Shown here: positions 1 through 64,000 of the stretch, piece after piece
How the letters are laid out: the number at the start of each line of letters is the position of its first letter
Position numbering within the stretch: position 1 is the first letter of the stretch
Source of the DNA: Gramella sp. MT6
GTDB taxonomy: Bacteria > Bacteroidota > Bacteroidia > Flavobacteriales > Flavobacteriaceae
NCBI RefSeq assembly: GCF_019357415.1
Contig: NZ_CP048410.1
Coordinates: forward strand, 62,001 to 126,000
Direction: 5' to 3'
DNA length: 64,000 nt
Translations under genes and position numbers: made by a program
The notes under the pieces: model-generated
Seen by the model: the letters and a program-made list of their open reading frames with translations, nothing else
What the model was told of the DNA's origin: nothing
The model's database searches: none

Positions 1-936
1 TTTTAAAACCTTATCGTATCTGCCAGAAAAGTCTACTGGACAACGTCGAAAAATGATCCCGATATTTTCTCCCTTTTCATTTAATTGACTTACTTCTCTG
101 GCAACATCCCTGAGAAAATATTCATCATGAGGGGAGGTGGTAATATCATCTCCGGAAAAACAAAGATACTCTCTGGTAGGATCCAGGTTATATTTTGAGA
201 AAAACATATCTCTTGGTAAAACAACCGAATTGTTATAATGAATTTCAAATTGAGGAGTTCCGGTGATCTTAATCTGTTCTGAATTTATATGAGGATAATA
301 TCGCTGTAGTTCGTCCTTCATATGCTCACTCCACACAAGGTAATAATCTGTATCTATCACCTTGGTAGCTTTGGGGAGGTTATCCCATGAAAAAATAAAG
401 CAGGAAGTAGGAATTCCTAAGTCTTGGGCAGCTAAAATTGGTGAAATCGCATTCACTGGCCTTTGATTGGTACAGAAAATAGCATCAGGTTTTTCCTGAC
501 TCAATACCTCTGTGCAGTGCTTGTAATATTCAGATTTCCTTTCAGATTTTTGTATTAGCGTTCTTAATTTACTCAGACCTTTTTCTCCCTCATATTTTTT
601 AGTTAGAAAACTGACCATAAGACCTTTCAATATATTTTTCAAACCGTTTTGAGAAGAAGAAAACTTATATTTCTTATATACAGGCTCATTGAACTTTTTC
701 TCAAAATATTCCAACTCTACATTGATCTTAGCCCGTTTCAGAAGATCTGTCCAGGCCCTGGGTTTGGGCTTTAAACTGATCTCTTTATAACCCAATTCAT
801 CTAACTTAAACCCGGTAGCGTTCCAATAGACCAACTCCCAACCCGCAGTTTTCACTTCTTCAGGGAAATTAGTGTAGACGAAATTTCGAAGACCGACTCC
901 GTCAGGAATAATTACAAGAAGTTTTTTTGGTGTCAA
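1..936 (-). CDS. Putative GT-B-like glycosyltransferase, 3' end cut by window edge
   Basis: An open frame of 312 codons runs from a TTG at 936 to the window edge with no stop, so the C-terminus lies outside. No ATG is available after the in-frame stop just upstream, so TTG is the likely start. The N-terminus (LTPKKLLVIIPDG) looks like a Rossmann beta-strand. The middle carries FIFSWDNLPKATKV and YYLVWSEHMKDEL, a style seen in UDP-glycosyltransferase-like proteins of flavobacterial polysaccharide loci. It follows asnB by 50 bp and is probably the next gene of the same operon. Donor and acceptor are unknown, and the family call is from memory of similar proteins. Confidence 0.6.
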   Translation of the reverse strand, partial: MTPKKLLVIIPDGVGLRNFVYTNFPEEVKTAGWELVYWNATGFKLDELGYKEISLKPKPRAWTDLLKRAKINVELEYFEKKFNEPVYKKYKFSSSQNGLKNILKGLMVSFLTKKYEGEKGLSKLRTLIQKSERKSEYYKHCTEVLSQEKPDAIFCTNQRPVNAISPILAAQDLGIPTSCFIFSWDNLPKATKVIDTDYYLVWSEHMKDELQRYYPHINSEQIKITGTPQFEIHYNNSVVLPRDMFFSKYNLDPTREYLCFSGDDITTSPHDEYFLRDVAREVSQLNEKGENIGIIFRRCPVDFSGRYDKVLK

Positions 937-986
937 ATCAGGATAGGTTTACAGGACTTTCAAATATAGAAAACTGGAGGATCAAA

Positions 987-2693
987 TCAGCTATTTTCAA
1001 ATATAAGACTCGTATTAATCCATTGCCAGAGGTAAAAACTATTCTGTTTTTCACCTTTTTGGTAATCCTCCCATTCCTTATAAATGTATTTAAAATCAAA
1101 CCATTCATTAACTTTACTTTTTTTAAGAATTAATAACCGGCTATCTACATAGTCTTTCAGATCTTCAGAAAGCCACTCCCTTTGAGGAGTTTGTAAAGCT
1201 CTTTTTGGAGCCTCTGCTATCTTAAACGGGACAAATTCTCCAGTCAATTCTCTCAGCATATATTTATGCACTCCATTTCTTATTTTCATTTCATCCGGTA
1301 AGGCAAAAGCATATTCCACCAGAAGGTGATCCAAAAATGGTTCTCTAAGCTCTGTACTGAAAGCCATGGATATATGATCGTTGAACCTTAAAGCTCTTGG
1401 AAGCTTTGTATAGAAAAGATCACGGTATTGTAAATTTTGCAACCTGGACTCGAAGGGTCTAGGATATTCAGGTTTCAAAGCAAGATCCCTAAACTCTTTT
1501 GCGAGAACGTTGGGTTTAAAACTACCTGACTTTCCGGTTCCCTGTACTATGGAATTATCCTTTGTTTTATAATAATCATATCCTGCCCATTGTTCATCCA
1601 TTCCCTGCCCATCGAGCAGAACCTTAATTCCTGAATCTTTAGCTTTTTCAAAAATCCTGGCATAAGCGAGGGTGGGAATTCCTCCAAATGGTTCATCCTG
1701 AACTTCACTTATTAAACTGGCATATTCAGGAACCTCATAAGAGGAAAGTTTTACTTTTTCCAGAGGATTTCCTGTTTGGGAAATCATTTCTTTTACCCAA
1801 GGCAACTCATCATATCTTTCATCGCCTGTAAAAAAGGTAAATGCTTTTATTTTTTCTGAACTATGAATGTTATTTACTAAGGCCAGTAATAACGAACTAT
1901 CCACACCACCACTAATATTAAATCCCAAAGGCACATCGGTCCTGAACCTTAGTTTTATTGAATCTTTTAGAAGTTCAAGATACTTCTGCTTTATCTCTTC
2001 CTCAGAATAAGTCCGTTTTAATAAAGAAATTCGTTCAGGAAAATCATACCATTTTTCTATTTGTAACTTTTCATCCTTAAACTCTAGAAAATGACCGGCA
2101 GGTAATTGATGAATATCCTGAAAAAAGGTTTCTGACGGAAGTCCATAGGAACCATAGCAGAAATAATTGGCCCATTGCCTTACATTTTGTGTTGATCCTT
2201 TTATTCTTTTTATCGCCTTGATCTCACTAGCGAAAATAAAATCATTAGTATTACTGTAAAAAAATGGTTTCACCCCAAAACGATCACGTGCAGCAAATAA
2301 AGATTTTTCTTTATTATCCCAGATCGCGAAAGAAAACATTCCTCTAAACTTTTCCAGACAATTCTTGCCGTAAACTAAATAAGCGGCTAATAAAACTTCT
2401 GTATCTGAAGAAGTTTTAAAAGTATGGCTTAAGCCGATTTCATTTCTTAGTTCGGTATAGTTATATATTTCACCATTAAAACTCAAATGGTACCGACCTG
2501 TTGGATCACTAAAAGGCTGATCTGCTTCATGGGATAGATCTATTATAGAGAGTCTGTTATGTCCAATTATAGCAAAACCCTTGTCATGATATACTCCTCT
2601 CGCATCTGGTCCGCGATGGGCCATTGAAGTTAACATTAGATCCAAATCACCTTTTTTAATCTCAGGCCCAACTATTCCAGCTATACCGCACAT
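987..2693 (-). CDS. asnB: Asparagine synthase (glutamine-hydrolysing) family amidotransferase
   Basis: A 568-residue two-domain amidotransferase. Cys2 (MCGIAGIVG) is the N-terminal nucleophile of the class II glutaminase domain, with HRGPD near residue 26 and FNGEIYNY near 72. The ATP-pyrophosphatase P-loop SGGVDSS is at residues 261-267. The family forms an amide from a carboxylate using glutamine and ATP. AsnB-like members often sit in O-antigen and capsule loci, where they are thought to amidate uronic-type or other acidic sugars. Here it directly follows neuA (start/stop codons touching at 2693), so an amide on the glycan is a fair inference. Plain asparagine synthesis cannot be excluded. 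Confidence 0.88.
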   Translation of the reverse strand: MCGIAGIVGPEIKKGDLDLMLTSMAHRGPDARGVYHDKGFAIIGHNRLSIIDLSHEADQPFSDPTGRYHLSFNGEIYNYTELRNEIGLSHTFKTSSDTEVLLAAYLVYGKNCLEKFRGMFSFAIWDNKEKSLFAARDRFGVKPFFYSNTNDFIFASEIKAIKRIKGSTQNVRQWANYFCYGSYGLPSETFFQDIHQLPAGHFLEFKDEKLQIEKWYDFPERISLLKRTYSEEEIKQKYLELLKDSIKLRFRTDVPLGFNISGGVDSSLLLALVNNIHSSEKIKAFTFFTGDERYDELPWVKEMISQTGNPLEKVKLSSYEVPEYASLISEVQDEPFGGIPTLAYARIFEKAKDSGIKVLLDGQGMDEQWAGYDYYKTKDNSIVQGTGKSGSFKPNVLAKEFRDLALKPEYPRPFESRLQNLQYRDLFYTKLPRALRFNDHISMAFSTELREPFLDHLLVEYAFALPDEMKIRNGVHKYMLRELTGEFVPFKIAEAPKRALQTPQREWLSEDLKDYVDSRLLILKKSKVNEWFDFKYIYKEWEDYQKGEKQNSFYLWQWINTSLIFENS

Positions 2694-3385
2694 TAATTAC
2701 GAGTTTTTAATATTTCTACGGCCCTCTCCCAATCACTAATGGTATCTATATTTACATAATCATCTGCCATGGTATTAATAAAGCCAATGTTATCTCCAAG
2801 TAAGGAATTCTCTTCCATTATTTGCCTGGTGGCAGTAATATAAATAGTTCCATCCCTATGGTAAGCCTTAGGAAGTTCCTGCCTTCTCGGAATCGGAGTT
2901 TTTTCCCCGGTAGCTATTCTTAATATCCCATTATGATCTTCAAAGGCCCAGTGTGGATTAAAATCAGTCGGAATTTCCCTTACACTAATTAGAGAATCAT
3001 AATTTCCCGATATAAATTTTCTGATAGCATCATCGATAAGCCCATTCCTTCTAAAAGGAGTCGTAGGCTGTAAAAGGCAAATGGCATCAAAATTTTCATT
3101 TTTTGCTTTAAAGAAATCCAATGCGTGCTGGATAACCTTCAAACTCGGAGTATTATCCTCGGCCAGTTCTCCCGGTCTTTTAAAGGGCACTTCAACTCCC
3201 TGTTGCCCGGATATTTTCATGATCTCCTCATCATCTGAGCTTAGAACTATTTTCGATAGAAGCTTTGATTCTTTAGCGGAGGCTATAGTATAATTAATCA
3301 AAGGAATGCTTCCGAGTATTTTTATATTCTTCCCAGGTATACCTTTACTACCACCTCTTGCCGTTATTAAACCTAAGATTCTCAT
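2693..3385 (-). CDS. neuA: Acylneuraminate (nonulosonate) cytidylyltransferase
   Basis: A 230-residue nucleotidyltransferase of the CMP-NeuAc synthetase family, which activates a nonulosonic acid with CTP to CMP-sugar in the cytoplasm. Seen: the N-terminal CTP-binding motif TARGGSKGIPGKN (residues 8-20) and LLQPTTPFR near residue 104. It overlaps the formyltransferase stop by four bases and asnB by one, so all are co-transcribed. With neuB and neuC nearby it completes synthesis and activation. Whether the sugar is Neu5Ac, legionaminic or another nonulosonate cannot be told from this protein alone. Confidence 0.88.
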   Translation of the reverse strand: MRILGLITARGGSKGIPGKNIKILGSIPLINYTIASAKESKLLSKIVLSSDDEEIMKISGQQGVEVPFKRPGELAEDNTPSLKVIQHALDFFKAKNENFDAICLLQPTTPFRRNGLIDDAIRKFISGNYDSLISVREIPTDFNPHWAFEDHNGILRIATGEKTPIPRRQELPKAYHRDGTIYITATRQIMEENSLLGDNIGFINTMADDYVNIDTISDWERAVEILKTRN

Positions 3386-4179
3386 CGTTTCAAATTTGAA
3401 ATTATAGGATATTTCTTATCGATCTGCTCTTTATCCATTAAATATGTTGAAAATAACCCCTTTTCAATATTATCATAAATATTGCGCAGTCTATCGGTAG
3501 TAAGATCACTATTCCTGTAAATTTTACGGCTAGCCTTCTGCATTATCGGAATAATCTTTCCCCGAAAATATAATTTTAAAATTTCAGGTAACTGCGTTCC
3601 TGCTCTTTTTATAACCTTATTTCCGGCATCATGAAGGTTATCATCCTCAGAAAGATCGGGTCTAAGCTGATGCAATATTTTACCCGAATCAACCTTCTTT
3701 TCTGCTAAGTGAATGGTCGCGCCTAAACATTGTGGCTGTCCATACAAAAGCGGGAATAGATTAGTTGCCGAGCCTTTATAATAAGGAGATAGACCTAGAT
3801 GAAGATTAATGATCTTATTTGGAAAAGCCTTTAAAATGAAATCTTTAATTATCGAGGTGCCAAATAAAACTATGATATCCGGGTCGGTTTCCTTTAAAAA
3901 TTCTAATGTGAGCTCAGTGTTGATTTCTTTATACTGAAGTTCTATCTGGATTATATCCTCTGGAAATCCCATATTTCCAAAAAATTTTTCTTCAGATGCA
4001 GATCGGGATTTAAAATGATCTTTTATAAACCTGGCATCGGTTTCAATTAGTTCTTCAGTATTTTCTATGGTAGCCGACTTTTCTTCGGTAATAATTAATT
4101 GAAGATCGGTACCGAGTGCCAGGCACTGGGCAATATACTTATGCCTGAGACTATTACTGGTTAAAAGTACTGTTCTCAT
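3382..4179 (-). CDS. Formyltransferase family protein (sugar N-formyltransferase-like)
   Basis: A 265-residue Formyl_trans_N protein. The 10-formyl-THF-dependent catalytic triad is visible as N-x-H (INLHLGLSP, mid protein) and D in KVDSGKIL, 39 residues after the Asn, close to the spacing of methionyl-tRNA formyltransferase. It lacks the Fmt C-terminal RNA-binding domain, and its operon is a sugar pathway, so a sugar amine is the likely acceptor. I chose the ATG at 4179 (MRTVLLTS) because it begins at the first beta-strand and overlaps the upstream deacetylase by only 26 bp. An ATG at 4269 would add 30 residues and overlap it by 116 bp. Confidence 0.8.
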   Translation of the reverse strand: MRTVLLTSNSLRHKYIAQCLALGTDLQLIITEEKSATIENTEELIETDARFIKDHFKSRSASEEKFFGNMGFPEDIIQIELQYKEINTELTLEFLKETDPDIIVLFGTSIIKDFILKAFPNKIINLHLGLSPYYKGSATNLFPLLYGQPQCLGATIHLAEKKVDSGKILHQLRPDLSEDDNLHDAGNKVIKRAGTQLPEILKLYFRGKIIPIMQKASRKIYRNSDLTTDRLRNIYDNIEKGLFSTYLMDKEQIDKKYPIISNLKR

Positions 4180-5134
4180 ACGTGTGCCATTTTGCAAATT
4201 CGCAATTTTTGAAAAGACTTTTTCCTTTAAATATATCTGCCTTTCCACCAGGAAGGTCATTGCAGTCATACCTCGCCACCAAAAACGGATTTTCCGATAT
4301 ATGATAATTTACCGCTCTTTCCATGGTAAGTGCTACCTTAAAACCGGCTTGCTCCATAGCTTGTGAAAGTCCTGCACAGGCATCATAAGATCCATAAGGA
4401 TAACTAAACAATCTAGCTTGCTGCCCAAAGTTAGAAATAAAGAAATTCTGAGTATTCTTTAGGTCCTTCTCAACACCTTCTATTTCTATCAAACCTAAGG
4501 GATCATGATTATGCCCGTGGGACCCAAGGCTCCCTCCGTTCCATAGATCTTTTAGCTGGTCCATTTCCATATATAAATCCTTAGCCATCCTATGTTCATT
4601 GAAATTTTCATTGAATAACGGCTCTATGATTTGTTTAAGATCGCTAATATCAATCTTGAAATTGAGCAAATACTTCAACCTGGCAACTGCAGGTGGATCA
4701 TAATTATAATGAAAATGGGCTTTATTCCTTTCTTCCTCATTTAATTTAAAAGAATAATTTTTTGAAATTCCTTCTTCCAGTTCCATAGGATCTATTCTGG
4801 AACGAAGAAGATGAATTTTATGCACCAAAGAAACTTTTTTCTCCGTAAAATTAGAAGTATTTATAAAGCATATAAAAGGTATTCCCATTCTATCCAGAAT
4901 AGGTTTTGCCAGCTCATATTGTTCTTTAAGACCGTCATCAAAGGTGATAAGCAAAAAATTATCTTCTATAGAATGTTTTTCCACATCTAAAAGCTCAGCC
5001 TGTGAGATAAATCTTCCTTGTTTCGATAATATTTTCAGCTGATTCTCGAACTGCCTCGGGGTCAACCCAAAAATACTTGGATAATCGGAATCAAAATCTT
5101 TCCTGAGATAGTGAAAATTAGCAACTGCAAGCAT
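4154..5134 (-). CDS. Polysaccharide deacetylase (NodB-like) family protein
   Basis: A 326-residue NodB-homology protein. Metal and catalytic motifs are clear: ITFDDG (motif 1), GSHGHNHDPL (motif 2, His pair) and FSYPYGSYD (motif 3). The family hydrolyses N- or O-acetyl groups from sugars using a divalent metal. No signal peptide or membrane segment is visible, so it should act in the cytoplasm. It lies 2 bp after neuC and overlaps the formyltransferase gene by 26 bp. That pairing suggests it exposes an amine that the next enzyme formylates; this is an inference. Confidence 0.82.
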   Translation of the reverse strand: MLAVANFHYLRKDFDSDYPSIFGLTPRQFENQLKILSKQGRFISQAELLDVEKHSIEDNFLLITFDDGLKEQYELAKPILDRMGIPFICFINTSNFTEKKVSLVHKIHLLRSRIDPMELEEGISKNYSFKLNEEERNKAHFHYNYDPPAVARLKYLLNFKIDISDLKQIIEPLFNENFNEHRMAKDLYMEMDQLKDLWNGGSLGSHGHNHDPLGLIEIEGVEKDLKNTQNFFISNFGQQARLFSYPYGSYDACAGLSQAMEQAGFKVALTMERAVNYHISENPFLVARYDCNDLPGGKADIFKGKSLFKNCEFAKWHTYENSTFNQ

Positions 5135-5136
5135 TA

Positions 5137-6297
5137 TTAGTAACTAATTGTTTTTGAAGATCTCAACTCAACTTTAGCAAGAATTTCTGCAATTCGTTTC
5201 CCGGATTCACCGTCACCATACAGATTAGATTTACTAAATCTAGAATTTCCTTCCAGTTCTTTGATTGCATTTAATATTTCAAACCTGTTATAACCAACAT
5301 CAGTAACATTCTCGCCTCGAAGCCTTCTTTGCTGACGGTTTCCTATATTTAAAGCTGGAACACCCAGATAACTACCTTCTCTTATTCCTGCACTGGAATT
5401 CCCAATAAGCATTCTTGAATTCTTCATTAATCTTAGAAAATCGAGGCCATCCATATTTTTAAAAAAATGAATGTTTTCAGGATTTTCCTTTTCTCTAAAA
5501 GTTCTAATCCCATTTGAGGTGCCATCTGAGCCTGCATCAACATTAGGCCAGAACCAAAATGCAGAAATTCCACTTTCCTTTACTGCATATAAGGTTTCCA
5601 TTATATTCTCCCGGGATTTTGAATACTCTGTGGTCACCGGATGCTGCATGACTACCAAATAACCATCTTCCCAATTGATCTGACTACCTACACCTCCATA
5701 CTTCTCTAAAGGATTAAAATTCAATCCATTCTCATTCTCTAGTTTCCTGGCAAGATCAATCGACGGACAACCAGTATTAATAACCATTTCAGGATCTTCG
5801 CCTAATTTAATAACCCGCTTCCGGGCATCTTCATTCGAAACCAAGTGAAGATCGGCCAATTTTGTGTTTGCATGTCTAACTTTCTCATCTATACTTCCGG
5901 TTACCTCCCCTCCCTGGATATGAACCAGAGGAATATTTTGATATGCGGCGGCAATCGAAGTGGCGATAGTTTCAAATCTATCGGCTATACTTATTACTGC
6001 ATCTGGTTGAAGATTATAAAAAACATTGGTAAGCTCCATTAATCCTAAACCCGTAGTCTTCGCCATAGTTGTTGGGTTTTCTCCCTCCAGGACCATGTAG
6101 ACCTTGGCAGCCACTTTAAAACCGTCATTTTTGATGAATTCAGCTGCATTTCCATAACGATCCAATAGCGCTGAACCAGCGATTACCAATTGAAGCTCTA
6201 GCTCAGGATGATCCTTAATTGCTTCCAAAGCTGTTTTAATCCTGCTATATGAGGGGCGAGCGGTAATTACTACGCATATTTTTCGTTTCATACTCAT
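5137..6297 (-). CDS. neuC: UDP-N-acetylglucosamine 2-epimerase (hydrolysing)
   Basis: A 386-residue epimerase of the NeuC/LegG type, which releases UDP and makes ManNAc (or a 2,4-diacetamido analogue) as precursor of nonulosonic acids. Seen: N-terminal ITARPSYSRIK, HIQGGEVTGSIDEKVRHA around residue 130, and IGNSSAGIREG near residue 300, matching the conserved epimerase fold. It is longer than, and distinct from, the non-hydrolysing wecB copy at 11.4-12.5 kb. It overlaps the preceding methyltransferase by 4 bp (ATGA) and precedes the deacetylase. No 4,6-dehydratase or aminotransferase for a legionaminic route is in the window. Confidence 0.87.
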   Translation of the reverse strand: MSMKRKICVVITARPSYSRIKTALEAIKDHPELELQLVIAGSALLDRYGNAAEFIKNDGFKVAAKVYMVLEGENPTTMAKTTGLGLMELTNVFYNLQPDAVISIADRFETIATSIAAAYQNIPLVHIQGGEVTGSIDEKVRHANTKLADLHLVSNEDARKRVIKLGEDPEMVINTGCPSIDLARKLENENGLNFNPLEKYGGVGSQINWEDGYLVVMQHPVTTEYSKSRENIMETLYAVKESGISAFWFWPNVDAGSDGTSNGIRTFREKENPENIHFFKNMDGLDFLRLMKNSRMLIGNSSAGIREGSYLGVPALNIGNRQQRRLRGENVTDVGYNRFEILNAIKELEGNSRFSKSNLYGDGESGKRIAEILAKVELRSSKTISY

Positions 6298-6935
6298 TTG
6301 GCAAATCTTCTAAGGTGAAAATGGATCTTTGAAGATAGTTTCAATCTTATCCATTCAAGATATTGCTTAACATTTGGATTGGTAAAAATAACTTTTAAGC
6401 CTCCCTGAAAATGTTCTTTTGATCGATTGGAATATGAACTGTTCTTCTTATTAGTAATCGAATGTACAAATTTTGAATCAGGTAACAGCCCTCTTACAAG
6501 ATCGGTCTGGTCCTTTCGATCCCCTTCGATCACCAGGATACACTGGTCATTCATATGAGCCTCTAATTGTTGCAGGCTGGAATCCTTTCCGTCTATGATG
6601 ATCAGATCAAATTCCTGCTCTGCGGGTAATTCCTGTATGGTCCTGAATAGTTTAAATTCCTGAAATGAAGAACCAAGATTCTTTGCTAATTGAGAACGGC
6701 AAAACTCATTGTCTTCGGTGCCAAAAACCTTCGGCTGATAACTGTTCCCGAAGGCTTTCATAATAGAGTCGGAGATAGTTCCAATCCCTACTCCTACCTC
6801 GAGAATATTCCTGGGCTGAAATCTCCGCACCAGTTTCAATATTCTGAATAATGCATATTCACTGGCTATATACTGGCTTCCCTCAGCACATGTAAATTTT
6901 CTGTATTGCTGCTCTGTAAAATATTCAGACTTCAT
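6294..6935 (-). CDS. Class I SAM-dependent methyltransferase-like protein
   Basis: A 213-residue protein with a SAM-binding motif I (ILEVGVGIGTI, residues about 41-51), an acidic loop after the second strand (FGTEDNEFC) and a motif resembling post-II (DLIIIDGKD). This is the order of a Rossmann methyltransferase of the O-methyltransferase/Methyltransf_24 type. It is wedged between neuB and neuC with short overlaps on both sides (11 and 4 bp), so it probably modifies the nonulosonic acid or an intermediate, but the acceptor is unknown. The catalytic assignment rests on fold motifs only. Confidence 0.6.
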   Translation of the reverse strand: MKSEYFTEQQYRKFTCAEGSQYIASEYALFRILKLVRRFQPRNILEVGVGIGTISDSIMKAFGNSYQPKVFGTEDNEFCRSQLAKNLGSSFQEFKLFRTIQELPAEQEFDLIIIDGKDSSLQQLEAHMNDQCILVIEGDRKDQTDLVRGLLPDSKFVHSITNKKNSSYSNRSKEHFQGGLKVIFTNPNVKQYLEWIRLKLSSKIHFHLRRFAK

Positions 6936-7941
6936 TAGTAAGGTCTCCCGGTTTTAAAAAATCCCACTGTTTTAAGTCTCTTTGCAACTTCTTTCCAATT
7001 ACACTTTGAAATTCAGAGGCATCAAGTCCCATTCCTTTCGGTTTTTTTGATTCAAGGTCCTCAAATCTTAGAATATATCCCCTTGGCAGGTCCTTATTCA
7101 CTGCCAGAGATTTTTCAAAGATCCCTTTCAGATCTGTAAATCTGGAATTATTACTTTTATCCACTGGGTTTTCAAGAGCTTCGTCAATATTCCTTACCGC
7201 CTTTACCAATTCTCTTATTTCTTCGATCTCTAGAGAAGAAGAAGCATCTGGCCCAAAACTCTTCCGGCTGAAAACAGCATGGAATTCAAGGATCTCAGCT
7301 CCAAGAACGGTCGCTGCGATACAGGTTTCCTTTTTGGCAGAATGATCGGAAAAACCCACTGGAACCTGAAATCTTTCCCTTAATTCACTAATTACATTGA
7401 AACCATAATTGTTAGGTGCTGTAGGGTAAGAGGTGGTACATTGAAGGATGGAGTAATCAATTCCTTTATCTTTTAAAAATGTCACGGTTTTCTCCAGTTC
7501 TTCAAAAGAACTCATCCCTGAGGAAAGTATGACCGGTTTCCCAGTACTGGCGATCTTTTCCAGTAAAAGTAAATTGTTCACCTCACCCGAACCTATCTTA
7601 TATCTCTTAACTCCCAATTTCTCCAGGAGATCTACCGCAGCATTACTAAAAGGAGAGGCCAGAAATTCCACCCCCCTTTCCTCGCATCTCGATTTCAGGG
7701 TCCTCCATTGTTGCAGGCTAAATTCCATGCGCTTCCAGTAGTCAAATCGTGTCTCGTCCTGTTGAGAGAACTTTATCCGGAAAGGTTCATGAATACTACT
7801 CTCGGCATCGGCAATATGCACCTGAAATTTAACCGCATCCACCCCGGCATCAGCAAGTACATCTATATAGGAAAGGGCTAGACCTAAACTGCCTTCATGC
7901 GCCTGTCCTATTTCAGCTATGATATTTACCATTTTTTTCAT
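6925..7941 (-). CDS. neuB: N-acetylneuraminate synthase family (nonulosonate synthase)
   Basis: A 338-residue NeuB-type enzyme that condenses phosphoenolpyruvate with ManNAc or a related six-carbon sugar to give a nine-carbon sugar acid. Seen: IIAEIGQAHEG at the N-terminus, VKFQ in the TIM barrel, ILQCTTSYP, and a C-terminal antifreeze/SAF-like domain containing SLAVNKDLPRGYIL. Length is that of the family. It starts immediately after the stop of the upstream glycosyltransferase; the second Met (7932) is an equally good start. It heads the neuB-MTase-neuC-deacetylase-formyltransferase-neuA run. Confidence 0.88.
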   Translation of the reverse strand: MKKMVNIIAEIGQAHEGSLGLALSYIDVLADAGVDAVKFQVHIADAESSIHEPFRIKFSQQDETRFDYWKRMEFSLQQWRTLKSRCEERGVEFLASPFSNAAVDLLEKLGVKRYKIGSGEVNNLLLLEKIASTGKPVILSSGMSSFEELEKTVTFLKDKGIDYSILQCTTSYPTAPNNYGFNVISELRERFQVPVGFSDHSAKKETCIAATVLGAEILEFHAVFSRKSFGPDASSSLEIEEIRELVKAVRNIDEALENPVDKSNNSRFTDLKGIFEKSLAVNKDLPRGYILRFEDLESKKPKGMGLDASEFQSVIGKKLQRDLKQWDFLKPGDLTNEV

Positions 7942-9030
7942 CTAGAGCTCTATTCTAAAATCTATGCTTTTGAGGTCTTTTGCAATTTTAAAAGAATAAT
8001 TAGCATCCCGGTAATTAAAGAGAATTTTTTTTAAAACCAGGTCATTTACTTCTTTCATGGAAAGATAAGGCTGAGTTTGTTTTCCAAGTTTTTTCTTCAG
8101 CCTGTATTTTAAAGTCTCATAGTATGGATCGATCACAAATTCTGCCTTTATTACCTCCTCTTTTAGAGTCAGTAATTCTTCTTCCAGAAAATGTTCAACC
8201 CTGGCGGCAATATTAGGAATAATATAATTACAGGTGGGTTCTTTTAATCTTGAACTTCTTTCAACCCCAATAACTTCCCCCATACCTTCCTGTCTTCTAG
8301 GCTTAATAAGGCCAAGGTCTTTATTCCTGAAATAATGCTCCTGATTGATCCGCATGATGTTCTTTATACGCGGATTCCTGGTCACGATCTCATCCTCCGA
8401 GCCCTGAAAGCTACGATGCCAGTTATGAAAAAAGTACAGGCCTTCTGTTTTTTCTTCCCTGTACCCGGCAGTCTCAAAACGTGAAAAAAGATCCACATCC
8501 TCGGCTCCATAAAAATGAAAGAACTCGTCAAAACCATTCACTTTCAAAAATGCACCTCTTGGAGCCAGCACCATACCGTTCACCTCTCCAACGCGTGAAG
8601 CTTTTAAGTCATCAAAGCCTTGTAGTTCCATTAGATTGGAAGAGGTATCCTGATCAAGGTACCCCATTTTAAAAAGGAAGAAGCTTTCAGGTTTTTTTAG
8701 CTGTTCCAATCTTTCTATCGCTTTAGGAGGAAAGATAAGGTCCACATCGGCGATAAATATATAAGAGGCTTTGCTTTGCAAAACCCCATAATTAAGGGCC
8801 TTACTCTTGTTCCAAAGCAGCTGGGGTACCGGTAAAAAAAAAGGAGACACAAAATCATATTCGCCCATCAGCTTTTTCAGATCCTCTGTAAGGGGTGCGT
8901 TACTCCCGTAATCGACAAAGATCACCTCAAAATTCTTTGAAGACTGTTTTTTAAGGGACTCAAAAGAAAGTCTTATCCTCTCGACATCCCTCTTCCTATG
9001 GGCATAAATGATCGCGATCTTTTCTTCCAT
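7942..9030 (-). CDS. Glycosyltransferase, GT2-type with galactosyltransferase-like C-terminal motif
   Basis: A 362-residue GT-A glycosyltransferase. The N-terminus has the strand and acidic motif FEVIFVDYGS, a central IADVDLIFP (DxD metal-binding motif) near residue 95, and GAEDVDLFSRF with a His-rich FFHNWHR stretch further on, as in Glyco_transf_7C/chondroitin-polymerase-like enzymes. It is cytoplasmic with no membrane segments. It is followed without a gap by neuB. The coding strand has a run of nine Ts (8834-8842) that could be slippage-prone. Sugar specificity is unknown. Confidence 0.82.
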   Translation of the reverse strand: MEEKIAIIYAHRKRDVERIRLSFESLKKQSSKNFEVIFVDYGSNAPLTEDLKKLMGEYDFVSPFFLPVPQLLWNKSKALNYGVLQSKASYIFIADVDLIFPPKAIERLEQLKKPESFFLFKMGYLDQDTSSNLMELQGFDDLKASRVGEVNGMVLAPRGAFLKVNGFDEFFHFYGAEDVDLFSRFETAGYREEKTEGLYFFHNWHRSFQGSEDEIVTRNPRIKNIMRINQEHYFRNKDLGLIKPRRQEGMGEVIGVERSSRLKEPTCNYIIPNIAARVEHFLEEELLTLKEEVIKAEFVIDPYYETLKYRLKKKLGKQTQPYLSMKEVNDLVLKKILFNYRDANYSFKIAKDLKSIDFRIEL

Positions 9031-9033
9031 GAG

Positions 9034-10188
9034 CTAAACCTGTGTATTTTGGTCTTCTATAAGCTGGTATTGTTCTATGACTTTTTGCCTTATAAGTTCT
9101 CTTTCCAATCGGGGTTTGATCTCCTGTAAATTATAAGAAACCCCCTTAAAAATATTGATTTCTCCTGAAATAGTTTTGATTATAGTCCTTTTGATCTTAG
9201 AAATATCCTGAGCATTTTCTATCAGGGATCCATTAAAACCATCCTCTATGAGTTCAGCAGTCACACCTCCCGGGTTCGACTGCACAGGAAAAGCTCCCAT
9301 CACAATTGCCTCTAATAGCGTATTTGGCATCCCATCAGAAGTACTATTCCCAATATATATTTTGGCTTTCCCCATCAATCTCATCACCTCTTCAGGAGGA
9401 ATCTTCCCTACCAGCTCGAGATTTTGCCAGGATTTCACCTCTGACTTTTGAACATAAGCTTCTACTTCTTCTCCATTTCCAAAGATCACAATTTTGTATA
9501 GCTTCAGCTTGTCTTTTAGCCCTTCGATGGCCTGTAATACCTCAATGCATTTTCCATGTAATCCCTGGTAGCCTTTTATAAGGATAAGCCCGCGTTCCGA
9601 AAAGGATTCCATAAAAGGATCGGTTTTTCTGAAATCAAATCCTCCTCCTCCCGGAAAAGCCCCAAGGAATTTACCATTGAATCCATTATCAAGGGCTATT
9701 TGATGGTCTCTTTTACAATCGGTAAATAAATAATCTGCCTTTTGAAGAACCCTTTGAATGCCTTCCAGATATGGTTTTTTATTCCTGTAATAATAAAGAT
9801 CACTACCCCAGCTAGATACTATCCATTTTATTTTCGGATATTTTTCAATTACGGGTAATACATACTCTCCACCCAGATAGATCACAAAACTATGTATAAT
9901 ATCAGGTTCAATTTCTTTTACTTTTCTTTCCAGGACCTTCTCAAAATCCCTTTCATTGAGCCTGTTAATAATGTCTGTAAACTGTGAGGCATTCTTTTTA
10001 AGAAAATATCTCCCGGGATGGTTCCATCTATACCGCCAGCCGATGATCTGATTAATAAAATCTATCTTTTCAACTTTCGTGTTAGAATCGTATAAGTCGA
10101 GCCAGTAGATCTCATGTCCCGAACCCTTTAACTGTTCAGCCCAGTTAAAGAAATGTGGTGCAAATATGGAGACCATGAGAATTTTCAT
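9034..10188 (-). CDS. Glycosyltransferase family 4 (GT-B)
   Basis: A 384-residue GT-B glycosyltransferase. The C-terminal nucleotide-sugar-binding half is typical of GT4: LELVGKIPPEEV, then IYIGNSTSDGMPNTLLEAI followed by a Gly-rich GGVTAELI near residues 275-315. The N-terminus begins with MKILMVSIFAPH, a Rossmann start. It overlaps the neighbouring gene at 10185 by 4 bp (ATGA type) and is 3 bp from the next, so it is part of the same operon. The glycosidic linkage is not predictable. Confidence 0.82.
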   Translation of the reverse strand: MKILMVSIFAPHFFNWAEQLKGSGHEIYWLDLYDSNTKVEKIDFINQIIGWRYRWNHPGRYFLKKNASQFTDIINRLNERDFEKVLERKVKEIEPDIIHSFVIYLGGEYVLPVIEKYPKIKWIVSSWGSDLYYYRNKKPYLEGIQRVLQKADYLFTDCKRDHQIALDNGFNGKFLGAFPGGGGFDFRKTDPFMESFSERGLILIKGYQGLHGKCIEVLQAIEGLKDKLKLYKIVIFGNGEEVEAYVQKSEVKSWQNLELVGKIPPEEVMRLMGKAKIYIGNSTSDGMPNTLLEAIVMGAFPVQSNPGGVTAELIEDGFNGSLIENAQDISKIKRTIIKTISGEINIFKGVSYNLQEIKPRLERELIRQKVIEQYQLIEDQNTQV

Positions 10189-11423
10189 AGCTTTTTTATT
10201 ATTTCTTTCACGTAGGCTGATGATAAATATCTCTTAATTCTACTATAATCTACTGCAAGTTCTCCCCTCTTCCATTCCAGATACAGCTCTTCCAACAAAC
10301 TGGCAATATGCTCGGCATCATCTATTTCCGCATAATAAGGGTAGTCCTCCCCTAATAATCGCCTGCTTTCACTCCTTGGTGGACCAAGAAGTAAAATTGG
10401 TTTCCCGGCAGCAATACAATGTGGAAATTTTCCCGGCAGAAAAGGGCTGAATTCAGCCTTTGCCTCAATAATGATATTTACCGATACCTCTTCCTGCAAG
10501 ATTGCAACTTCGCTAAAAGGATGATTTTGGCAAAAGACCTGAATCTTTGCTTCCTCCTGAGCTTGCTTTTCAAGATATTCTTTATAGTGATGTGCCGGCC
10601 CTATATGTATTAGCTTTGTGCTTGCCTCCGGTTTAGCTTTCACAAATCTTTTAAAGCCTTCTATAAGCCCCATTGGCTGCCTGGCCTGTAAAAAATTCCC
10701 GGCATGAAGTATGGCGAATTCCGAAGGATCGATTTTCACCTTCATAGAAAGTGTTCTTTCAATCTCATTATTTAATTGATGAGGAATTACAATGCCCTTT
10801 TCCAGGTAAACCTGGTAATGGGAGCCCATCCATTCTTTCAGATAAAGTGAAGGGAAAGCGGCATATTGACATTTGTCCGCGACCTCTTCCATAAATCGCT
10901 GCTTCAGTTTATACCCTGGTTCCTTCCAGGTATAGGGCTTAGGGTACCAGTGCATAGGATAAGGATCATGTATATAAGCTATCCATTTTGCATGCCACAT
11001 TGGGATTTTGAGTAAAGCATGATGAGGCCTGAAACTTCCTCCCTGGCTTAAGGTCAGCACCCAGTCGGGCTTAAAATCCTTCTCTTTTCTTAGGGCTGCA
11101 ACTATACTGTTCCGGTCATTTTTCAGTGTAAATGAAAAACCGGTCTTCTCCTCAATTTTAGGATTAAGACTAAACTTGAAGATATAACGAATATATCTTT
11201 CTACTCTGCTAAGAAAGAAAAAAAAAGTTTTACGATTTTCAGGGATTGAAATACTTTCTGCCCCCCCCAACTTGATTTCCTTCCTTGAATAATGATAAAC
11301 TTTAACCTGAAAACCAGCTTCGATCAGATTTTTGATAAGGGCCATGTTGGCCTTTGCTCCACTACTTGAATCCTTATCAAGAGATTCTACTATAACAAGT
11401 ATCTTCTTTAAAATATCAGCCAA
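10185..11423 (-). CDS. Glycosyltransferase (GT-B-like), with G8 and T9 tracts
   Basis: A protein of about 412 residues with a Rossmann start (KKILVIVES) and a C-terminal half ending PGKFPHCIAAGKPILLLG, as in GT4-like enzymes. I prefer the TTG at 11423, which overlaps the wecB stop by 8 bp and lies just before the first beta-strand. An ATG at 11474 would overlap wecB by 59 bp. The coding strand holds a run of nine Ts (Phe codons) and a run of eight Gs (Gly codons, 11261-11268), both of which could shift the frame by slippage. It is intact as sequenced. Confidence 0.75.
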   Translation of the reverse strand: MADILKKILVIVESLDKDSSSGAKANMALIKNLIEAGFQVKVYHYSRKEIKLGGAESISIPENRKTFFFFLSRVERYIRYIFKFSLNPKIEEKTGFSFTLKNDRNSIVAALRKEKDFKPDWVLTLSQGGSFRPHHALLKIPMWHAKWIAYIHDPYPMHWYPKPYTWKEPGYKLKQRFMEEVADKCQYAAFPSLYLKEWMGSHYQVYLEKGIVIPHQLNNEIERTLSMKVKIDPSEFAILHAGNFLQARQPMGLIEGFKRFVKAKPEASTKLIHIGPAHHYKEYLEKQAQEEAKIQVFCQNHPFSEVAILQEEVSVNIIIEAKAEFSPFLPGKFPHCIAAGKPILLLGPPRSESRRLLGEDYPYYAEIDDAEHIASLLEELYLEWKRGELAVDYSRIKRYLSSAYVKEIIKKL

Positions 11424-12519
11424 ATTTTTCAATAATAAAAGATACAATTCTATCAGAAGCTTTCCCATCTCCAAAAGGGTTCTGAAAAATACTGTGAGAA
11501 GGTTTATTAATAAGCTCTGTGGCGTTCTCCACTATTTTAAGCGTATTTGTCCCAACCAGAATGCTCGTCCCTGCGTCTATAGCTTCCATTCTTTCAGAAA
11601 GTTCACGGGTCACTAAAACTTTTTTTCCAAAGCATGGAGCCTCCTCCTGAATACCTCCTGAATCTGAGATAATAAATTCACAGTTTTTTAGCAGATATAA
11701 CATTACAGGGTAGCTTACAGGATCTATTAGATGAATATTTTTAGTATTACCCAGCTTTTTATACACATGATCTTTTACATTTGGATTAAGATGTACGGGA
11801 TATACAATATCAACCTCTTCAGTATCCACTATTTGAAGTACCGCTTCACAAAGTTGCTCAAAGCCTTTTCCAATACTTTCTCTTCGGTGTCCGGTAAGTA
11901 GAATAAACCGTTTTAAACTCCCGGGATCGATACCTGTTTCAAAGATAAGTTCTGATTCATCAATATTTGCAAGCCGGGAAATCCCTAATTGTACCGCATC
12001 TACAATTGTATTCCCGGTTATATAAATTTTATGTTCAGGAATATTCTCTCGTAAAAGATTATCTCTAGCTTGTAATGTTGGAGCAAAATGATAATTTGTG
12101 AGCCGTGCCGTTACCTGTCTGTTTATCTCTTCGGGGAAAGGGGAATAAGAATTAAAGGTTCTTAATCCTGCTTCTACATGCGCTATCTCAATTTGCCTAT
12201 GAAAAGCAGCCCATGCTGCCATTACTGAAGTGGTAGTGTCTCCATGTACCATCAAGATATCCGGCTTAACTTCAGTAAGGACCTTGTCAAAAGAAGTCAG
12301 GATCTCACCGCTTAGCTTATTTAAAGACTGATTTGGAGACATTAGCCCGAGATTATAGTCTGGTATAATCCCAAAAAACTCTAGCACCTGGTCAAGCATC
12401 TCACGATGCTGTGCTGTAACACAAATTGTATGATCAATTTTACGTTCTTGAAGTTTATAGATAACTGGAGCCATTTTTATGGCTTCAGGACGGGTTCCAA
12501 AACAGATTAAAATTTTCAC
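11416..12519 (-). CDS. wecB: UDP-N-acetylglucosamine 2-epimerase (non-hydrolysing)
   Basis: A 367-residue WecB/MnaA-type enzyme interconverting UDP-GlcNAc and UDP-ManNAc. Seen: GTRPEAIKMAPVI at the N-terminus, HVEAGLRTFNSYSPFPEE near residue 117, TGHRRES and ISDSGGIQEEAP in the C-terminal UDP-binding half. Length fits the family. No WecC-type ManNAc dehydrogenase is visible in the window, so UDP-ManNAc may be used directly or be a product for genes elsewhere. It overlaps the upstream GT2 gene by one base. Confidence 0.93.
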   Translation of the reverse strand: MKILICFGTRPEAIKMAPVIYKLQERKIDHTICVTAQHREMLDQVLEFFGIIPDYNLGLMSPNQSLNKLSGEILTSFDKVLTEVKPDILMVHGDTTTSVMAAWAAFHRQIEIAHVEAGLRTFNSYSPFPEEINRQVTARLTNYHFAPTLQARDNLLRENIPEHKIYITGNTIVDAVQLGISRLANIDESELIFETGIDPGSLKRFILLTGHRRESIGKGFEQLCEAVLQIVDTEEVDIVYPVHLNPNVKDHVYKKLGNTKNIHLIDPVSYPVMLYLLKNCEFIISDSGGIQEEAPCFGKKVLVTRELSERMEAIDAGTSILVGTNTLKIVENATELINKPSHSIFQNPFGDGKASDRIVSFIIEKFG

Positions 12520-13493
12520 TACTTTTTTGATTGAATTACTTTTTTCAATTTTGGGTAAAATATTTTAAACAAATTAATCCTCAAGCGAAGTAAGGCAGAA
12601 AACCTCAGATTAATCCCATTTTCAAGAAAAAAAAAGTAATGCAAACGTAGAGTATCCATATAATTCTCTGAATATTGATGAAAAATAATTTTCAATTTCC
12701 ATTTGAAATAAGGAGTAACTTTTATCTTTTTTACTAATAAATGAGAATTTATTAAATGTAAACTTAATAAGAATGATTTCAAGCTATTCTCATCATTCTT
12801 TGTACTTATTCTCTCATGAGAATGTTCTCTATAAAGCACATAGCAATCCTTACTCATTATAAGTTTTTCAGAATTCAATAAAACCCTGGTAAAGTATTCC
12901 GCATCATCATTCAGACTTAAATGCTGATTCCACATACCAGCAGAGAAAATTAGAGAACGAGGTGTAAGATATGCCGAGGCAGGAATAAAAGTTTGCTTCT
13001 CATATAATTTCTTAAAAAACGACCTTGAATTTAATGATTCATCTTCAGATATAAGATATTTTAATTCAAGCTTTTTATTTGGCCAATAAAGATCCCAACA
13101 ACAAGTAATAAAACATTTTCCATCCGAAAATTCTTCAAGCCTTTTTACTTGCAGCTCCAGTTTATTTTTTGATAGGAGATCATCATCGTCTAACCATTGT
13201 ATATATGCTCCTTTACTTTGAATTAAACCATAGTTCCGGCAGGATGCTGCACCTTTTGGATAGTAATCGGGTCTTGAGAAATATTTAAATCTCCTGTCCT
13301 TCTTATTGTATTCATTAAGAAAAGCAATTGTATCATCTGAGCTACCATCATCGATAACTAAACATTCCCAATCCAACAAACTTTGCTTTGATACGGAAGC
13401 AAGACAAGCCTTTAAGTATTCCAGACGATTATAAGTAGGAACAATTATAGATACTAAGGGGATTTTATTTTGTTTATTTTCCAATTGCGTCAC
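12519..13493 (-). CDS. Glycosyltransferase family 2
   Basis: A 324-residue GT2 with the classic VSIIVPTYNR start, DWECLVIDDGSSDDT near residue 40 and the metal-binding run QWLDDDDLL near residue 95. SCRNYGL lies between them. A nine-A tract (12627-12635 on the plus strand) falls in its 3' part. It overlaps the next gene upstream by 4 bp. It belongs to a group of five related GT2s in this locus sharing the WEC signature. Donor and acceptor are unknown. Confidence 0.85.
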   Translation of the reverse strand: MTQLENKQNKIPLVSIIVPTYNRLEYLKACLASVSKQSLLDWECLVIDDGSSDDTIAFLNEYNKKDRRFKYFSRPDYYPKGAASCRNYGLIQSKGAYIQWLDDDDLLSKNKLELQVKRLEEFSDGKCFITCCWDLYWPNKKLELKYLISEDESLNSRSFFKKLYEKQTFIPASAYLTPRSLIFSAGMWNQHLSLNDDAEYFTRVLLNSEKLIMSKDCYVLYREHSHERISTKNDENSLKSFLLSLHLINSHLLVKKIKVTPYFKWKLKIIFHQYSENYMDTLRLHYFFFLENGINLRFSALLRLRINLFKIFYPKLKKVIQSKK

Positions 13494-14443
13494 ACCCAGG
13501 CACCTATTTTGGAGATAATTCTACGATTCATTTTCGCTAATCTAATTCCTGACTTAAGAAAAAATCTGATCTTCCAATCAAAACCAGCATTATTTCTTGT
13601 GTATTTAATAAGATCTAAAACATAGGGAATTTTATAATCATAAATAAGAAAATTCTTTCCGAAATAGATAATGCTTTGAGTGGTATGAAGGCAGTTGTGT
13701 GTAAGGTATTCCATAAGTATTAATCTTATCACGCCGGAAGTCTTCCGCTTTTTATAATCATTATCCTCACCCATGGTCAATGTATTAGGATGTTTTCGAT
13801 AAGCATATAAATATTCATTAACTACTCCGTAATTTACAGGGAAATGATACCCAATTCTCGTAAACAACTCCCACTCTTCAGCATGTGATAAATCTTCGTT
13901 GAATCTAAAGCGATTTAATATTTCCATTCTCCAAATTACACTTAAACTATTCATCTTAAGCTCCCCCTTTAACATGGCATCTCCAACATGTGTATGATAC
14001 AGTTCGTATTCGGGCCGTACTATTTTAGAATCCTCATTCCCCATTTCGACCAGTTTATCATATTTACAAACTGTAAAATTCAAGTCAAGATTTTCAATTA
14101 AAGGAGCTATTTGTAGCTCCAATTTTTCAGGATACATAATATCATCGTCATCAAAAAATTGAATATACTTTGCACCCCTTTCTTTTGCTATGTCTAAACC
14201 AAAATTTCTTGCTCCCGCTGCTCCTTTTCTGTACTTATCAATTCTATTGAAATATAAAAACCTCTTATCCTTTTTTCGATAATCCTCCAGAATTTCAATG
14301 GTATTATCATTCGAACCATCGTTAATTACGATACATTCCCAATTTCCATAGGTCTGCTCTAGGATGGAATTAAGAGTTTCTTCAATATAATTTGCTCTAT
14401 TGTAGGTGGGAATAATAATAGTTATCAAAGGTTTTTTTTCCAT
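13490..14443 (-). CDS. Glycosyltransferase family 2
   Basis: A 317-residue GT2 with ITIIIPTYNRANYIEE at the N-terminus, NWECIVINDGSNDNT near residue 40 and QFFDDDDIMYPEK near residue 95. It is a clear paralogue of its two neighbours, with the same motif order and length, and the C-terminal part diverges. It overlaps the downstream GT2 by 4 bp and is 14 bp from the upstream one. It probably adds one residue of the repeat unit; the sugar is not predictable. Confidence 0.85.
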   Translation of the reverse strand: MEKKPLITIIIPTYNRANYIEETLNSILEQTYGNWECIVINDGSNDNTIEILEDYRKKDKRFLYFNRIDKYRKGAAGARNFGLDIAKERGAKYIQFFDDDDIMYPEKLELQIAPLIENLDLNFTVCKYDKLVEMGNEDSKIVRPEYELYHTHVGDAMLKGELKMNSLSVIWRMEILNRFRFNEDLSHAEEWELFTRIGYHFPVNYGVVNEYLYAYRKHPNTLTMGEDNDYKKRKTSGVIRLILMEYLTHNCLHTTQSIIYFGKNFLIYDYKIPYVLDLIKYTRNNAGFDWKIRFFLKSGIRLAKMNRRIISKIGAWV

Positions 14444-14457
14444 CTTAGAATTGCAAC

Positions 14458-15372
14458 TTATAAGAGTTTATAATTCAAAAGAAATCGTCTAATGATAATC
14501 TTTAGCTTTCTTTTTGAATTATTTTCATCCAAACCAAAAAAGAAGTCCTGATTCTTATCAATTATATCAGGCCACTTTTGACACACTGAAAAAATACTTT
14601 TTTTTGCATTCTGAACAATCCTTATTTCGTTTTCTTTGTACCGAATATGGAGATAACCATCAATAATTTTCCAGCTACTAATTAAGTCATTGATCTTACG
14701 CTTATTATACTCACTCGTGCTAGAATGATCAGATCTACGGTATAAGGCAATTCCTTCTTTGCAAAACCTTATAGTTTTTGAATTAGCAATTACTCTCATT
14801 ATAAATTCACCATCCTGATTTACTGTTAATCCTTCAAGCCAGGGACCTGACTTTACAATAATTTCTCTTTTAGTTAAATAAGAGTGAATTGGAAAATATC
14901 CTAGATCATCTGCGAGCGAATCAATAAATTGTTTTGAAGATTTGAAATCTCTATATGCGTGCATATCCAGCATTTGAGCTTTTGATGACTGATTGCTGAA
15001 TCTCCCCCATCGACAGGTCGCAATATCGGCATTAGACGTTCTAAGTAAAGCTATTTGGCTTCTAATTTTTTCAGGTGAAATTAGGTCATCTGAATCTAAC
15101 CATTGAATATATTCCCCTTTACTCTGTGAGAGACCAATATTCCTGCAGGAATTGGCACCTGATGGATAATCTGAAGGCCGCTTAATAAATCTTAATCTCG
15201 AATCTAATTTTTGATAATAGGTAAGAAGCTCAATTGTTGCATCTTCAGATCTGTCATCTACTACGATGCATTCCCAGTTCTTATATTGCTGGTTTATAAT
15301 ACAATCTAAAGTTTCTCCCAAGAAAGAAACTCTGTTGTACGTAGGTATAATGATAGATACTAATGGCTCCAA
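14458..15372 (-). CDS. Glycosyltransferase family 2
   Basis: A 304-residue GT2 with VSIIIPTYNRVSFLGE at the N-terminus, NWECIVVDDRSEDAT near residue 38, the linker SCRNIGL, and QWLDSDDLISPEK near residue 93. It is closest in motif wording to the GT2 at 12519-13493. A T8 run lies in the coding region (about 14599-14606). It is the first of the tandem trio in transcription order, 48 bp after the FkbM methyltransferase. Confidence 0.85.
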   Translation of the reverse strand: MEPLVSIIIPTYNRVSFLGETLDCIINQQYKNWECIVVDDRSEDATIELLTYYQKLDSRLRFIKRPSDYPSGANSCRNIGLSQSKGEYIQWLDSDDLISPEKIRSQIALLRTSNADIATCRWGRFSNQSSKAQMLDMHAYRDFKSSKQFIDSLADDLGYFPIHSYLTKREIIVKSGPWLEGLTVNQDGEFIMRVIANSKTIRFCKEGIALYRRSDHSSTSEYNKRKINDLISSWKIIDGYLHIRYKENEIRIVQNAKKSIFSVCQKWPDIIDKNQDFFFGLDENNSKRKLKIIIRRFLLNYKLL

Positions 15373-15420
15373 ACTATGAAGAAATTTTATTAAAGATATA
15401 AAAAGCTATTTTGAGAGGGC

Positions 15421-16251
15421 TTAGTAATTCTCTTTTATCTCGTTTGGAACTAACAAATAATCGCAGTGATTCAGATTATCATGAGTTCCAAAATCATTCA
15501 AAACAGCTAATTCCAAGATATTTGTTTTGGTCTTATAAATTCTAAAAATAGAATAACCAATGCTCTCAATTAACTTTTCAAGTTCTAACTGCCTTTGCCA
15601 TCTACTATCCATTTTACCATAATTAGGCAAAACTTCTATAAGAATAGATGGTTTAAAATTCTGGATAATTTCTATTAAGCTTTTGAATGCCTCTAACTCG
15701 CCTCCCTCAACATCGATCTTAATTAAAGAAACCTTTTCAGGCTTTGCATGATCCAAGATCGTTTCCATATTCAGTACGCCAATAGTATTTTTCTTTTCAA
15801 CTCTACGGGTGCGATAATCTTCTATAACTGTGGCACAACTATCAAAATTTCCACTATAAGAATGTAATGTTAATAATCCATTATCTGTTGAAACACCCAC
15901 AGGAATAATTTGCACGTCCTTAAGCTTGTTTAAACGTGTTAATTTATCAAGATATGCAATACAATAACTGTTAGGTTCTATTCCTAAATAAGGAACATTT
16001 TTGTCAACAGATTTTAGCTTTAATAATGTTTGCCCTGTATTTGCTCCAATATCAATAACGGTTCCTTCAATTCTGGGCAAGTAATTTTTAATGAGATCAA
16101 GGAGCCAAAGTTCATTCATCGTTAGGTTAGGGTAACCAATATCATCAAACCTTGGTAATAGAAATTGTGTGCCATTAATTTCGATTACCTTCGGAGAAAA
16201 GTATCTTTCTAAGACTATTGATTTTAAAAACTTTTTAATTCTATACTTCAA
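15421..16251 (-). CDS. FkbM family methyltransferase
   Basis: A 276-residue SAM-dependent methyltransferase of the FkbM type, common in surface-glycan loci where it O-methylates sugars. Seen: GTVIDIGANTGQTLLKLK (SAM motif I) near residue 65, YLGIEPNSYC (acidic residue of motif II) and LIKIDVEGGELEAFKSL near residue 175, which is the family signature. It is separated by 7 bp from the upstream GT2 and by 48 bp from the downstream GT2, so it is in the operon. The methylated sugar position is unknown. Confidence 0.88.
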   Translation of the reverse strand: MKYRIKKFLKSIVLERYFSPKVIEINGTQFLLPRFDDIGYPNLTMNELWLLDLIKNYLPRIEGTVIDIGANTGQTLLKLKSVDKNVPYLGIEPNSYCIAYLDKLTRLNKLKDVQIIPVGVSTDNGLLTLHSYSGNFDSCATVIEDYRTRRVEKKNTIGVLNMETILDHAKPEKVSLIKIDVEGGELEAFKSLIEIIQNFKPSILIEVLPNYGKMDSRWQRQLELEKLIESIGYSIFRIYKTKTNILELAVLNDFGTHDNLNHCDYLLVPNEIKENY

Positions 16252-16258
16252 TTTACTA

Positions 16259-17164
16259 TCAACTTAAAACATTCAAAATAACCCTTCTTTGAAACTTCAC
16301 CACTTCCAGAATCCTGCCTTCCTTAAAATAAATCGAACTCGTTTTAACCCAGAATGGCAAGGATATTTTTTTATGCTTATAAATTAAAATCTCCCATTTC
16401 TCTAGAATACCCAAACGCTGCTTTGGACTGAATTTATTCAAATGGTTTAGAATAATAAATTCAAAATATTGCAATTTGGCTTTTGCCTTTAACTTTTCCC
16501 CAAACCCTGATCTGGAAAGATTTCTGGAAGACATCCTTATAAGGGCCGTTGCATCATTAATACTATAAATATCACCAAATTCAGAAAACTCAAGCCAGGC
16601 TATATTATCTGCACCCCAACCCATGGGAAAATCTCTAAATCCATATTTTTCATAAACATCCTTTTTAAAAATATATTCACTTAAAGAACTTCTTGTACTG
16701 GCATCTATATATTTTCTAAAGAAGGAATCTGTTGATTTTTCAAGTTTTGGATGCTCATATATTTTAGAATACTCGCCTGTCTCCTCCCACACTATACAAG
16801 ATGCAAATCTTACAAGCTTTATCTCAAATTGTTCTATTTCATTTAATGAGTTGTAAAATTCCTCAACATAATTATCGCTTAGAAAATCGTCATCCCCTAG
16901 AAGCATAATCCATTCTTCGTCCTCAATCAAATCAATACACCTATCCCATTGCTTAGTTAAGGAGCTCCCTCCCAGGTTTTTTAGAAACTTCCTGTAGGTT
17001 ATATTTAAATCAGGTTTAAAAGCTTCGATCAAAGATTCTGGATCTTCTTGTGAATCATCATTACCAATGTAAACTCTAAATTTTTTGCAGGTTTGCCTTG
17101 AAAGAGAATTTAAAGTTTCTTCGAAATAAGCAATCTTAAAATATGGAATAACTACCGCCAGCAT
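16259..17164 (-). CDS. Glycosyltransferase family 2
   Basis: A 301-residue GT2 beginning MLAVVIPYFK, with RVYIGNDDSQED near residue 35 and MLLGDDDFLSD near residue 90 (the metal-binding acidic run). It is divergent from the WEC-signature GT2s of this locus, because the strand before the first acidic motif is different. It is spaced 1 bp from the upstream gene at 17166 and is AT-rich like its neighbours. The sugar is unknown. Confidence 0.82.
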   Translation of the reverse strand: MLAVVIPYFKIAYFEETLNSLSRQTCKKFRVYIGNDDSQEDPESLIEAFKPDLNITYRKFLKNLGGSSLTKQWDRCIDLIEDEEWIMLLGDDDFLSDNYVEEFYNSLNEIEQFEIKLVRFASCIVWEETGEYSKIYEHPKLEKSTDSFFRKYIDASTRSSLSEYIFKKDVYEKYGFRDFPMGWGADNIAWLEFSEFGDIYSINDATALIRMSSRNLSRSGFGEKLKAKAKLQYFEFIILNHLNKFSPKQRLGILEKWEILIYKHKKISLPFWVKTSSIYFKEGRILEVVKFQRRVILNVLS

Positions 17165-17165
17165 C

Positions 17166-18014
17166 TTAATTTGTGAAAAGAGTTTTTAAGATACGTAAAT
17201 GGATTGAAGAAAAAGGTTGAAGTTTAAATAGCTCCTTCCAGGTTCTTACTGCCAATTTCTTAAGACCAGAACGATATAGATCCAAAATAAATTTTTCTCC
17301 ATTTTTAAATTCAAGTTCCGAAATCTCTTTTGAAGAGAGGTTAGCTTTATTAACAGGTAAATTATTGCTATAAAGTTTATGAATTTCATCGGTGGATAGA
17401 AACCAATTTTCATTAATGGAGCCCGAAGAAAAATGTTCAATAAGAATGTTTTTAGTGACCATAATTTTATTCCCATTTATAATTTGCTCCAGTGAAATAT
17501 TAAGATCATAATTATGGAAACCATTCATTTTTTCATTAAATCGAAAAGTGCTATTCTTTCTCATTGCCATAAACACTCCATCTATAACCGCGACTTCCTC
17601 CTCGGTTGTATGTTCGTGAAACCCAGTAAATCTCAATCTTTTTTTGTCGTTCTTGTGCTGAATAATATGGATCGTTTTAAATTCTTCGGGGCAATCCCAC
17701 CATGCCGATGGCATCTTTGTTTTAATTTTAGCTCCCGCTATTCCCAGCAATCCCAGATCTGCATATCTACTAAAACAGTTCTCTAAATAGAGCCCCCACT
17801 CGCTAGTATGAAAAATTATATCGTCATGGAGAAAACTAATAATCCAACCCTTACTTCTTTCAATTCCAATATTATATGCCTCAAAAATTGAATGAAAATT
17901 CTCCGAATTATCAATTACAATTAGTTCATATTGGCAGCCAATACTTTTATCTATATTTCTTTTAAAATTTGAATCTAAATCTCCTGTTCTGGAACATATA
18001 ACTAGAGAGATCAT
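17166..18014 (-). CDS. Glycosyltransferase, GT2-like (StrF/Glyco_tranf_2_5 type)
   Basis: A 282-residue protein with MISLVICSRTGDLD at the N-terminus, YELIVIDNSENFHSI near residue 30, NIGIERSKG and ISFLHDDIIFHT, the HDD taking the place of the DxD motif. This matches the GT2-like StrF group found in many bacterial polysaccharide loci. It is 4 bp after the GT4 gene and 1 bp before the GT2 gene in transcription order. Function beyond a glycosyltransferase fold is inferred. Confidence 0.72.
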   Translation of the reverse strand: MISLVICSRTGDLDSNFKRNIDKSIGCQYELIVIDNSENFHSIFEAYNIGIERSKGWIISFLHDDIIFHTSEWGLYLENCFSRYADLGLLGIAGAKIKTKMPSAWWDCPEEFKTIHIIQHKNDKKRLRFTGFHEHTTEEEVAVIDGVFMAMRKNSTFRFNEKMNGFHNYDLNISLEQIINGNKIMVTKNILIEHFSSGSINENWFLSTDEIHKLYSNNLPVNKANLSSKEISELEFKNGEKFILDLYRSGLKKLAVRTWKELFKLQPFSSIHLRILKTLFTN

Positions 18015-18018
18015 AGTC

Positions 18019-19149
18019 TTAATTTAATATGTTTTCCAAAAATATGGAGTACTTCTCGCCCATGACTTCTGGTATTAATTGAGCAAAGTTTTGCTTGGCA
18101 GTATTACCATCCCGCAATAATTCCTCGGTATTCTCAATGTAAAATAATATTGCTTCAGCCATACTTTTAACATCAAGATATGGAACGACTTTACCTCCAC
18201 CGTCCTTAAGTTTTTCTGCTGTTCCAGTCGCCTTATCAAAGCAAATTATTGGTTTACCTCTCTGAGCAGCTTCAATGGCCACTAAAGGGAATGGATCTTC
18301 TCTGGATGTTAATAAAAATATATCCAGCGAATTTAGAAATAAATTAAGATCGCTCTTTTCCCCAATAAAAAAAACCGTCTCTTCCAAACCGGCCTTTTTT
18401 ATATCAGAATTAGCTATTAACTCCTCCTGTCTGCTCATAGCTCCTGCCCATCGGAATATAATTTTCAAATTAGGATATCGATTTTTAATAAATGCCGCTA
18501 TTTGAATGAATAAATCACTCCCTTTACGCCAATGAACAGTTCCACAGCCGCCTATTAAAATATAATCTTTCTCTCTAACATAATTTGATGGCACTGCTAG
18601 TTTTACAAATTCATTCAGAACAGTAACATCATCAGCTTTGATCTTATAGTTTTTTGTTAACTGATTACGTGCAATATTTGAAGGAGTTATAAATGCGGTT
18701 ATATCACTTATATAATCTGCAAAATTTGGCAATAGAAGGTTAATCACAGTTTCCATTTCATGAATATGAGCTATAACCCTGGCACTATTGAGGTAATTCA
18801 AATTACATGCAACAGGGATACTAACCACCGTATTGGCATATATGATATCAAAACCTTCTTTGGCTAGTGCACCGAAAACTTTATTCTTCCTCTTGATCGA
18901 TTTATTAATAACTGGCAGCTTTCGCGAATAGCTTTTGCTCATTTTTCCTGGATGCTCATAGAATTCATGAGCAACAGATCTAAATTCTTCAGATAAGGGA
19001 CCAGTATTAAGAGATAAAACGAAAATTTGCCATCTATCGCGATTAGCTCTTATCCATTTAAGATACTCTAATAGAACAATGGGAGCCCCTGTCCTACTGG
19101 CTTCATGAGTTATGAATAGAAGTTTTAGCAATTGCTGATTTTTTTCCAA
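18019..19149 (-). CDS. Glycosyltransferase family 4 (GT-B)
   Basis: A 376-residue GT-B enzyme. The N-terminus KLLFITHEASRTGAPIVLLE is typical of GT4 proteins in capsule loci. The C-terminal half has LIGGCGTVHWRKGSDLFIQ near residue 200, IFLLTSREDPFPLVAIEAA near 290 with the family Glu residues, and GGGKVVPYLD. It sits 1 bp from the upstream GT2. The donor sugar is not predictable. Confidence 0.87.
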   Translation of the reverse strand: MEKNQQLLKLLFITHEASRTGAPIVLLEYLKWIRANRDRWQIFVLSLNTGPLSEEFRSVAHEFYEHPGKMSKSYSRKLPVINKSIKRKNKVFGALAKEGFDIIYANTVVSIPVACNLNYLNSARVIAHIHEMETVINLLLPNFADYISDITAFITPSNIARNQLTKNYKIKADDVTVLNEFVKLAVPSNYVREKDYILIGGCGTVHWRKGSDLFIQIAAFIKNRYPNLKIIFRWAGAMSRQEELIANSDIKKAGLEETVFFIGEKSDLNLFLNSLDIFLLTSREDPFPLVAIEAAQRGKPIICFDKATGTAEKLKDGGGKVVPYLDVKSMAEAILFYIENTEELLRDGNTAKQNFAQLIPEVMGEKYSIFLENILN

Positions 19150-19150
19150 T

Positions 19151-20002
19151 TTAATTAAATAAACGTCTTTTGATCCTTGTTAGGAAACTACCCGAACTTT
19201 GATTCTGCAAACTAGCGATCTTTCGTTCCAATCGTCTAATTTCTCTAAAATTCTTCTGTTGTTCGAGGAATGCAAAATACATGTAATCTTCTGTCTTCGG
19301 GACTATTTTCTTTATATAAAAAAATGCCTTCTTCAGGTTTTCATCCATCAACTCTTGGTTTACAGTAAGACTTCCAGGCTGTCTCCTGTAAAAAGCCATG
19401 GGTTCATCTATGAATATAAATTCAGGGTCATCTTTAAATATGGAGACCCACATCACCCAGTCTTCTACTGCTTTTAAATCTTCAGGAAAGCGAAAAGCTT
19501 TAAATAGCTCAGCTTTAAACAATCCACAGTGAATCGGGATACTATTGGTTGCCCATTTTACCAGAATATTATTAAAGCAAAGAAGTTCTTCACTTATTAC
19601 AGAATAAGGAGGATAAGTGACCTGAAGATCATTAGTAAAGGTTCTGAAATTTGAAACAACAATAGAAGTATTGAGGTTCTCCTCAATTGCTTTTATTGAG
19701 TTCTCAAATTTTCTAAGGTCTATAGCGTCATCGGCATCTAGAAATTGAATAAAATTACCGGTTACGAGTTGAAGACCTTTATTTCTGGCGCCACTTAGGC
19801 CTTTATTTTCCTGAAACTCGTATTTAAAACGATCATCTTTCTTCACCCAGCGCCCGGCAATAGCTGCTGTATCATCATCACTGCCATCATTTATAATGAT
19901 ACATTCCCAATTCTCATAGGTCTGCCTCAAAACAGATTCCAGAGCTTCATCAAGAAAATTTGCCTGATTATAACAGGGAACGATTACGGAAATTTTAATC
20001 AT
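19151..20002 (-). CDS. Glycosyltransferase family 2
   Basis: A 283-residue GT2 with ISVIVPCYNQANFLDEALES, NWECIIINDGSDDDT near residue 33 and QFLDADDAIDLRK near residue 90, followed by SIPIHCGLF and EDWVMWV, which place the acceptor-site Asp. It shares the WEC signature with four other GT2s of the locus. The C-terminus (FREIRRLERKIASLQNQ) looks like a short coiled coil. Adjacent genes abut within 1-2 bp. Confidence 0.85.
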   Translation of the reverse strand: MIKISVIVPCYNQANFLDEALESVLRQTYENWECIIINDGSDDDTAAIAGRWVKKDDRFKYEFQENKGLSGARNKGLQLVTGNFIQFLDADDAIDLRKFENSIKAIEENLNTSIVVSNFRTFTNDLQVTYPPYSVISEELLCFNNILVKWATNSIPIHCGLFKAELFKAFRFPEDLKAVEDWVMWVSIFKDDPEFIFIDEPMAFYRRQPGSLTVNQELMDENLKKAFFYIKKIVPKTEDYMYFAFLEQQKNFREIRRLERKIASLQNQSSGSFLTRIKRRLFN

Positions 20003-20941
20003 CTATGAAAGTCTGAGTTTTAGTATCTCCTTTCCCAAAATCCCTTTTTGAGACGCCAGGTACTTATAATAATCACTGCATAATTTAAGATATTCCGGCA
20101 AACTGAGAATTTTATTTCTATAAAACACTTTGAACAACTCAAGATTCTTTCTCCTTTTTATAAATCTGAAAGAGATATCCAGATAGTCATTGAGATATTC
20201 CTTGATAAAAGGTATTTTCTCTTCCTGGTGATATTCATACAGGAATTTTGGTATATCTGCCGCGAAGTGCAGCAATGCCTCATTATATTTTAAGGCAAAG
20301 TCTTTTCTATCCCTTAGGTCTTCTACAATCCTGTATAGTGTATCCGGTTTATGCTTATTAAATACCTTAAATCTATTTCCTGCAATAAGCATGGCCCGTA
20401 TGTGGATCTCAGGATCATTTAACCGCGGATAGGCAGCATCAAACCCCCCAATAGATCTTACAAAATCGGTACGCCAGAACGTACACATCGTTTGCCAGTG
20501 AATTCTATACTGCAGAAATTCTGAAATATAATTTTTTGCTTCTGGGATCTCTAAAACCTTTCTTTCTCCTTTATGCTGTGTAAACATAGGAAAGACCAGA
20601 AACTTATCGGTCTTGTTCTCCACGGCAAGCTTTATTCTATCCTTTAAGCAGTGTGATAAGAGCATGTCATCTGAATCCAGGAAAATACAGAATTCACCCC
20701 TGGCATCCTTTAAGCCAATATTCCTGCAATGTGACGCGCCCTTAGGCAGGGTTTCCCTTTTCAGAAATCTTATCCTGGCATCTTTTACATAAAAACCCAT
20801 TAGTTCTTCAGTATGATCTGTAGAACCGTCGTCCACTACCAAACACTCCCATTCCTGATAAGTCTGTTTAAGTACAGAATCTATCGCCTGGCCTAACAGA
20901 TGAACGCGATTAAATGTGGGAATAATTATGGAGACCAACAT
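20003..20941 (-). CDS. Glycosyltransferase family 2
   Basis: A 312-residue GT2 with VSIIIPTFNRVHLLGQ, EWECLVVDDGSTDHT near residue 32, SHCRNIGL and CIFLDSDDMLLSHC near residue 88. It is another member of the WEC-signature group. It starts 46 bp after the GT4 gene upstream and ends directly against the next GT2. The C-terminal 100 residues are charged and helical-looking without a recognised domain. Confidence 0.85.
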   Translation of the reverse strand: MLVSIIIPTFNRVHLLGQAIDSVLKQTYQEWECLVVDDGSTDHTEELMGFYVKDARIRFLKRETLPKGASHCRNIGLKDARGEFCIFLDSDDMLLSHCLKDRIKLAVENKTDKFLVFPMFTQHKGERKVLEIPEAKNYISEFLQYRIHWQTMCTFWRTDFVRSIGGFDAAYPRLNDPEIHIRAMLIAGNRFKVFNKHKPDTLYRIVEDLRDRKDFALKYNEALLHFAADIPKFLYEYHQEEKIPFIKEYLNDYLDISFRFIKRRKNLELFKVFYRNKILSLPEYLKLCSDYYKYLASQKGILGKEILKLRLS

Positions 20942-20987
20942 GAGAATTTGGCTTATTTATAGGATTTTTTTAAAATAGGTAAAAAAA

Positions 20988-22232
20988 TTAGTTTAAAAGT
21001 TGAAAGTAAACTTTTTCTAGCCGATCCCCCAGAACTCTAGAATCAAAATTTTTCTTTACATAGGCTCTTCCTTCTTTACCCATTTCTCGTCTAAGAATAT
21101 TATCATTTTGAAGAATTTCAAGCTTATTTGCAAATTCGTTCAAATCATTTTCTTTTATCACGAAACCGGTTTTTCCATCCACAACCCCATATTTCATTCC
21201 TCCTGCATCTGAAATAAGAACTGGCAATTCCATAGATTGAGCCTCCTGAATAACTAATCCCTGTGTTTCAGCACGACCCTCTCTATCATATACTCCAGGT
21301 AAAATAAATACGTCTGCGTCATTCATTAATTGCACAACTTTTTCTTGAGATACAGCCCCTATACATTCAACAAATGACTCTAAATTGTTTTTAATGATAT
21401 ATTCATTAATTTCTTCTTCTAATTCACCATCCCCGGCTAATATCAATTTGAAATCATTAATCCCTTTAGCTATAAGTAATGGTATAATTTGTAGCGCTAA
21501 AAGGGGAGCTTTTAATTCTATTAATCGCCCAACAAATAAAATTTGAAAAAGGTTCCTGCTTCTCTCAGCTTCCTTTTTAAATTTTTTAGTATTAAGGCCA
21601 ACCGGTAAAATCTGTATCTCTTTTTTATTAAAAAGTTGTTCTAATAAAGATTTTGAATAGGAAGAATTCACCGTCATTAAATCTACTTCTCGAAATAATT
21701 TAGCATACCTTTCTTTTAATATATGTAGCTTAGAAGGATTTAAATCATATCCGTGAAACGTAGTTACAAATTTCGCTTTAGAGAAAAAACCTGCCCTTTT
21801 AAGATCGGCCACGAACATCCCCGATTCACCAAAATGAGCGTGAATTATATCAAAGTTTTGATCCTTTAAAATCCAGAAGTTCTCGTTAAAAAATTGAAGA
21901 TCAAAATTTTTAGTTTGATAACTAAAAAACCTAAATTTCTGTATAAATTTTTTCGGGTTGAAATATCTTATATTAGACCTCGTGGTTCTTAATAATAAAG
22001 AAAAAGCCTCCCAGTTCGTAGATCTTTTAATTTCCTTAAAAGTAGTCAAAGCTTCCAGGTTATAGTCCTTTATATTCTGATGTCGAATTGCTTCGCAATT
22101 ATGATCAAGGGCATATATTTTTACTTCATGTCCTCTTTCAATTAAATCTGCGATTTGGTTATAAATAAAAGTTTGACTAATAACCGGAAAATGACTAACT
22201 ATAAATGCAATTTTTAACTTTTCTTTACTCAC
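20988..22232 (-). CDS. Glycosyltransferase family 4, colanic-acid WcaL-like
   Basis: A 414-residue GT-B glycosyltransferase. The N-terminus (KIAFIVSHFPVISQTFIYNQ) matches enzymes of the WcaL/AmsK type. The middle has IHAHFGESGMF, and the C-terminal half has ILFVGRLIELKAPLLAL, DADVFILPGVYDREGRAETQ and GLVIQEAQSMELPVLISDAG, the usual donor-binding signature. The family transfers hexoses from NDP sugars in exopolysaccharide assembly. It is 13 bp downstream of a sulfotransferase gene. Confidence 0.87.
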   Translation of the reverse strand: MSKEKLKIAFIVSHFPVISQTFIYNQIADLIERGHEVKIYALDHNCEAIRHQNIKDYNLEALTTFKEIKRSTNWEAFSLLLRTTRSNIRYFNPKKFIQKFRFFSYQTKNFDLQFFNENFWILKDQNFDIIHAHFGESGMFVADLKRAGFFSKAKFVTTFHGYDLNPSKLHILKERYAKLFREVDLMTVNSSYSKSLLEQLFNKKEIQILPVGLNTKKFKKEAERSRNLFQILFVGRLIELKAPLLALQIIPLLIAKGINDFKLILAGDGELEEEINEYIIKNNLESFVECIGAVSQEKVVQLMNDADVFILPGVYDREGRAETQGLVIQEAQSMELPVLISDAGGMKYGVVDGKTGFVIKENDLNEFANKLEILQNDNILRREMGKEGRAYVKKNFDSRVLGDRLEKVYFQLLN

Positions 22233-22245
22233 TTTTTCCTTAATC

Positions 22246-23133
22246 TTATTTAATAGGACGGTAACCTAATATTTCTCTCATTTCTTTCGTAAGAAAATCT
22301 ATACGATCCTGAGTTTTAGAATCTAAATCATTAATAGAATTTATCTTACTTATTTGTTTACTCTTATTGATTTTAGTTCTCATTATTGTAGATAAAGAAT
22401 TAGGCTCCAAAATTTTTATCCCAAAAAATGAGGATAATCTAGTAATAGCTTCATTCTGAACATTTTTATCCTTATTAAAAATATCTTCAAAATTAAGATG
22501 GATATAATCCTTATTCTTTAAGCCATAATAAAGATGTCGGTTTGACATGTTCCAATACCAAGCAATTTTCTCTATTCTATTTAAATTTTTCCACTCCCAT
22601 GGTAATTTTTCACCTAAATCCTTTGCTGTAATTCTTTTTCGTCTGTCTGAAATACCATAAAAATCATTTTTGCCATCTCCTTGGGGGTCCTTATTATATG
22701 CAGATACACAGAAAGTCTTGAAATCTCGAGTAATGAATAAATACTTAGTAGATCTAAAATTTGAGCTAAATTCTTCTAAAACTGGATAAATAAAAGGATT
22801 TGATTCTACATATAATGGCTTTTTGAAAAATGCATACTTAACCAAATCTTTGTTAGAGTAGAAGTTTCCAATTAATTTACTTCTATAGGAAAAGATGGCT
22901 CTCTTAATTCCCTCATCAGAAACTTCAGCTAATATTTTTTGAAATGAAAGATCAAATAAGTCTGGTTTGGGCTCATGATAAACTGGATATTTCTCAAAAA
23001 CATTTTTAAAAAAAAATTCAAAAAACTTTGTCCCGGTTCTACCTGAGCTAACTATTAAAATTAAGTTTGTTCTCCGGACAACTCTGGTAACTAAAAAATT
23101 GCGAAAACTCTGTTTAATTTTTTTTCTAATCAT
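22246..23133 (-). CDS. Sulfotransferase-like P-loop protein (copy 1)
   Basis: A 295-residue protein with a PAPS-binding P-loop like that of sulfotransferases (LIVSSGRTGTKFFEFFF, residues about 27-43) and a 3'-phosphate motif resembling FITRDFKTFCVSAY near residue 155. PAPS-dependent enzymes of this family sulfate hydroxyls or amines of glycans. The gene is very AT-rich. It is the most divergent of the four sulfotransferase-like proteins here, and the acceptor is unknown. It lies 52 bp downstream of wzt in the minus-strand operon. Confidence 0.68.
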   Translation of the reverse strand: MIRKKIKQSFRNFLVTRVVRRTNLILIVSSGRTGTKFFEFFFKNVFEKYPVYHEPKPDLFDLSFQKILAEVSDEGIKRAIFSYRSKLIGNFYSNKDLVKYAFFKKPLYVESNPFIYPVLEEFSSNFRSTKYLFITRDFKTFCVSAYNKDPQGDGKNDFYGISDRRKRITAKDLGEKLPWEWKNLNRIEKIAWYWNMSNRHLYYGLKNKDYIHLNFEDIFNKDKNVQNEAITRLSSFFGIKILEPNSLSTIMRTKINKSKQISKINSINDLDSKTQDRIDFLTKEMREILGYRPIK

Positions 23134-23185
23134 TATTAACTATAAACAACTCTTCCAAATTAAATTCCTTCATTTTTGTTGTCTC

Positions 23186-24406
23186 TCATTTTAATAGTTT
23201 ATCAGATTCATAGAATGCTGATTTTAATAGAAATGGTGGCCATACTTCAATATCATCAAGTATTTGAAAAGAAAGTACATCATTAATTCTGAGTAATGGA
23301 TTACTTCCATTATTAAGAGTTACTTGAAGATTAATAACATAAACTCCTTTTGATAATTGAAGATTTGAGTGCTTTAAAATAAAAGCAATTTTTGAACCGC
23401 TCCATGAAATTCTGGAGTTTTTGTCATTTGCCCTAAATACGGCAATAGGCCTTTGTTCTTTATCAAAGATAGAAATTCGAAACTCTGGAATATTTTTTAA
23501 TGACACAGCTTCAAAAATAAATTCTATTTCAAAATCGTCATGCCATTTAAGTTGATCAATGCCTTCATGACTAATAACATTACCTATTAAAGTAGCATCT
23601 TGAAGATTAATTGATCCATCACTAAAAACCACATTTCTTTCGTTATCAGAAAATTTACTATAATAACTATCAATACCTTTTGCAACTTCTCCCCCTGAAT
23701 AAACAGGCTCTCCTTTTTCTAACAAAATAATCCTATCACATAGCCTTGAAACCTGAGGCATATTATGAGAGACAAATATTATAGCAGTATTTGGTAGAAT
23801 TTTATCTATGGTTTTAAAACATTTTAGAGCAAAACCTAGATCCCCCACCGCCAGTACCTCATCGATCAGCAACACATCGGGCTCCATCTGGGCGGCTACG
23901 GCAAATCCCAGCCTTACCCGCATACCGCTACTGTAATGCTGTACCGGCATATCTATAAACTCACGTATTTCAGCAAAATCTATGATCTCCTCCAGCTTCT
24001 CATTCACCTCCTTCCTGGTAAAGCCCAGAACCGCTCCATTATTATAAATATTTTCTCTTCCGGTAAGTATGGGATTAAAGCCTGCACCAAGTTCAATAAG
24101 CGCCCCTACCCGTCCCTTGATGATCACTCTACCTTCATCTGGCGTTATTAGCCCGTTAAGGATCTTTAAAAGGGTAGATTTTCCCGCACCGTTATGCCCT
24201 ATCAGTCCAAGGCACTCGCCTCTTCTCAACTCAAAATTAATATCCTTTAATGCCCAGAACTCCTTGGGTCTTAACCTGCGCTCTTCCTTATTCCCGGTTA
24301 GGTTAGAAAAAAGGTCTTTTACCCCGTACCATAAACTGGTCTTCAGGTCCTTGCAGAACTTCTTGGAAAGCCCTTCAACTTTTAATAAAACTTCTTTTTC
24401 TTCCAT
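23186..24406 (-). CDS. wzt: ABC transporter ATPase with C-terminal Wzt domain
   Basis: A 406-residue ATPase that powers export of a lipid-linked polysaccharide through Wzm. Seen: Walker A GHNGAGKST, signature YSSGMRVRLGFA, Walker B VLLIDEV and D-loop AVGDLGF, then a C-terminal domain of about 160 residues (after PVYSGGEVAKG) of the Wzt_C type, which reads the glycan end. The ATG at 24406 is preferred: it is 2 bp past the wzm stop, and the longer start at 24487 would overlap wzm by 79 bp. Base composition changes sharply at about 23.83 kb: GC-rich in the ATPase front, AT-rich after it. Confidence 0.92.
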   Translation of the reverse strand: MEEKEVLLKVEGLSKKFCKDLKTSLWYGVKDLFSNLTGNKEERRLRPKEFWALKDINFELRRGECLGLIGHNGAGKSTLLKILNGLITPDEGRVIIKGRVGALIELGAGFNPILTGRENIYNNGAVLGFTRKEVNEKLEEIIDFAEIREFIDMPVQHYSSGMRVRLGFAVAAQMEPDVLLIDEVLAVGDLGFALKCFKTIDKILPNTAIIFVSHNMPQVSRLCDRIILLEKGEPVYSGGEVAKGIDSYYSKFSDNERNVVFSDGSINLQDATLIGNVISHEGIDQLKWHDDFEIEFIFEAVSLKNIPEFRISIFDKEQRPIAVFRANDKNSRISWSGSKIAFILKHSNLQLSKGVYVINLQVTLNNGSNPLLRINDVLSFQILDDIEVWPPFLLKSAFYESDKLLK

Positions 24407-24408
24407 AA

Positions 24409-25248
24409 CTAGGCACTTGATCTTTCTACTATTACCGGGATGGAGATCCTGTACAATATTAATGAAACAAAGAAAACAGGAATACACACCAGGATTATAG
24501 TCATAAAATAAGGTAAGAATTCAGGCTCAGCGCCAGTAATAAAATCCCTGGTGGTAAGTATCAATGGCGTTAGAGGATTTATTTCCATGATCGTCTTCAT
24601 GATCCCATCTTCAGGGATCGCATATACCACGGGGGTAACGTACATTAAAAAACTCAGGCCAAAACTGCTTATCTTCCCAATATCCTTATATAACAATCCA
24701 AGAGGCGTTATAAATAGGCCTATCATGGTCCCGAACAATAACATTCCCAGAATACCTAGCGGGAGCAACAACAAACTCCAGTGAAAACCTAAGCCGAAAA
24801 GGAATACAAATCCCACTAGTAAAAGGATCTTCACCATAGAATTAAAAAGTAATTTATAGATCCCGGCAACAATAAGTGCTTCTTTAGGAAAATTGATCTT
24901 GCTTAACAGTCCGCGGGAAGAATTTGTACTTACGGTGGGTGAGTTGATGGCTTCTACAAGAATAGACCATAATAAGGTTCCTGAAAATGCATAGACCGGA
25001 TAAGGGATACCGGTATCTGTAAGTTTCACCGTGCCAGACAGGTTGAGGAAGACCCACACCGCAGCCGTAGCCAGCGGCGTAATAAAGGCCCAGATAATAC
25101 CTAAGTAAGACTGGCGATACTGAGCTTTTATATCTCTTTCAGCCAGTTGCCTTGATAAAAATCGCGACTTGTAAACATCAGATAAACTTTCCCTGAGGAT
25201 CTTCAGGAAGCTGCTCGTATTCTCTTTTTGATAAACTCTGGTTTCCAT
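24409..25248 (-). CDS. wzm: ABC-2 type polysaccharide exporter permease
   Basis: A 279-residue membrane protein with about six hydrophobic segments and the ABC-2 polysaccharide-export signature (RDIKAQYRQSYLGIIWAF near residues 38-55, then DIGKISSFGLSFLMYVTP). It forms the inner-membrane channel with Wzt for a completed, lipid-linked polymer. It starts 110 bp from the divergent sulfotransferase at 25359, so an operon promoter is expected there. Only a weak TATATTTC (25264-25271, minus strand) was seen. The gene is locally GC-rich. Confidence 0.93.
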   Translation of the reverse strand: METRVYQKENTSSFLKILRESLSDVYKSRFLSRQLAERDIKAQYRQSYLGIIWAFITPLATAAVWVFLNLSGTVKLTDTGIPYPVYAFSGTLLWSILVEAINSPTVSTNSSRGLLSKINFPKEALIVAGIYKLLFNSMVKILLLVGFVFLFGLGFHWSLLLLPLGILGMLLFGTMIGLFITPLGLLYKDIGKISSFGLSFLMYVTPVVYAIPEDGIMKTIMEINPLTPLILTTRDFITGAEPEFLPYFMTIILVCIPVFFVSLILYRISIPVIVERSSA

Positions 25249-25358
25249 GGGCTATTGATGTTCGAAATATACAGTTTTAATCATACTCTCCCTGAATCAC
25301 CCTACGTATTTTTAAGAAAAACATTAAAACTCTCTACAGATACTTTATGGGAAATTGA

Positions 25359-26195
25359 ATGCAAGACTTATATTTATTGTCAAGTAGCACCAGCATGAAA
25401 ATAGAGAATGCAATTATAATTCTGGGGCCCGGTAAAAGCGGTACCACCCTATTCAACAATATATTATCATTGCACAGGGATCTGTACTGGATATCCTCCT
25501 ATTTAAATAAATTCCCTGAAAAGCATTATCTGGCACTACTAAATAACCTGAACCATGTAAAGTGGATTGAAAAACAGATCAGAAATAAGAATAATTTTCC
25601 CAAACCTTCTGAATCATTCCAGTTCTGGACACATTATATTCCGCGTTTTCCATCAAACCTCAAAGAATATGATGCTGCCGAGATCGGCAATGCTATAGAA
25701 GCAGCAAGAAATATTGGTAAATACCAGAAAGGAAACAGGCTGGTTATCAAGTTTACCGGTCCTTCACGGATAGAATTCATCGAAGAGATTTTTGAGAAAC
25801 CTACGATCATCTGGATAGATAGGGATCCCCGAGCCATCGTAGCATCGTTTTTCTCCAGCAAATGGCGTTATAAAAACAGGATGGAAGTATTCAGGAACAA
25901 ACCCAGGAAAGAGATCATTGAGGAATATGCTAATTACTATGAGTGGATTAGCAAAGAGAAAGAAAGCCTTAAGCAATTTCCTTTTTTGCATGTACACTAT
26001 GAATCACTAATTGAGGATCCATTAGATTTCTTCGAGAGGATATGCTCTTTTTCGAATTTGGAATTCTACACTGATTTTAAGGAGCTGATCGAAAGCTGGA
26101 ATATAAAAAAACAGACCAACGATAAATTCTTAAGATTGTTCTCTACCGAAGAAATATCTCATATGAATTCGATTTTCGATAAGGCTAAGTCGTAA
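25359..26195 (+). CDS. Sulfotransferase family protein (copy 2)
   Basis: A 278-residue PAPS-dependent sulfotransferase-like protein. Seen: the 5'-phosphosulfate loop IILGPGKSGTTLFN (residues about 19-32) and the 3'-phosphate motif IWIDRDPRAIVASFF near residue 145. It is on the plus strand, divergent from wzm and convergent with the sulfotransferase at 26220-27086. An ATG at 25395 is an equally plausible start, since it removes a 12-residue lead before the first beta-strand. The acceptor is probably the glycan made by this locus, by inference. Confidence 0.8.
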   Translation: MQDLYLLSSSTSMKIENAIIILGPGKSGTTLFNNILSLHRDLYWISSYLNKFPEKHYLALLNNLNHVKWIEKQIRNKNNFPKPSESFQFWTHYIPRFPSNLKEYDAAEIGNAIEAARNIGKYQKGNRLVIKFTGPSRIEFIEEIFEKPTIIWIDRDPRAIVASFFSSKWRYKNRMEVFRNKPRKEIIEEYANYYEWISKEKESLKQFPFLHVHYESLIEDPLDFFERICSFSNLEFYTDFKELIESWNIKKQTNDKFLRLFSTEEISHMNSIFDKAKS

Positions 26196-26219
26196 AATAT
26201 TTCTTTAAGATATTATAAG

Positions 26220-27086
26220 CTACTTAAGCCATTGAGATAAGTCTTTATCTAATATTTGCTCTAGTTCTTCAATTTCCTTTCTGTAGTAACCAATTAGATG
26301 CTCCCTGTCTTTTTTGGAAATATGTTCCGGAACTTTATTGATTTTTCTAATAACATCCCCCACCCTTTTATCTAATAAATTTAATTTATTTGCAAAATAA
26401 TTAAGCCTGTAGTACTTGAATAATTCGCCGCTTTGGGTATAGATCGTATTCGTCTGAAAATCGAACGAGGAATTTTCTCCGAAAAATTCTAATATCTCCT
26501 TACAGGTTCTTTCAGGGTCCGTTCGAAAATCTTCAAAAAACAGCACTAATAAATTCTTCCTGTTGAAATAAGAAAGATATTCTTTTAAGTGACTGGCATA
26601 ATTACCTTTACCCAGATAATCAAAATAGGGCACCCCATTGTTTTTTTTTCTTCCTGCTATGGCATCAATGGCTTTTCTAAAGCTTCTAATGTTCTCATAT
26701 CCCATTTTAACGTTGTGCTTCCAGTCTGAATATGCTCTTTCCACTGGGTTTCTCAGGATGAGTATCAGCTTCATGTTTGAATTAAAATCTGAGATCTTTT
26801 TTGCCGTATTATCTGAATGGAAGTAGTCTACCGAAGCTTCACCTATATGTATTGATGTTTTGTTTTTGAATAGAGCTAAATACTCATTTCTATCCTGAAT
26901 GGTAGTAGCTTTGATCTGGTTCACCACCCGTGAATTACCTCGAAAATTCAGGTCTTTATCATTCCAGCAAAAAAATTTGGGCTCTTTCCTATCTGAAAAT
27001 TCTATATCGGGATGCTGAGACAGGTATTTATATAAGGATGTGGTACCGCATTTGGGAGATCCAATAATGAGAAAATTTGGTTTCAT
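26220..27086 (-). CDS. Sulfotransferase domain protein (copy 3)
   Basis: A 288-residue sulfotransferase, the most canonical of the four. The PAPS loop FLIIGSPKCGTTSLYKYL is at residues 5-22 and LILRNPVERAYSDWKHN is near residue 110, both as in heparan-type sulfotransferases. DRKEPKFFCW near residue 32 is typical too. A nine-T run (26641-26649 on the plus strand) lies in the coding sequence. It is 15 bp after the methyltransferase gene upstream, so it should be in the minus-strand operon. Confidence 0.88.
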   Translation of the reverse strand: MKPNFLIIGSPKCGTTSLYKYLSQHPDIEFSDRKEPKFFCWNDKDLNFRGNSRVVNQIKATTIQDRNEYLALFKNKTSIHIGEASVDYFHSDNTAKKISDFNSNMKLILILRNPVERAYSDWKHNVKMGYENIRSFRKAIDAIAGRKKNNGVPYFDYLGKGNYASHLKEYLSYFNRKNLLVLFFEDFRTDPERTCKEILEFFGENSSFDFQTNTIYTQSGELFKYYRLNYFANKLNLLDKRVGDVIRKINKVPEHISKKDREHLIGYYRKEIEELEQILDKDLSQWLK

Positions 27087-27101
27087 TTTTCGAAGTTAAT
27101 C

Positions 27102-27947
27102 CTACTTAATTGGATTCTTATAAATAAGAACCTGACTTCTTGCAAAAGACCTGTTTAAAAATTGTGGTAAAGAACCTTCATTCTTTAAAGCCCAGCGCTT
27201 ATATGAATTTCTACTTTCGCCCCACTTCATGATTCTACTGAAACGCTCCAATGTACCTACAGGAATTACTTTCACCTCCTTAAAGAACTCTTCACCCAGC
27301 CGTTCAAAATGAGAAGATCTAAAAGTCCTTTCTGGGTGCGGATCATTTAATTTCCACTTTAAAAATTCAGACCTGTTAAATTTAGATGGCCGTCCTTTAA
27401 CGGGAATATACCATCTAACTTTATCCAGAATTAAATTATTTACTGCGGGTTCAAAAAACCTTGCTTCACCATCCTGTTTCAAAATTCTTACGGTTTCAGA
27501 AATAAATTTTTGCTCCAGGTCCAGGTCTAAATGATGTAGAAATGCTTTTCCCACAACAAAATCGAAATACTCTGATTCAATTTCATTTTTCAGAAAATCA
27601 CCTCGAATAAATTTTATAGGATATTTGAAGTTATAACTTTCATTAAGCTTTTCAATGATTTCACCGCTTGCATCTGCTATATCGTTTGCATAAACATTTG
27701 CCCCTAAAGCCGCCATTATTGCAGCATTAACACAGTTTCCACATCCAAGTTCCATGATCCTTTTTCCTGCTATTCGATCTCTGAAATTCTCTTTGTATAA
27801 TCCAGACCAGCTGGTCTCAGTTGAAATAGCTGAATCCAGAAACTCATCCAGATTATTGATCCAATATAGAATATTCTTTATTCCATAATTAGAATAAATT
27901 TTTTCGTAATGCTGCTTATTCCTATTGATCTCTTGTTCAGCCATCAT
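27102..27947 (-). CDS. Class I SAM-dependent methyltransferase
   Basis: A 281-residue methyltransferase with MELGCGNCVNAAIMAALGA (motif I), a Methyltransf_11-like fold (YFDFVVGKAFLHHLD) and EARFFEPAVNN. It transfers methyl from SAM to an unknown acceptor, probably a sugar or lipid in the glycan pathway. I chose the ATG at 27947, four bases past the pyruvyl-transferase stop. A start at 27971 would overlap it. Confidence 0.78.
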   Translation of the reverse strand: MMAEQEINRNKQHYEKIYSNYGIKNILYWINNLDEFLDSAISTETSWSGLYKENFRDRIAGKRIMELGCGNCVNAAIMAALGANVYANDIADASGEIIEKLNESYNFKYPIKFIRGDFLKNEIESEYFDFVVGKAFLHHLDLDLEQKFISETVRILKQDGEARFFEPAVNNLILDKVRWYIPVKGRPSKFNRSEFLKWKLNDPHPERTFRSSHFERLGEEFFKEVKVIPVGTLERFSRIMKWGESRNSYKRWALKNEGSLPQFLNRSFARSQVLIYKNPIK

Positions 27948-27951
27948 TATC

Positions 27952-28788
27952 CTATTTTTCAATTTTAACAAAAGGACAGGTATCTAAAAGGTCTTCCTGA
28001 ATTTTTTTGATAATATTTCTTGAAGGTAAGTTGATTCTATCTGTAAATTTCCGCTCGATATCTTCATTGCTTTTAATTTCTTTCCATAGAAAACTTTCTC
28101 CATATGCAATATTTACTGATTCGAAATAATCTCTGAACTTTATATCGTTCCCAAATAGTTTATTCGAAAATTTCACCCAAATTGCAGGTATTTCATACGC
28201 ATGAGCAACAATTAAACCATGTAAGGAAGAAGAAATAATCTTCTCACATTCCAAAATCTGTCTCGTGACATTCTCTACGTCTAATGTCATCAAATCTATA
28301 ATTTTGATATCTTTATTATCCGGATATTGCTCAGAAACAGCTTTAAAATCATGATAATGTGGTACTATACCTACCCTATGTTTTTTCTCGACTTTTGGTT
28401 TAAAATATAAAGGCAATAATATTGCAGGATCACCAAATACTTCAGGACAATGATAACCTAAATCATTTAGGTATTGCCGCGTTTGGGGACCTCTAACGGC
28501 TCTAAAATTTGCTTTAGCTACTTTTTGATCATGGTCTATAATTCCACTCCCCCATACAAAGCTACTTTTAGTAGCATGATGAATAATACTACCCGCAGCC
28601 AAAACATTTGATTTATCTAACCTATACCATGGAATTTTCTTCGGTTGAACCCATTCAACTTTTTTACCAGAAATTTTTTCAACCAAATATTTGGAAAGTA
28701 GATCTCCATAATTTTCGTGACTCTTACCCATTAAACGAGGCTCACTCCACCAAAAGAGATTAACTACTTCTTCAAATTGTTTTTCCAT
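27952..28788 (-). CDS. Polysaccharide pyruvyl transferase family protein
   Basis: A 278-residue member of the PS_pyruv_trans family, which adds ketal-linked pyruvate from phosphoenolpyruvate onto a sugar. Seen: NYGDLLSKYLVEKISG near residue 27, AAGSIIHHA, FRAVRGPQTRQYL, VFGDPAILLPLY and SSLHGLIVAHAYEIP, which carries the conserved SxHG. It is a short, ExoV-like version of the family. Its product would add negative charge to the polymer, fitting the sulfotransferases nearby. It is the first gene of the minus-strand run below the 28.8-29.0 kb divergent region. Confidence 0.85.
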   Translation of the reverse strand: MEKQFEEVVNLFWWSEPRLMGKSHENYGDLLSKYLVEKISGKKVEWVQPKKIPWYRLDKSNVLAAGSIIHHATKSSFVWGSGIIDHDQKVAKANFRAVRGPQTRQYLNDLGYHCPEVFGDPAILLPLYFKPKVEKKHRVGIVPHYHDFKAVSEQYPDNKDIKIIDLMTLDVENVTRQILECEKIISSSLHGLIVAHAYEIPAIWVKFSNKLFGNDIKFRDYFESVNIAYGESFLWKEIKSNEDIERKFTDRINLPSRNIIKKIQEDLLDTCPFVKIEK

Positions 28789-28865
28789 AATAATATTTAT
28801 ATAAATTTAGGAAAATGAATAGCTGAAACAATTTCCTAAAACTGGTCTAAAATGCGGAAAAAATA

Positions 28866-28894
28866 TTTCCTGTTAGGGTAAAAAGATATATTTG
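28866..28894 (+). promoter_or_regulatory. Candidate Bacteroidetes-type promoter for the methyltransferase at 28970
   Basis: TATATTTG (28887-28894) is a perfect match to the TAnnTTTG -7 element. A TTTC (28866-28869) is 17 bases upstream in place of TTTG. It lies 75 bp before the gene start, within the divergent gap between the pyruvyl transferase and the methyltransferase. Confidence 0.4.
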
Positions 28895-28969
28895 TTAAAA
28901 AATCATGACCTTCACTATTAAAACTAACTCCGGTATAATCCTACTTTTAAAATAACTCAGAACATCGTA

Positions 28970-29713
28970 ATGAAAAAAATTTTAAAAAAGTTCCTTAAAT
29001 TAAATAATGCATCTCCACAAATAATAGATAGCAGGTTTGACTCTCGGTATTTAAATCCAAATGTACCCCTGTCAACTACTGTTAGCCATATGAATTGGCC
29101 TGATTATATTTTTGAGCTTGGAAATCATTCCGATAAAAGAATACTAGAAATAGGAAGTCGTGAGGTTACGGGTATATCCAATGCTCGTAAAAGATTATCC
29201 AAGGCTAAATACATAGGTTTTGATTATTATCCGGGGGCTAATGTAGACGTAGTTGGTGACGCTCATAAACTTTCATCATACTTTGAAAATGAGGACAAAT
29301 TTGACATCATATTTTCCAGCGCATGTTTTGAACATTTTGCAATGCCCTGGAAAGTTACTTCTGAAATAGCAAAAGTTTTGAAAGTAGGAGGATATATAAT
29401 GGTTGAAACCCATTTCGCGTATTCAGCACATGAGAGGCCGTGGCATTTTTTTCATTTTACAGATATAGGATTAAAAACCCTATTCTCTCCTGCATTGGGA
29501 TTTGAATGTATTGAAGCTGGTATGTCAAACCCCTTGGTAGCAAGGTTCTCTTCACTTGCAGATAAATACCTAAGACTTAAGCCTGTTAGAGGGCTATACT
29601 GTCATTCTGAGTTTTTTGGAAAAAAAGTTATGGATGTTGAAGATTTCAGCTGGGATAAAGTTGAAATAAATGAACTTATTGGTGATACCCAATATCCAAT
29701 TGATCAGAAATAG
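28970..29713 (+). CDS. Class I SAM-dependent methyltransferase
   Basis: A 247-residue methyltransferase. Motif I is RILEIGSREVTG, less Gly-rich than usual; FDYYPGANVDVVGDAHKL holds the motif II acid, and IIFSSACFEHFAMPW is a typical Methyltransf_11 motif. It is on the plus strand, opposite to most of the locus. The next gene (sulfotransferase copy 4) follows on the same strand. DNA here is AT-rich, like the imported-looking glycosyltransferase block. The acceptor is unknown. Confidence 0.72.
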   Translation: MKKILKKFLKLNNASPQIIDSRFDSRYLNPNVPLSTTVSHMNWPDYIFELGNHSDKRILEIGSREVTGISNARKRLSKAKYIGFDYYPGANVDVVGDAHKLSSYFENEDKFDIIFSSACFEHFAMPWKVTSEIAKVLKVGGYIMVETHFAYSAHERPWHFFHFTDIGLKTLFSPALGFECIEAGMSNPLVARFSSLADKYLRLKPVRGLYCHSEFFGKKVMDVEDFSWDKVEINELIGDTQYPIDQK

Positions 29714-29813
29714 TTAAGTTATTATGGTTTTATCAATGATAATAAATTTGAAAGAAATTCGAATCAAAATATTTTTCAGGCAAATGAATCTCTTTAAAAG
29801 AATTTGAAATTAT

Positions 29814-30620
29814 ATGAAATCAGAAAACCAAAAAATAATTTTTCTCAATTCCTACCTTCCAAGAACTGGACACAATTTTGCTTCAGAGGTTATTAGAATA
29901 TTTTCTGATCATGAGGTCTTAGCCCATTCAAGAAGTGAAACCCGTCTCTCATCAATTTTGCATTCATACTATTCTATATATGATCGGAAAATTTTTCATC
30001 AAAGCGATAAAGATTTTTTCGATGAATTGTTTATTGATAATCTTAGAGAAAGAATCTTAAATAAATCGGATAAACAATACATCATGATAAAAGATACGAA
30101 TCTAATTGGCGTCGATTCTCTTATACGGGTGTTCCCTAATGATATTCATTTAATTCTAGTACGAGATCCTAAAAGCGTCTTTCTTTCCCTAATTAAAGGT
30201 ATGCGCTTAGAGAAACGAACAAAAAAAAACAATCTAAAGAGATTGGGAATTAAAACTGGACTATACCCCTATTATTACAGTAAAAAATTAAGTAAACAAG
30301 TTCTGCAGTTTTTACCCGACACCTCACCCCTAACAATAATTAGATATGAGAATCTGGTAAAAAAAGAAGAGAAAACAATTTCAATTCTAAAAGAAAAATT
30401 TGGAACATTAAAAAGTATTGAAAAGATTAAAGAGGAAATTGACAATATCGAGGTTATTAATTCCTCATTCTTTAACGAAGTAGGTGCAAAAGGTATTTGG
30501 GACATGAGACCTAGAACTTCAAACTATAATCCATTGCATAGAAAAGGACATTCGAATTTAGTAAGGATGTCAATTGCGTTAGGCAGCAAAAATCTTCGAA
30601 GAAGATTAGGTTATATATAA
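29814..30620 (+). CDS. Sulfotransferase-like P-loop protein (copy 4)
   Basis: A 268-residue protein with a degenerate sulfotransferase P-loop (IIFLNSYLPRTGHNFASEV, residues about 8-26) and LILVRDPKSVFLSLIKG near residue 115, a good 3'-phosphate-binding motif. Both support a PAPS-binding fold, though the missing GTT makes it less certain than copies 2 and 3. A run of nine As (30221-30229) is inside the gene. It converges on wzc, leaving only 15 bp between the two stop codons. Confidence 0.62.
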   Translation: MKSENQKIIFLNSYLPRTGHNFASEVIRIFSDHEVLAHSRSETRLSSILHSYYSIYDRKIFHQSDKDFFDELFIDNLRERILNKSDKQYIMIKDTNLIGVDSLIRVFPNDIHLILVRDPKSVFLSLIKGMRLEKRTKKNNLKRLGIKTGLYPYYYSKKLSKQVLQFLPDTSPLTIIRYENLVKKEEKTISILKEKFGTLKSIEKIKEEIDNIEVINSSFFNEVGAKGIWDMRPRTSNYNPLHRKGHSNLVRMSIALGSKNLRRRLGYI

Positions 30621-30635
30621 TTTTTTCGAAAATTT

Positions 30636-33104
30636 TTATTCAAAATTTCGCATTAATTTTCTCCAGGAATCTTTTACCTGGGATATTCTAGTTGGTGCCG
30701 CACCATAATAGCCTTTGGCATACCGGTTATAACCATATCCATAACCATATCCATAACCATAACCGTAACCATAACCATATTTAGCACTATGTACAAAGTG
30801 GTTCAATACAAAACTAATATTCTTTATTTCACCTTTATTATATTTCTGGTTGATTGTCTCCAGCATTCCTCTTTTGGTATAATCCTGGCGTACCATATAA
30901 AGGGTCGCATCTGCATGTTTAACGAGGTTGAGAGCATCTGCTACCATCCCTATCGGAGGAGTGTCAAGTATGATATAATCATATTCCTTTTTCAAATCCT
31001 CAATAAGTTCATCCATCTTCTTTGTAAGAAGCAATTCAGAAGGATTAGGCGGCACTGGTCCAGAGGTAATTACATCCAAGTAAGGTATCTTGCTTTGCTG
31101 AATTATCTCACCGTATGAAGCCTGATCTATTAGATAATTAACTATTCCAAGATCATTATTGAGTTCAAAATCATTGAAAATTTTTGGCTTCCTAAGATCG
31201 ACACCAACCAGAACTGTTTTCTTTTCGCTAAGGGCAAAAACAGTAGCCAAGTTCATGGCACAGAAAGTTTTTCCTTCACCTGAAACTGAAGAGGTAATTA
31301 AAACTGTTTTAGAACCTATTACTCCCTGACTTTTATACATAAATTGTAAACTGGATCGAAGTCCTCGAAAACTTTCCGATATAGAAGTTTTCGGGGAAGT
31401 AAATACAGCCAGATTAGAGTCTACTTTATTCCTCCCGATGAGGCCTAATATTGGGATAGGTGAAAGTCGGGTTATTTCCTGGGCATTATGAATATTGGTA
31501 TTTAAGAATACTAGCAGAAATACAAAGGTCAACGGGATAAGGCCCCCAACCAATACTGCCATTACATAATTAAGCTGGGTATCAGGTCCAATCCTTCCTC
31601 CACCGGTATCTTTTGCTGGGTCAATGACTAGAACATCACTAACGTTCGCTGCTTTTATAAGTCCAGCTTCACTACGTTTTTCAAGAAACATGTTATAGGT
31701 TCGCTCATTAATCGCATATTTTCGTTGGATCTTTAAAAGGTCCTGTTCATCTTGTGGAAGTTTTTTAACCTCCTTTTCAAGATTTGCAATTTTAGAGTTT
31801 ACATCATTTAACTCACGTCTGATCAAACCCTTAGAAGAATTAATATTTTCAAGTAAAATTGATTTTACGGAATTAATTTGCCGGTCTATATCGTCAAAAA
31901 CTGGAGAATTCTCCTTTAAAGTATATTGATAATTTTGTCGCTCTTCAGCCAACTGGATAATTTTAGAGACTCCTCCTGAAATACTACCCTCACTAATACC
32001 GGCTACCGAAGGAGCTGGAACATTTGAATAATCTGTTCGAGTTTGTAAATAAGATTCCAGATTCTCATAATAAGATAATTGTCTCCTAATATTTTCTTTT
32101 TGAATGTCTAGCTCTGCAAGTTTTCCAGATATCTTTCCGCTTTCCGCCGAAATATCTAGGATAGAGTTTTCATCTCTAAATTGATTAAGTTCGTTTTGGA
32201 CCAGTTTTAATTGTTCTGCCTGAACCGCTAGACTACTGTCAATAAAACGTATGGTTTTAGTTGCAAATAGATTTTTACGCTCAAGCATATTTTCGCTTAA
32301 TACCGATACAGAACCATTAAGATAATCAACAATTCTTGACTTATTGAGTCCTACCTGACTGAGGATCAAAACTGAGGATCCGTTCGCATTTGGTGTTACT
32401 GAAACTCCTCGATACCTTCCTACAGATCCATTAAAATCAGCAAAGCTAACATAGAAATTTTTACCGCTTTGTAAGGGTTGCCCAGTTCTTTGAATTATTC
32501 CTGAAAAAAATGGAAGGCTGATATGTTCTCCGATTTTATAGTTACGATCAAAATCTCTTGCTTCAATGATTCTGGTATCAATCTCTTTAGTCTCATAGTT
32601 AGTTCTGTAAAGACTTTCTGGAAGTTTTACTTTCATGTTAAATGAATTATCATTTAACATTTGAATAGTCAACTGAATATTATTTGCCTGAAAAGCAGAG
32701 GTGTCTGCTTCAATTTTGAATGGAGTCTTTCCATATGCATCTACCCTTTGGTATTCGCCATCCTCAAGATAATTAATGTAAAATTGAAGTTTCTCAACAA
32801 CCTCCTCGTTATGAGACCTGGATCCTAAAATTGTAATAGCCGTACTAACTTTGTCTGAAGTACCACCCCAGTTAAAAGTTAAGCTGGTATTAGAAGTGAA
32901 AAATGGGTTTTGATCATCTTTTATGGAAATGGTATTGCTTAATTGATATACCGGTAATTTACGAACATTATTGTAGTATGCCACAGCCAGGCTAATCCCA
33001 ACAGAAAGTAGAATGAGTTTCCAATAACTTATTACCTTTAAGATAAAACCCTTAAAATCGAAAGTGGATCCTACATCTGAAATATGATCATCTTCTTGTG
33101 CCAT
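30636..33104 (-). CDS. wzc: Polysaccharide co-polymerase / BY-kinase with Gly-Tyr tail
   Basis: An 822-residue protein combining a Wzz-type N-terminus (transmembrane segments near residues 28-50 and 510-535, periplasmic coiled coils between) with a cytoplasmic tyrosine autokinase. Seen in the kinase: Walker A SVSGEGKTFCAMNLA, Walker A' VLVGVDLRKPK and Walker B YIILDTPPIG. The C-terminal tyrosine cluster, normally a mixed run, is nine Tyr alternating with Gly (coded at 30729-30779), followed by GYYG. It regulates chain length and export with Wza. It overlaps wza by one base. Confidence 0.95.
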   Translation of the reverse strand: MAQEDDHISDVGSTFDFKGFILKVISYWKLILLSVGISLAVAYYNNVRKLPVYQLSNTISIKDDQNPFFTSNTSLTFNWGGTSDKVSTAITILGSRSHNEEVVEKLQFYINYLEDGEYQRVDAYGKTPFKIEADTSAFQANNIQLTIQMLNDNSFNMKVKLPESLYRTNYETKEIDTRIIEARDFDRNYKIGEHISLPFFSGIIQRTGQPLQSGKNFYVSFADFNGSVGRYRGVSVTPNANGSSVLILSQVGLNKSRIVDYLNGSVSVLSENMLERKNLFATKTIRFIDSSLAVQAEQLKLVQNELNQFRDENSILDISAESGKISGKLAELDIQKENIRRQLSYYENLESYLQTRTDYSNVPAPSVAGISEGSISGGVSKIIQLAEERQNYQYTLKENSPVFDDIDRQINSVKSILLENINSSKGLIRRELNDVNSKIANLEKEVKKLPQDEQDLLKIQRKYAINERTYNMFLEKRSEAGLIKAANVSDVLVIDPAKDTGGGRIGPDTQLNYVMAVLVGGLIPLTFVFLLVFLNTNIHNAQEITRLSPIPILGLIGRNKVDSNLAVFTSPKTSISESFRGLRSSLQFMYKSQGVIGSKTVLITSSVSGEGKTFCAMNLATVFALSEKKTVLVGVDLRKPKIFNDFELNNDLGIVNYLIDQASYGEIIQQSKIPYLDVITSGPVPPNPSELLLTKKMDELIEDLKKEYDYIILDTPPIGMVADALNLVKHADATLYMVRQDYTKRGMLETINQKYNKGEIKNISFVLNHFVHSAKYGYGYGYGYGYGYGYGYNRYAKGYYGAAPTRISQVKDSWRKLMRNFE
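30729..30779 (-). repeat. Hexanucleotide repeat encoding alternating Tyr-Gly in Wzc
   Basis: Seventeen codons alternate TAT/TAC with GGT/GGA, giving nine Tyr and eight Gly. The unit is six bases, so unit gain or loss by slippage stays in frame. Only a few third-position changes break the repeat. Confidence 0.9.
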
Positions 33105-33892
33105 TATCTGGTTGTTAAGAAATAAACTGATGTTGCTAAAGTTACCAGGCTCACTACTGTTCTAAAAACCTCAAGACCGGTAGTACCAAATCCAAGAGCC
33201 TTTCTTGGTAATGGATTCACCACGATCATATCATTAGGCTGTATATAGTAATAAGGACTTTTTAAAGCATTAATATCAGTTACATCTATAATATGAACTT
33301 CCTCTCCCTGGGGATACTGCCGGATGATCTGAACATTCTCCCTATCACCATAATCTGTAATACCACCAGCATTAGCAATTGCCTCCATTATGGTCACTTG
33401 CTCCTTATAAATTACATTTGTTCCTTGATTTATTTCCCCTAAGGTGGTGTATCTTATTCCTGCTAACTTTACGGTAACGAATATATTTGCTTCTTTCTTG
33501 AAGTATTCTTCAAGCAATTTTTTTTCTATTTTCTCTCGAACTTCTTTTTCAGTAAATCCAAGCACATTTATTTCGCCCATAGTTGGAACCCGGATATTTC
33601 CATGATCATCTACCGTGAAACCATCAAAATACACCGCCTCCTCCGTGGTAGCGTTTGGATTCTCACTTCCTATAGGATTAAACATTCCAACAATATCCTG
33701 ATCCAAAGCTTTGACTCGTATACTTAAAAGGTCTCCGGTCTGGATTCTATATGGTTTGCGTAAACGCTGAACCTGGATAATGCTATCCACCTCCTCTTCA
33801 TATTCTTGAAGATAGGACATCTGCTTTGTAGATACGCAGGAGGTTAGAGCTAGTAGGAAAGCGAATAAAAACAAAAAAGATTTGAATCGCAT
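33104..33892 (-). CDS. wza: Outer-membrane polysaccharide export lipoprotein
   Basis: A 262-residue Wza-type protein. The signal peptide ends in a lipobox-like LALTSC (Cys about residue 19), so it should be an outer-membrane lipoprotein. PYRIQTGDLLSIRV begins the Poly_export domain, and a SLBB-like segment follows (TTLGEINQGTNVIY). A C-terminal hydrophobic stretch (VSLVTLATSVYFL) is present. It forms the exit pore for the polymer with Wzc behind it. The start is 24 bp from a consensus promoter. Confidence 0.92.
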   Translation of the reverse strand: MRFKSFLFLFAFLLALTSCVSTKQMSYLQEYEEEVDSIIQVQRLRKPYRIQTGDLLSIRVKALDQDIVGMFNPIGSENPNATTEEAVYFDGFTVDDHGNIRVPTMGEINVLGFTEKEVREKIEKKLLEEYFKKEANIFVTVKLAGIRYTTLGEINQGTNVIYKEQVTIMEAIANAGGITDYGDRENVQIIRQYPQGEEVHIIDVTDINALKSPYYYIQPNDMIVVNPLPRKALGFGTTGLEVFRTVVSLVTLATSVYFLTTR

Positions 33893-33915
33893 AGGGGGAC
33901 TTCACATAGTTTTAA

Positions 33916-33945
33916 CAAATATAGTTTTTACGGGCAAATATCAAA
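33916..33945 (-). promoter_or_regulatory. Consensus promoter of the wza-wzc operon
   Basis: On the minus strand TTTG (33942-33945) is followed by 18 bases and then TATATTTG (33916-33923), a full match to the Bacteroidetes TTTG/TAnnTTTG pattern. The implied transcript start is about 15-18 bases before the wza ATG. Confidence 0.75.
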
Positions 33946-34050
33946 ACTTTAGGATGGAATTATGTTTTCAGTTTGAAGTTCGTGGTTCATGGTTCGGGAT
34001 TCATAGGTTAATATCATTTTGAAGAAATATAGTGATCTAGAAATCTTCTC

Positions 34051-34124
34051 ACGTTATCCTGATTTTATTTCAGGGTCTTAACATTGAGATGCTGAAACTC
34101 CCGAAGCTTCGGGAAAGCATGACG
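34051..34124 (-). repeat. Dispersed double-hairpin repeat, copy 1
   Basis: On the minus strand it reads CATGCTTTCCCGAAGC... then TTTCAGCATCTC..., and AGACCCTGAAATAAAATC. The left half can fold around CCCGAAGCTTCGGG, and the right half around CCTGAAATAAAATCAGG. Copies 2 and 3 are at 42515 and 44670. Confidence 0.75.
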
Positions 34125-34210
34125 ATAGATGCAACCTTAAAATATGAACACATAGATAACCTACTTGATAATTGCTTATTGTTTATTGTTCATTGATAAT
34201 TCTTAGTTCG

Positions 34211-34218
34211 TACTTTTG
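34211..34218 (+). promoter_or_regulatory. Candidate -7 element for the ABC-F gene
   Basis: TACTTTTG fits TAnnTTTG exactly. The ABC-F start codon is 47 bp downstream. A -33 match is poor (ATTG about 22 bases upstream). Confidence 0.45.
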
Positions 34219-34265
34219 CCTTCATACTACAGACAAGCGTCTAAAGTCTAAAGACTAAATAAAAC

Positions 34266-36140
34266 ATGAATTATCTTTCAGTAGAAAATATAGCCAAATC
34301 GTACGGTGAACGCAGACTTTTTGAAAATATTAGTTTCGGAATTAATAAAGATCAAAAAGTTGGTTTTGTCGCCAAGAATGGAACCGGAAAAACCAGTTTA
34401 TTAAATATTCTGGCGGGTACTGATACCCCAGATGAGGGACAGGTGATCTACCGCAACGATATTCGGGTAGCTTTTCTCTCCCAGGAACCAAATCTGGATC
34501 CCGAACTAACTATCGAGCAAAGCATCTTTACAAGCGAAAACCCAACGCTTAAAGTAGTTGCGCAATACGAGAAGGCCATGCAAAACCCTGAAGATGCCGA
34601 TGCCCTTCAGAAAGCTATGGATGCCATGGAGGCAAATAACGCATGGGATTTTGAAACTGAATTTAAACAGATTCTTTTCAAGCTTAATTTGCAGGACCTA
34701 CAGGCAGTGGTAAAAAACCTTTCTGGAGGTCAGAAAAAACGTCTTGCTCTGGCAAGGATGCTGCTAAAAAAGCCTGATTTCATTATCCTGGATGAACCTA
34801 CCAACCATCTTGATCTTGATATGATAGAATGGCTGGAAGAATATTTCAGAAAGGAAGATTTTACCATTTTCATGGTCACTCACGACCGGTATTTCTTAGA
34901 AAGGGTTTGTAATGAGATCATTGAACTCGAAGATGGAAAGCTTTATACCTACAAAGGAAACTACTCTTATTACCTGGACAAAAAAGAGGAAAGACATCAG
35001 CTGGAAGCGACCAATACGGGTAAAGCTCACCAATTATACAAGAAGGAATTGGAGTGGATGCGCCGTCAACCCAAGGCACGTACCACCAAATCCAAATCCC
35101 GAATCGAAGATTTCCACGATATAAAACACAGGGCGAGTCAGCGCAGGCTTGACCATAAAGTTCAGCTTGAACTCAATATGGAGCGCATGGGAAGCAAGAT
35201 CGTGGAGCTTCATAATATCTCAAAGGAACTGGGAGGCAAGAACCTCATCAGTAATTTTGATTATAACTTTAAAAAGGGTGAACGTGTCGGGATCATTGGA
35301 AAAAATGGAACCGGAAAATCCACCTTCCTGAATATGCTTACCGGGAATATGGAACCCGATACCGGAAAGATCATCATTGGTGAAACGGTGAAATTTGGTT
35401 ACTACACCCAGAAAGGCATCAAGATCAAACCCGGCCAGAAGGTTATTGAGGTCATCAAGGAATTTGGAGATTATATCCCTTTGAAAAAAGGCAGACAGAT
35501 CTCGGCGGAACAGCTTCTTGAAAGATTTCTTTTTGATAGAAAAAAGCAATATGACTTTGTTGAAAAATTAAGTGGGGGAGAAAAAAAGCGTCTTTACCTT
35601 TGCACTGTTCTTATCCAGAATCCTAACTTTCTCATTCTGGATGAGCCTACCAACGACCTGGATGTTTTAACCCTGAACGTTCTGGAGAACTTCCTGCTCG
35701 ATTTCCCTGGCTGCATTATCGTGGTTTCTCACGACAGGTATTTCATGGATAAGATCACAGATCACCTTTTTGTATTCAAGGGGGAAGGTGAAGTAACCGA
35801 TTTTCCTGGGAATTATACAGATTACAGGGAGTATGAAGCTTCCAAACCTAAATTAGAAAAAACTTCTTCTGAAGAAACCCAGACCAAAAAGGAAAAGAAA
35901 GAATTCAAATCTAACAGCTCCGGCCCTTCCTTAAGCTATGCTGAAAAGAAAGAATACGGTAAACTGGAAAAAGAGATCGCTAGACTGGAAAAAAAGAAGG
36001 AAGAGGTTCAGCAGAAATTTCTGAAAGAATTAGATGCTGAGGAGATCGCAGAAAATTCAGTAAAGTTAAAGGAAATTGAAAATGACATTGAGTCAAAAAC
36101 CGAAAGATGGTTTGAATTAATGGAAAAACTCGAATCTTAG
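34266..36140 (+). CDS. ABC-F family ATPase, Uup-like
   Basis: A 624-residue soluble protein with two ABC cassettes and no membrane segment. First cassette: Walker A GFVAKNGTGKTS, signature LSGGQKKR, Walker B FIILDEPTNHLDLD. Second: Walker A GIIGKNGTGKST, LSGGEKKR, LDEPTNDLDV. A linker with KELEWMRRQPKARTTKSKSR joins them, and the C-terminus is a charged coiled coil, as in Uup. ABC-F proteins act on ribosomes or in genome maintenance. The methyltransferase gene follows after 3 bp, so the two may be co-transcribed. Confidence 0.9.
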   Translation: MNYLSVENIAKSYGERRLFENISFGINKDQKVGFVAKNGTGKTSLLNILAGTDTPDEGQVIYRNDIRVAFLSQEPNLDPELTIEQSIFTSENPTLKVVAQYEKAMQNPEDADALQKAMDAMEANNAWDFETEFKQILFKLNLQDLQAVVKNLSGGQKKRLALARMLLKKPDFIILDEPTNHLDLDMIEWLEEYFRKEDFTIFMVTHDRYFLERVCNEIIELEDGKLYTYKGNYSYYLDKKEERHQLEATNTGKAHQLYKKELEWMRRQPKARTTKSKSRIEDFHDIKHRASQRRLDHKVQLELNMERMGSKIVELHNISKELGGKNLISNFDYNFKKGERVGIIGKNGTGKSTFLNMLTGNMEPDTGKIIIGETVKFGYYTQKGIKIKPGQKVIEVIKEFGDYIPLKKGRQISAEQLLERFLFDRKKQYDFVEKLSGGEKKRLYLCTVLIQNPNFLILDEPTNDLDVLTLNVLENFLLDFPGCIIVVSHDRYFMDKITDHLFVFKGEGEVTDFPGNYTDYREYEASKPKLEKTSSEETQTKKEKKEFKSNSSGPSLSYAEKKEYGKLEKEIARLEKKKEEVQQKFLKELDAEEIAENSVKLKEIENDIESKTERWFELMEKLES

Positions 36141-36143
36141 GTC

Positions 36144-36920
36144 GTGTATTTTCAAATCAAAGCATACTTACAATTCCTTTTTAAATCCCAGAACCAACAC
36201 GGGCTCCACTCACCTTTTGTCTATGAATTGGTAACAAAATGTTTTTATGACAAAAAAGATCATAAAGGCTACCACCTGATCAAAAATTACAGAAATGATC
36301 TGTTAAGGAATAAGGATCTCATCGAAGTCACAGATTTTGGTGCTGGCAGCCGTGTTTTTAAATCTAATCTCAGGCCAGTATTTTCTATAGCGAAAAATGC
36401 CGGGGTCACTTTGCACCGGGCAAAATTGCTATACCGGTTAACCAAATACCTTAAGATCGATAAAGCATTAGAACTTGGTACCTCCCTGGGAATAGCTTCC
36501 TCAGCCATCGGTGCTAATGAAGGTACCGAACTTACGACCATAGAAGGCTGTCCTGAAACCGCAAATATCGCCAGAAAGCAGTTTGAGAAATATCAGCTAA
36601 ATAATATAACGCTCAGAGTAAATGAATTTGAACCGGAATTAGATCGTCTGGTTCAGGAGAACCATAAGTTCGACTTAATTTATTTCGACGGAAATCATCA
36701 GAAGCAAGCTACCTTAAATTATTTTGAAAAATTACTTCCAGCCTCTCATAATGATTCAGTATTTATTTTTGATGATATTCACTGGTCAGCAGGAATGGAA
36801 GAAGCCTGGGAAGAAATTAAAAGACACCCAAAGGTTCAGGTGACCATAGATACTTTTCAATGGGGTCTTGTATTTTTCAGACAGGAACAGGTAAAACAGC
36901 ATTTTAGGATAAGATTGTAA
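36144..36920 (+). CDS. Class I SAM-dependent O-methyltransferase-like protein
   Basis: A 258-residue protein with a GTG start 3 bp past the ABC-F stop. Motif I is [17 protein letters not shown] near residue 108, TTIEGCPET supplies the motif II acid, and [13 protein letters not shown] is the post-II motif of the O-methyltransferase/Methyltransf_24 group. The N-terminal 100 residues contain [16 protein letters not shown]. The substrate is unknown. No membrane segments were seen. Confidence 0.75.
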
Positions 36921-36964
36921 CAAATAATCTAAATTCACGTCATACAGTTGAAAATTCAGTCTTA

Positions 36965-37666
36965 ATGAGCAAAGTAATAGAGATTCGCAATATCACCAGG
37001 GATTTCCCTCTGGGACAGGAAGTGGTAAAGGTTTTAAAGGGTATAGACCTGGATATAGATCGCGGAGAATATGTTGCTTTTATGGGACCTTCCGGTTCTG
37101 GAAAATCTACTTTAATGAACCTGCTTGGATGCCTGGACACGCCAACTTCAGGATCCTATATCTTGAATGGAAAGGACGTTAGCAAGATGAGCGATGATGA
37201 ACTTGCCGAGATCAGGAATAAAGAAATAGGTTTCGTGTTTCAAACCTTTAATTTACTTCCAAGAACTACAGCTCTGGATAATGTAGCCTTGCCTATGGTT
37301 TACGCAGGGGCATCTAAATCTGAAAGAATAGAAAGAGCTGAAGATGTTCTAAGAAGTGTGGGACTAGGTGACCGTATGGATCACAAACCCAATCAGCTTT
37401 CTGGAGGGCAAAGACAACGTGTTGCTGTTGGCCGTGCCCTGGTTAATAAACCTTCTATAATTCTGGCCGATGAACCTACGGGTAACCTGGATTCTAAAAC
37501 ATCTGTAGAGATCATGAATCTTTTTGATGAAATTCATGCTGCCGGGAATACCGTAATTCTCGTAACTCACGAGGAGGATATTGCCGAACATGCACACAGG
37601 ATCATCAGACTAAAAGATGGAATGGTAGAAAGTGATGAAAGAAAATCAGTCGCTAGGATACGCTAA
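36965..37666 (+). CDS. ABC transporter ATP-binding protein, MacB/LolD-type
   Basis: A 233-residue ATPase: Walker [11 protein letters not shown]-loop [17 protein letters not shown], signature [15 protein letters not shown], Walker [16 protein letters not shown], and the H-loop VTHEED. The Gly-Asn-Leu-Asp after the Walker B Glu is characteristic of the MacB/LolD/FtsE class, which works with FtsX-type permeases in lipoprotein release or macrolide/peptide efflux. No permease gene is adjacent. It is separated from the previous gene by 44 bp. Confidence 0.9.
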
Positions 37667-37777
37667 ACAGTTACCACGAATCCGAAATTTAAATATGTAC
37701 TTTAATTCCTGATACTATTCACCAGTTTTTGAACTTTTAAGAATCTTTATTATCTTGTATCAACTAAGTCATTTAAA

Positions 37778-37957
37778 ATGATAGAACTGGACCAGGAGAC
37801 CTGGATTTATCTTACCATTATCGCTGTATTCCTAGCCTATTTTCTTTGGAGCTCCAGAAGAGCAAAAAATATAAAAAAGCAACGGAAGAACAGAAATTTC
37901 AGAAAAAGGTATATGGAAAGGAAAAAGGAGAACGAATCTGATCCTTTGGTAAAATAA
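37778..37957 (+). CDS. Small basic single-pass membrane protein, 59 residues
   Basis: An ATG at 37778 opens a 59-codon frame ending in TAA at 37957. The N-terminus (MIELDQETW) leads into one hydrophobic segment (about residues 10-24, IYLTIIAVFLAYFLW), and the rest is strongly basic (SSRRAKNIKKQRKNRNFRKR). This would put a short positively charged tail in the cytoplasm, by the positive-inside rule. I do not recognise a family. It sits alone between the MacB-type ATPase and the cobalamin adenosyltransferase. The open frame, membrane segment and start-stop layout support a real gene. Confidence 0.6.
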   Translation: MIELDQETWIYLTIIAVFLAYFLWSSRRAKNIKKQRKNRNFRKRYMERKKENESDPLVK

Positions 37958-38039
37958 TTCTTTTCAATACCCTCTAATAGGTCAGAATTCTTTCCTGGCC
38001 CTTCTATTCTTTGTAACTTTAGGCTCCTAAAATTTAAGA

Positions 38040-38612
38040 ATGAAGATTTACACTAAAACAGGTGATAAAGGTACTACCGCATTATTTGGTGGAACCCGCG
38101 TCCCTAAACATCATATAAGAATAGAAAGCTATGGTACGGTAGATGAGCTCAATTCCCATATTGGCTTGTTAAAAGACCAGGATACAGATCAGAAAACAAA
38201 AGATTTTCTAACCGAAATCCAGGATCGTCTTTTTACCATAGGTGCTATTCTTGCTACAGATCCTGAAAAAGAAAAATTAAAGAACGGTAAAGACAGACTC
38301 AATATTCCTAAAATATCTGACGCTGATATTGAAAAACTGGAAAAAGGGATAGATGAGATGAACGAAGAACTTCCTCCCATGACACATTTCATTTTACCTG
38401 GGGGCCATCAAAGCGTGTCATTCTGTCACATAGCCCGCTGTGTATGCCGCCGTGCTGAAAGACTTTCCAGCGCTTTGTATGACATAGAGGCCTTTGATGA
38501 TAAGGTTCTTATGTACCTTAATAGACTTTCAGACTATCTGTTTGTGCTGGCACGGAAGTTGTCTAAACAACTACAAGCTGAAGAAATACAATGGATCCCA
38601 AAAAAATCCTAA
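38040..38612 (+). CDS. Cob(I)yrinic acid a,c-diamide adenosyltransferase, PduO type
   Basis: A 190-residue PduO-type ATP:cob(I)alamin adenosyltransferase, which makes adenosylcobalamin from cob(I)alamin and ATP. Seen: YTKTGDKGTTALFGGTR at the N-terminus (ATP-binding), YGTVDELNSHIG near residue 30, and CHIARCVCRRAERLS near residue 125, the family Arg-rich helix. MeaB at 49.3 kb also belongs to coenzyme-B12 metabolism, though 11 kb apart. The gene is monocistronic here. Confidence 0.93.
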   Translation: MKIYTKTGDKGTTALFGGTRVPKHHIRIESYGTVDELNSHIGLLKDQDTDQKTKDFLTEIQDRLFTIGAILATDPEKEKLKNGKDRLNIPKISDADIEKLEKGIDEMNEELPPMTHFILPGGHQSVSFCHIARCVCRRAERLSSALYDIEAFDDKVLMYLNRLSDYLFVLARKLSKQLQAEEIQWIPKKS

Positions 38613-38709
38613 TTTCTTCTATCTTCTAAAAATTTTCTTGCGAATACCGCAAAAATTTGGAGAATTGATTATGTTCTTTATATTATTGTAGAAAAAATAG
38701 ATTTTTTTC

Positions 38710-38739
38710 TTGGCTATAAGCGCAAAAAAATTATTTTTG
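38710..38739 (+). promoter_or_regulatory. Candidate promoter of the 73-residue gene at 38765
   Basis: TTG (38710-38712), 19 bases, then TATTTTTG (38732-38739), matching the TTTG/TAnnTTTG pattern. The gene start is 25 bp downstream. Confidence 0.55.
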
Positions 38740-38764
38740 CCAAAATTTAAAACCCGATTAATCA

Positions 38765-38986
38765 ATGTATTGGACTTTAGAATTAGCATCCTATTTGAGT
38801 GATGCCCCCTGGCCGGCAACAAAAGACGAGTTAATAGACTACGCAATCAGAACCGGAGCACCCCTTGAGGTTGTAGAAAATCTTCAGGCCATCGAGGATG
38901 AGGGCGATTCTTATGATTCTATTGAGGAGATCTGGCCGGATTATCCAACCGATGAAGATTACCTCTGGAACGAGGACGAATATTAA
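38765..38986 (+). CDS. DUF2795-like small acidic protein
   Basis: A 73-residue acidic protein (MYWTLELASYLSDAPWPATKD at its start). The pattern ELASYLSDAPWPATKDELIDYA and the conserved hydrophobics fit the DUF2795 group of short proteins, whose role is unknown. The C-terminus is dense in Asp and Glu. It has its own candidate promoter and a strong terminator (39013-39039) before secA, so it is a single-gene unit. Confidence 0.75.
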   Translation: MYWTLELASYLSDAPWPATKDELIDYAIRTGAPLEVVENLQAIEDEGDSYDSIEEIWPDYPTDEDYLWNEDEY

Positions 38987-39012
38987 ATTGACAACACGCA
39001 AAAAATAGGGAA

Positions 39013-39039
39013 AAGTCTCATTCATGAGGCTTTTTTTTT
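39013..39039 (+). terminator. Rho-independent terminator after the DUF2795-like gene
   Basis: Stem GTCTCAT/ATGAGGC with a TC loop and a run of nine Ts. It separates the small gene from secA. Confidence 0.8.
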
Positions 39040-39075
39040 GCTTAAATTTGAACCCCTTTAAATAAAAAAACCAAT

Positions 39076-42435
<3,360 letters not shown>

Positions 42436-42454
42436 ATGATATTTGATCAATAGA

Positions 42455-42489
42455 AAAATCCTGACGTTGCTTACTTCAGGATTTTTTTT
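42455..42489 (+). terminator. Rho-independent terminator of secA
   Basis: Stem AAATCCTGA/TCAGGATTT around a 10-base loop, then a run of Ts; it begins about 20 bp past the secA stop. Confidence 0.85.
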
Positions 42490-42514
42490 GTTCTATTCAA
42501 TTCTCCACTAATTG

Positions 42515-42585
42515 GTTATGCTGTCCCGAAGAATAGGGAGTTTCAGCATCTATTTAAGAGACCCTGAAACGAGTTCAGAATGACA
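42515..42585 (+). repeat. Dispersed double-hairpin repeat, copy 2
   Basis: Reads GTTATGCTGTCCCGAAGAAT, then GGGAGTTTCAGCATC, and AGACCCTGAAACGAGTTC. It is the same arrangement as copies 1 and 3 and lies between two convergent genes. Confidence 0.75.
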
Positions 42586-42596
42586 AATATTGTAGT

Positions 42597-42983
42597 TTAT
42601 AATCGATACTCCCTATCCAAAAACCTTTTAAGAAACGGAACTTCCAAAAAGAATAAAGCTACAAAAGCAATGGCGATTTGCATAGTTCTGGAAAGGTTCA
42701 TGCTTGGAATTTCTATAGCCTTTAAAAAATTAAAGTTAAGATCATAAGAGAAGGATACATCTGTATTTATAAAATATAAAGCTAAGACCGAAACGATGAG
42801 CACTCCGCCAAGCGCCATCCATACTGCTTTAGAAATTAGGGGTTCGTAAGGCTTAATACTGGCATTTCTTGCCTCCACCTTCATCATGATCTGCTTCTTA
42901 AAATCTGCTGATGGTTTTTCAGTTCCTGCTTCATTCAGCAACTTATTCATCAACCTGTCTTCTCTGCTAAATTGCTTTTCCAT
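42597..42983 (-). CDS. Small membrane protein, possible anti-sigma partner of the ECF factor
   Basis: A 128-residue protein with a charged N-terminus (MEKQFSREDRLMNKLL), a hydrophobic segment (about residues 50-68, WMALGGVLIVSVLALYF) and a second near residues 103-116 (IAIAFVALFFLE). It is the next gene after the ECF sigma factor and overlaps it by 17 bp, the usual position of an anti-sigma factor. I see no zinc or ZAS motif, so the role is inferred from position only. It ends 11 bp from a dispersed repeat. Confidence 0.55.
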   Translation of the reverse strand: MEKQFSREDRLMNKLLNEAGTEKPSADFKKQIMMKVEARNASIKPYEPLISKAVWMALGGVLIVSVLALYFINTDVSFSYDLNFNFLKAIEIPSMNLSRTMQIAIAFVALFFLEVPFLKRFLDREYRL

Positions 42984-43554
42984 TCCTATCTGATATTTCT
43001 GGTTTTATATAGCCTTCCAATAATGAGAACAATTTTTTCCGGCTACGGTACAATTTAATTTTAATATTATCCTCTGTAAGGTCTGTTACTTTAGCGATCT
43101 CTTTTACAGACTGCTCTTCAAAATAATATAAACTGATGATCGCCGCTTCATCTTCCGGTAAACGGTCTATACAATTTTTAATAATAGAACTTCTTTCCTC
43201 GCTGAGCATGAATTCCAGACCATTTTCAATGTGATCCAGATTATCTTCAGTGATCTCTTCAATGATTTCGTAGGTCCTATGTCTTTTATTCATTTTTAAC
43301 CTGTCAAGGCTTTTATGATATACGATCCTGTACAACCAGGTTGAAAATTTAGAATCACCCCGGAAGCTCTTCAAGGAATCATAGGCCTTAATAAAACTAT
43401 CCTGGCCTACCTCTTCGGCTTCTTCAGTAACTTTCAGGATCCTTATCGCAATAGTGAACACAAAATTTTGATAACGATCTACCAGCTCCCCAAAGGCAGC
43501 TGTATCTCCCTCAAGAGTTCTTTCAACTAAATATTGGTCAGTGTTATTAGTCAT
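42967..43554 (-). CDS. ECF-family RNA polymerase sigma factor (module 1)
   Basis: A 195-residue sigma-70 ECF factor. Region 2 is FGELVDRYQNFVFTIAIRIL with EEAEEVGQDSFIKAYDSL; region 4 is SLYYFEEQSVKEIAKVTDLTEDNIKIKLYRSRKKL, the promoter-reading helix-turn-helix. It would redirect RNA polymerase to a small set of promoters. It is preceded by an ECF-type promoter (43565-43590) and faces the divergent gene at 43694 across a second promoter of the same kind, suggesting autoregulation and control of that gene. Confidence 0.92.
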   Translation of the reverse strand: MTNNTDQYLVERTLEGDTAAFGELVDRYQNFVFTIAIRILKVTEEAEEVGQDSFIKAYDSLKSFRGDSKFSTWLYRIVYHKSLDRLKMNKRHRTYEIIEEITEDNLDHIENGLEFMLSEERSSIIKNCIDRLPEDEAAIISLYYFEEQSVKEIAKVTDLTEDNIKIKLYRSRKKLFSLLEGYIKPEISDRNGKAI

Positions 43555-43564
43555 TATTACTTAT

Positions 43565-43590
43565 GACGACCACATCCAGGGATCGGTTAC
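43565..43590 (-). promoter_or_regulatory. ECF-type promoter for the sigma-factor gene
   Basis: On the minus strand: GTAACC (43585-43590), 16 bases, CGTC (43565-43568) followed by AT. It lies just before the sigma-factor start. Confidence 0.75.
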
Positions 43591-43622
43591 AAAATGTTCC
43601 TGAAATAAATTTACACTTTTTT

Positions 43623-43648
43623 GTAACCGGTTTTAATCTCGTGGCGTC
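43623..43648 (+). promoter_or_regulatory. ECF-type promoter for the membrane-protein gene at 43694
   Basis: On the plus strand: GTAACC (43623-43628), 16 bases, CGTC (43645-43648) followed by AT. It has the same motif and spacing as the opposite promoter 33 bp away. Confidence 0.75.
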
Positions 43649-43693
43649 ATAATAACAAACGAACATTATTTTCACATTAAAAACTAAGAAATC

Positions 43694-44044
43694 ATGGGAT
43701 CAGAAATCATTGTTTTACCAGTTATTTTCGGAACAGTTTTCGGAATATTTTATCTTTATATTTCCGCCAGAAACCGGGAACGCCTTGCTCTTATTGACAA
43801 GGGAACCGATGCTAGTATATTCTATAGCAAGAAAAAACACGTAACTCCGGTATGGAAAGTTATAGTCATTAACCTTGCCTTGCTTCTGGTAGGTATTGGG
43901 GTAGGTATTTTTATAGCGAATATTTTAACCTACAATATGAACGTAGACGAAGATGTTGCCTATCCAGGTACTATTTTCTTATTGGCCGGGCTTGGACTTT
44001 TCGCAGGCTTCTTTGCGACCAAAAAGCTAAATAAAGACGCATAA
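43694..44044 (+). CDS. Small membrane protein, DUF6249-like
   Basis: A 116-residue protein with three hydrophobic segments (residues about 5-23, 56-77 and 92-110) and YISARNRERLALIDKG after the first, resembling the DUF6249 group. Function is not known. It is likely the target of the neighbouring ECF sigma factor, because an ECF-type promoter sits 46 bp upstream, head-to-head with that of the sigma gene. It ends before a good terminator (44067). Confidence 0.72.
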   Translation: MGSEIIVLPVIFGTVFGIFYLYISARNRERLALIDKGTDASIFYSKKKHVTPVWKVIVINLALLLVGIGVGIFIANILTYNMNVDEDVAYPGTIFLLAGLGLFAGFFATKKLNKDA

Positions 44045-44066
44045 CCGATTTTAAAAATTTCATCAC

Positions 44067-44096
44067 ATCCCGAATACTTCATTCGGGATTTTTTTA
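44067..44096 (+). terminator. Rho-independent terminator after the DUF6249-like gene
   Basis: Perfect stem ATCCCGAAT/ATTCGGGAT with an ACTTC loop and T-run. Confidence 0.88.
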
Positions 44097-44145
44097 TTTC
44101 TAGTTGTTGATGAAAGATTTTACTAATTTTAAAATCTACAACCAA

Positions 44146-44173
44146 TCAAACATACCAATTCAAACATACCAAT
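44146..44173 (+). repeat. Perfect 14-bp tandem duplication at a start codon
   Basis: TCAAACATACCAAT occurs twice with no gap (44146-44159 and 44160-44173). The second copy runs into the ATG of the DUF4199-like gene. Confidence 0.9.
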
Positions 44174-44654
44174 GAAAAAGTTCGCAATTGAAATAAAGTG
44201 GGGTGTCATTTTTAGTTTCGTTTCACTTGCATGGATGTTCCTTGAAAAAGGACTCGGCTGGCATGACGAAAACATTGCCCAGCACGCTATCTACACGAAT
44301 ATCTTTGCCATTGTTGCTATCATACTTTATGTTCTGGCTTTATTAGATAAAAGGAAGAACTTCTATAATGGAACTATGACCTGGAGCCAGGGATTTATTT
44401 CGGGAATCGTAATTAGTGTCGTAGTAGCCATATTATCACCTATTGCTCAATACATCACCCATCAATTCATTACACCAGATTATTTTAATAATATCATTGA
44501 ATACTCTGTTGAAAGCGGTGCGATGACCAGGGAAGCTGCAGAAGGATATTTTAACATCACTTCTTATATCATTCAGTCTTTCTTTTTTGCTTTAGTTGTA
44601 GGGGTTGTTACTTCTGCGATCGTAGCTTATTTTGTGAAGACGAAAAAAGATTAA
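44172..44654 (+). CDS. DUF4199-like membrane protein
   Basis: A 160-residue protein with four hydrophobic segments (residues about 9-22, 41-57, 74-94 and 131-154), a conserved layout of DUF4199 in Bacteroidetes. MKKFAIEIKWGVIFS at the start is typical. Function is unknown. A perfect 2 x 14 bp tandem duplication abuts the start codon, so leader length may differ between relatives. The following 110 bp hold a dispersed repeat and no gene. Confidence 0.75.
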   Translation: MKKFAIEIKWGVIFSFVSLAWMFLEKGLGWHDENIAQHAIYTNIFAIVAIILYVLALLDKRKNFYNGTMTWSQGFISGIVISVVVAILSPIAQYITHQFITPDYFNNIIEYSVESGAMTREAAEGYFNITSYIIQSFFFALVVGVVTSAIVAYFVKTKKD

Positions 44655-44669
44655 ATTCAATATACCTGC

Positions 44670-44742
44670 ATCATGCTATTTCGATTTTTCAAAAGATTCA
44701 GCATCTCCAGTTTTTAGACCCTGAAATAAATTCAGGGTGACG
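44670..44742 (+). repeat. Dispersed double-hairpin repeat, copy 3
   Basis: Reads ATCATGCTATTTCGA, later AGATTCAGCATCTC, and AGACCCTGAAATAAATTC with the closing half CAGGGTGACG. The right-hand palindrome (CCCTGAA...TTCAGGG) is perfect here. Confidence 0.8.
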
Positions 44743-44764
44743 GTAAAATTATGATCAGGAAAGC

Positions 44765-45442
44765 TTAGATCTTCAACAAGAAATTAGGATCGGGGCAGTT
44801 CTTTAAGAAAAGATCCAGATCTTCTTTTTTCACTACCCCAGGATAATCTCCGGAATAATCATGCATTTTTTCCATCACCTGGAAATGTAAATGTGGCGCG
44901 TAGTCCCCATTTTCATCGAAACCACCTAATTCAGCTATTTTTTCGCCAGCCCTGACCTTATCTCCTACTCTTAAAGTCTCAAGTGATTTCCTGGAAAGAT
45001 GCCCGTAAAGCGTATAGAATGTTTTGCCTTTTGAAGAATGCTGCAGAATGATAGTTGGTCCGTAATCCCCAAAATTATTATTATCCTGAAAGCTATGGAC
45101 CTCGCCTTCTAAAGGACTAATAATATCTGAAAACGCCGGCACCCAGATATCCAGGCCAATATGTATATTCCTGTTTGCCTCAGTATTATTGAAAAGCTCA
45201 CTTCGGTTATATAAAGTCCGTAGTTCATTATATCCTCCATAGGCCGCCCTGGCTTTTCTATTCCGAAGATATTCATCAATGAAAATGGAAAATGCTTCCG
45301 AAGAAGCAACTTCAAGTTTTAAAAGGTCAGGATTATCGGCAGAAAGGTTGATGTAAGCAAAGTCCTCTTGCTTATAATCTCCTCCAATAACAGGCGTAAA
45401 ACCTGTGGTTAACCCATTTATGAATTCAGAAAAACCTGCCAT
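44765..45442 (-). CDS. Peptidase M23 family protein
   Basis: A 225-residue M23 (LytM-type) metallopeptidase domain. The zinc motif is HIGLDIW (HxxxD) near residue 100, and the catalytic motif is HLHFQ near residue 183; both are intact. The family cuts peptidoglycan peptide bridges. No signal peptide is visible, so it may act by another route or the N-terminus may be mis-set. It is 39 bp from the DUF4097-like gene and in the same direction. Confidence 0.85.
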   Translation of the reverse strand: MAGFSEFINGLTTGFTPVIGGDYKQEDFAYINLSADNPDLLKLEVASSEAFSIFIDEYLRNRKARAAYGGYNELRTLYNRSELFNNTEANRNIHIGLDIWVPAFSDIISPLEGEVHSFQDNNNFGDYGPTIILQHSSKGKTFYTLYGHLSRKSLETLRVGDKVRAGEKIAELGGFDENGDYAPHLHFQVMEKMHDYSGDYPGVVKKEDLDLFLKNCPDPNFLLKI

Positions 45443-45481
45443 ATCATTCGACTTAAAGTAGCCAAATGTAATGGCTTAGTT

Positions 45482-46876
45482 TTAATTTATCAATACATCG
45501 CTGAAATTTGCCTTTATAGTGATATTAGAATTTCCTTCCCTTGATTTATTATACCCATTCAGGATCTCATTATCATAAGACTTGGTAGATTTTAGCTTCA
45601 ATCCTGAAGGGTGTTTTATAGAACTTTGCATTCCGTTAAAGGTGAAATTGAAGGCTGTATCTGGCACATTCAATTCAAGATCACTATTCTCCAGACTGAT
45701 ATTTAAGGTTTCGAACCCGGCACCTAGATTATTGATGTCCAATTTTCCGAAAGAACCTGTTAACACACCTGTCTTCTGAAGTTCATTGATCACCACATCA
45801 CTGGAATTAGATTCCAGTTTAATGCTCACAACTTTATCCAATTTACAGTTCTTCACGAATTCTGTAGAAAGAACCCCATAATCCCAGTAAGCAATTTTAA
45901 CCGGCGTATAGGCCGCCTTGATATTTGTTCCTTTCCCGGATATTCGATTGGCTGAAAGCCGACTGTGAGACAGATCGGCCTTCAGGTTTTTCATTGTACT
46001 TCCCAGTTTAAGTTCTCCATGACGAACATTAAGTTCAAGTTTGGCGTCTTTCGGAATTTTAAGCTTGATGGTCTTTTTAGACTTCACGCCTTTTCCATCT
46101 TCCAGGATAAATACCTTGGTTCCGCCATTTTCCATCTGAGCTTCAAACTGTTTACCAAATTGTTCGCCCCAGGCTTCCATTTTCTTACCGAATTCTTCTC
46201 CCCAGGCTTCCATATCTTTTTCGAAATCCTTGCCCCAGGCTTCCATCTTTACCTCATACTCTTTTTCAAATTTTTCAGAGTTCTTTTCTACATTCTCAGC
46301 CCACTTTTCCATTTTGGCTTCATATTCCTTCCCGAATTTCTTTTCAAAATCGGCTTCCCACTTTTCTAGGTATTTATCTCCGTCTTTCTTATAAGCATCA
46401 TAGTCGAACTTCATTCCCTTCATATCCTCTGCAAATCCTGGTGGAAGTGGATTTTCGGCAATATTATTCAGAATAGGGCCTACAAGGTCTGTCATAAGTG
46501 GCTCTAATAAGGCCGGCAATTCTGAAAGGGATCCTTCTAATGCGGCCATATCTATATCCAGGTCCATATTCATGGAATTGCCACCACCAGATTCAATTTC
46601 CACTTTTCCATTCGCAGCAGAGGTTTTTAACTTCCAGGAATCCAGTAACTTTTTGGTCATTTCCTTATCACCGGTATCTCCTTCGAGATAAGCCTCAATC
46701 TGTACCTCGTTCCTATCCCAGTTTTCGATGATGATATTGGTGTGACGGGAATCGAGTTCTACATTCACATCTGGAGAGGTTTTATAGGTCTTGCTCAGTT
46801 TTTTGGTTTGAGCAAAACTCCCCACAGTGATAAAAAGCAGTGACAGGATCACATATTTAAGCTTGATAGTTCTCAT
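45482..46876 (-). CDS. DUF4097-like secreted protein with 11-residue repeats
   Basis: A protein of 464 residues. The signal peptide is clear (KLKYVILSLLFITVGSFAQ). The N-terminal 60 residues (KTSPDVNVELDSRHTNIII) and the C-terminal half fit the DUF4097 beta-helix type. The middle holds a helical, very charged region with three 11-residue units (MEAWGEEFGKK type, residues 211-243), followed by GKQFEAQM. I prefer the ATG at 46876, as an earlier ATG (46900) enlarges the overlap with the anti-sigma gene. The sigma/anti-sigma pair upstream and short overlap suggest co-transcription. Confidence 0.72.
   Translation of the reverse strand: MRTIKLKYVILSLLFITVGSFAQTKKLSKTYKTSPDVNVELDSRHTNIIIENWDRNEVQIEAYLEGDTGDKEMTKKLLDSWKLKTSAANGKVEIESGGGNSMNMDLDIDMAALEGSLSELPALLEPLMTDLVGPILNNIAENPLPPGFAEDMKGMKFDYDAYKKDGDKYLEKWEADFEKKFGKEYEAKMEKWAENVEKNSEKFEKEYEVKMEAWGKDFEKDMEAWGEEFGKKMEAWGEQFGKQFEAQMENGGTKVFILEDGKGVKSKKTIKLKIPKDAKLELNVRHGELKLGSTMKNLKADLSHSRLSANRISGKGTNIKAAYTPVKIAYWDYGVLSTEFVKNCKLDKVVSIKLESNSSDVVINELQKTGVLTGSFGKLDINNLGAGFETLNISLENSDLELNVPDTAFNFTFNGMQSSIKHPSGLKLKSTKSYDNEILNGYNKSREGNSNITIKANFSDVLIN
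46148..46246 (-). repeat. Three 33-bp repeat units in the DUF4097-like gene
   Basis: Met codons at 46246, 46213 and 46180 each begin an 11-residue unit MEAWG-x-x-F-x-K-x, giving three near-identical units in tandem. Weaker related units extend upstream to about 46312. Confidence 0.85.
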
Positions 46877-47471
46877 ATCTGTTCTCTTTTGATTGTTCAA
46901 TTTCGTTTAACTTCGTTTTCAATTTTTTAAGGAGATCCAGTCTTAGCTGTAAGTTCGCGATCATTGCTTCAACGGTTTCCTCATTTAAACCGGTTTCCTG
47001 AATTTCAGCATTCAATGCTATATATTCTTCATTCAGGGTTTCCAGTTTCTTCATAAATGCATCTATAAGTTCTTTATTATCTGGGGTCATTTCCAGTTTT
47101 GCAAGTTGAATATTCACACTTGCCATATAGTAATCTTCTATCTTTTTGAATTCAGGAGAAACATCGCTTAACCTGTATTCTGTAGTTGGAATTTCTTTCT
47201 CCTCTTTCGGTTCTTCAACCGGTGTATCCACTATTTGATTATTATCCTGAACAGGATTCCCACCGTTATTAAAAAAGAAGAAACCTCCAATTCCCAAAGC
47301 AACTACCAGTATGGCAGCAATCTGAAGAAAACTGAAATAACTGCTCTTCTTCTTTTCTGCCGGCAAAGCTTCATTGAGTCTGGCTTCAAATCTACTTTGA
47401 TGTCCTTTGCTCAGCTTTTCTTTTCCTAAATGCTCGTCATTGCGAAACATTTCTCTAATATCCTGTCCCAT
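46857..47471 (-). CDS. Probable anti-sigma factor
   Basis: A 204-residue protein with a charged N-terminus (GQDIREMFRNDEHLGKEK), one transmembrane segment (about residues 46-66, FLQIAAILVVALGIGGFFFF) and a periplasmic helical tail (KKLETLNEEYIALNAEIQE and others). It is directly downstream of the second ECF sigma factor, overlapping it by 17 bp, and upstream of the DUF4097-like gene. It would hold the sigma factor at the membrane; role inferred from position and topology. Confidence 0.75.
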   Translation of the reverse strand: MGQDIREMFRNDEHLGKEKLSKGHQSRFEARLNEALPAEKKKSSYFSFLQIAAILVVALGIGGFFFFNNGGNPVQDNNQIVDTPVEEPKEEKEIPTTEYRLSDVSPEFKKIEDYYMASVNIQLAKLEMTPDNKELIDAFMKKLETLNEEYIALNAEIQETGLNEETVEAMIANLQLRLDLLKKLKTKLNEIEQSKENRYENYQA

Positions 47472-48000
47472 TACTTAATGTTTTAAGTTCTTCCTGTAAT
47501 TTCTTTTTCCCTCTGTGCACCAGGGTGCGTGAGGCTACCTGTGTGATATTCAAAATTTCACTTATCTCTTCATGATCATATCCTTCTACGAGATACAGCA
47601 TCAAAGGATACTTATATTTTTCAGGCAGATTTTCCATTTTCTGTTTCACTTCCTCTAATCCTATTCCATCTTCAACCTGCCAGTTGTTCTCTTCTTCTAC
47701 GGTGCCAAGTACCTGTTCATTGATCGCAACCAATTCCAGTTTTTTAGCTTTTAGCTTGTCTAAACATTTATTGATAACGATTTTTTTTAACCAGGCCCCG
47801 AAGGTGACCTCACCGTTAAACTGATGTAATTTTGCAAAGGCTTTTATAAAAGCTTCCTGCATAGCGTCCTCGGCTTCCATCGAGTCTTTCATGAATCTCA
47901 AGGCCACATAATACATCCCGTCACAATACTTGTTGTACAGCTTGAGTTGAGCCCTCCGGCTGTTCTGCTTACAAGCTTCTATTAGCTTATGCTGTATCAA
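47455..48000 (-). CDS. ECF-family RNA polymerase sigma factor (module 2)
   Basis: A 181-residue sigma-70 ECF factor. Region 2: LYNKYCDGMYYVALRFMKD with EDAMQEAFIKAFAKLHQF. Region 4: YLVEGYDHEEISEILNITQVASRTLVHRGKKKL. An ECF-type element lies upstream (48036-48060), consistent with autoregulation. With the anti-sigma and DUF4097-like genes it forms a three-gene module. A linked M23 peptidase may extend it. Confidence 0.93.
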   Translation of the reverse strand: MIQHKLIEACKQNSRRAQLKLYNKYCDGMYYVALRFMKDSMEAEDAMQEAFIKAFAKLHQFNGEVTFGAWLKKIVINKCLDKLKAKKLELVAINEQVLGTVEEENNWQVEDGIGLEEVKQKMENLPEKYKYPLMLYLVEGYDHEEISEILNITQVASRTLVHRGKKKLQEELKTLSNGTGY

Positions 48001-48035
48001 TTTTATTTGTTTTTGATGGGTTAGTTCACTTTAAA

Positions 48036-48060
48036 GACGAGACGAAATGTCCCGCGTTGC
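48036..48060 (-). promoter_or_regulatory. ECF-type promoter of sigma module 2
   Basis: On the minus strand GCAAC (48056-48060) is followed by 16 bases and CGTC (48036-48039), with a second CGTC immediately before. It resembles, but is not identical to, the GTAACC-N16-CGTCAT promoters of module 1. Confidence 0.55.
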
Positions 48061-48172
48061 AAAAATTCCGAAAAAAATTTCAAATTTGTACCATCTTCCC
48101 GTAATTAGAAGCAATATTCGGAGATTGAATACGTTATGGCCGAATTTTTGAAAAGCTATTTAGAAAAAAGCT

Positions 48173-48763
48173 ATGAATAAAACTACTAAACAAATATTGA
48201 AGATCGGTGGTATCATTATAGGACTGGGTCTTATCCTTATTATTATTCTAAGATATACTACTAAAGCTCATAGTCCGGAAGATACTATCACCTATGAACA
48301 GGATGGGTTAGAGCTGAATGTATTTTATAATCGTCCTTACAAAAAGGATAGAGAGATATTTGGGAACCTGGTACCTTATAATGAAGTATGGAGAACCGGC
48401 GCTAATGAAGCTACCACTTTTGAAACAAATCAGGACATCCTGGTAGATGGAAGTTTATTGAAAGCTGGGAAATATACCCTTTGGACAATTCCAATGGAAA
48501 ATAGCTGGAAGGTCATGTTCAATTCAAAAATGTATCCGTGGGGAATCAATCTGGATGAAGAGGCATATAGAGACCCTAGATTCGATTCGCTCATTCTGGA
48601 AAGACCTGTTGAAAAAACCAATGCCCAACTGGAACAATTCACTATATCTTTCGAAAGATCTGGAGAATTCGTAAATATGTTGCTGGCCTGGGATGATACG
48701 AGCGTGAGTATACCTATAAAAAAAGAAGAGCCGCAAATTAGCGACTCTTCAAATAAATCATAA
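48173..48763 (+). CDS. DUF2911 domain protein
   Basis: A 196-residue protein with an N-terminal membrane segment (about residues 9-26, LKIGGIIIGLGLILIIIL) and a DUF2911 domain with NEVWRTGANEATTF near residue 71 and GKYTLWTIPMENSWKVMF near 103, as in many Bacteroidetes periplasmic or lipid-anchored proteins. Function is unknown. It converges with the OsmC gene. The last 40 bp of its coding sequence contain a hairpin followed on the other strand by a T-run, which should end the OsmC transcript. Confidence 0.88.
   Translation: MNKTTKQILKIGGIIIGLGLILIIILRYTTKAHSPEDTITYEQDGLELNVFYNRPYKKDREIFGNLVPYNEVWRTGANEATTFETNQDILVDGSLLKAGKYTLWTIPMENSWKVMFNSKMYPWGINLDEEAYRDPRFDSLILERPVEKTNAQLEQFTISFERSGEFVNMLLAWDDTSVSIPIKKEEPQISDSSNKS
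48717..48749 (-). terminator. Terminator of the OsmC gene inside the DUF2911 3' end
   Basis: On the minus strand: AAGAGTCGC, six-base loop, GCGGCTCTT (one G.U pair), then CTTTTTTT. It overlaps the last codons of the convergent DUF2911 gene. Confidence 0.75.
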
Positions 48764-48772
48764 TTTCGGAAT

Positions 48773-49198
48773 CTATTCGTCAAGTAGTAGATTCAAAGTT
48801 ACATCTATGTTGTCTCTAGTTGCTCTGGAATAAGGACAGATCTCGTGTGCTTCATTTACCAGCTTCTCACCTGTTTCTACATCGACGTTAGGAATGTAAG
48901 AATCGAGAGTTACAGATAGCTGCAAGTTCCCAGATTCGGTTTGTCCTAACTTCACTACAGCAGTCACGCTATAATCACCAAGATCTACTTTATGTTTTTT
49001 AGCAACAACTTCTAAAGCACTACCATAGCAAGATGAGTAACCTGCCGCAAAAAGTTGTTCGGGATTGGAGTATTCACCACCTTCACCGCCCATACTTTTA
49101 GGCATTTTAAGTTCCATATCGAGAATACCATCTTCACTACGGGTGTGGCCATTACGCCCTCCATGGGTAGTTACTTTAGTTTTATACAAATTCTTCAT
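48773..49198 (-). CDS. OsmC/Ohr family organic hydroperoxide resistance protein
   Basis: A 141-residue OsmC-superfamily peroxidase of the Ohr type, reducing organic hydroperoxides. The two catalytic Cys are seen: FAAGYSSCYGSALE near residue 55 and AHEICPYSRATRDN near 120. I chose the ATG at 49198 (MKNLYKTKVT), where homology starts; upstream extension to 49495 would run across the MeaB start on the opposite strand. It converges with DUF2911 9 bp away. Confidence 0.92.
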   Translation of the reverse strand: MKNLYKTKVTTHGGRNGHTRSEDGILDMELKMPKSMGGEGGEYSNPEQLFAAGYSSCYGSALEVVAKKHKVDLGDYSVTAVVKLGQTESGNLQLSVTLDSYIPNVDVETGEKLVNEAHEICPYSRATRDNIDVTLNLLLDE

Positions 49199-49301
49199 TG
49201 CGTGAAATAATTTAAGTAATTTAGTTTTCTTCAATATAACAAGCATTTGAAGATGCCTGAAACACGAATTCATAAATTTGTCATAAATATTCCTCCCTAT
49301 T

Positions 49302-50378
49302 TTGAGTGAAGAACAGCAAAAATCAGCCTTAAGCGAGTCTGAAAGCAATCCTGCTTCTAAGAATATAAGTGCAGAATCCGCTAAAAAGATCAGAAGTTTT
49401 AGAAAAAATAAATTCTCTGAAAAGGACTTATTGAACGATCTATTAAAAGGCAATAAAACTGCATTGGGACGAGGGATCACTCTCATTGAAAGCAATCAAA
49501 AAACTCATCAGAAACAAGCCGAATTCCTCATTGAAGGCGCTTTACCCCATGCACATAAATCTATAAGAATTGGGATAACGGGAGTGCCCGGAGTGGGAAA
49601 AAGTACCTTCATTGAAAGTTTTGGTTCCTATCTCATAGATCAGGGGAAGAAAGTAGCTGTTCTGGCAGTAGATCCCAGTAGTTCTGTATCACATGGTAGT
49701 ATCCTTGGAGATAAGACAAGAATGGAAAATCTGGTCACCAAGCCAAATGCTTTTATAAGACCTTCTCCTAGTGGAGATTCGCTGGGTGGAGTGGCCAGAA
49801 AGACCAGGGAAAGTATTTTATTATGTGAGGCAGCAGGTTTTGATGTTATTTTGATAGAAACTGTTGGAGTGGGACAAAGCGAAACTACCGTGCATAGCAT
49901 GACCGATTTCTTCCTTCTATTAAAACTGGCTGGTGCCGGAGATGAATTACAGGGAATAAAACGTGGTATCGTAGAAATGGCAGATGCTATTGTGATCAAT
50001 AAAGCAGACGGAGAAAATCAAAAACCTGCCAGGGAGGCTAAATTAGAATTTAAACGGGCTTTACAACTATATCCTCCAAAGGAAAGTGAATGGAAACCAG
50101 AAGTGAAATTATGCAGCGCGCTTTATAATGAAGGTGTTTCAGATATATGGAAGATGATCACCGAATTCAAAGCAAAGGTCGATGAGAATGGATATTTTCT
50201 GCATAACCGACTGGAGCAAAATAAATTCTGGCTGTTTCAAACTGTGAATGATTATCTTAAAAGCAGGTTTTATGATGATCCCAGAATTAAAACAGCCCTT
50301 AAAGAACAACTGGATCTGATCGAGAATAATAAAACTACGGCTTTTGCTGCCGCCAAACATCTGCTAAGCCTGGCTTAG
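49302..50378 (+). CDS. meaB: Methylmalonyl-CoA mutase-associated GTPase
   Basis: A 358-residue G3E-type GTPase that guards the B12-dependent methylmalonyl-CoA mutase (loading and reactivation). Seen: Walker A TGVPGVGKSTFIE near residue 92, VDPSSSVSHGSILGDKTRM, IETVGVGQSETTVH and the NKADG specificity motif. It starts at TTG (49302); the residues before 45 are charged and poorly conserved. The mutase genes are not in the window. It overlaps the convergent PAP2 gene by 15 bp. Confidence 0.93.
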   Translation: MSEEQQKSALSESESNPASKNISAESAKKIRSFRKNKFSEKDLLNDLLKGNKTALGRGITLIESNQKTHQKQAEFLIEGALPHAHKSIRIGITGVPGVGKSTFIESFGSYLIDQGKKVAVLAVDPSSSVSHGSILGDKTRMENLVTKPNAFIRPSPSGDSLGGVARKTRESILLCEAAGFDVILIETVGVGQSETTVHSMTDFFLLLKLAGAGDELQGIKRGIVEMADAIVINKADGENQKPAREAKLEFKRALQLYPPKESEWKPEVKLCSALYNEGVSDIWKMITEFKAKVDENGYFLHNRLEQNKFWLFQTVNDYLKSRFYDDPRIKTALKEQLDLIENNKTTAFAAAKHLLSLA

Positions 50379-50945
50379 GTCTTCTTTTAGAATTTTCGCA
50401 GTAAGGAATTTTCTTAGTTGCTGAAAAAGATATCCAAAAACAGCTCCAATGAACATTCCGGTAATAACATCCCCGGGATAATGCACTCCCAGGTATATTC
50501 TACTGTAGGACACAACAATCGCCCAGATCAGTAAAAACATAAATAGTTTTGGGTAATGCTTTTTGAACAGCAGGCTTAAGAAAACAGCCACTCCTGTTGA
50601 ATTAGCCGCATGGGCCGAGAAATATCCAAATCTTCCACACCTCTCTGCAACAAATCTGGCATATTCCATAACTCCCTCCTGCCTGCAAGGCCTGGGTCTT
50701 TCAAAACCATGTTTAAAAAGATTGGCTAACTGATCTGTAGCCGTGATCAATAAAGCGACCACAACCATTGTAATAAGCGTGGGTTTCCAGCCGAATTTTC
50801 TAAAAATAAGATAGAGCAATAGGGCATAAAGCGGTATAGCCATCCATTTATCACTAATGGCGATCCACATCCAATCCCAATTTTCTGAACCCAGATTATT
50901 CAGATACAAAAAAAGTTCCCTGTCTAATTCGGCTAATTTCTCCAT
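50364..50945 (-). CDS. PAP2-family phosphatase
   Basis: A 193-residue membrane protein with about five hydrophobic segments and the phosphatase motifs KHGFERPRP (motif 1), FSAHAAN (motif 2, SxH) and SRIYLGVHYPGD (motif 3). Such enzymes dephosphorylate undecaprenyl pyrophosphate or phosphatidic acid-type lipids at the membrane. It directly follows the small acidic gene at 50946 and overlaps the MeaB 3' end by 15 bp. Confidence 0.9.
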   Translation of the reverse strand: MEKLAELDRELFLYLNNLGSENWDWMWIAISDKWMAIPLYALLLYLIFRKFGWKPTLITMVVVALLITATDQLANLFKHGFERPRPCRQEGVMEYARFVAERCGRFGYFSAHAANSTGVAVFLSLLFKKHYPKLFMFLLIWAIVVSYSRIYLGVHYPGDVITGMFIGAVFGYLFQQLRKFLTAKILKEDLSQA

Positions 50946-51176
50946 TTAATCCTCCTCGTATCTGTTGACTTCGCGATCGTAGAATTCGTTAGCCTGGGTG
51001 ATCAGACTTTCAGCTTCGCTGGAAAGTTCCTTTTCATCATCCTTATCAAAATCCTCCAGCCATTCTACTTCATCATCCTTAAGATCAATGATAAAACGGG
51101 GGAATTCTGTATGGATCACGAAAATGGATTCAGGAAAATCGGTGTTATCACCTAGTATAAATTTTGGCAGCTCCAT
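50946..51176 (-). CDS. Small acidic protein, unknown family
   Basis: A 76-residue protein rich in Asp and Glu (WLEDFDKDDEKELSSEAESL in the middle). It begins MELPKFILGDNTDFPESIFV. It directly abuts the PAP2 gene and is 10 bp from MATE, so the three genes probably share a transcript. I do not recognise the family. It resembles short flavobacterial hypothetical proteins. Confidence 0.72.
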   Translation of the reverse strand: MELPKFILGDNTDFPESIFVIHTEFPRFIIDLKDDEVEWLEDFDKDDEKELSSEAESLITQANEFYDREVNRYEED

Positions 51177-51186
51177 ATATTTTGAA

Positions 51187-52548
51187 TTATGCTATTATAG
51201 TTTCTTTTGTTCGAATTAATTTTCGACTCAAATAATTAAAGCGGAAATATAGTAATAATGCAGAGGATGTCAAGCCCGCCAGTAATCCGAGCCAGATTCC
51301 CATACTACCTAATTGTTCTTCCTGCCCGAAATAAAAACTGACCGGGAAGCCAATCACCCAATAAGAAATAAAGCAGATCACCGTAGGAATTTTTACATCC
51401 TGTAGTCCTCTTAAAGCACCTAATATCACTACCTGTACACCATCACTCAACTGAAATAAGGCCGCAATGATAAGTAATTGTGCGGCAAGGGAAATAACCT
51501 CAACATTATCTATATAAAACACCGGTAGAATATCCTTAAGCAGTATAAATAAAAGTGCAAATACTGCTTCGATTAGAAAAACCAGTAGAAATATAGAATA
51601 TCCTATTCGCCTTAGTTCCCGGTACTGTTTTAGTCCTACCTGGTTACCTACTCTAATTGTGGCCGTAACTCCCAGCCCTACCGCGATCATAAAGGTCATA
51701 GAAGCCAGGTTCAATGCTATCTGATTTGCTGCTTGTGGATTGGTACCAAGATTTCCGGCAAGAAAAATGGTACCTGTAAATATCGCCACCTCAAATAGCA
51801 TTTGTAATGCCGTTGGAAAACCTAGCGAAAGTATCCTTTTGAAAATTGACCATTTGATCATTTCCTTTTTGGACCATTTGAAATATTCAATGAATTTTGA
51901 TTTTCGCCTCAGGATCTCCCAAACGAACCAAAGCATGAAAAACCTGGAAATAAGGGTTCCCCAGGCCGCTCCCTCAAGTTCTAGTCTAGGAAAAATCCAG
52001 ATTCCATAGATCAACAGATAATTAAAGACCACGTTCACGATATTCGCCAGAAGCGTAGCATACATGGCATATTTTGTTTGTGAAAGACCGTCTGCAAACT
52101 GTTTGAATGCCTGGAATGCCATAAGTGGCAACATAGAAAGGGCCACAATATTTAAATACGGAATAGCCAGTTCCACCACTTCCTCAGGCTGATCCAAGTA
52201 ATACAGGAGCGGTTTGGCGATCAATAATAAAAGAAATAAAAGTAACCCGTTGATCGTGCTCAGAATAAGCCCATGATGAAAATAGCTTCTGCCGCCTTCA
52301 AGATCATCAGCTCCATCAGCTTCTGCAATCAAAGGAGTTATGGCAAAGGAGAATCCTATTCCCATAGACATAGCGATAAATACGAGAGCATTTCCTAAAG
52401 AAACCGCCGCCAGAGGCGCTGCTCCCAGTCTCCCGATCATTAGATTATCTACCAGCCCTACCATGACATGACCCAACTGGCCAAGCATCACCGGGTATGC
52501 GATATTAAGATTTTTTCCGAATTCTCTGGTATAGGCCGAAAGCTGCAA
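51187..52548 (-). CDS. MATE family efflux transporter
   Basis: A 453-residue protein with about twelve hydrophobic segments and MATE features: MLGQLGHVMVGLVDNLMIGRLGAAPLAAVSL at the N-terminal half (split across about residues 20-50), and in the second half LGVTATIRVGNQVG. MATE proteins export drugs or metabolites using Na+ or H+ gradients. It heads a minus-strand run with the small acidic gene and PAP2. The substrate is unknown. Confidence 0.92.
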   Translation of the reverse strand: MQLSAYTREFGKNLNIAYPVMLGQLGHVMVGLVDNLMIGRLGAAPLAAVSLGNALVFIAMSMGIGFSFAITPLIAEADGADDLEGGRSYFHHGLILSTINGLLLFLLLLIAKPLLYYLDQPEEVVELAIPYLNIVALSMLPLMAFQAFKQFADGLSQTKYAMYATLLANIVNVVFNYLLIYGIWIFPRLELEGAAWGTLISRFFMLWFVWEILRRKSKFIEYFKWSKKEMIKWSIFKRILSLGFPTALQMLFEVAIFTGTIFLAGNLGTNPQAANQIALNLASMTFMIAVGLGVTATIRVGNQVGLKQYRELRRIGYSIFLLVFLIEAVFALLFILLKDILPVFYIDNVEVISLAAQLLIIAALFQLSDGVQVVILGALRGLQDVKIPTVICFISYWVIGFPVSFYFGQEEQLGSMGIWLGLLAGLTSSALLLYFRFNYLSRKLIRTKETIIA

Positions 52549-52631
52549 AACTAATTTTTAAGTCTGCAAAGGTAGCCTCTTTGTGATTCTTTGAAAGATA
52601 ATATAGAGAAATTCTTTAAACAGAATATTCC

Positions 52632-54053
52632 TTATTCCGTTCCCTTATCGGTTTCGTTATTACCAGATTCAAAACCGTATTTATCTACCAGATAAACTAA
52701 AGATGCCATGGTGGCTGCACCAAGTTCCAGTTCTCTTTTATTCACATGCTCAAAAGTATCGTTAGCCGCATGATGGTGATCAAAATAACGCTGAGAATCT
52801 GGTCTTAAACCTGCTAGTACGGTCTTGCCTCCTTTAAGTGGACTAATATCTGCACCACCGCCACCTCTTTCAAAGTAGTGAATAAGGTATGGTTTGAAAA
52901 GACTTTTCCAGGATAAGATCTTATTGTATTGTTCTTCAGTTGAAGTGAAACCAAATCCTCTTGGAGTAAATCCACCTGCATCACTTTCCAGGGCGAAAAC
53001 ATGGTCTTCAGATTTTGATTTAGCTACCTCAGCATATTTATTTCCTCCGCGTAAACCATTTTCTTCATTCATAAAAAGAACCACACGTAAGGTTTTCTTT
53101 GGTTTATATCCTACTTCCTTAAATAACCTTAGAACTTCCATAGACTGTACTACTCCGGCGCCATCATCATGTGAACCATCACCAAGGTCCCAGGAATCCA
53201 GATGGCCTCCCACGACCATGATCTCTTCAGGAGATTCTGAACCGGTGATCTCACCTATCACATTATATGACTGGACATCTTCATGCTGCTCACAGCTCAT
53301 CTTGAAATATAGTTCAAGATCATTCTGTATTTTTAAAATACTGCTAAGATAGGCAGCATCATTGGTAGAAATCGCAGCTGCAGGAATTCTGTCGTTTATC
53401 GGAGTATCACCATAGATCATAGAACCGGTATGGGGGAGATCGTCCATCCTCAAGTTCATTGATCTAACGATCACTCCAACAGCACCATATTTAGCAGCTT
53501 CCATGGCTCCTGAATATCTTTGATCCACGCAACCACTATAGGCCTCGAAGGTCTGAATATGATCTGCACGCATTGGCCTGTTATAAAAAACTATCTTTCC
53601 TTCTATATTTTCTCGCCCGTATTCTTTTAATTGCTCAATTCCCTGTACTTCTATCACTTCAGCTTTAGTCCCGCCGGCAGGCGTAGCAATAGAACCTCCT
53701 AGTGCAGTAATATTCACATTCCTCGTTTCCCCGGGACCTGTTTGAACGTAAGCAAATTCTCTTTCCCCACGGGTCCATTTAGGAACCATTACAGGCTGAA
53801 GCCATACTTTATCTAATCCTAATTTTTCCAGCTCTGCTTTGGTATATTCTACAGCTTGTTCAGCACCATAAGATCCGGAAAGTCTACCCCCGATCTCATT
53901 AGATAAATGATCCAACCAATCATAGCTTTTTCCGTTAAGCAAAGACATATCATAGATCTTCCTAATATTGAGTGAATCTTCGGCGGAGTTTGTTTGGGCT
54001 GAAGTCCCTAGACATATAAACAACAGACTAAGAACAGTATAGAATGATTTCAT
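52632..54053 (-). CDS. Secreted M28 family peptidase with PA-type insert
   Basis: A 473-residue zinc peptidase. The signal peptide is clear (KSFYTVLSLLFICLGTSAQ). The M28 motifs are GGHLDSWDLGDGSHDDGAGV (first zinc ligands, residues about 275-295) and LFMNEENGLRGG. The final His ligand is probably in the PDSQRYFDHHHAANDTF stretch. A PA-like domain lies between residues 130 and 240. It releases amino acids from peptides outside the cytoplasm. The gene stands alone between MATE and PPK2. Confidence 0.9.
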   Translation of the reverse strand: MKSFYTVLSLLFICLGTSAQTNSAEDSLNIRKIYDMSLLNGKSYDWLDHLSNEIGGRLSGSYGAEQAVEYTKAELEKLGLDKVWLQPVMVPKWTRGEREFAYVQTGPGETRNVNITALGGSIATPAGGTKAEVIEVQGIEQLKEYGRENIEGKIVFYNRPMRADHIQTFEAYSGCVDQRYSGAMEAAKYGAVGVIVRSMNLRMDDLPHTGSMIYGDTPINDRIPAAAISTNDAAYLSSILKIQNDLELYFKMSCEQHEDVQSYNVIGEITGSESPEEIMVVGGHLDSWDLGDGSHDDGAGVVQSMEVLRLFKEVGYKPKKTLRVVLFMNEENGLRGGNKYAEVAKSKSEDHVFALESDAGGFTPRGFGFTSTEEQYNKILSWKSLFKPYLIHYFERGGGGADISPLKGGKTVLAGLRPDSQRYFDHHHAANDTFEHVNKRELELGAATMASLVYLVDKYGFESGNNETDKGTE

Positions 54054-54111
54054 TAAATTTTATTTTGCCTGCTAAATAACAGTTTTTTATTTATTTATTC
54101 GAATAGGAACT

Positions 54112-54996
54112 TTAATTCTTTTCTAGGTTTAACTGTTCCCGATATTCCGCCAGATTCTTTTTAATCTCTGGATCCAGTTCTGGTTCTTTCACATCCTTAT
54201 ATTTGGTAAGTTCCTCATGAAGGATCTTTGCCACCAGGAGACGAGCAGTATCCTTATCATCTGCAGGAATCACATACCAGGGAGCATTTTCTCTGGATGT
54301 CTTATTGATAGCATCCTGATAATATTTTTGGTATTCTCCCCATAGCTCACGCTCTTTAAGATCTCCCGGCGAGAATTTCCAGTTCTTATTTGGTTTATTA
54401 AGCCTTCTGAGTAACCGCTGGCGTTGTTCCTCTTTAGAAAGGTGAAGAAAGAATTTAAAAATGATGGTTCCGTTATCTGCAATATGATCTTCAAATTCCC
54501 GGATATTTTCAAATCTTTGTTCCCAGAAATTTTCATCAATTTCTGCAACCGAATTTATCCCAGGCAAATTTTCATTCAGAATATATTCAGGATGAACTCT
54601 TGTCACCAGAACATTCTCATAATGGGTACGGTTAAAGACCCCAAATTTCCCCCTTTCGGGTAAAGCGATATAATGCCGCCTTAAAAAATCATGCTTTAAT
54701 TCTTTATCTGAAGGAGTTTTGAAACTGTGCACCACCACTCCCCTGCTATTAAAATCTTTGAAAACCTCACGAATTAAACTATCCTTACCAGCGGTATCCA
54801 TCCCCTGAAGGCAGATCAAAACCGAATATTTTCCATACGCATATAATGTATCCTGCCAGTCTCCAAGTTCCTTGCGAATTTCCTTCATTTCGTCCTTGAT
54901 ATCATCTTCAGATTCGTCAAGTTCCAGATGGGTTTTAACCTTAGAAAGGTCAATTTTTGAAGTTACCTTGAATTGTTTGTGGTCTATGTGCTTCAT
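54112..54996 (-). CDS. Polyphosphate kinase 2 family protein
   Basis: A 294-residue PPK2-type phosphotransferase that moves phosphate from polyphosphate to nucleotides. The Walker-like motif is CLQGMDTAGKDSLIREV, with Thr where most members have Ala; RGVVVHSFKTPSD and NRTHYENVLVTRVHPEY are family motifs. I chose the ATG at 54996 (MKHIDHKQFK), as the extension up to 55116 reads through the divergent GNAT start. The N-terminal 40 residues of that extension lack family features. Confidence 0.88.
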   Translation of the reverse strand: MKHIDHKQFKVTSKIDLSKVKTHLELDESEDDIKDEMKEIRKELGDWQDTLYAYGKYSVLICLQGMDTAGKDSLIREVFKDFNSRGVVVHSFKTPSDKELKHDFLRRHYIALPERGKFGVFNRTHYENVLVTRVHPEYILNENLPGINSVAEIDENFWEQRFENIREFEDHIADNGTIIFKFFLHLSKEEQRQRLLRRLNKPNKNWKFSPGDLKERELWGEYQKYYQDAINKTSRENAPWYVIPADDKDTARLLVAKILHEELTKYKDVKEPELDPEIKKNLAEYREQLNLEKN

Positions 54997-55072
54997 AAGT
55001 TGAGTATCTATCAATAAATATACAATCTTTATAAAAGTTAATTTTTTTATCTTCGCGACAAATACACAAGGC

Positions 55073-55678
55073 TTGGATAAATTAGAAAGAGAAGATATCA
55101 TCCAGAAGGTAACCACCTTATTAAAGGAGATCCCTTCATCTATGGATATAGTGAAAAAAGGAGGAAACAGGGACCGCAGATTCAGATACCTGGCTACTCA
55201 CATGGTGGATAAAGCCATTGAAAAGGATGCGCTTATCGTTTCAGAGAATAAGCAGGGCATCGCCATTCTATTTAAAACAAGCAAGAAGGATAATAATATC
55301 TGGAAGGACCTATGGTCACAACTTAAACTGGTTGCTAATGTAACCGGGGTCAAGAATGCGCTGGACATCATTAAAACCCAGGATTATATCAAAAAGCAGA
55401 GACCGCAGGAAGGTGAATACCTGTATTGTTGGTTTTGGGGAATCCTAAAAGAATATCGTGGTGCAGACACCCAGGTAGGAAAAGAAATGAAGGATGTTTT
55501 CTTCCGGACTGCTCATGATACAGGTCTTCCATTATATGCAGAAACCCGCGGTAGAACGAATGCTATCGTTTACCAACGGGTTGGTTTTGATCTTTTTCAT
55601 GAATGGGATCATCCTAGTGGTGACACCATGTATTTTTTAAAATACGATCCTAAAAACCCAAGAAATTACAGGCCTTAG
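55073..55678 (+). CDS. GNAT-like N-acetyltransferase
   Basis: A 201-residue protein of GNAT type: the acetyl-CoA-binding region is ILKEYRGADTQVGKEMKDVFF near residue 123 and the C-terminal strand is AIVYQRVGFDLFHEW. The start is TTG (55073), as no ATG is available nearer. It ends in a 4-bp overlap with the convergent sigma-54-type regulator gene. The acetyl acceptor is unknown. Confidence 0.72.
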   Translation: MDKLEREDIIQKVTTLLKEIPSSMDIVKKGGNRDRRFRYLATHMVDKAIEKDALIVSENKQGIAILFKTSKKDNNIWKDLWSQLKLVANVTGVKNALDIIKTQDYIKKQRPQEGEYLYCWFWGILKEYRGADTQVGKEMKDVFFRTAHDTGLPLYAETRGRTNAIVYQRVGFDLFHEWDHPSGDTMYFLKYDPKNPRNYRP

Positions 55679-56841
55679 AATCGGCTACCAAATAGTTTTA
55701 CGTCTTCATCGGTGATCTCTTTTCCTCCAAGGATGAAAAGACGTTCTACCACGTTTCGTAATTCACGAACGTTTCCACGCCATTCGCTCTCTTTTAGAAC
55801 TTCAATGGCTTCTTTGGTGAACTCTTTTTTATTGGTTCCCTGTTCACTAGCGATCTTTTCACTGAAATAATCAACCAGGAGAGGAATATCTTCTTTTCTA
55901 TCTTTTAAAGCAGGAACCTCGATGAGGATTACTGCCAATCTGTGATAGAGGTCTTCTCTGAAATTATTCTCTTCAATTTCCTTTTTCAGGTCTTTGTTGG
56001 TAGCGGCAACTACTCGCACATCTACCTTAATATCCTTATCGCTACCTACACGGGAAATTTTGTTTTCTTGCAGTGCTCTCAAAACTTTCGCCTGCGCAGA
56101 TAAGCTCATGTCTCCTATCTCATCAAGGAAAATAGTTCCCTTATTGGCAGCTTCAAATTTACCCGCCCTGTCTTTATTTGCAGAAGTAAAGGCTCCTTTA
56201 ACATGGCCAAAAAGTTCACTTTCTATCAATTCTGAAGGTATGGCGGCACAGTTTACCTCGATCATTGGTCCTTTAGACCTGTCGCTCTTTTGATGTAACC
56301 AATGTGCCACAAGTTCCTTTCCTGTTCCGTTAGGCCCGGTAATAAGAACACGTGCATCGGTATGGGCTACTTTTTCTATCATATCCTTGATATTATGGAT
56401 AGCCTCAGACTCCCCGATCATCTGGTAGTTCTTACTTACCTTCTTCTTAAGCCTTGTATTCTCCACAACCAGTTCTTTACGATCCAGGGCGTTTCTTACG
56501 GTATTCAATAATCTATTGAGGTCTGGTGGTTTCGAAATATAATCGAACGCCCCAATTTTCATGGTATTTACGGCAGTATCAAGGTCACCATGACCTGAGA
56601 TCATTACTACCGGAATTTCAGGTTTTATCTTTTTAACGGCTTCGAGAACCTCGACCCCGTCCATTTTGGGCATTTTTATATCGCAAAGGATAAGATCGAA
56701 ATCTTCGTTCTTAACCAGTTCCATTCCCGCGAGTCCGTCTTCAGCTTCGGTAACTTCATAATCTTTACTTTCTTCAGTCAAGATCTTGTTAAGTACCCGT
56801 CTTATCGACGCCTCGTCTTCTATTAATAATATTTTTGCCAT
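55675..56841 (-). CDS. Sigma-54-type response regulator lacking a DNA-binding domain
   Basis: A 388-residue regulator: receiver domain (IEDEASIRRVLN at the start, phospho-acceptor Asp in LILCDIKMPKMDG near residue 54), then an AAA+ domain with Walker A ITGPNGTGKE, GAFTSA in place of GAFTGA, Walker B TIFLDEIGD, and Arg-finger region. It ends just after the AAA+ lid (EITDEDVKLFGSRF) with no Fis-type helix-turn-helix, about 60 residues shorter than NtrC. It starts one base from the outer-membrane-like gene. No histidine kinase is adjacent. Confidence 0.87.
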   Translation of the reverse strand: MAKILLIEDEASIRRVLNKILTEESKDYEVTEAEDGLAGMELVKNEDFDLILCDIKMPKMDGVEVLEAVKKIKPEIPVVMISGHGDLDTAVNTMKIGAFDYISKPPDLNRLLNTVRNALDRKELVVENTRLKKKVSKNYQMIGESEAIHNIKDMIEKVAHTDARVLITGPNGTGKELVAHWLHQKSDRSKGPMIEVNCAAIPSELIESELFGHVKGAFTSANKDRAGKFEAANKGTIFLDEIGDMSLSAQAKVLRALQENKISRVGSDKDIKVDVRVVAATNKDLKKEIEENNFREDLYHRLAVILIEVPALKDRKEDIPLLVDYFSEKIASEQGTNKKEFTKEAIEVLKESEWRGNVRELRNVVERLFILGGKEITDEDVKLFGSRF

Positions 56842-57743
56842 TAGAATATTGTAAATTTTATTCCACTTCTACCATAAAAGGTATTGGTTTCGTTAATCGT
56901 ATAGACATCATCCTGGTTGCTATCCCGCAACCTGATGTCATTTCTTAGCGTGTGCCCCCCGTAAATATAAAATTTAAGATGATCGGTAAAGCTAAATTCA
57001 TAACCCAAACCACTTAAAACAATGGTCATGGAAATATTTTCAGCAATATTATCATTCCCAGTATTCGATGGAGTTGCATCAAAATTTTCCTGAATATTCG
57101 CAAAGAATCCATCCAGGGTTACAAAGGCCTGCATCTCGTGCCTCGAATTAAAATAATACTTTAAATTGGATTTTGGAGTTCCAATCGCATAAGACCACTT
57201 TTCATCCCAGCGCTTGTAATAATTCACAATGGGCAACGGAAATGGAAATCCTGCGGTTGTAGAATACCTTAAACCTAATATTAATCTGGAGGCATCGTCA
57301 TTAACCGGATCCTCTTTGGTTTTTACAAATAGTACTGTTCCCGTATAGATAAGATCATCACTTATAATATGTCCTTGAGAGAAATTGGAAGCGATCTTTA
57401 CACCCGTCTCAGCACCAAACCTCCAGTCATTTTTCATTTTAAAGGTATATCCAAGAGTTACGGTAAAAGACTGGAATCTATCCAGGTCGCTGGTATCAAA
57501 AACCTCCGGATCTTTATACTTAAAATGTACATTTCTGTATTCGAGGCTAGGTACCAGGTAAGATCCTTCTTTCTTTAACCTGATGGGAAAAGCACCGATG
57601 GCCCTGGATCTCCTAAATGAATTATCTGAATTCTTCTGCGGGAAATAGGTATACTCGATCCTTACCAGATCTGTTTGTTGCGAAAAGGCAGTAAAACTGA
57701 AGGGTAAAATTAGAAAAATGAATAGGATCTTATACATCTTCAT
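56841..57743 (-). CDS. Secreted outer-membrane-like protein, DUF6268-like
   Basis: A protein of 300 residues: signal peptide YKILFIFLILPFSFTAFSQ, then alternating polar/hydrophobic strands ending in a Phe (GRSGIKFTIF) as in beta-barrels. DLVRIEYTYFPQKNSDN is consistent with DUF6268. I set the start at 57743 (MKMYKILF), overlapping the mscS stop by 14 bp; upstream ATGs are possible. The function is unknown. Confidence 0.65.
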   Translation of the reverse strand: MKMYKILFIFLILPFSFTAFSQQTDLVRIEYTYFPQKNSDNSFRRSRAIGAFPIRLKKEGSYLVPSLEYRNVHFKYKDPEVFDTSDLDRFQSFTVTLGYTFKMKNDWRFGAETGVKIASNFSQGHIISDDLIYTGTVLFVKTKEDPVNDDASRLILGLRYSTTAGFPFPLPIVNYYKRWDEKWSYAIGTPKSNLKYYFNSRHEMQAFVTLDGFFANIQENFDATPSNTGNDNIAENISMTIVLSGLGYEFSFTDHLKFYIYGGHTLRNDIRLRDSNQDDVYTINETNTFYGRSGIKFTIF

Positions 57744-58665
57744 TGTCATCATATTCCTCCAACATTTGCCTTTTTTCAGGATAGAACATATGAACATCTC
57801 TTTGTGGGAAAGGAATGGTAATATTGTTCAATCTGAATTTGTTATTCACTTTAAATCTAAGTTCACTTTTTACCTTTGGATCAACGAAACTATCAGACAC
57901 ATAAAAATGAAGTCCGAATAATAGGGCAGAATCACCAAAATCTTCAAAAAGCACGAACGGCTCTGGTTTTTTTAAGATCCCCTTTTGTTCCCGGGCACTC
58001 TCCAGTAGAACCTCACGCACCTTTTCTACATCGCTTCCATAAGAAACACCTACTTTAACGGCTTCCCTGGTCGTTTTATGATTTTGAGTATAGTTATAAA
58101 CGGTATCACTAATGAATTTATGATTTGGGATGATCATAACTTTATCATCCCTGGTAAGGGCGCGTGTCGTCCTCAGTTTTATTTCGAAAACTCGGGCAAC
58201 ACGTCCATCCATTTCGATTACATCACCTACAAGCAATGATTTATCAAGGATAATAAAGATCCCACCTATCACGTCCTGAAATAATTCCTGCAAGGCAAGA
58301 CCCAGACCAACGAATAAGGCAGCTGACGCGGTTAAAAGTATAGTCACGTCTATTCCTGCAGAACTAAGTGTAATCAGGATTACCGCCAGGTACACAAAAT
58401 ATTTTATGAATTTAAAGACGCTGATAAACTTCATCTTATCCTCCTCCTGAAGCTTGGAGGTAATAAAGGATCTTATGATCCTTAAAAGCAGGCTCGCAAT
58501 AACAAAAGCTAGGATTACCAGAACGATCATCCCAACAGAAATGGTCACCGGCTCCCCTCCAATAGGGAAAGTATAGCCAAACTCCCAGATATCTTTAATA
58601 GTACCCCAGATATCCTGTTCAATTACTTCAGTAACTTTTTCTTTAGCTGTTTGATCCTGCTGCAT
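57730..58665 (-). CDS. MscS-family mechanosensitive channel
   Basis: A 311-residue MscS-type channel. Three hydrophobic segments occur near residues 42-62, 88-104 and 108-126, then the family beta domain: LLVGDVIEMDGRVARVFEIKLR near residue 165 and MIIPNHKFISDTVYNYTQ. The pore helix (FVGLGLALQELFQDVIGGIF) is present. It relieves turgor on hypo-osmotic shock. It is 2 bp after the ABC permease gene and overlaps the next gene. Confidence 0.92.
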   Translation of the reverse strand: MQQDQTAKEKVTEVIEQDIWGTIKDIWEFGYTFPIGGEPVTISVGMIVLVILAFVIASLLLRIIRSFITSKLQEEDKMKFISVFKFIKYFVYLAVILITLSSAGIDVTILLTASAALFVGLGLALQELFQDVIGGIFIILDKSLLVGDVIEMDGRVARVFEIKLRTTRALTRDDKVMIIPNHKFISDTVYNYTQNHKTTREAVKVGVSYGSDVEKVREVLLESAREQKGILKKPEPFVLFEDFGDSALLFGLHFYVSDSFVDPKVKSELRFKVNNKFRLNNITIPFPQRDVHMFYPEKRQMLEEYDDNEDV

Positions 58666-58667
58666 AC

Positions 58668-59963
58668 TTAATATTTAAGCCATTTATACAGTTCTTTATA
58701 GGTAGGTTTTTTACCATACATAAGTATACCTACACGGTATATTTTAGCCGATAACCATAAAACCCCGAAATTCGTCGCTATAAGTACAGATATGGAAATG
58801 GCTATTTCCCACCAAGGTACTCCAAAAGGGATCCGCATCAACATCACAATTGGTGAGGTTAAAGGTATAATTGAAAATATGGTTGAAACAGTTCCATGTG
58901 GATTTTCCACCACCGAAAAGAAACCAACATAGATCCCTAAGATAAGTGGAAGAATAATAGGAAACATGAATTGCTGGGTATCTGTCTCACTGTCTACCGC
59001 TGCACCTATGGCAGCATAAATTGCACTATACAGAAAATACCCGCCAATAAAATAGATCACAAAAAAGCTTAATAAACTGGCGTAGGGTAATTTTAAAATA
59101 TCTACTACCAATTGGTTGATCTCTGGCTGGGCAGCACCATTGATGGCCGCTGAAGCCGGAGTTTGAACATTACTTGGATCTATTCCTAAAAACGAAGAAA
59201 CGCCTAATAACAGAACCGTCCCCAGAATTACCCAAACCGTAAACTGGGTGATCCCGGCAAGTGAAGTTCCAAGGACTTTCCCAAGCAATAACTGAAATGG
59301 TTTCACCGAGGATACTATGATCTCGATGATACGGTTGGTTTTCTCCTCGATCACACTACGCATTACCATATTCCCATAAATAATAATGAACATCATTAAC
59401 AGGTAGCCGGCGGCACCACCAAAAAACATCTTTATATAATTAGACATCTTAGAACTATGCTCACCTGCGAAATTCTGAATTTCAACGCTCACATCCCTTC
59501 TGGCCTTATCTATTTCTGAAACATCTATTCCTTTAGCGATAAGCTGTTCACGGGTTAGTTTATCTGAAATCGTCTTTTCAATATTCTCAATGGTACCAAA
59601 ACCAGGAGTATCCTTTCCGAAAAATTCCACCTCAGGTTTTCCGAAAGTTGAGCTTACTTCTGATATATGAATAAGCCCGAAATACTCATTTTCAAGCACT
59701 TCCTGCCGAGCCGACACAAGGTCCTTATCTGAATAATCCAGATATTGCACCTGCTCGCCATCCTTGAATTCACCAGCGAATAATCCGCTTTCATCATGGA
59801 TACCTATGATCTTCTGCTCGGTACTGTTCAGCATACTTAAATAAGCAATAAGCATGATCATTCCAACAAAGATGAGGGGACTCAAAAATGTCATGACAAT
59901 AAAGGTTTTATTCCTAACCCTTGCCAGATATTCCCTGTTGATTATTAGCCGTAGGTTACGCAT
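58668..59963 (-). CDS. ABC-2 transporter permease, NatB-like
   Basis: A 431-residue permease with one N-terminal and about five C-terminal hydrophobic segments; the intervening soluble part (residues about 45-180) is extracytoplasmic. KTNRIIEIIVSSVKPFQLLLGK is the ABC-2 signature. It overlaps the ATPase gene by 8 bp, so the two form a NatAB-like exporter, a class linked to Na+ or drug extrusion. The substrate is not known. Confidence 0.9.
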   Translation of the reverse strand: MRNLRLIINREYLARVRNKTFIVMTFLSPLIFVGMIMLIAYLSMLNSTEQKIIGIHDESGLFAGEFKDGEQVQYLDYSDKDLVSARQEVLENEYFGLIHISEVSSTFGKPEVEFFGKDTPGFGTIENIEKTISDKLTREQLIAKGIDVSEIDKARRDVSVEIQNFAGEHSSKMSNYIKMFFGGAAGYLLMMFIIIYGNMVMRSVIEEKTNRIIEIIVSSVKPFQLLLGKVLGTSLAGITQFTVWVILGTVLLLGVSSFLGIDPSNVQTPASAAINGAAQPEINQLVVDILKLPYASLLSFFVIYFIGGYFLYSAIYAAIGAAVDSETDTQQFMFPIILPLILGIYVGFFSVVENPHGTVSTIFSIIPLTSPIVMLMRIPFGVPWWEIAISISVLIATNFGVLWLSAKIYRVGILMYGKKPTYKELYKWLKY

Positions 59964-60885
59964 CTTGAGTTACGGTTTTTATAAAAATGTCATTTACTGA
60001 TGGGATCACTTCAACAAAATGATTGATCTGTGCCCGGGACAATAAATACTGGATAAGATCATTTGAATTCTCATGATCTTTAAGCTTGATACTAAGTTTA
60101 AGATCTTCCTGAATACTTTTAAATCTTGCCGGACCCGTTTGAAAACGATCTTCCAACTCCTTTAATAAAGCTACCTCATCTTTAGCATTGATGCCGACTT
60201 CAAAAGTATTAGATTTATATTCTTTCTTGATCTCAGAAACCTTGCCGTCAAGTAACTTATTGGATTTATGAATCAGGGCGATATAATCACACAACTCCTC
60301 TACGCTTTCCATTCTATGGGTAGAAAACAGGATCGTGGCTCCTTCGTTTTTAAGCTGAAGGATTTCATCTTTAATCAAATTTGCATTTACAGGATCAAAA
60401 CCACTGAAGGGTTCATCGAAAATAAGCAGTTTTGGTCTATGTAATACAGTTATGACAAATTGTACCTTTTGTGCCATCCCTTTTGAAAGCTCCTGGATCT
60501 TTTTATCCCACCAGGCTTCAATATCCAGTCTTTTAAACCAGTATTGCAATCTTTCTTTAGCTTCTGCTTTGCTCAAACCTTTTAAACGTGCCAGGTAAAG
60601 TGCCTGCTCACCTACTTTCATGGATTTATATAATCCCCGTTCTTCAGGCAAATATCCAATATGTGCAATATCATCTGGATGCAAGGGTTTACCGTCCAGA
60701 TAGACCTTACCTTCATCCGGCATCGTGATCTGGTTAATTATGCGAAGCAACGTGGTTTTCCCGGCCCCATTAGGACCTAAAAGTCCAAAAATACTTTCTT
60801 TGGGGATATTTATTGAAACATTGTTGAGTGCAGTAAAATTTCCGAAGCGTTTGTAGATATTCTCCGCAACCAAAAGATTTTCCAT
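59956..60885 (-). CDS. ABC transporter ATP-binding protein, NatA-like
   Basis: A 309-residue ATPase: Walker A GPNGAGKTTLLR near residue 36, Q-loop YLPEERGLYKS, signature ELSKGMAQKVQFV (divergent from LSGGQ), Walker B LLIFDEPFSGFDPVN, and H-loop STHRMES. The C-terminal 90 residues are the usual DUF4162-type extension. It is the first gene of a minus-strand run with the permease, mscS and the following genes. Confidence 0.9.
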   Translation of the reverse strand: MENLLVAENIYKRFGNFTALNNVSINIPKESIFGLLGPNGAGKTTLLRIINQITMPDEGKVYLDGKPLHPDDIAHIGYLPEERGLYKSMKVGEQALYLARLKGLSKAEAKERLQYWFKRLDIEAWWDKKIQELSKGMAQKVQFVITVLHRPKLLIFDEPFSGFDPVNANLIKDEILQLKNEGATILFSTHRMESVEELCDYIALIHKSNKLLDGKVSEIKKEYKSNTFEVGINAKDEVALLKELEDRFQTGPARFKSIQEDLKLSIKLKDHENSNDLIQYLLSRAQINHFVEVIPSVNDIFIKTVTQDA

Positions 60886-60970
60886 ATAGTCATTTGAGAA
60901 GTGTTAAAGATATAGAAATAGACAGAGAGTAGAAGTCGATTAAGAAGATTTTATAATTAATAAACCCCTA

Positions 60971-61008
60971 CAAAAACAAAACCCACCCTTAATTAGATTA
61001 AGGATGGG
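60971..61008 (-). terminator. Distal terminator of the grpE-dnaJ operon
   Basis: On the minus strand: CCCATCCTTAATC...ATTAAGGGTGGG hairpin followed by TTTTGTTTTTG. It may work in both directions, because an A-run is on the other side. Confidence 0.75.
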
Positions 61009-61021
61009 AAAAAAATTGCTA

Positions 61022-61057
61022 TGAAAAAGAAAAATTATCACTAAAAGACTTAGTGAT
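61022..61057 (-). terminator. Proximal terminator of the grpE-dnaJ operon
   Basis: On the minus strand: ATCACTAAG...TTTAGTGAT stem followed by AATTTTTCTTTTTC; it is 37 bp after the dnaJ stop and in tandem with the distal terminator. Confidence 0.7.
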
Positions 61058-61093
61058 TCTCAAATATATAAATTTTTTCTTAAAACCGGCTTT

Positions 61094-62212
61094 CTAAGAA
61101 AACATATCTTTAACTTTTTCAAAGAAGGATTTATCGCTTTTTTCTGGATTTGGCTGGAAATTCTCATCTTCTGCCATCTTTTCGAAGAAATCCTTTTGTT
61201 CTCTAGATAGGGTTTTAGGGGTCCATACGTTCACATGAACTAACAAATCTCCCTTACCATACCCATTTATACTACTAATACCTTTACCTCGAAGTCTTAA
61301 TATCTTACCAGACTGTACTCCTTCTTCAATCTTGATACGAACCTTTCCTGTAACCGTATCTATCTCTCTGGAAGTTCCCAGAGCAGCCTCAGAATAACTG
61401 ATATATAGATCGTAGTGTAGGTTATCTCCTTCTCTTTGCAGACTTAAATGCTCTTTTTCTTCTATAGCTACAAGCAGATCTCCAGGAATTCCATTACCCG
61501 GAGCGTCATTACCCTTTCCGGAAACTTTTAACTGCATACCATCTTCAACCCCTGCAGGTATTTTAATAGATACAGTTTCTTCCTGCATTACAAGTCCCTG
61601 AGCATCTGAGCCTTCAGGTTTTTTATCTATCATCTGGCCGCTTCCACCACAAGTGGTACATGGCGATGCGGTTTGCATTCTACCAAGTATAGTGTTGGTC
61701 ACACGTGTCACCTGCCCGGTACCGTTACAGGTAGAACAGGTTTTATAAGTAGTACCTGCAGCCTGAACTTTTCGTTTAACCTTGATCTTTTTCTCGCATC
61801 CATTGGCGATCTCTTCAAGGTTAAGACTTACCCGAATTCTCAGGTTACTTCCTTTAGCACGACGCTGGCCGCCGCCAAAACCTCCACCGAAGCCAGAGAA
61901 TCCGCCACCAAAACCGCCACCAAAGATATCACCAAACTGGCTGAAGATGTCATCCATGTTCATACCACCTCCGCCGCCGAAGCCACCACCTTCAAAGGCC
62001 TGGTGACCAAAACGATCATATTTGGCTCTCTTTTCCTGGTTTCCTAAAACTTCATAAGCCTCAGCCGACTTTTTAAACATATCTTCAGCTTTGGCATCAC
62101 CAGGATTTTTATCTGGATGATATTTTAAAGCCTTCTTTCTATATGCCTTCTTAATTTCGGCTACAGAGGCGTCCTTACTAACACCTAATATTTCGTAATA
62201 ATCTTCTTTCAT
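61094..62212 (-). CDS. dnaJ: Chaperone DnaJ
   Basis: A 372-residue full-length J protein: J domain with HPD ([15 protein letters not shown], residues about 30-44), Gly/Phe-rich linker with repeated FGGG words, then the cysteine-rich zinc region. The zinc region shows two CxxCxGxG motifs ([18 protein letters not shown]) instead of the usual four, so only one complete zinc site pair is visible. The C-terminal substrate domain is complete. It works with DnaK and GrpE; dnaK is not in the window. It is 33 bp after grpE. Confidence 0.96.
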
Positions 62213-62245
62213 GTTGGGTTTTTACAAAATTTGTAAAAGCGATTC

Positions 62246-62839
62246 TTATTTTCCGGTTACAACCTTAGGATACCTAATGATTCTCTCTCCCAGCTTGTAT
62301 CCAGGTTCTACTACATCAACAATCTTGCCTTTAAGATCATCTGAGGGCGCAGGAACCTGAGTAATAGCCTCATGTATCTCTGAATCAAAGTCACTTCCCT
62401 GTTCAACTTCCATTCTCTCCAGGCCTTTAGCTTTAAGGGTTTCCTTAAGTTTATTGTGAATTAAAGCAATTCCTGTTAGCAGGTTTTCATCTCCAGATTT
62501 CTTTAATTCGTTCAGAGCCCTGTCAAAATCGTCCATAATAGGCAGCATAGCTGTCATTACTTCCTGATTGGCAGTTTTAAACAATTCTAACCTTTCCTTT
62601 GAAGTACGTCTTTTATAATTTTCGAACTCCGCGAAAAGTCTTAGAAATTTATCCTTTTCCTTCTGAAGATCTTCTTTTAAGAGCTCTTCTTCAGTAAGCT
62701 CCTCTTCTCTGGCATCTATCTGTTCTTCTGTATTTTCATCATTTCCCTCTACCTCATCGATAGCATCATCGATCCTATCTTCAACCTGGTCCTTGATGTT
62801 CTTTTTATCGTCTTTAACTTTATCTTCTTTTCGACTCAT
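62246..62839 (-). CDS. grpE: Nucleotide exchange factor GrpE
   Basis: A 197-residue GrpE: an acidic N-terminal region (residues 1-55), a long helix with FAEFENYKRRTSKERLELF near residue 70, and the C-terminal GxxL-type beta domain (SEIHEAITQVPAPS, VEPGYKLGERIIRYPKVVV-like end). It drives ADP release from DnaK. It begins the grpE-dnaJ operon. A tandem GACATTTT word is 55 bp upstream. Confidence 0.95.
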   Translation of the reverse strand: MSRKEDKVKDDKKNIKDQVEDRIDDAIDEVEGNDENTEEQIDAREEELTEEELLKEDLQKEKDKFLRLFAEFENYKRRTSKERLELFKTANQEVMTAMLPIMDDFDRALNELKKSGDENLLTGIALIHNKLKETLKAKGLERMEVEQGSDFDSEIHEAITQVPAPSDDLKGKIVDVVEPGYKLGERIIRYPKVVTGK

Positions 62840-62893
62840 TACTTTTAAATTTACTTACACGCACAACTGGTCAAATTCATTGCCAATTCATTA

Positions 62894-62909
62894 AAAATGT
62901 CAAAATGTC
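62894..62909 (-). promoter_or_regulatory. Tandem GACATTTT upstream of grpE
   Basis: Two perfect copies of GACATTTT in tandem on the minus strand, 55 bp before grpE. A regulatory site for the chaperone operon is possible but not identified. Confidence 0.35.
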
Positions 62910-62958
62910 ATCAGATACATTTAGTAATTTTTTATGAAATTACGAACCGATTTACCCT

Positions 62959-62966
62959 TACTTTTG
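62959..62966 (+). promoter_or_regulatory. Candidate -7 element for the YceI gene
   Basis: TACTTTTG, a perfect TAnnTTTG match, 29 bp upstream of the start codon; no good -33 word was found. Confidence 0.5.
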
Positions 62967-62994
62967 CGCCTTAACTTTTTAAAAATAATTTGTA

Positions 62995-63663
62995 ATGAAA
63001 CGTATTTTTCTAAATGCATTTGTGATCGCAGGTCTGGGACTGGCAGTTACCGGATGTAAGAATAACAATAACGAAGCAGAAATGACCGATGAGAAAGAAG
63101 TAGCTACCGCAGAGGCGGAGGCAACTGAATTTACGGTTGTTCCTACTGAATCTACCATTGAATGGCAGGGTGAAAAACCAACAGGAACTCATACTGGTAC
63201 TATTAAAGTAGCCAATGGATCATTTAAGGCTAATGACAGTATTATCGAAAGCGGAACTTTCGTGATCGATATGCAGTCAATTGAGGTTACAGACCTTGAA
63301 GGTGACCAAAAAACTAACCTGGAAGCTCACTTAAAAGGAACTGTTGAAGGTAAAGAAGGTGACTTTTTTAATGTAAACGAATTTCCTGAAGCTACTTTCG
63401 AAGTAACTGGAATTACCGAAGAAGAAGGACAGTCTATGTTACAGGGTAACCTTACTATTAAAGAGGAAACCAAAAATATCGCTTTCCCGGTAAGTATTTC
63501 TAAAGATGGTGAGAACTTAATGATCACCAGTGAAGAATTTACTATTGACCGTACAAAGTGGAATGTGAACTACGGTTCTAAATCTGTATTTGAAGGTCTT
63601 GGTGACGAATTCATCTATGATGATGTTGCCTTGAAAATAAACCTGAAAGCTAAAAAGGCTTAA
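62995..63663 (+). CDS. YceI family lipoprotein
   Basis: A 222-residue protein. The signal peptide ends in a lipobox (LAVTGCKN, Cys about residue 21), followed by an acidic linker, then a YceI lipocalin-like domain (FTVVPTESTIEWQGEKP; GSFKANDSI; LPxEATFEVT-like FNVNEFPEATFEV). YceI proteins bind isoprenoid or other lipids in the periplasm. A strong terminator follows at 63685. It is divergent from grpE. Confidence 0.92.
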   Translation: MKRIFLNAFVIAGLGLAVTGCKNNNNEAEMTDEKEVATAEAEATEFTVVPTESTIEWQGEKPTGTHTGTIKVANGSFKANDSIIESGTFVIDMQSIEVTDLEGDQKTNLEAHLKGTVEGKEGDFFNVNEFPEATFEVTGITEEEGQSMLQGNLTIKEETKNIAFPVSISKDGENLMITSEEFTIDRTKWNVNYGSKSVFEGLGDEFIYDDVALKINLKAKKA

Positions 63664-63684
63664 GTTTATAATTTGAATTTATAA

Positions 63685-63712
63685 AAAGACTGCCAAATGG
63701 CAGTCTTTTTTT
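63685..63712 (+). terminator. Bidirectional terminator between YceI and TIGR01777 genes
   Basis: Perfect stem AAAGACTGCC/GGCAGTCTTT with an AAAT loop and a T-run; A-run on the other side makes it usable in both directions. Confidence 0.88.
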
Positions 63713-63716
63713 GTCT

Positions 63717-64000
63717 TTATGTAAGATCTCCTAGCGCCCTGGAAAGATTGGTATATTCAAAGTTATATCCCACCTGTTCAATTTTTTTGCAGCTAACTAA
63801 CTGACTGGAAAGAACAATTTCAGACATTTCACCAAGCAAGGTCTTTAAAGCGAATTTTGGAACATTTGGAAGCCAGATAGATTTTCCCATTTTGGCCGCC
63901 AGTTCTTTGGTCAATTCTTTATTGGTGACAGGGTTTGGAGCAACGGCGTTGTAGACTCCGGTTAATTGATTCTCGATCGCAAACAGGAATATCCCGGCAA
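63717..64000 (-). CDS. TIGR01777 family NAD-dependent epimerase-like protein, 5' end cut by window edge
   Basis: The C-terminal 94 codons are visible. The window edge cuts the N-terminus, so the start is unknown. It shows NQLTGVYNAVAPNPVTNKEL, the linker to the C-terminal DUF1731 domain, and LPNVPKFALKTLLGEMSEIV, both typical of the YfcH/TIGR01777 group of NAD(P)-binding sugar-epimerase-like proteins. A shorter ATG at 63914 would be internal. Function is poorly known in this family. Confidence 0.8.
   Translation of the reverse strand, partial: AGIFLFAIENQLTGVYNAVAPNPVTNKELTKELAAKMGKSIWLPNVPKFALKTLLGEMSEIVLSSQLVSCKKIEQVGYNFEYTNLSRALGDLT

What the first reader, a model, noticed from the sequence alone, without database searches (positions are those of the whole stretch)
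22246..30620. Four sulfotransferase-like genes inside one polysaccharide export locus
Four PAPS-type P-loop proteins (22246, 25359, 26220, 29814) lie within 8.4 kb of a Wzm/Wzt exporter and a Wza/Wzc pair, together with a pyruvyl transferase and methyltransferases. The four differ in P-loop wording, so they look like separate acquisitions rather than recent copies. Family knowledge links such P-loops to PAPS-dependent sulfation. The inference is a sulfated, strongly anionic cell-surface polymer, which is unusual for a bacterium.
Basis: partly seen in the sequence, partly recalled or inferred. Interest (0 to 1): 0.8.

Follow-up and report, generated by a model that had tools for sequence, protein, structure and literature searches.

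The report
Probable sulfated surface polysaccharide gene locus
A bacterium of the genus Christiangramia (Gramella) carries four mutually distant sulfate-adding enzymes inside the gene cluster for a surface sugar coat, and among 24 genomes of its genus such enzymes were found only in those that can also make the activated sulfate donor, so the coat is very probably sulfated.

Summary
All four genes (ST1 22246, ST2 25359, ST3 26220, ST4 29814) are intact sulfotransferase-superfamily proteins: ST2 and ST3 by Pfam, ST3 also against solved heparan-sulfate N-sulfotransferases, ST4 by a confident fold model (best match: tyrosylprotein sulfotransferase), ST1 by profile-profile comparison. They are 24-26% identical to one another. 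They lie in one wza-wzc-wzm-wzt polysaccharide locus with nonulosonic-acid genes; wzc was found in 21 of 24 genomes of the genus.

First, the genome has a cysQ-cysC-cysD-cysN operon that makes the sulfate donor PAPS and removes its by-product. It lies 1.4 Mb away, in a second polysaccharide cluster with two more sulfotransferases. Second, sulfotransferases and APS kinase (CysC) co-occur exactly in the genus: 10 of 10 CysC+ genomes, 0 of 14 CysC- genomes. Near wzc the figures are 7 of 9 against 0 of 12. Kinship-aware contrasts agree but are too few to be significant.

The best reading is a surface glycan sulfated by four enzymes fed by PAPS made in trans. Sulfate was not measured. Sulfated capsules are known from marine Gammaproteobacteria, and sulfated exopolysaccharide from cyanobacteria, so this is a new variant of a known kind.

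The parts
22246..23133 (-). ST1, sulfotransferase-like protein, 295 aa; loop SSGRTGTKF (R32), 3'-phosphate motif R136-S144
   Evidence: no Pfam sulfotransferase hit; HMM built here 3.7e-16, ST1 not in its seed; hhalign of its small family (3 sequences) against the ST2-like family prob 97.5 E 5.8e-12, ST3-like 84.1, ST4 family 88.7, control APS kinase 0.4; its relative L053:8399-9235 hits PF13469 at 1.5e-12
23186..24487 (-). Wzt-type ABC exporter ATPase; the listed GTG start is probably too early
   Evidence: PF00005 3.7e-24; teichoic-acid/galactan export ATPase models 6e-54 to 2e-49, below their cut-offs
24409..25248 (-). Wzm-type ABC exporter permease
   Evidence: NF050109 1.1e-13, below its cut-off; no Pfam hit above cut-off
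25359..26195 (+). ST2, sulfotransferase, 278 aa; loop GPGKSGTTL (K26), R155-S163
   Evidence: PF13469 4.4e-20, PF00685 1.4e-11; 47% identical relative in Christiangramia aestuarii, about 50% in Salinimicrobium catena
26220..27086 (-). ST3, heparan-sulfate-type sulfotransferase, 288 aa; loop GSPKCGTTSL (K12), R112-S120
   Evidence: PF00685 3.2e-23; PDB 3rnl 8.2e-40, 1nst (NDST) 1.4e-15
27102..27971 (-). SAM methyltransferase; a similar gene follows the pyruvyl transferase in 16 of 20 congeners
   Evidence: PF08241 2.9e-13
27952..28788 (-). polysaccharide pyruvyl transferase-like protein
   Evidence: PF04230 2.4e-16; match in 19 of 24 genus genomes
28970..29713 (+). SAM methyltransferase
   Evidence: PF08241 1.3e-9
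29814..30620 (+). ST4, sulfotransferase of a subfamily with a divergent 5' loop (PR[TS]GHNF, R17), R117-S125, 268 aa
30636..33104 (-). Wzc-type chain-length/tyrosine autokinase
   Evidence: TIGR01007 9.1e-47, above cut-off; PF13807, PF13614
33104..33892 (-). Wza-type outer-membrane export protein; edge of the locus
   Evidence: PF02563 3e-15, SLBB
987..7941 (-). nonulosonic-acid block, 7 ORFs: AsnB-like amidotransferase, CMP-sugar synthetase, formyltransferase, deacetylase, NeuC-type epimerase, an unassigned ORF (6294-6935), NeuB-type synthase
   Evidence: NeuC TIGR03568 2.9e-116 above cut-off; NeuB TIGR03569 4.7e-92 and PseF 2.4e-44 below cut-off; PF00551, PF01522; ORFs
7942..22232 (-). mostly glycosyltransferase-like ORFs, with WecB (11416-12519) and an FkbM methyltransferase (15421-16251)
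   Evidence: ORFs; WecB TIGR00236 1.1e-133; FkbM PF05050 1.4e-14; glycosyltransferase labels by reading, not scanned

Best explanation
The locus builds a surface polysaccharide, probably containing a nonulosonic acid, that Wzm/Wzt and Wza/Wzc export, and ST1-ST4 add sulfate to it. Each enzyme is distant from the others and most likely recognises its own acceptor sugar or position. They act in the cytoplasm, using PAPS supplied in trans by the cysQ-cysC-cysD-cysN operon 1.4 Mb away. CysQ removes the by-product PAP. The product would be strongly anionic. Shown: the genes, the fold or motif evidence, the PAPS operon, the co-occurrence. Inferred: catalysis, the acceptor, cytoplasmic timing, sulfate on the polymer.
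For: Four sulfotransferase-superfamily proteins with both PAPS motifs, the only four among 62 window ORFs. APS kinase, ATP sulfurylase (CysD, CysN) and CysQ above NCBIfam cut-offs, together in one gene row inside a second polysaccharide cluster with two more sulfotransferases. In 24 genus genomes strong APS kinase (E<1e-50) and a sulfotransferase hit (E<=0.001) occur in the same 10 and are both absent from the other 14 (Fisher 5e-7 ignoring kinship). In about 40 kb that includes wzc (20 congeners) plus the window, sulfotransferases are in 7 of 9 CysC+ and 0 of 12 CysC- genomes (p 3e-4 ignoring kinship). The sister genome G005 (SecA 98%) lacks both. In the family sample, 7 of 7 ST4-bearing genomes (own included) have CysC against 127 of 299 overall (p 0.002). 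Published marine sulfated capsules show sulfotransferase plus PAPS genes (PMC11641403, PMC11766843, passages).
Against: No sulfate measurement. The PAPS genes are not in this locus. Two CysC+ congeners have sulfotransferases only elsewhere (G013, G019). PAPS might also feed CysH, which scores best to PAPS-reductase models (below cut-off) and lacks a CC pair. Kinship-aware pairing gives only 3 independent contrasts on supported branches: 3 of 3 agree for any sulfotransferase (p 0.25), on average 1.8 agree and 1.2 do not differ for sulfotransferases near wzc (p 0.5). Outside the genus 3 of 7 sulfotransferase-bearing order genomes show no APS kinase (G026 76%, G028 88%, G030 99% complete). ST4 relatives in three congeners lie outside the polysaccharide genes (L123-L125). 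The ST1 fold is unmodelled. The Pfam searches can miss ST1-like proteins, so absence in the 14 is by Pfam and, near wzc in 12 of them, by the HMM built here.
Confidence: 0.8

Rival explanations
1. Only some of the four are active sulfotransferases (a narrower form of the best reading, so the odds overlap). ST4 (GHN loop) and/or ST1 use the fold for another purpose, such as binding a nucleotide without sulfo transfer, so the glycan bears one or two sulfates.
For: ST4's loop has H-N where T-[TS] is usual, in all 11 aligned sequences; ST1 misses Pfam and its single-sequence model failed.
Against: The loop arginine and the R-x7-S pair are invariant in the ST4 alignment; the fold matches are PAPS enzymes; ST4-bearing genomes of the family sample all have CysC (7 of 7, own included).
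Confidence: 0.2
2. The sulfotransferases act on a small molecule, lipid or protein instead of the polysaccharide, as gut Bacteroides sulfotransferases act on sterols (recalled), and lie in this locus by chance or mobility.
For: The best structural match of ST4 is a tyrosylprotein sulfotransferase; ST4 relatives in three congeners lie beside genes not labelled as glycan genes.
Against: Four in 8.4 kb between or beside wzm/wzt and wzc; this genome and six congeners have such genes near wzc; 7 of 10 named ST4 loci are glycan loci; ST3's best annotated solved relatives are glycan sulfotransferases (its top hit 3rnl has no stated substrate).
Confidence: 0.1
3. The CysC operon is mainly for sulfate assimilation, so its co-occurrence with sulfotransferases is incidental.
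For: In G000, G002, G003, G009, G010 and G013 the only cysD found lies beside cysC, so the operon probably also serves assimilation; CysH resembles PAPS reductases.
Against: Fourteen of 24 congeners lack a strong APS kinase; all 8 of them that one search covered (G001, G004-G008, G011, G012) keep cysH next to cysD, which suggests that they assimilate sulfate without it (not tested); CysQ and two sulfotransferases share the CysC cluster here.
Confidence: 0.1

Closest known systems
Sulfated capsule clusters of Vibrio sp. KMM 8419 and Cobetia marina KMM 1449 (PMC11641403, PMC11766843; passages read)
   Same: ABC-exported surface polysaccharide; sulfotransferase genes in the cluster (three named in Vibrio); cysC/cysN/cysD (and cysQ in Cobetia) as PAPS source; sulfate shown chemically there
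   Different: Here a Flavobacteriaceae genome, Wza/Wzc/Wzm/Wzt-type genes instead of kps genes, nonulosonate genes, four sulfotransferases in 8.4 kb, and PAPS genes 1.4 Mb away in another glycan cluster; no chemistry yet
Synechan xss cluster of Synechocystis PCC 6803 (PMC8205485; passages read)
   Same: several sulfotransferases of distinct subfamilies among glycosyltransferase genes
   Different: Wzx/Wzy system with two sulfotransferases on a plasmid; here an ABC exporter and four
Heparan-sulfate-type sulfotransferases (NDST, 3-OST; PF00685)
   Same: ST3 is homologous over most of the domain (1nst 1.4e-15)
   Different: acceptor unknown; bacterial 3rnl is nearer (8.2e-40)
Tyrosylprotein sulfotransferase (TPST) fold
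   Different: 16% identity; 5' loop PRTGHNF; different genomic setting; not claimed as a TPST

Membership tests
PAPS-dependent sulfotransferase superfamily (ST2, ST3) | Pfam PF00685/PF13469 above cut-off | tested here: met
PAPS-dependent sulfotransferase superfamily (ST1) | Pfam PF00685/PF13469 above cut-off | tested here: not met
   supported only through a relative and by profile comparison, so ST1 is called sulfotransferase-like
PAPS-dependent sulfotransferase superfamily (ST1) | sulfotransferase fold | tested here: inconclusive
   single-sequence model failed, pLDDT 33.8
PAPS-dependent sulfotransferase superfamily (ST4) | Pfam PF13469 above cut-off | tested here: not met
   26 bits against 27; the fold test below is met
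PAPS-dependent sulfotransferase superfamily (ST4) | sulfotransferase fold | tested here: met
   pLDDT 85.5; the 50 rows shown in each are sulfotransferases or retinol dehydratase, which binds PAP in the same fold
PAPS-dependent sulfotransferase superfamily (all four) | basic residue in the 5' loop and R-x7-S 3'-phosphate motif | tested here: met
   the motif definition is partly recalled; ST4's loop lacks the usual T-[TS]
PAPS-dependent sulfotransferase superfamily (all four) | PAPS-dependent sulfo transfer | not testable with these tools
   needs an enzyme assay
sulfated polysaccharide locus (Vibrio/Cobetia kind) | sulfotransferases among glycosyltransferase and exporter genes | tested here: met
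sulfated polysaccharide locus (Vibrio/Cobetia kind) | PAPS synthesis genes in the same cluster | tested here: not met
   the genome's one strong APS kinase is in a second glycan cluster at 2.46 Mb
sulfated polysaccharide locus (Vibrio/Cobetia kind) | ester sulfate in the polymer | not testable with these tools
   needs chemistry
tyrosylprotein sulfotransferase (ST4) | conserved sequence family and protein-tyrosine acceptor | tested here: inconclusive
   structure match only, 16% identity; the A1 profile listed no TPST chain among PDB sequences at E<=1

The most novel reading that the evidence does not exclude
ST4 and its relatives are a sulfotransferase subfamily with an altered phosphosulfate loop (PR[TS]GHNF) that belongs to nonulosonate glycan loci of Flavobacteriaceae and sulfates the nonulosonic (sialic-acid-like) residue or its neighbour, giving a bacterial counterpart of sulfated sialoglycans. 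In Christiangramia, sulfation of a shared type of coat would be switched on and off between species together with a PAPS operon elsewhere on the chromosome.
Probability: 0.2. Interest if true: 0.7.

Novelty: new variant of a known kind. Interest (0 to 1): 0.5.

Why it matters
Flavobacteriaceae are best known as degraders of sulfated marine polysaccharides (recalled). Here a genus in which some species seem to build one offers a natural experiment: sister species with related coat loci, with and without sulfation genes. That would make the role of sulfation (salt, metal binding, phage, grazing) directly testable, and gives new sulfotransferases for glycan chemistry. In five papers read by passage I saw no chemically shown sulfated surface polysaccharide of a Bacteroidota, and none stood out in the listings of eight library searches. 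That is weak evidence, because most subscription papers are not held and none of the searches was exhaustive. One metagenome study reports no sulfotransferase in its Bacteroidetes genomes at its BLAST threshold (PMC9723792, passages).

Tried and rejected
ST1 structure: folded from its single sequence because no homologue from an allowed source was at hand; pLDDT 33.8, not used for any search. Profile searches of the ST1 and ST4 families against PDB sequences gave only weak hits: CurM sulfotransferase 0.029 (ST1) and 0.0086 (ST4); the best ST4 hit by E-value, dopamine beta-hydroxylase at 0.0033 over 42 profile positions, was judged chance. ST2 had only weak PDB sequence hits: 2z6v 0.0021, 4gbm 0.013.

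Considered and rejected: recent duplication (24-26% identity); pseudogenes (all four ORFs complete); P-loop kinases instead of sulfotransferases for ST1 (control against APS kinase prob 0.4).

Rows dropped before counts: G010, G018 and G023 have no wzc match at 1e-100 and are outside the 21-genome count; G010 has no SecA match and is not in the tree. A second SecA copy listed for G017 was left out. Weak PF01583 hits (1.4e-5 to 9.7e-4) were not counted as APS kinase. G010's only sulfotransferase hit is 4.6e-5, below cut-off, counted because it is 45% identical to ST4. The locus survey covers about 40 kb including wzc, on one side only.

Literature: (listings); passages only were read of PMC8205485, PMC7356697, PMC11641403, PMC11766843, PMC9723792.
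Full report
Setting. The window is bases 62001-126000 of a 3.77 Mb single-contig genome. That G006 may be C. forsetii KT0803 rests on its contig length, 3,798,465 bases, and recall.

Not recent copies. Pairwise identity is 24-26%, and BLAST at 1e-3 finds none of the others from any one. Nearest relatives among what was searched differ: ST2 in C. aestuarii (47%) and Salinimicrobium catena (about 50%), ST3 in a genome of another family (34% over its length), ST4 in S. catena (61%), ST1 nothing above about 31%. ST1 and ST4 have low G+C (28%, 31%) against 39% for 34-64 kb and 35% for the locus, which fits acquisition but does not prove it.

PAPS supply. The genome has one strong APS kinase (2.0e-67) in the order cysQ, a duplicated DUF2061 protein, cysC, cysD, cysN, about 1.4 Mb away round the circle. 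This row lies in a second polysaccharide cluster with two further Pfam sulfotransferases (L023:18159-18845 and L024:5566-6597). At least six sulfotransferase-like genes are thus encoded.

Co-occurrence. In 24 genus genomes strong APS kinase is in G000, G002, G003, G009, G010, G013, G014, G016, G019 and G021. Sulfotransferase hits are in the same ten and in none of the other 14. wzc was found in 21 of 24. In about 40 kb including wzc in 20 congeners, plus the window, sulfotransferases are in G000, G002, G003, G009, G014, G016 and G021, which is 7 of 9 CysC+, and in 0 of 12 CysC-. NeuB- and NeuC-like genes occur there in all 20 congeners, in four of them (G008, G014, G019, G021) at only 29-36% identity, so the backbone of the locus is shared, though the sugar may differ, and sulfation genes are a variable part. 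CysC changes state seven times on the best SecA tree, of which well-supported branches force three. Kinship-aware contrasts agree 3 of 3 for any sulfotransferase but cannot reach significance; for sulfotransferases near wzc about 1.8 of 3 agree and none goes the other way. In a family sample, CysC is in 127 of 299 genomes and in all 7 that carry ST4, own included. Against strict coupling, three of seven sulfotransferase-bearing genomes from other families of the order show no APS kinase, one of them 99% complete.

Assimilation. Of the ten genus genomes whose CysH was read, six CysC+ and four CysC-, all CysH end in ECGLHA and lack a CC pair. In 8 of 8 CysC- genus genomes covered, cysD lies next to cysH. 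In G000, G002, G003, G009, G010 (73% complete) and G013 the only cysD found is beside cysC; G014 has both arrangements; G016, G019 and G021 were not covered. So CysC is apparently dispensable for assimilation in the genus, but its operon now probably carries the ATP sulfurylase for both uses.

ST4 family. The loop S-x2-P-R-[TS]-G-H-N-F is invariant apart from the bracket in 11 sequences. Of ten named loci, seven are glycan loci with NeuA-, NeuB- or NeuC-like genes; in four of these ST4 directly follows a protein of about 465 aa. Three, all Christiangramia, sit beside an ABC transporter gene and ORFs of 277, 321 and 731 aa, outside the glycan genes.

Comparison. [quoted passage not shown] passages). 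Synechan has two sulfotransferases; its authors wrote in 2021 that such genes were not known to them in other bacterial exopolysaccharide clusters (PMC8205485; passages). Pontiella makes sulfated glycosaminoglycan-like exopolymers (PMC7356697; passages). The present locus belongs with these in kind. It differs in phylum, exporter set, number of sulfotransferases and PAPS supply in trans.

Verdict. The polymer's sulfate must be measured.

Noticed in passing
L078:5256-5915 (cysH): CysH of the genus (ten read) lacks the CC pair expected (recalled) of iron-sulfur APS reductases and scores to PAPS-reductase models below cut-off, yet 14 of 24 congeners have no strong APS kinase; CysH there may reduce APS without an iron-sulfur cluster.
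   Followed up: partly
L055:7026-8423 and relatives: A protein of about 465 aa (...DGVGLRNFAF...) directly precedes ST4 in 4 of 7 named glycan loci; ORFs of similar length recur near the Neu genes of congeners (homology not tested). Only a sub-threshold Glyco_transf_4 hit.
   Followed up: partly
L023:11503-11964: A tandem DUF2061 membrane protein lies between cysQ and cysC, as in G002 and G021; in G009 it precedes cysC without cysQ beside it. A sulfate-related membrane role is a guess.
   Followed up: no
window 24409-24487: The listed wzt ORF overlaps wzm by 79 bases; the true wzt start is probably a later ATG.
   Followed up: no
L123, L124, L125: ST4 relatives in three Christiangramia genomes share a position beside 277-, 321- and 731-aa ORFs, outside the glycan locus.
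   Followed up: partly
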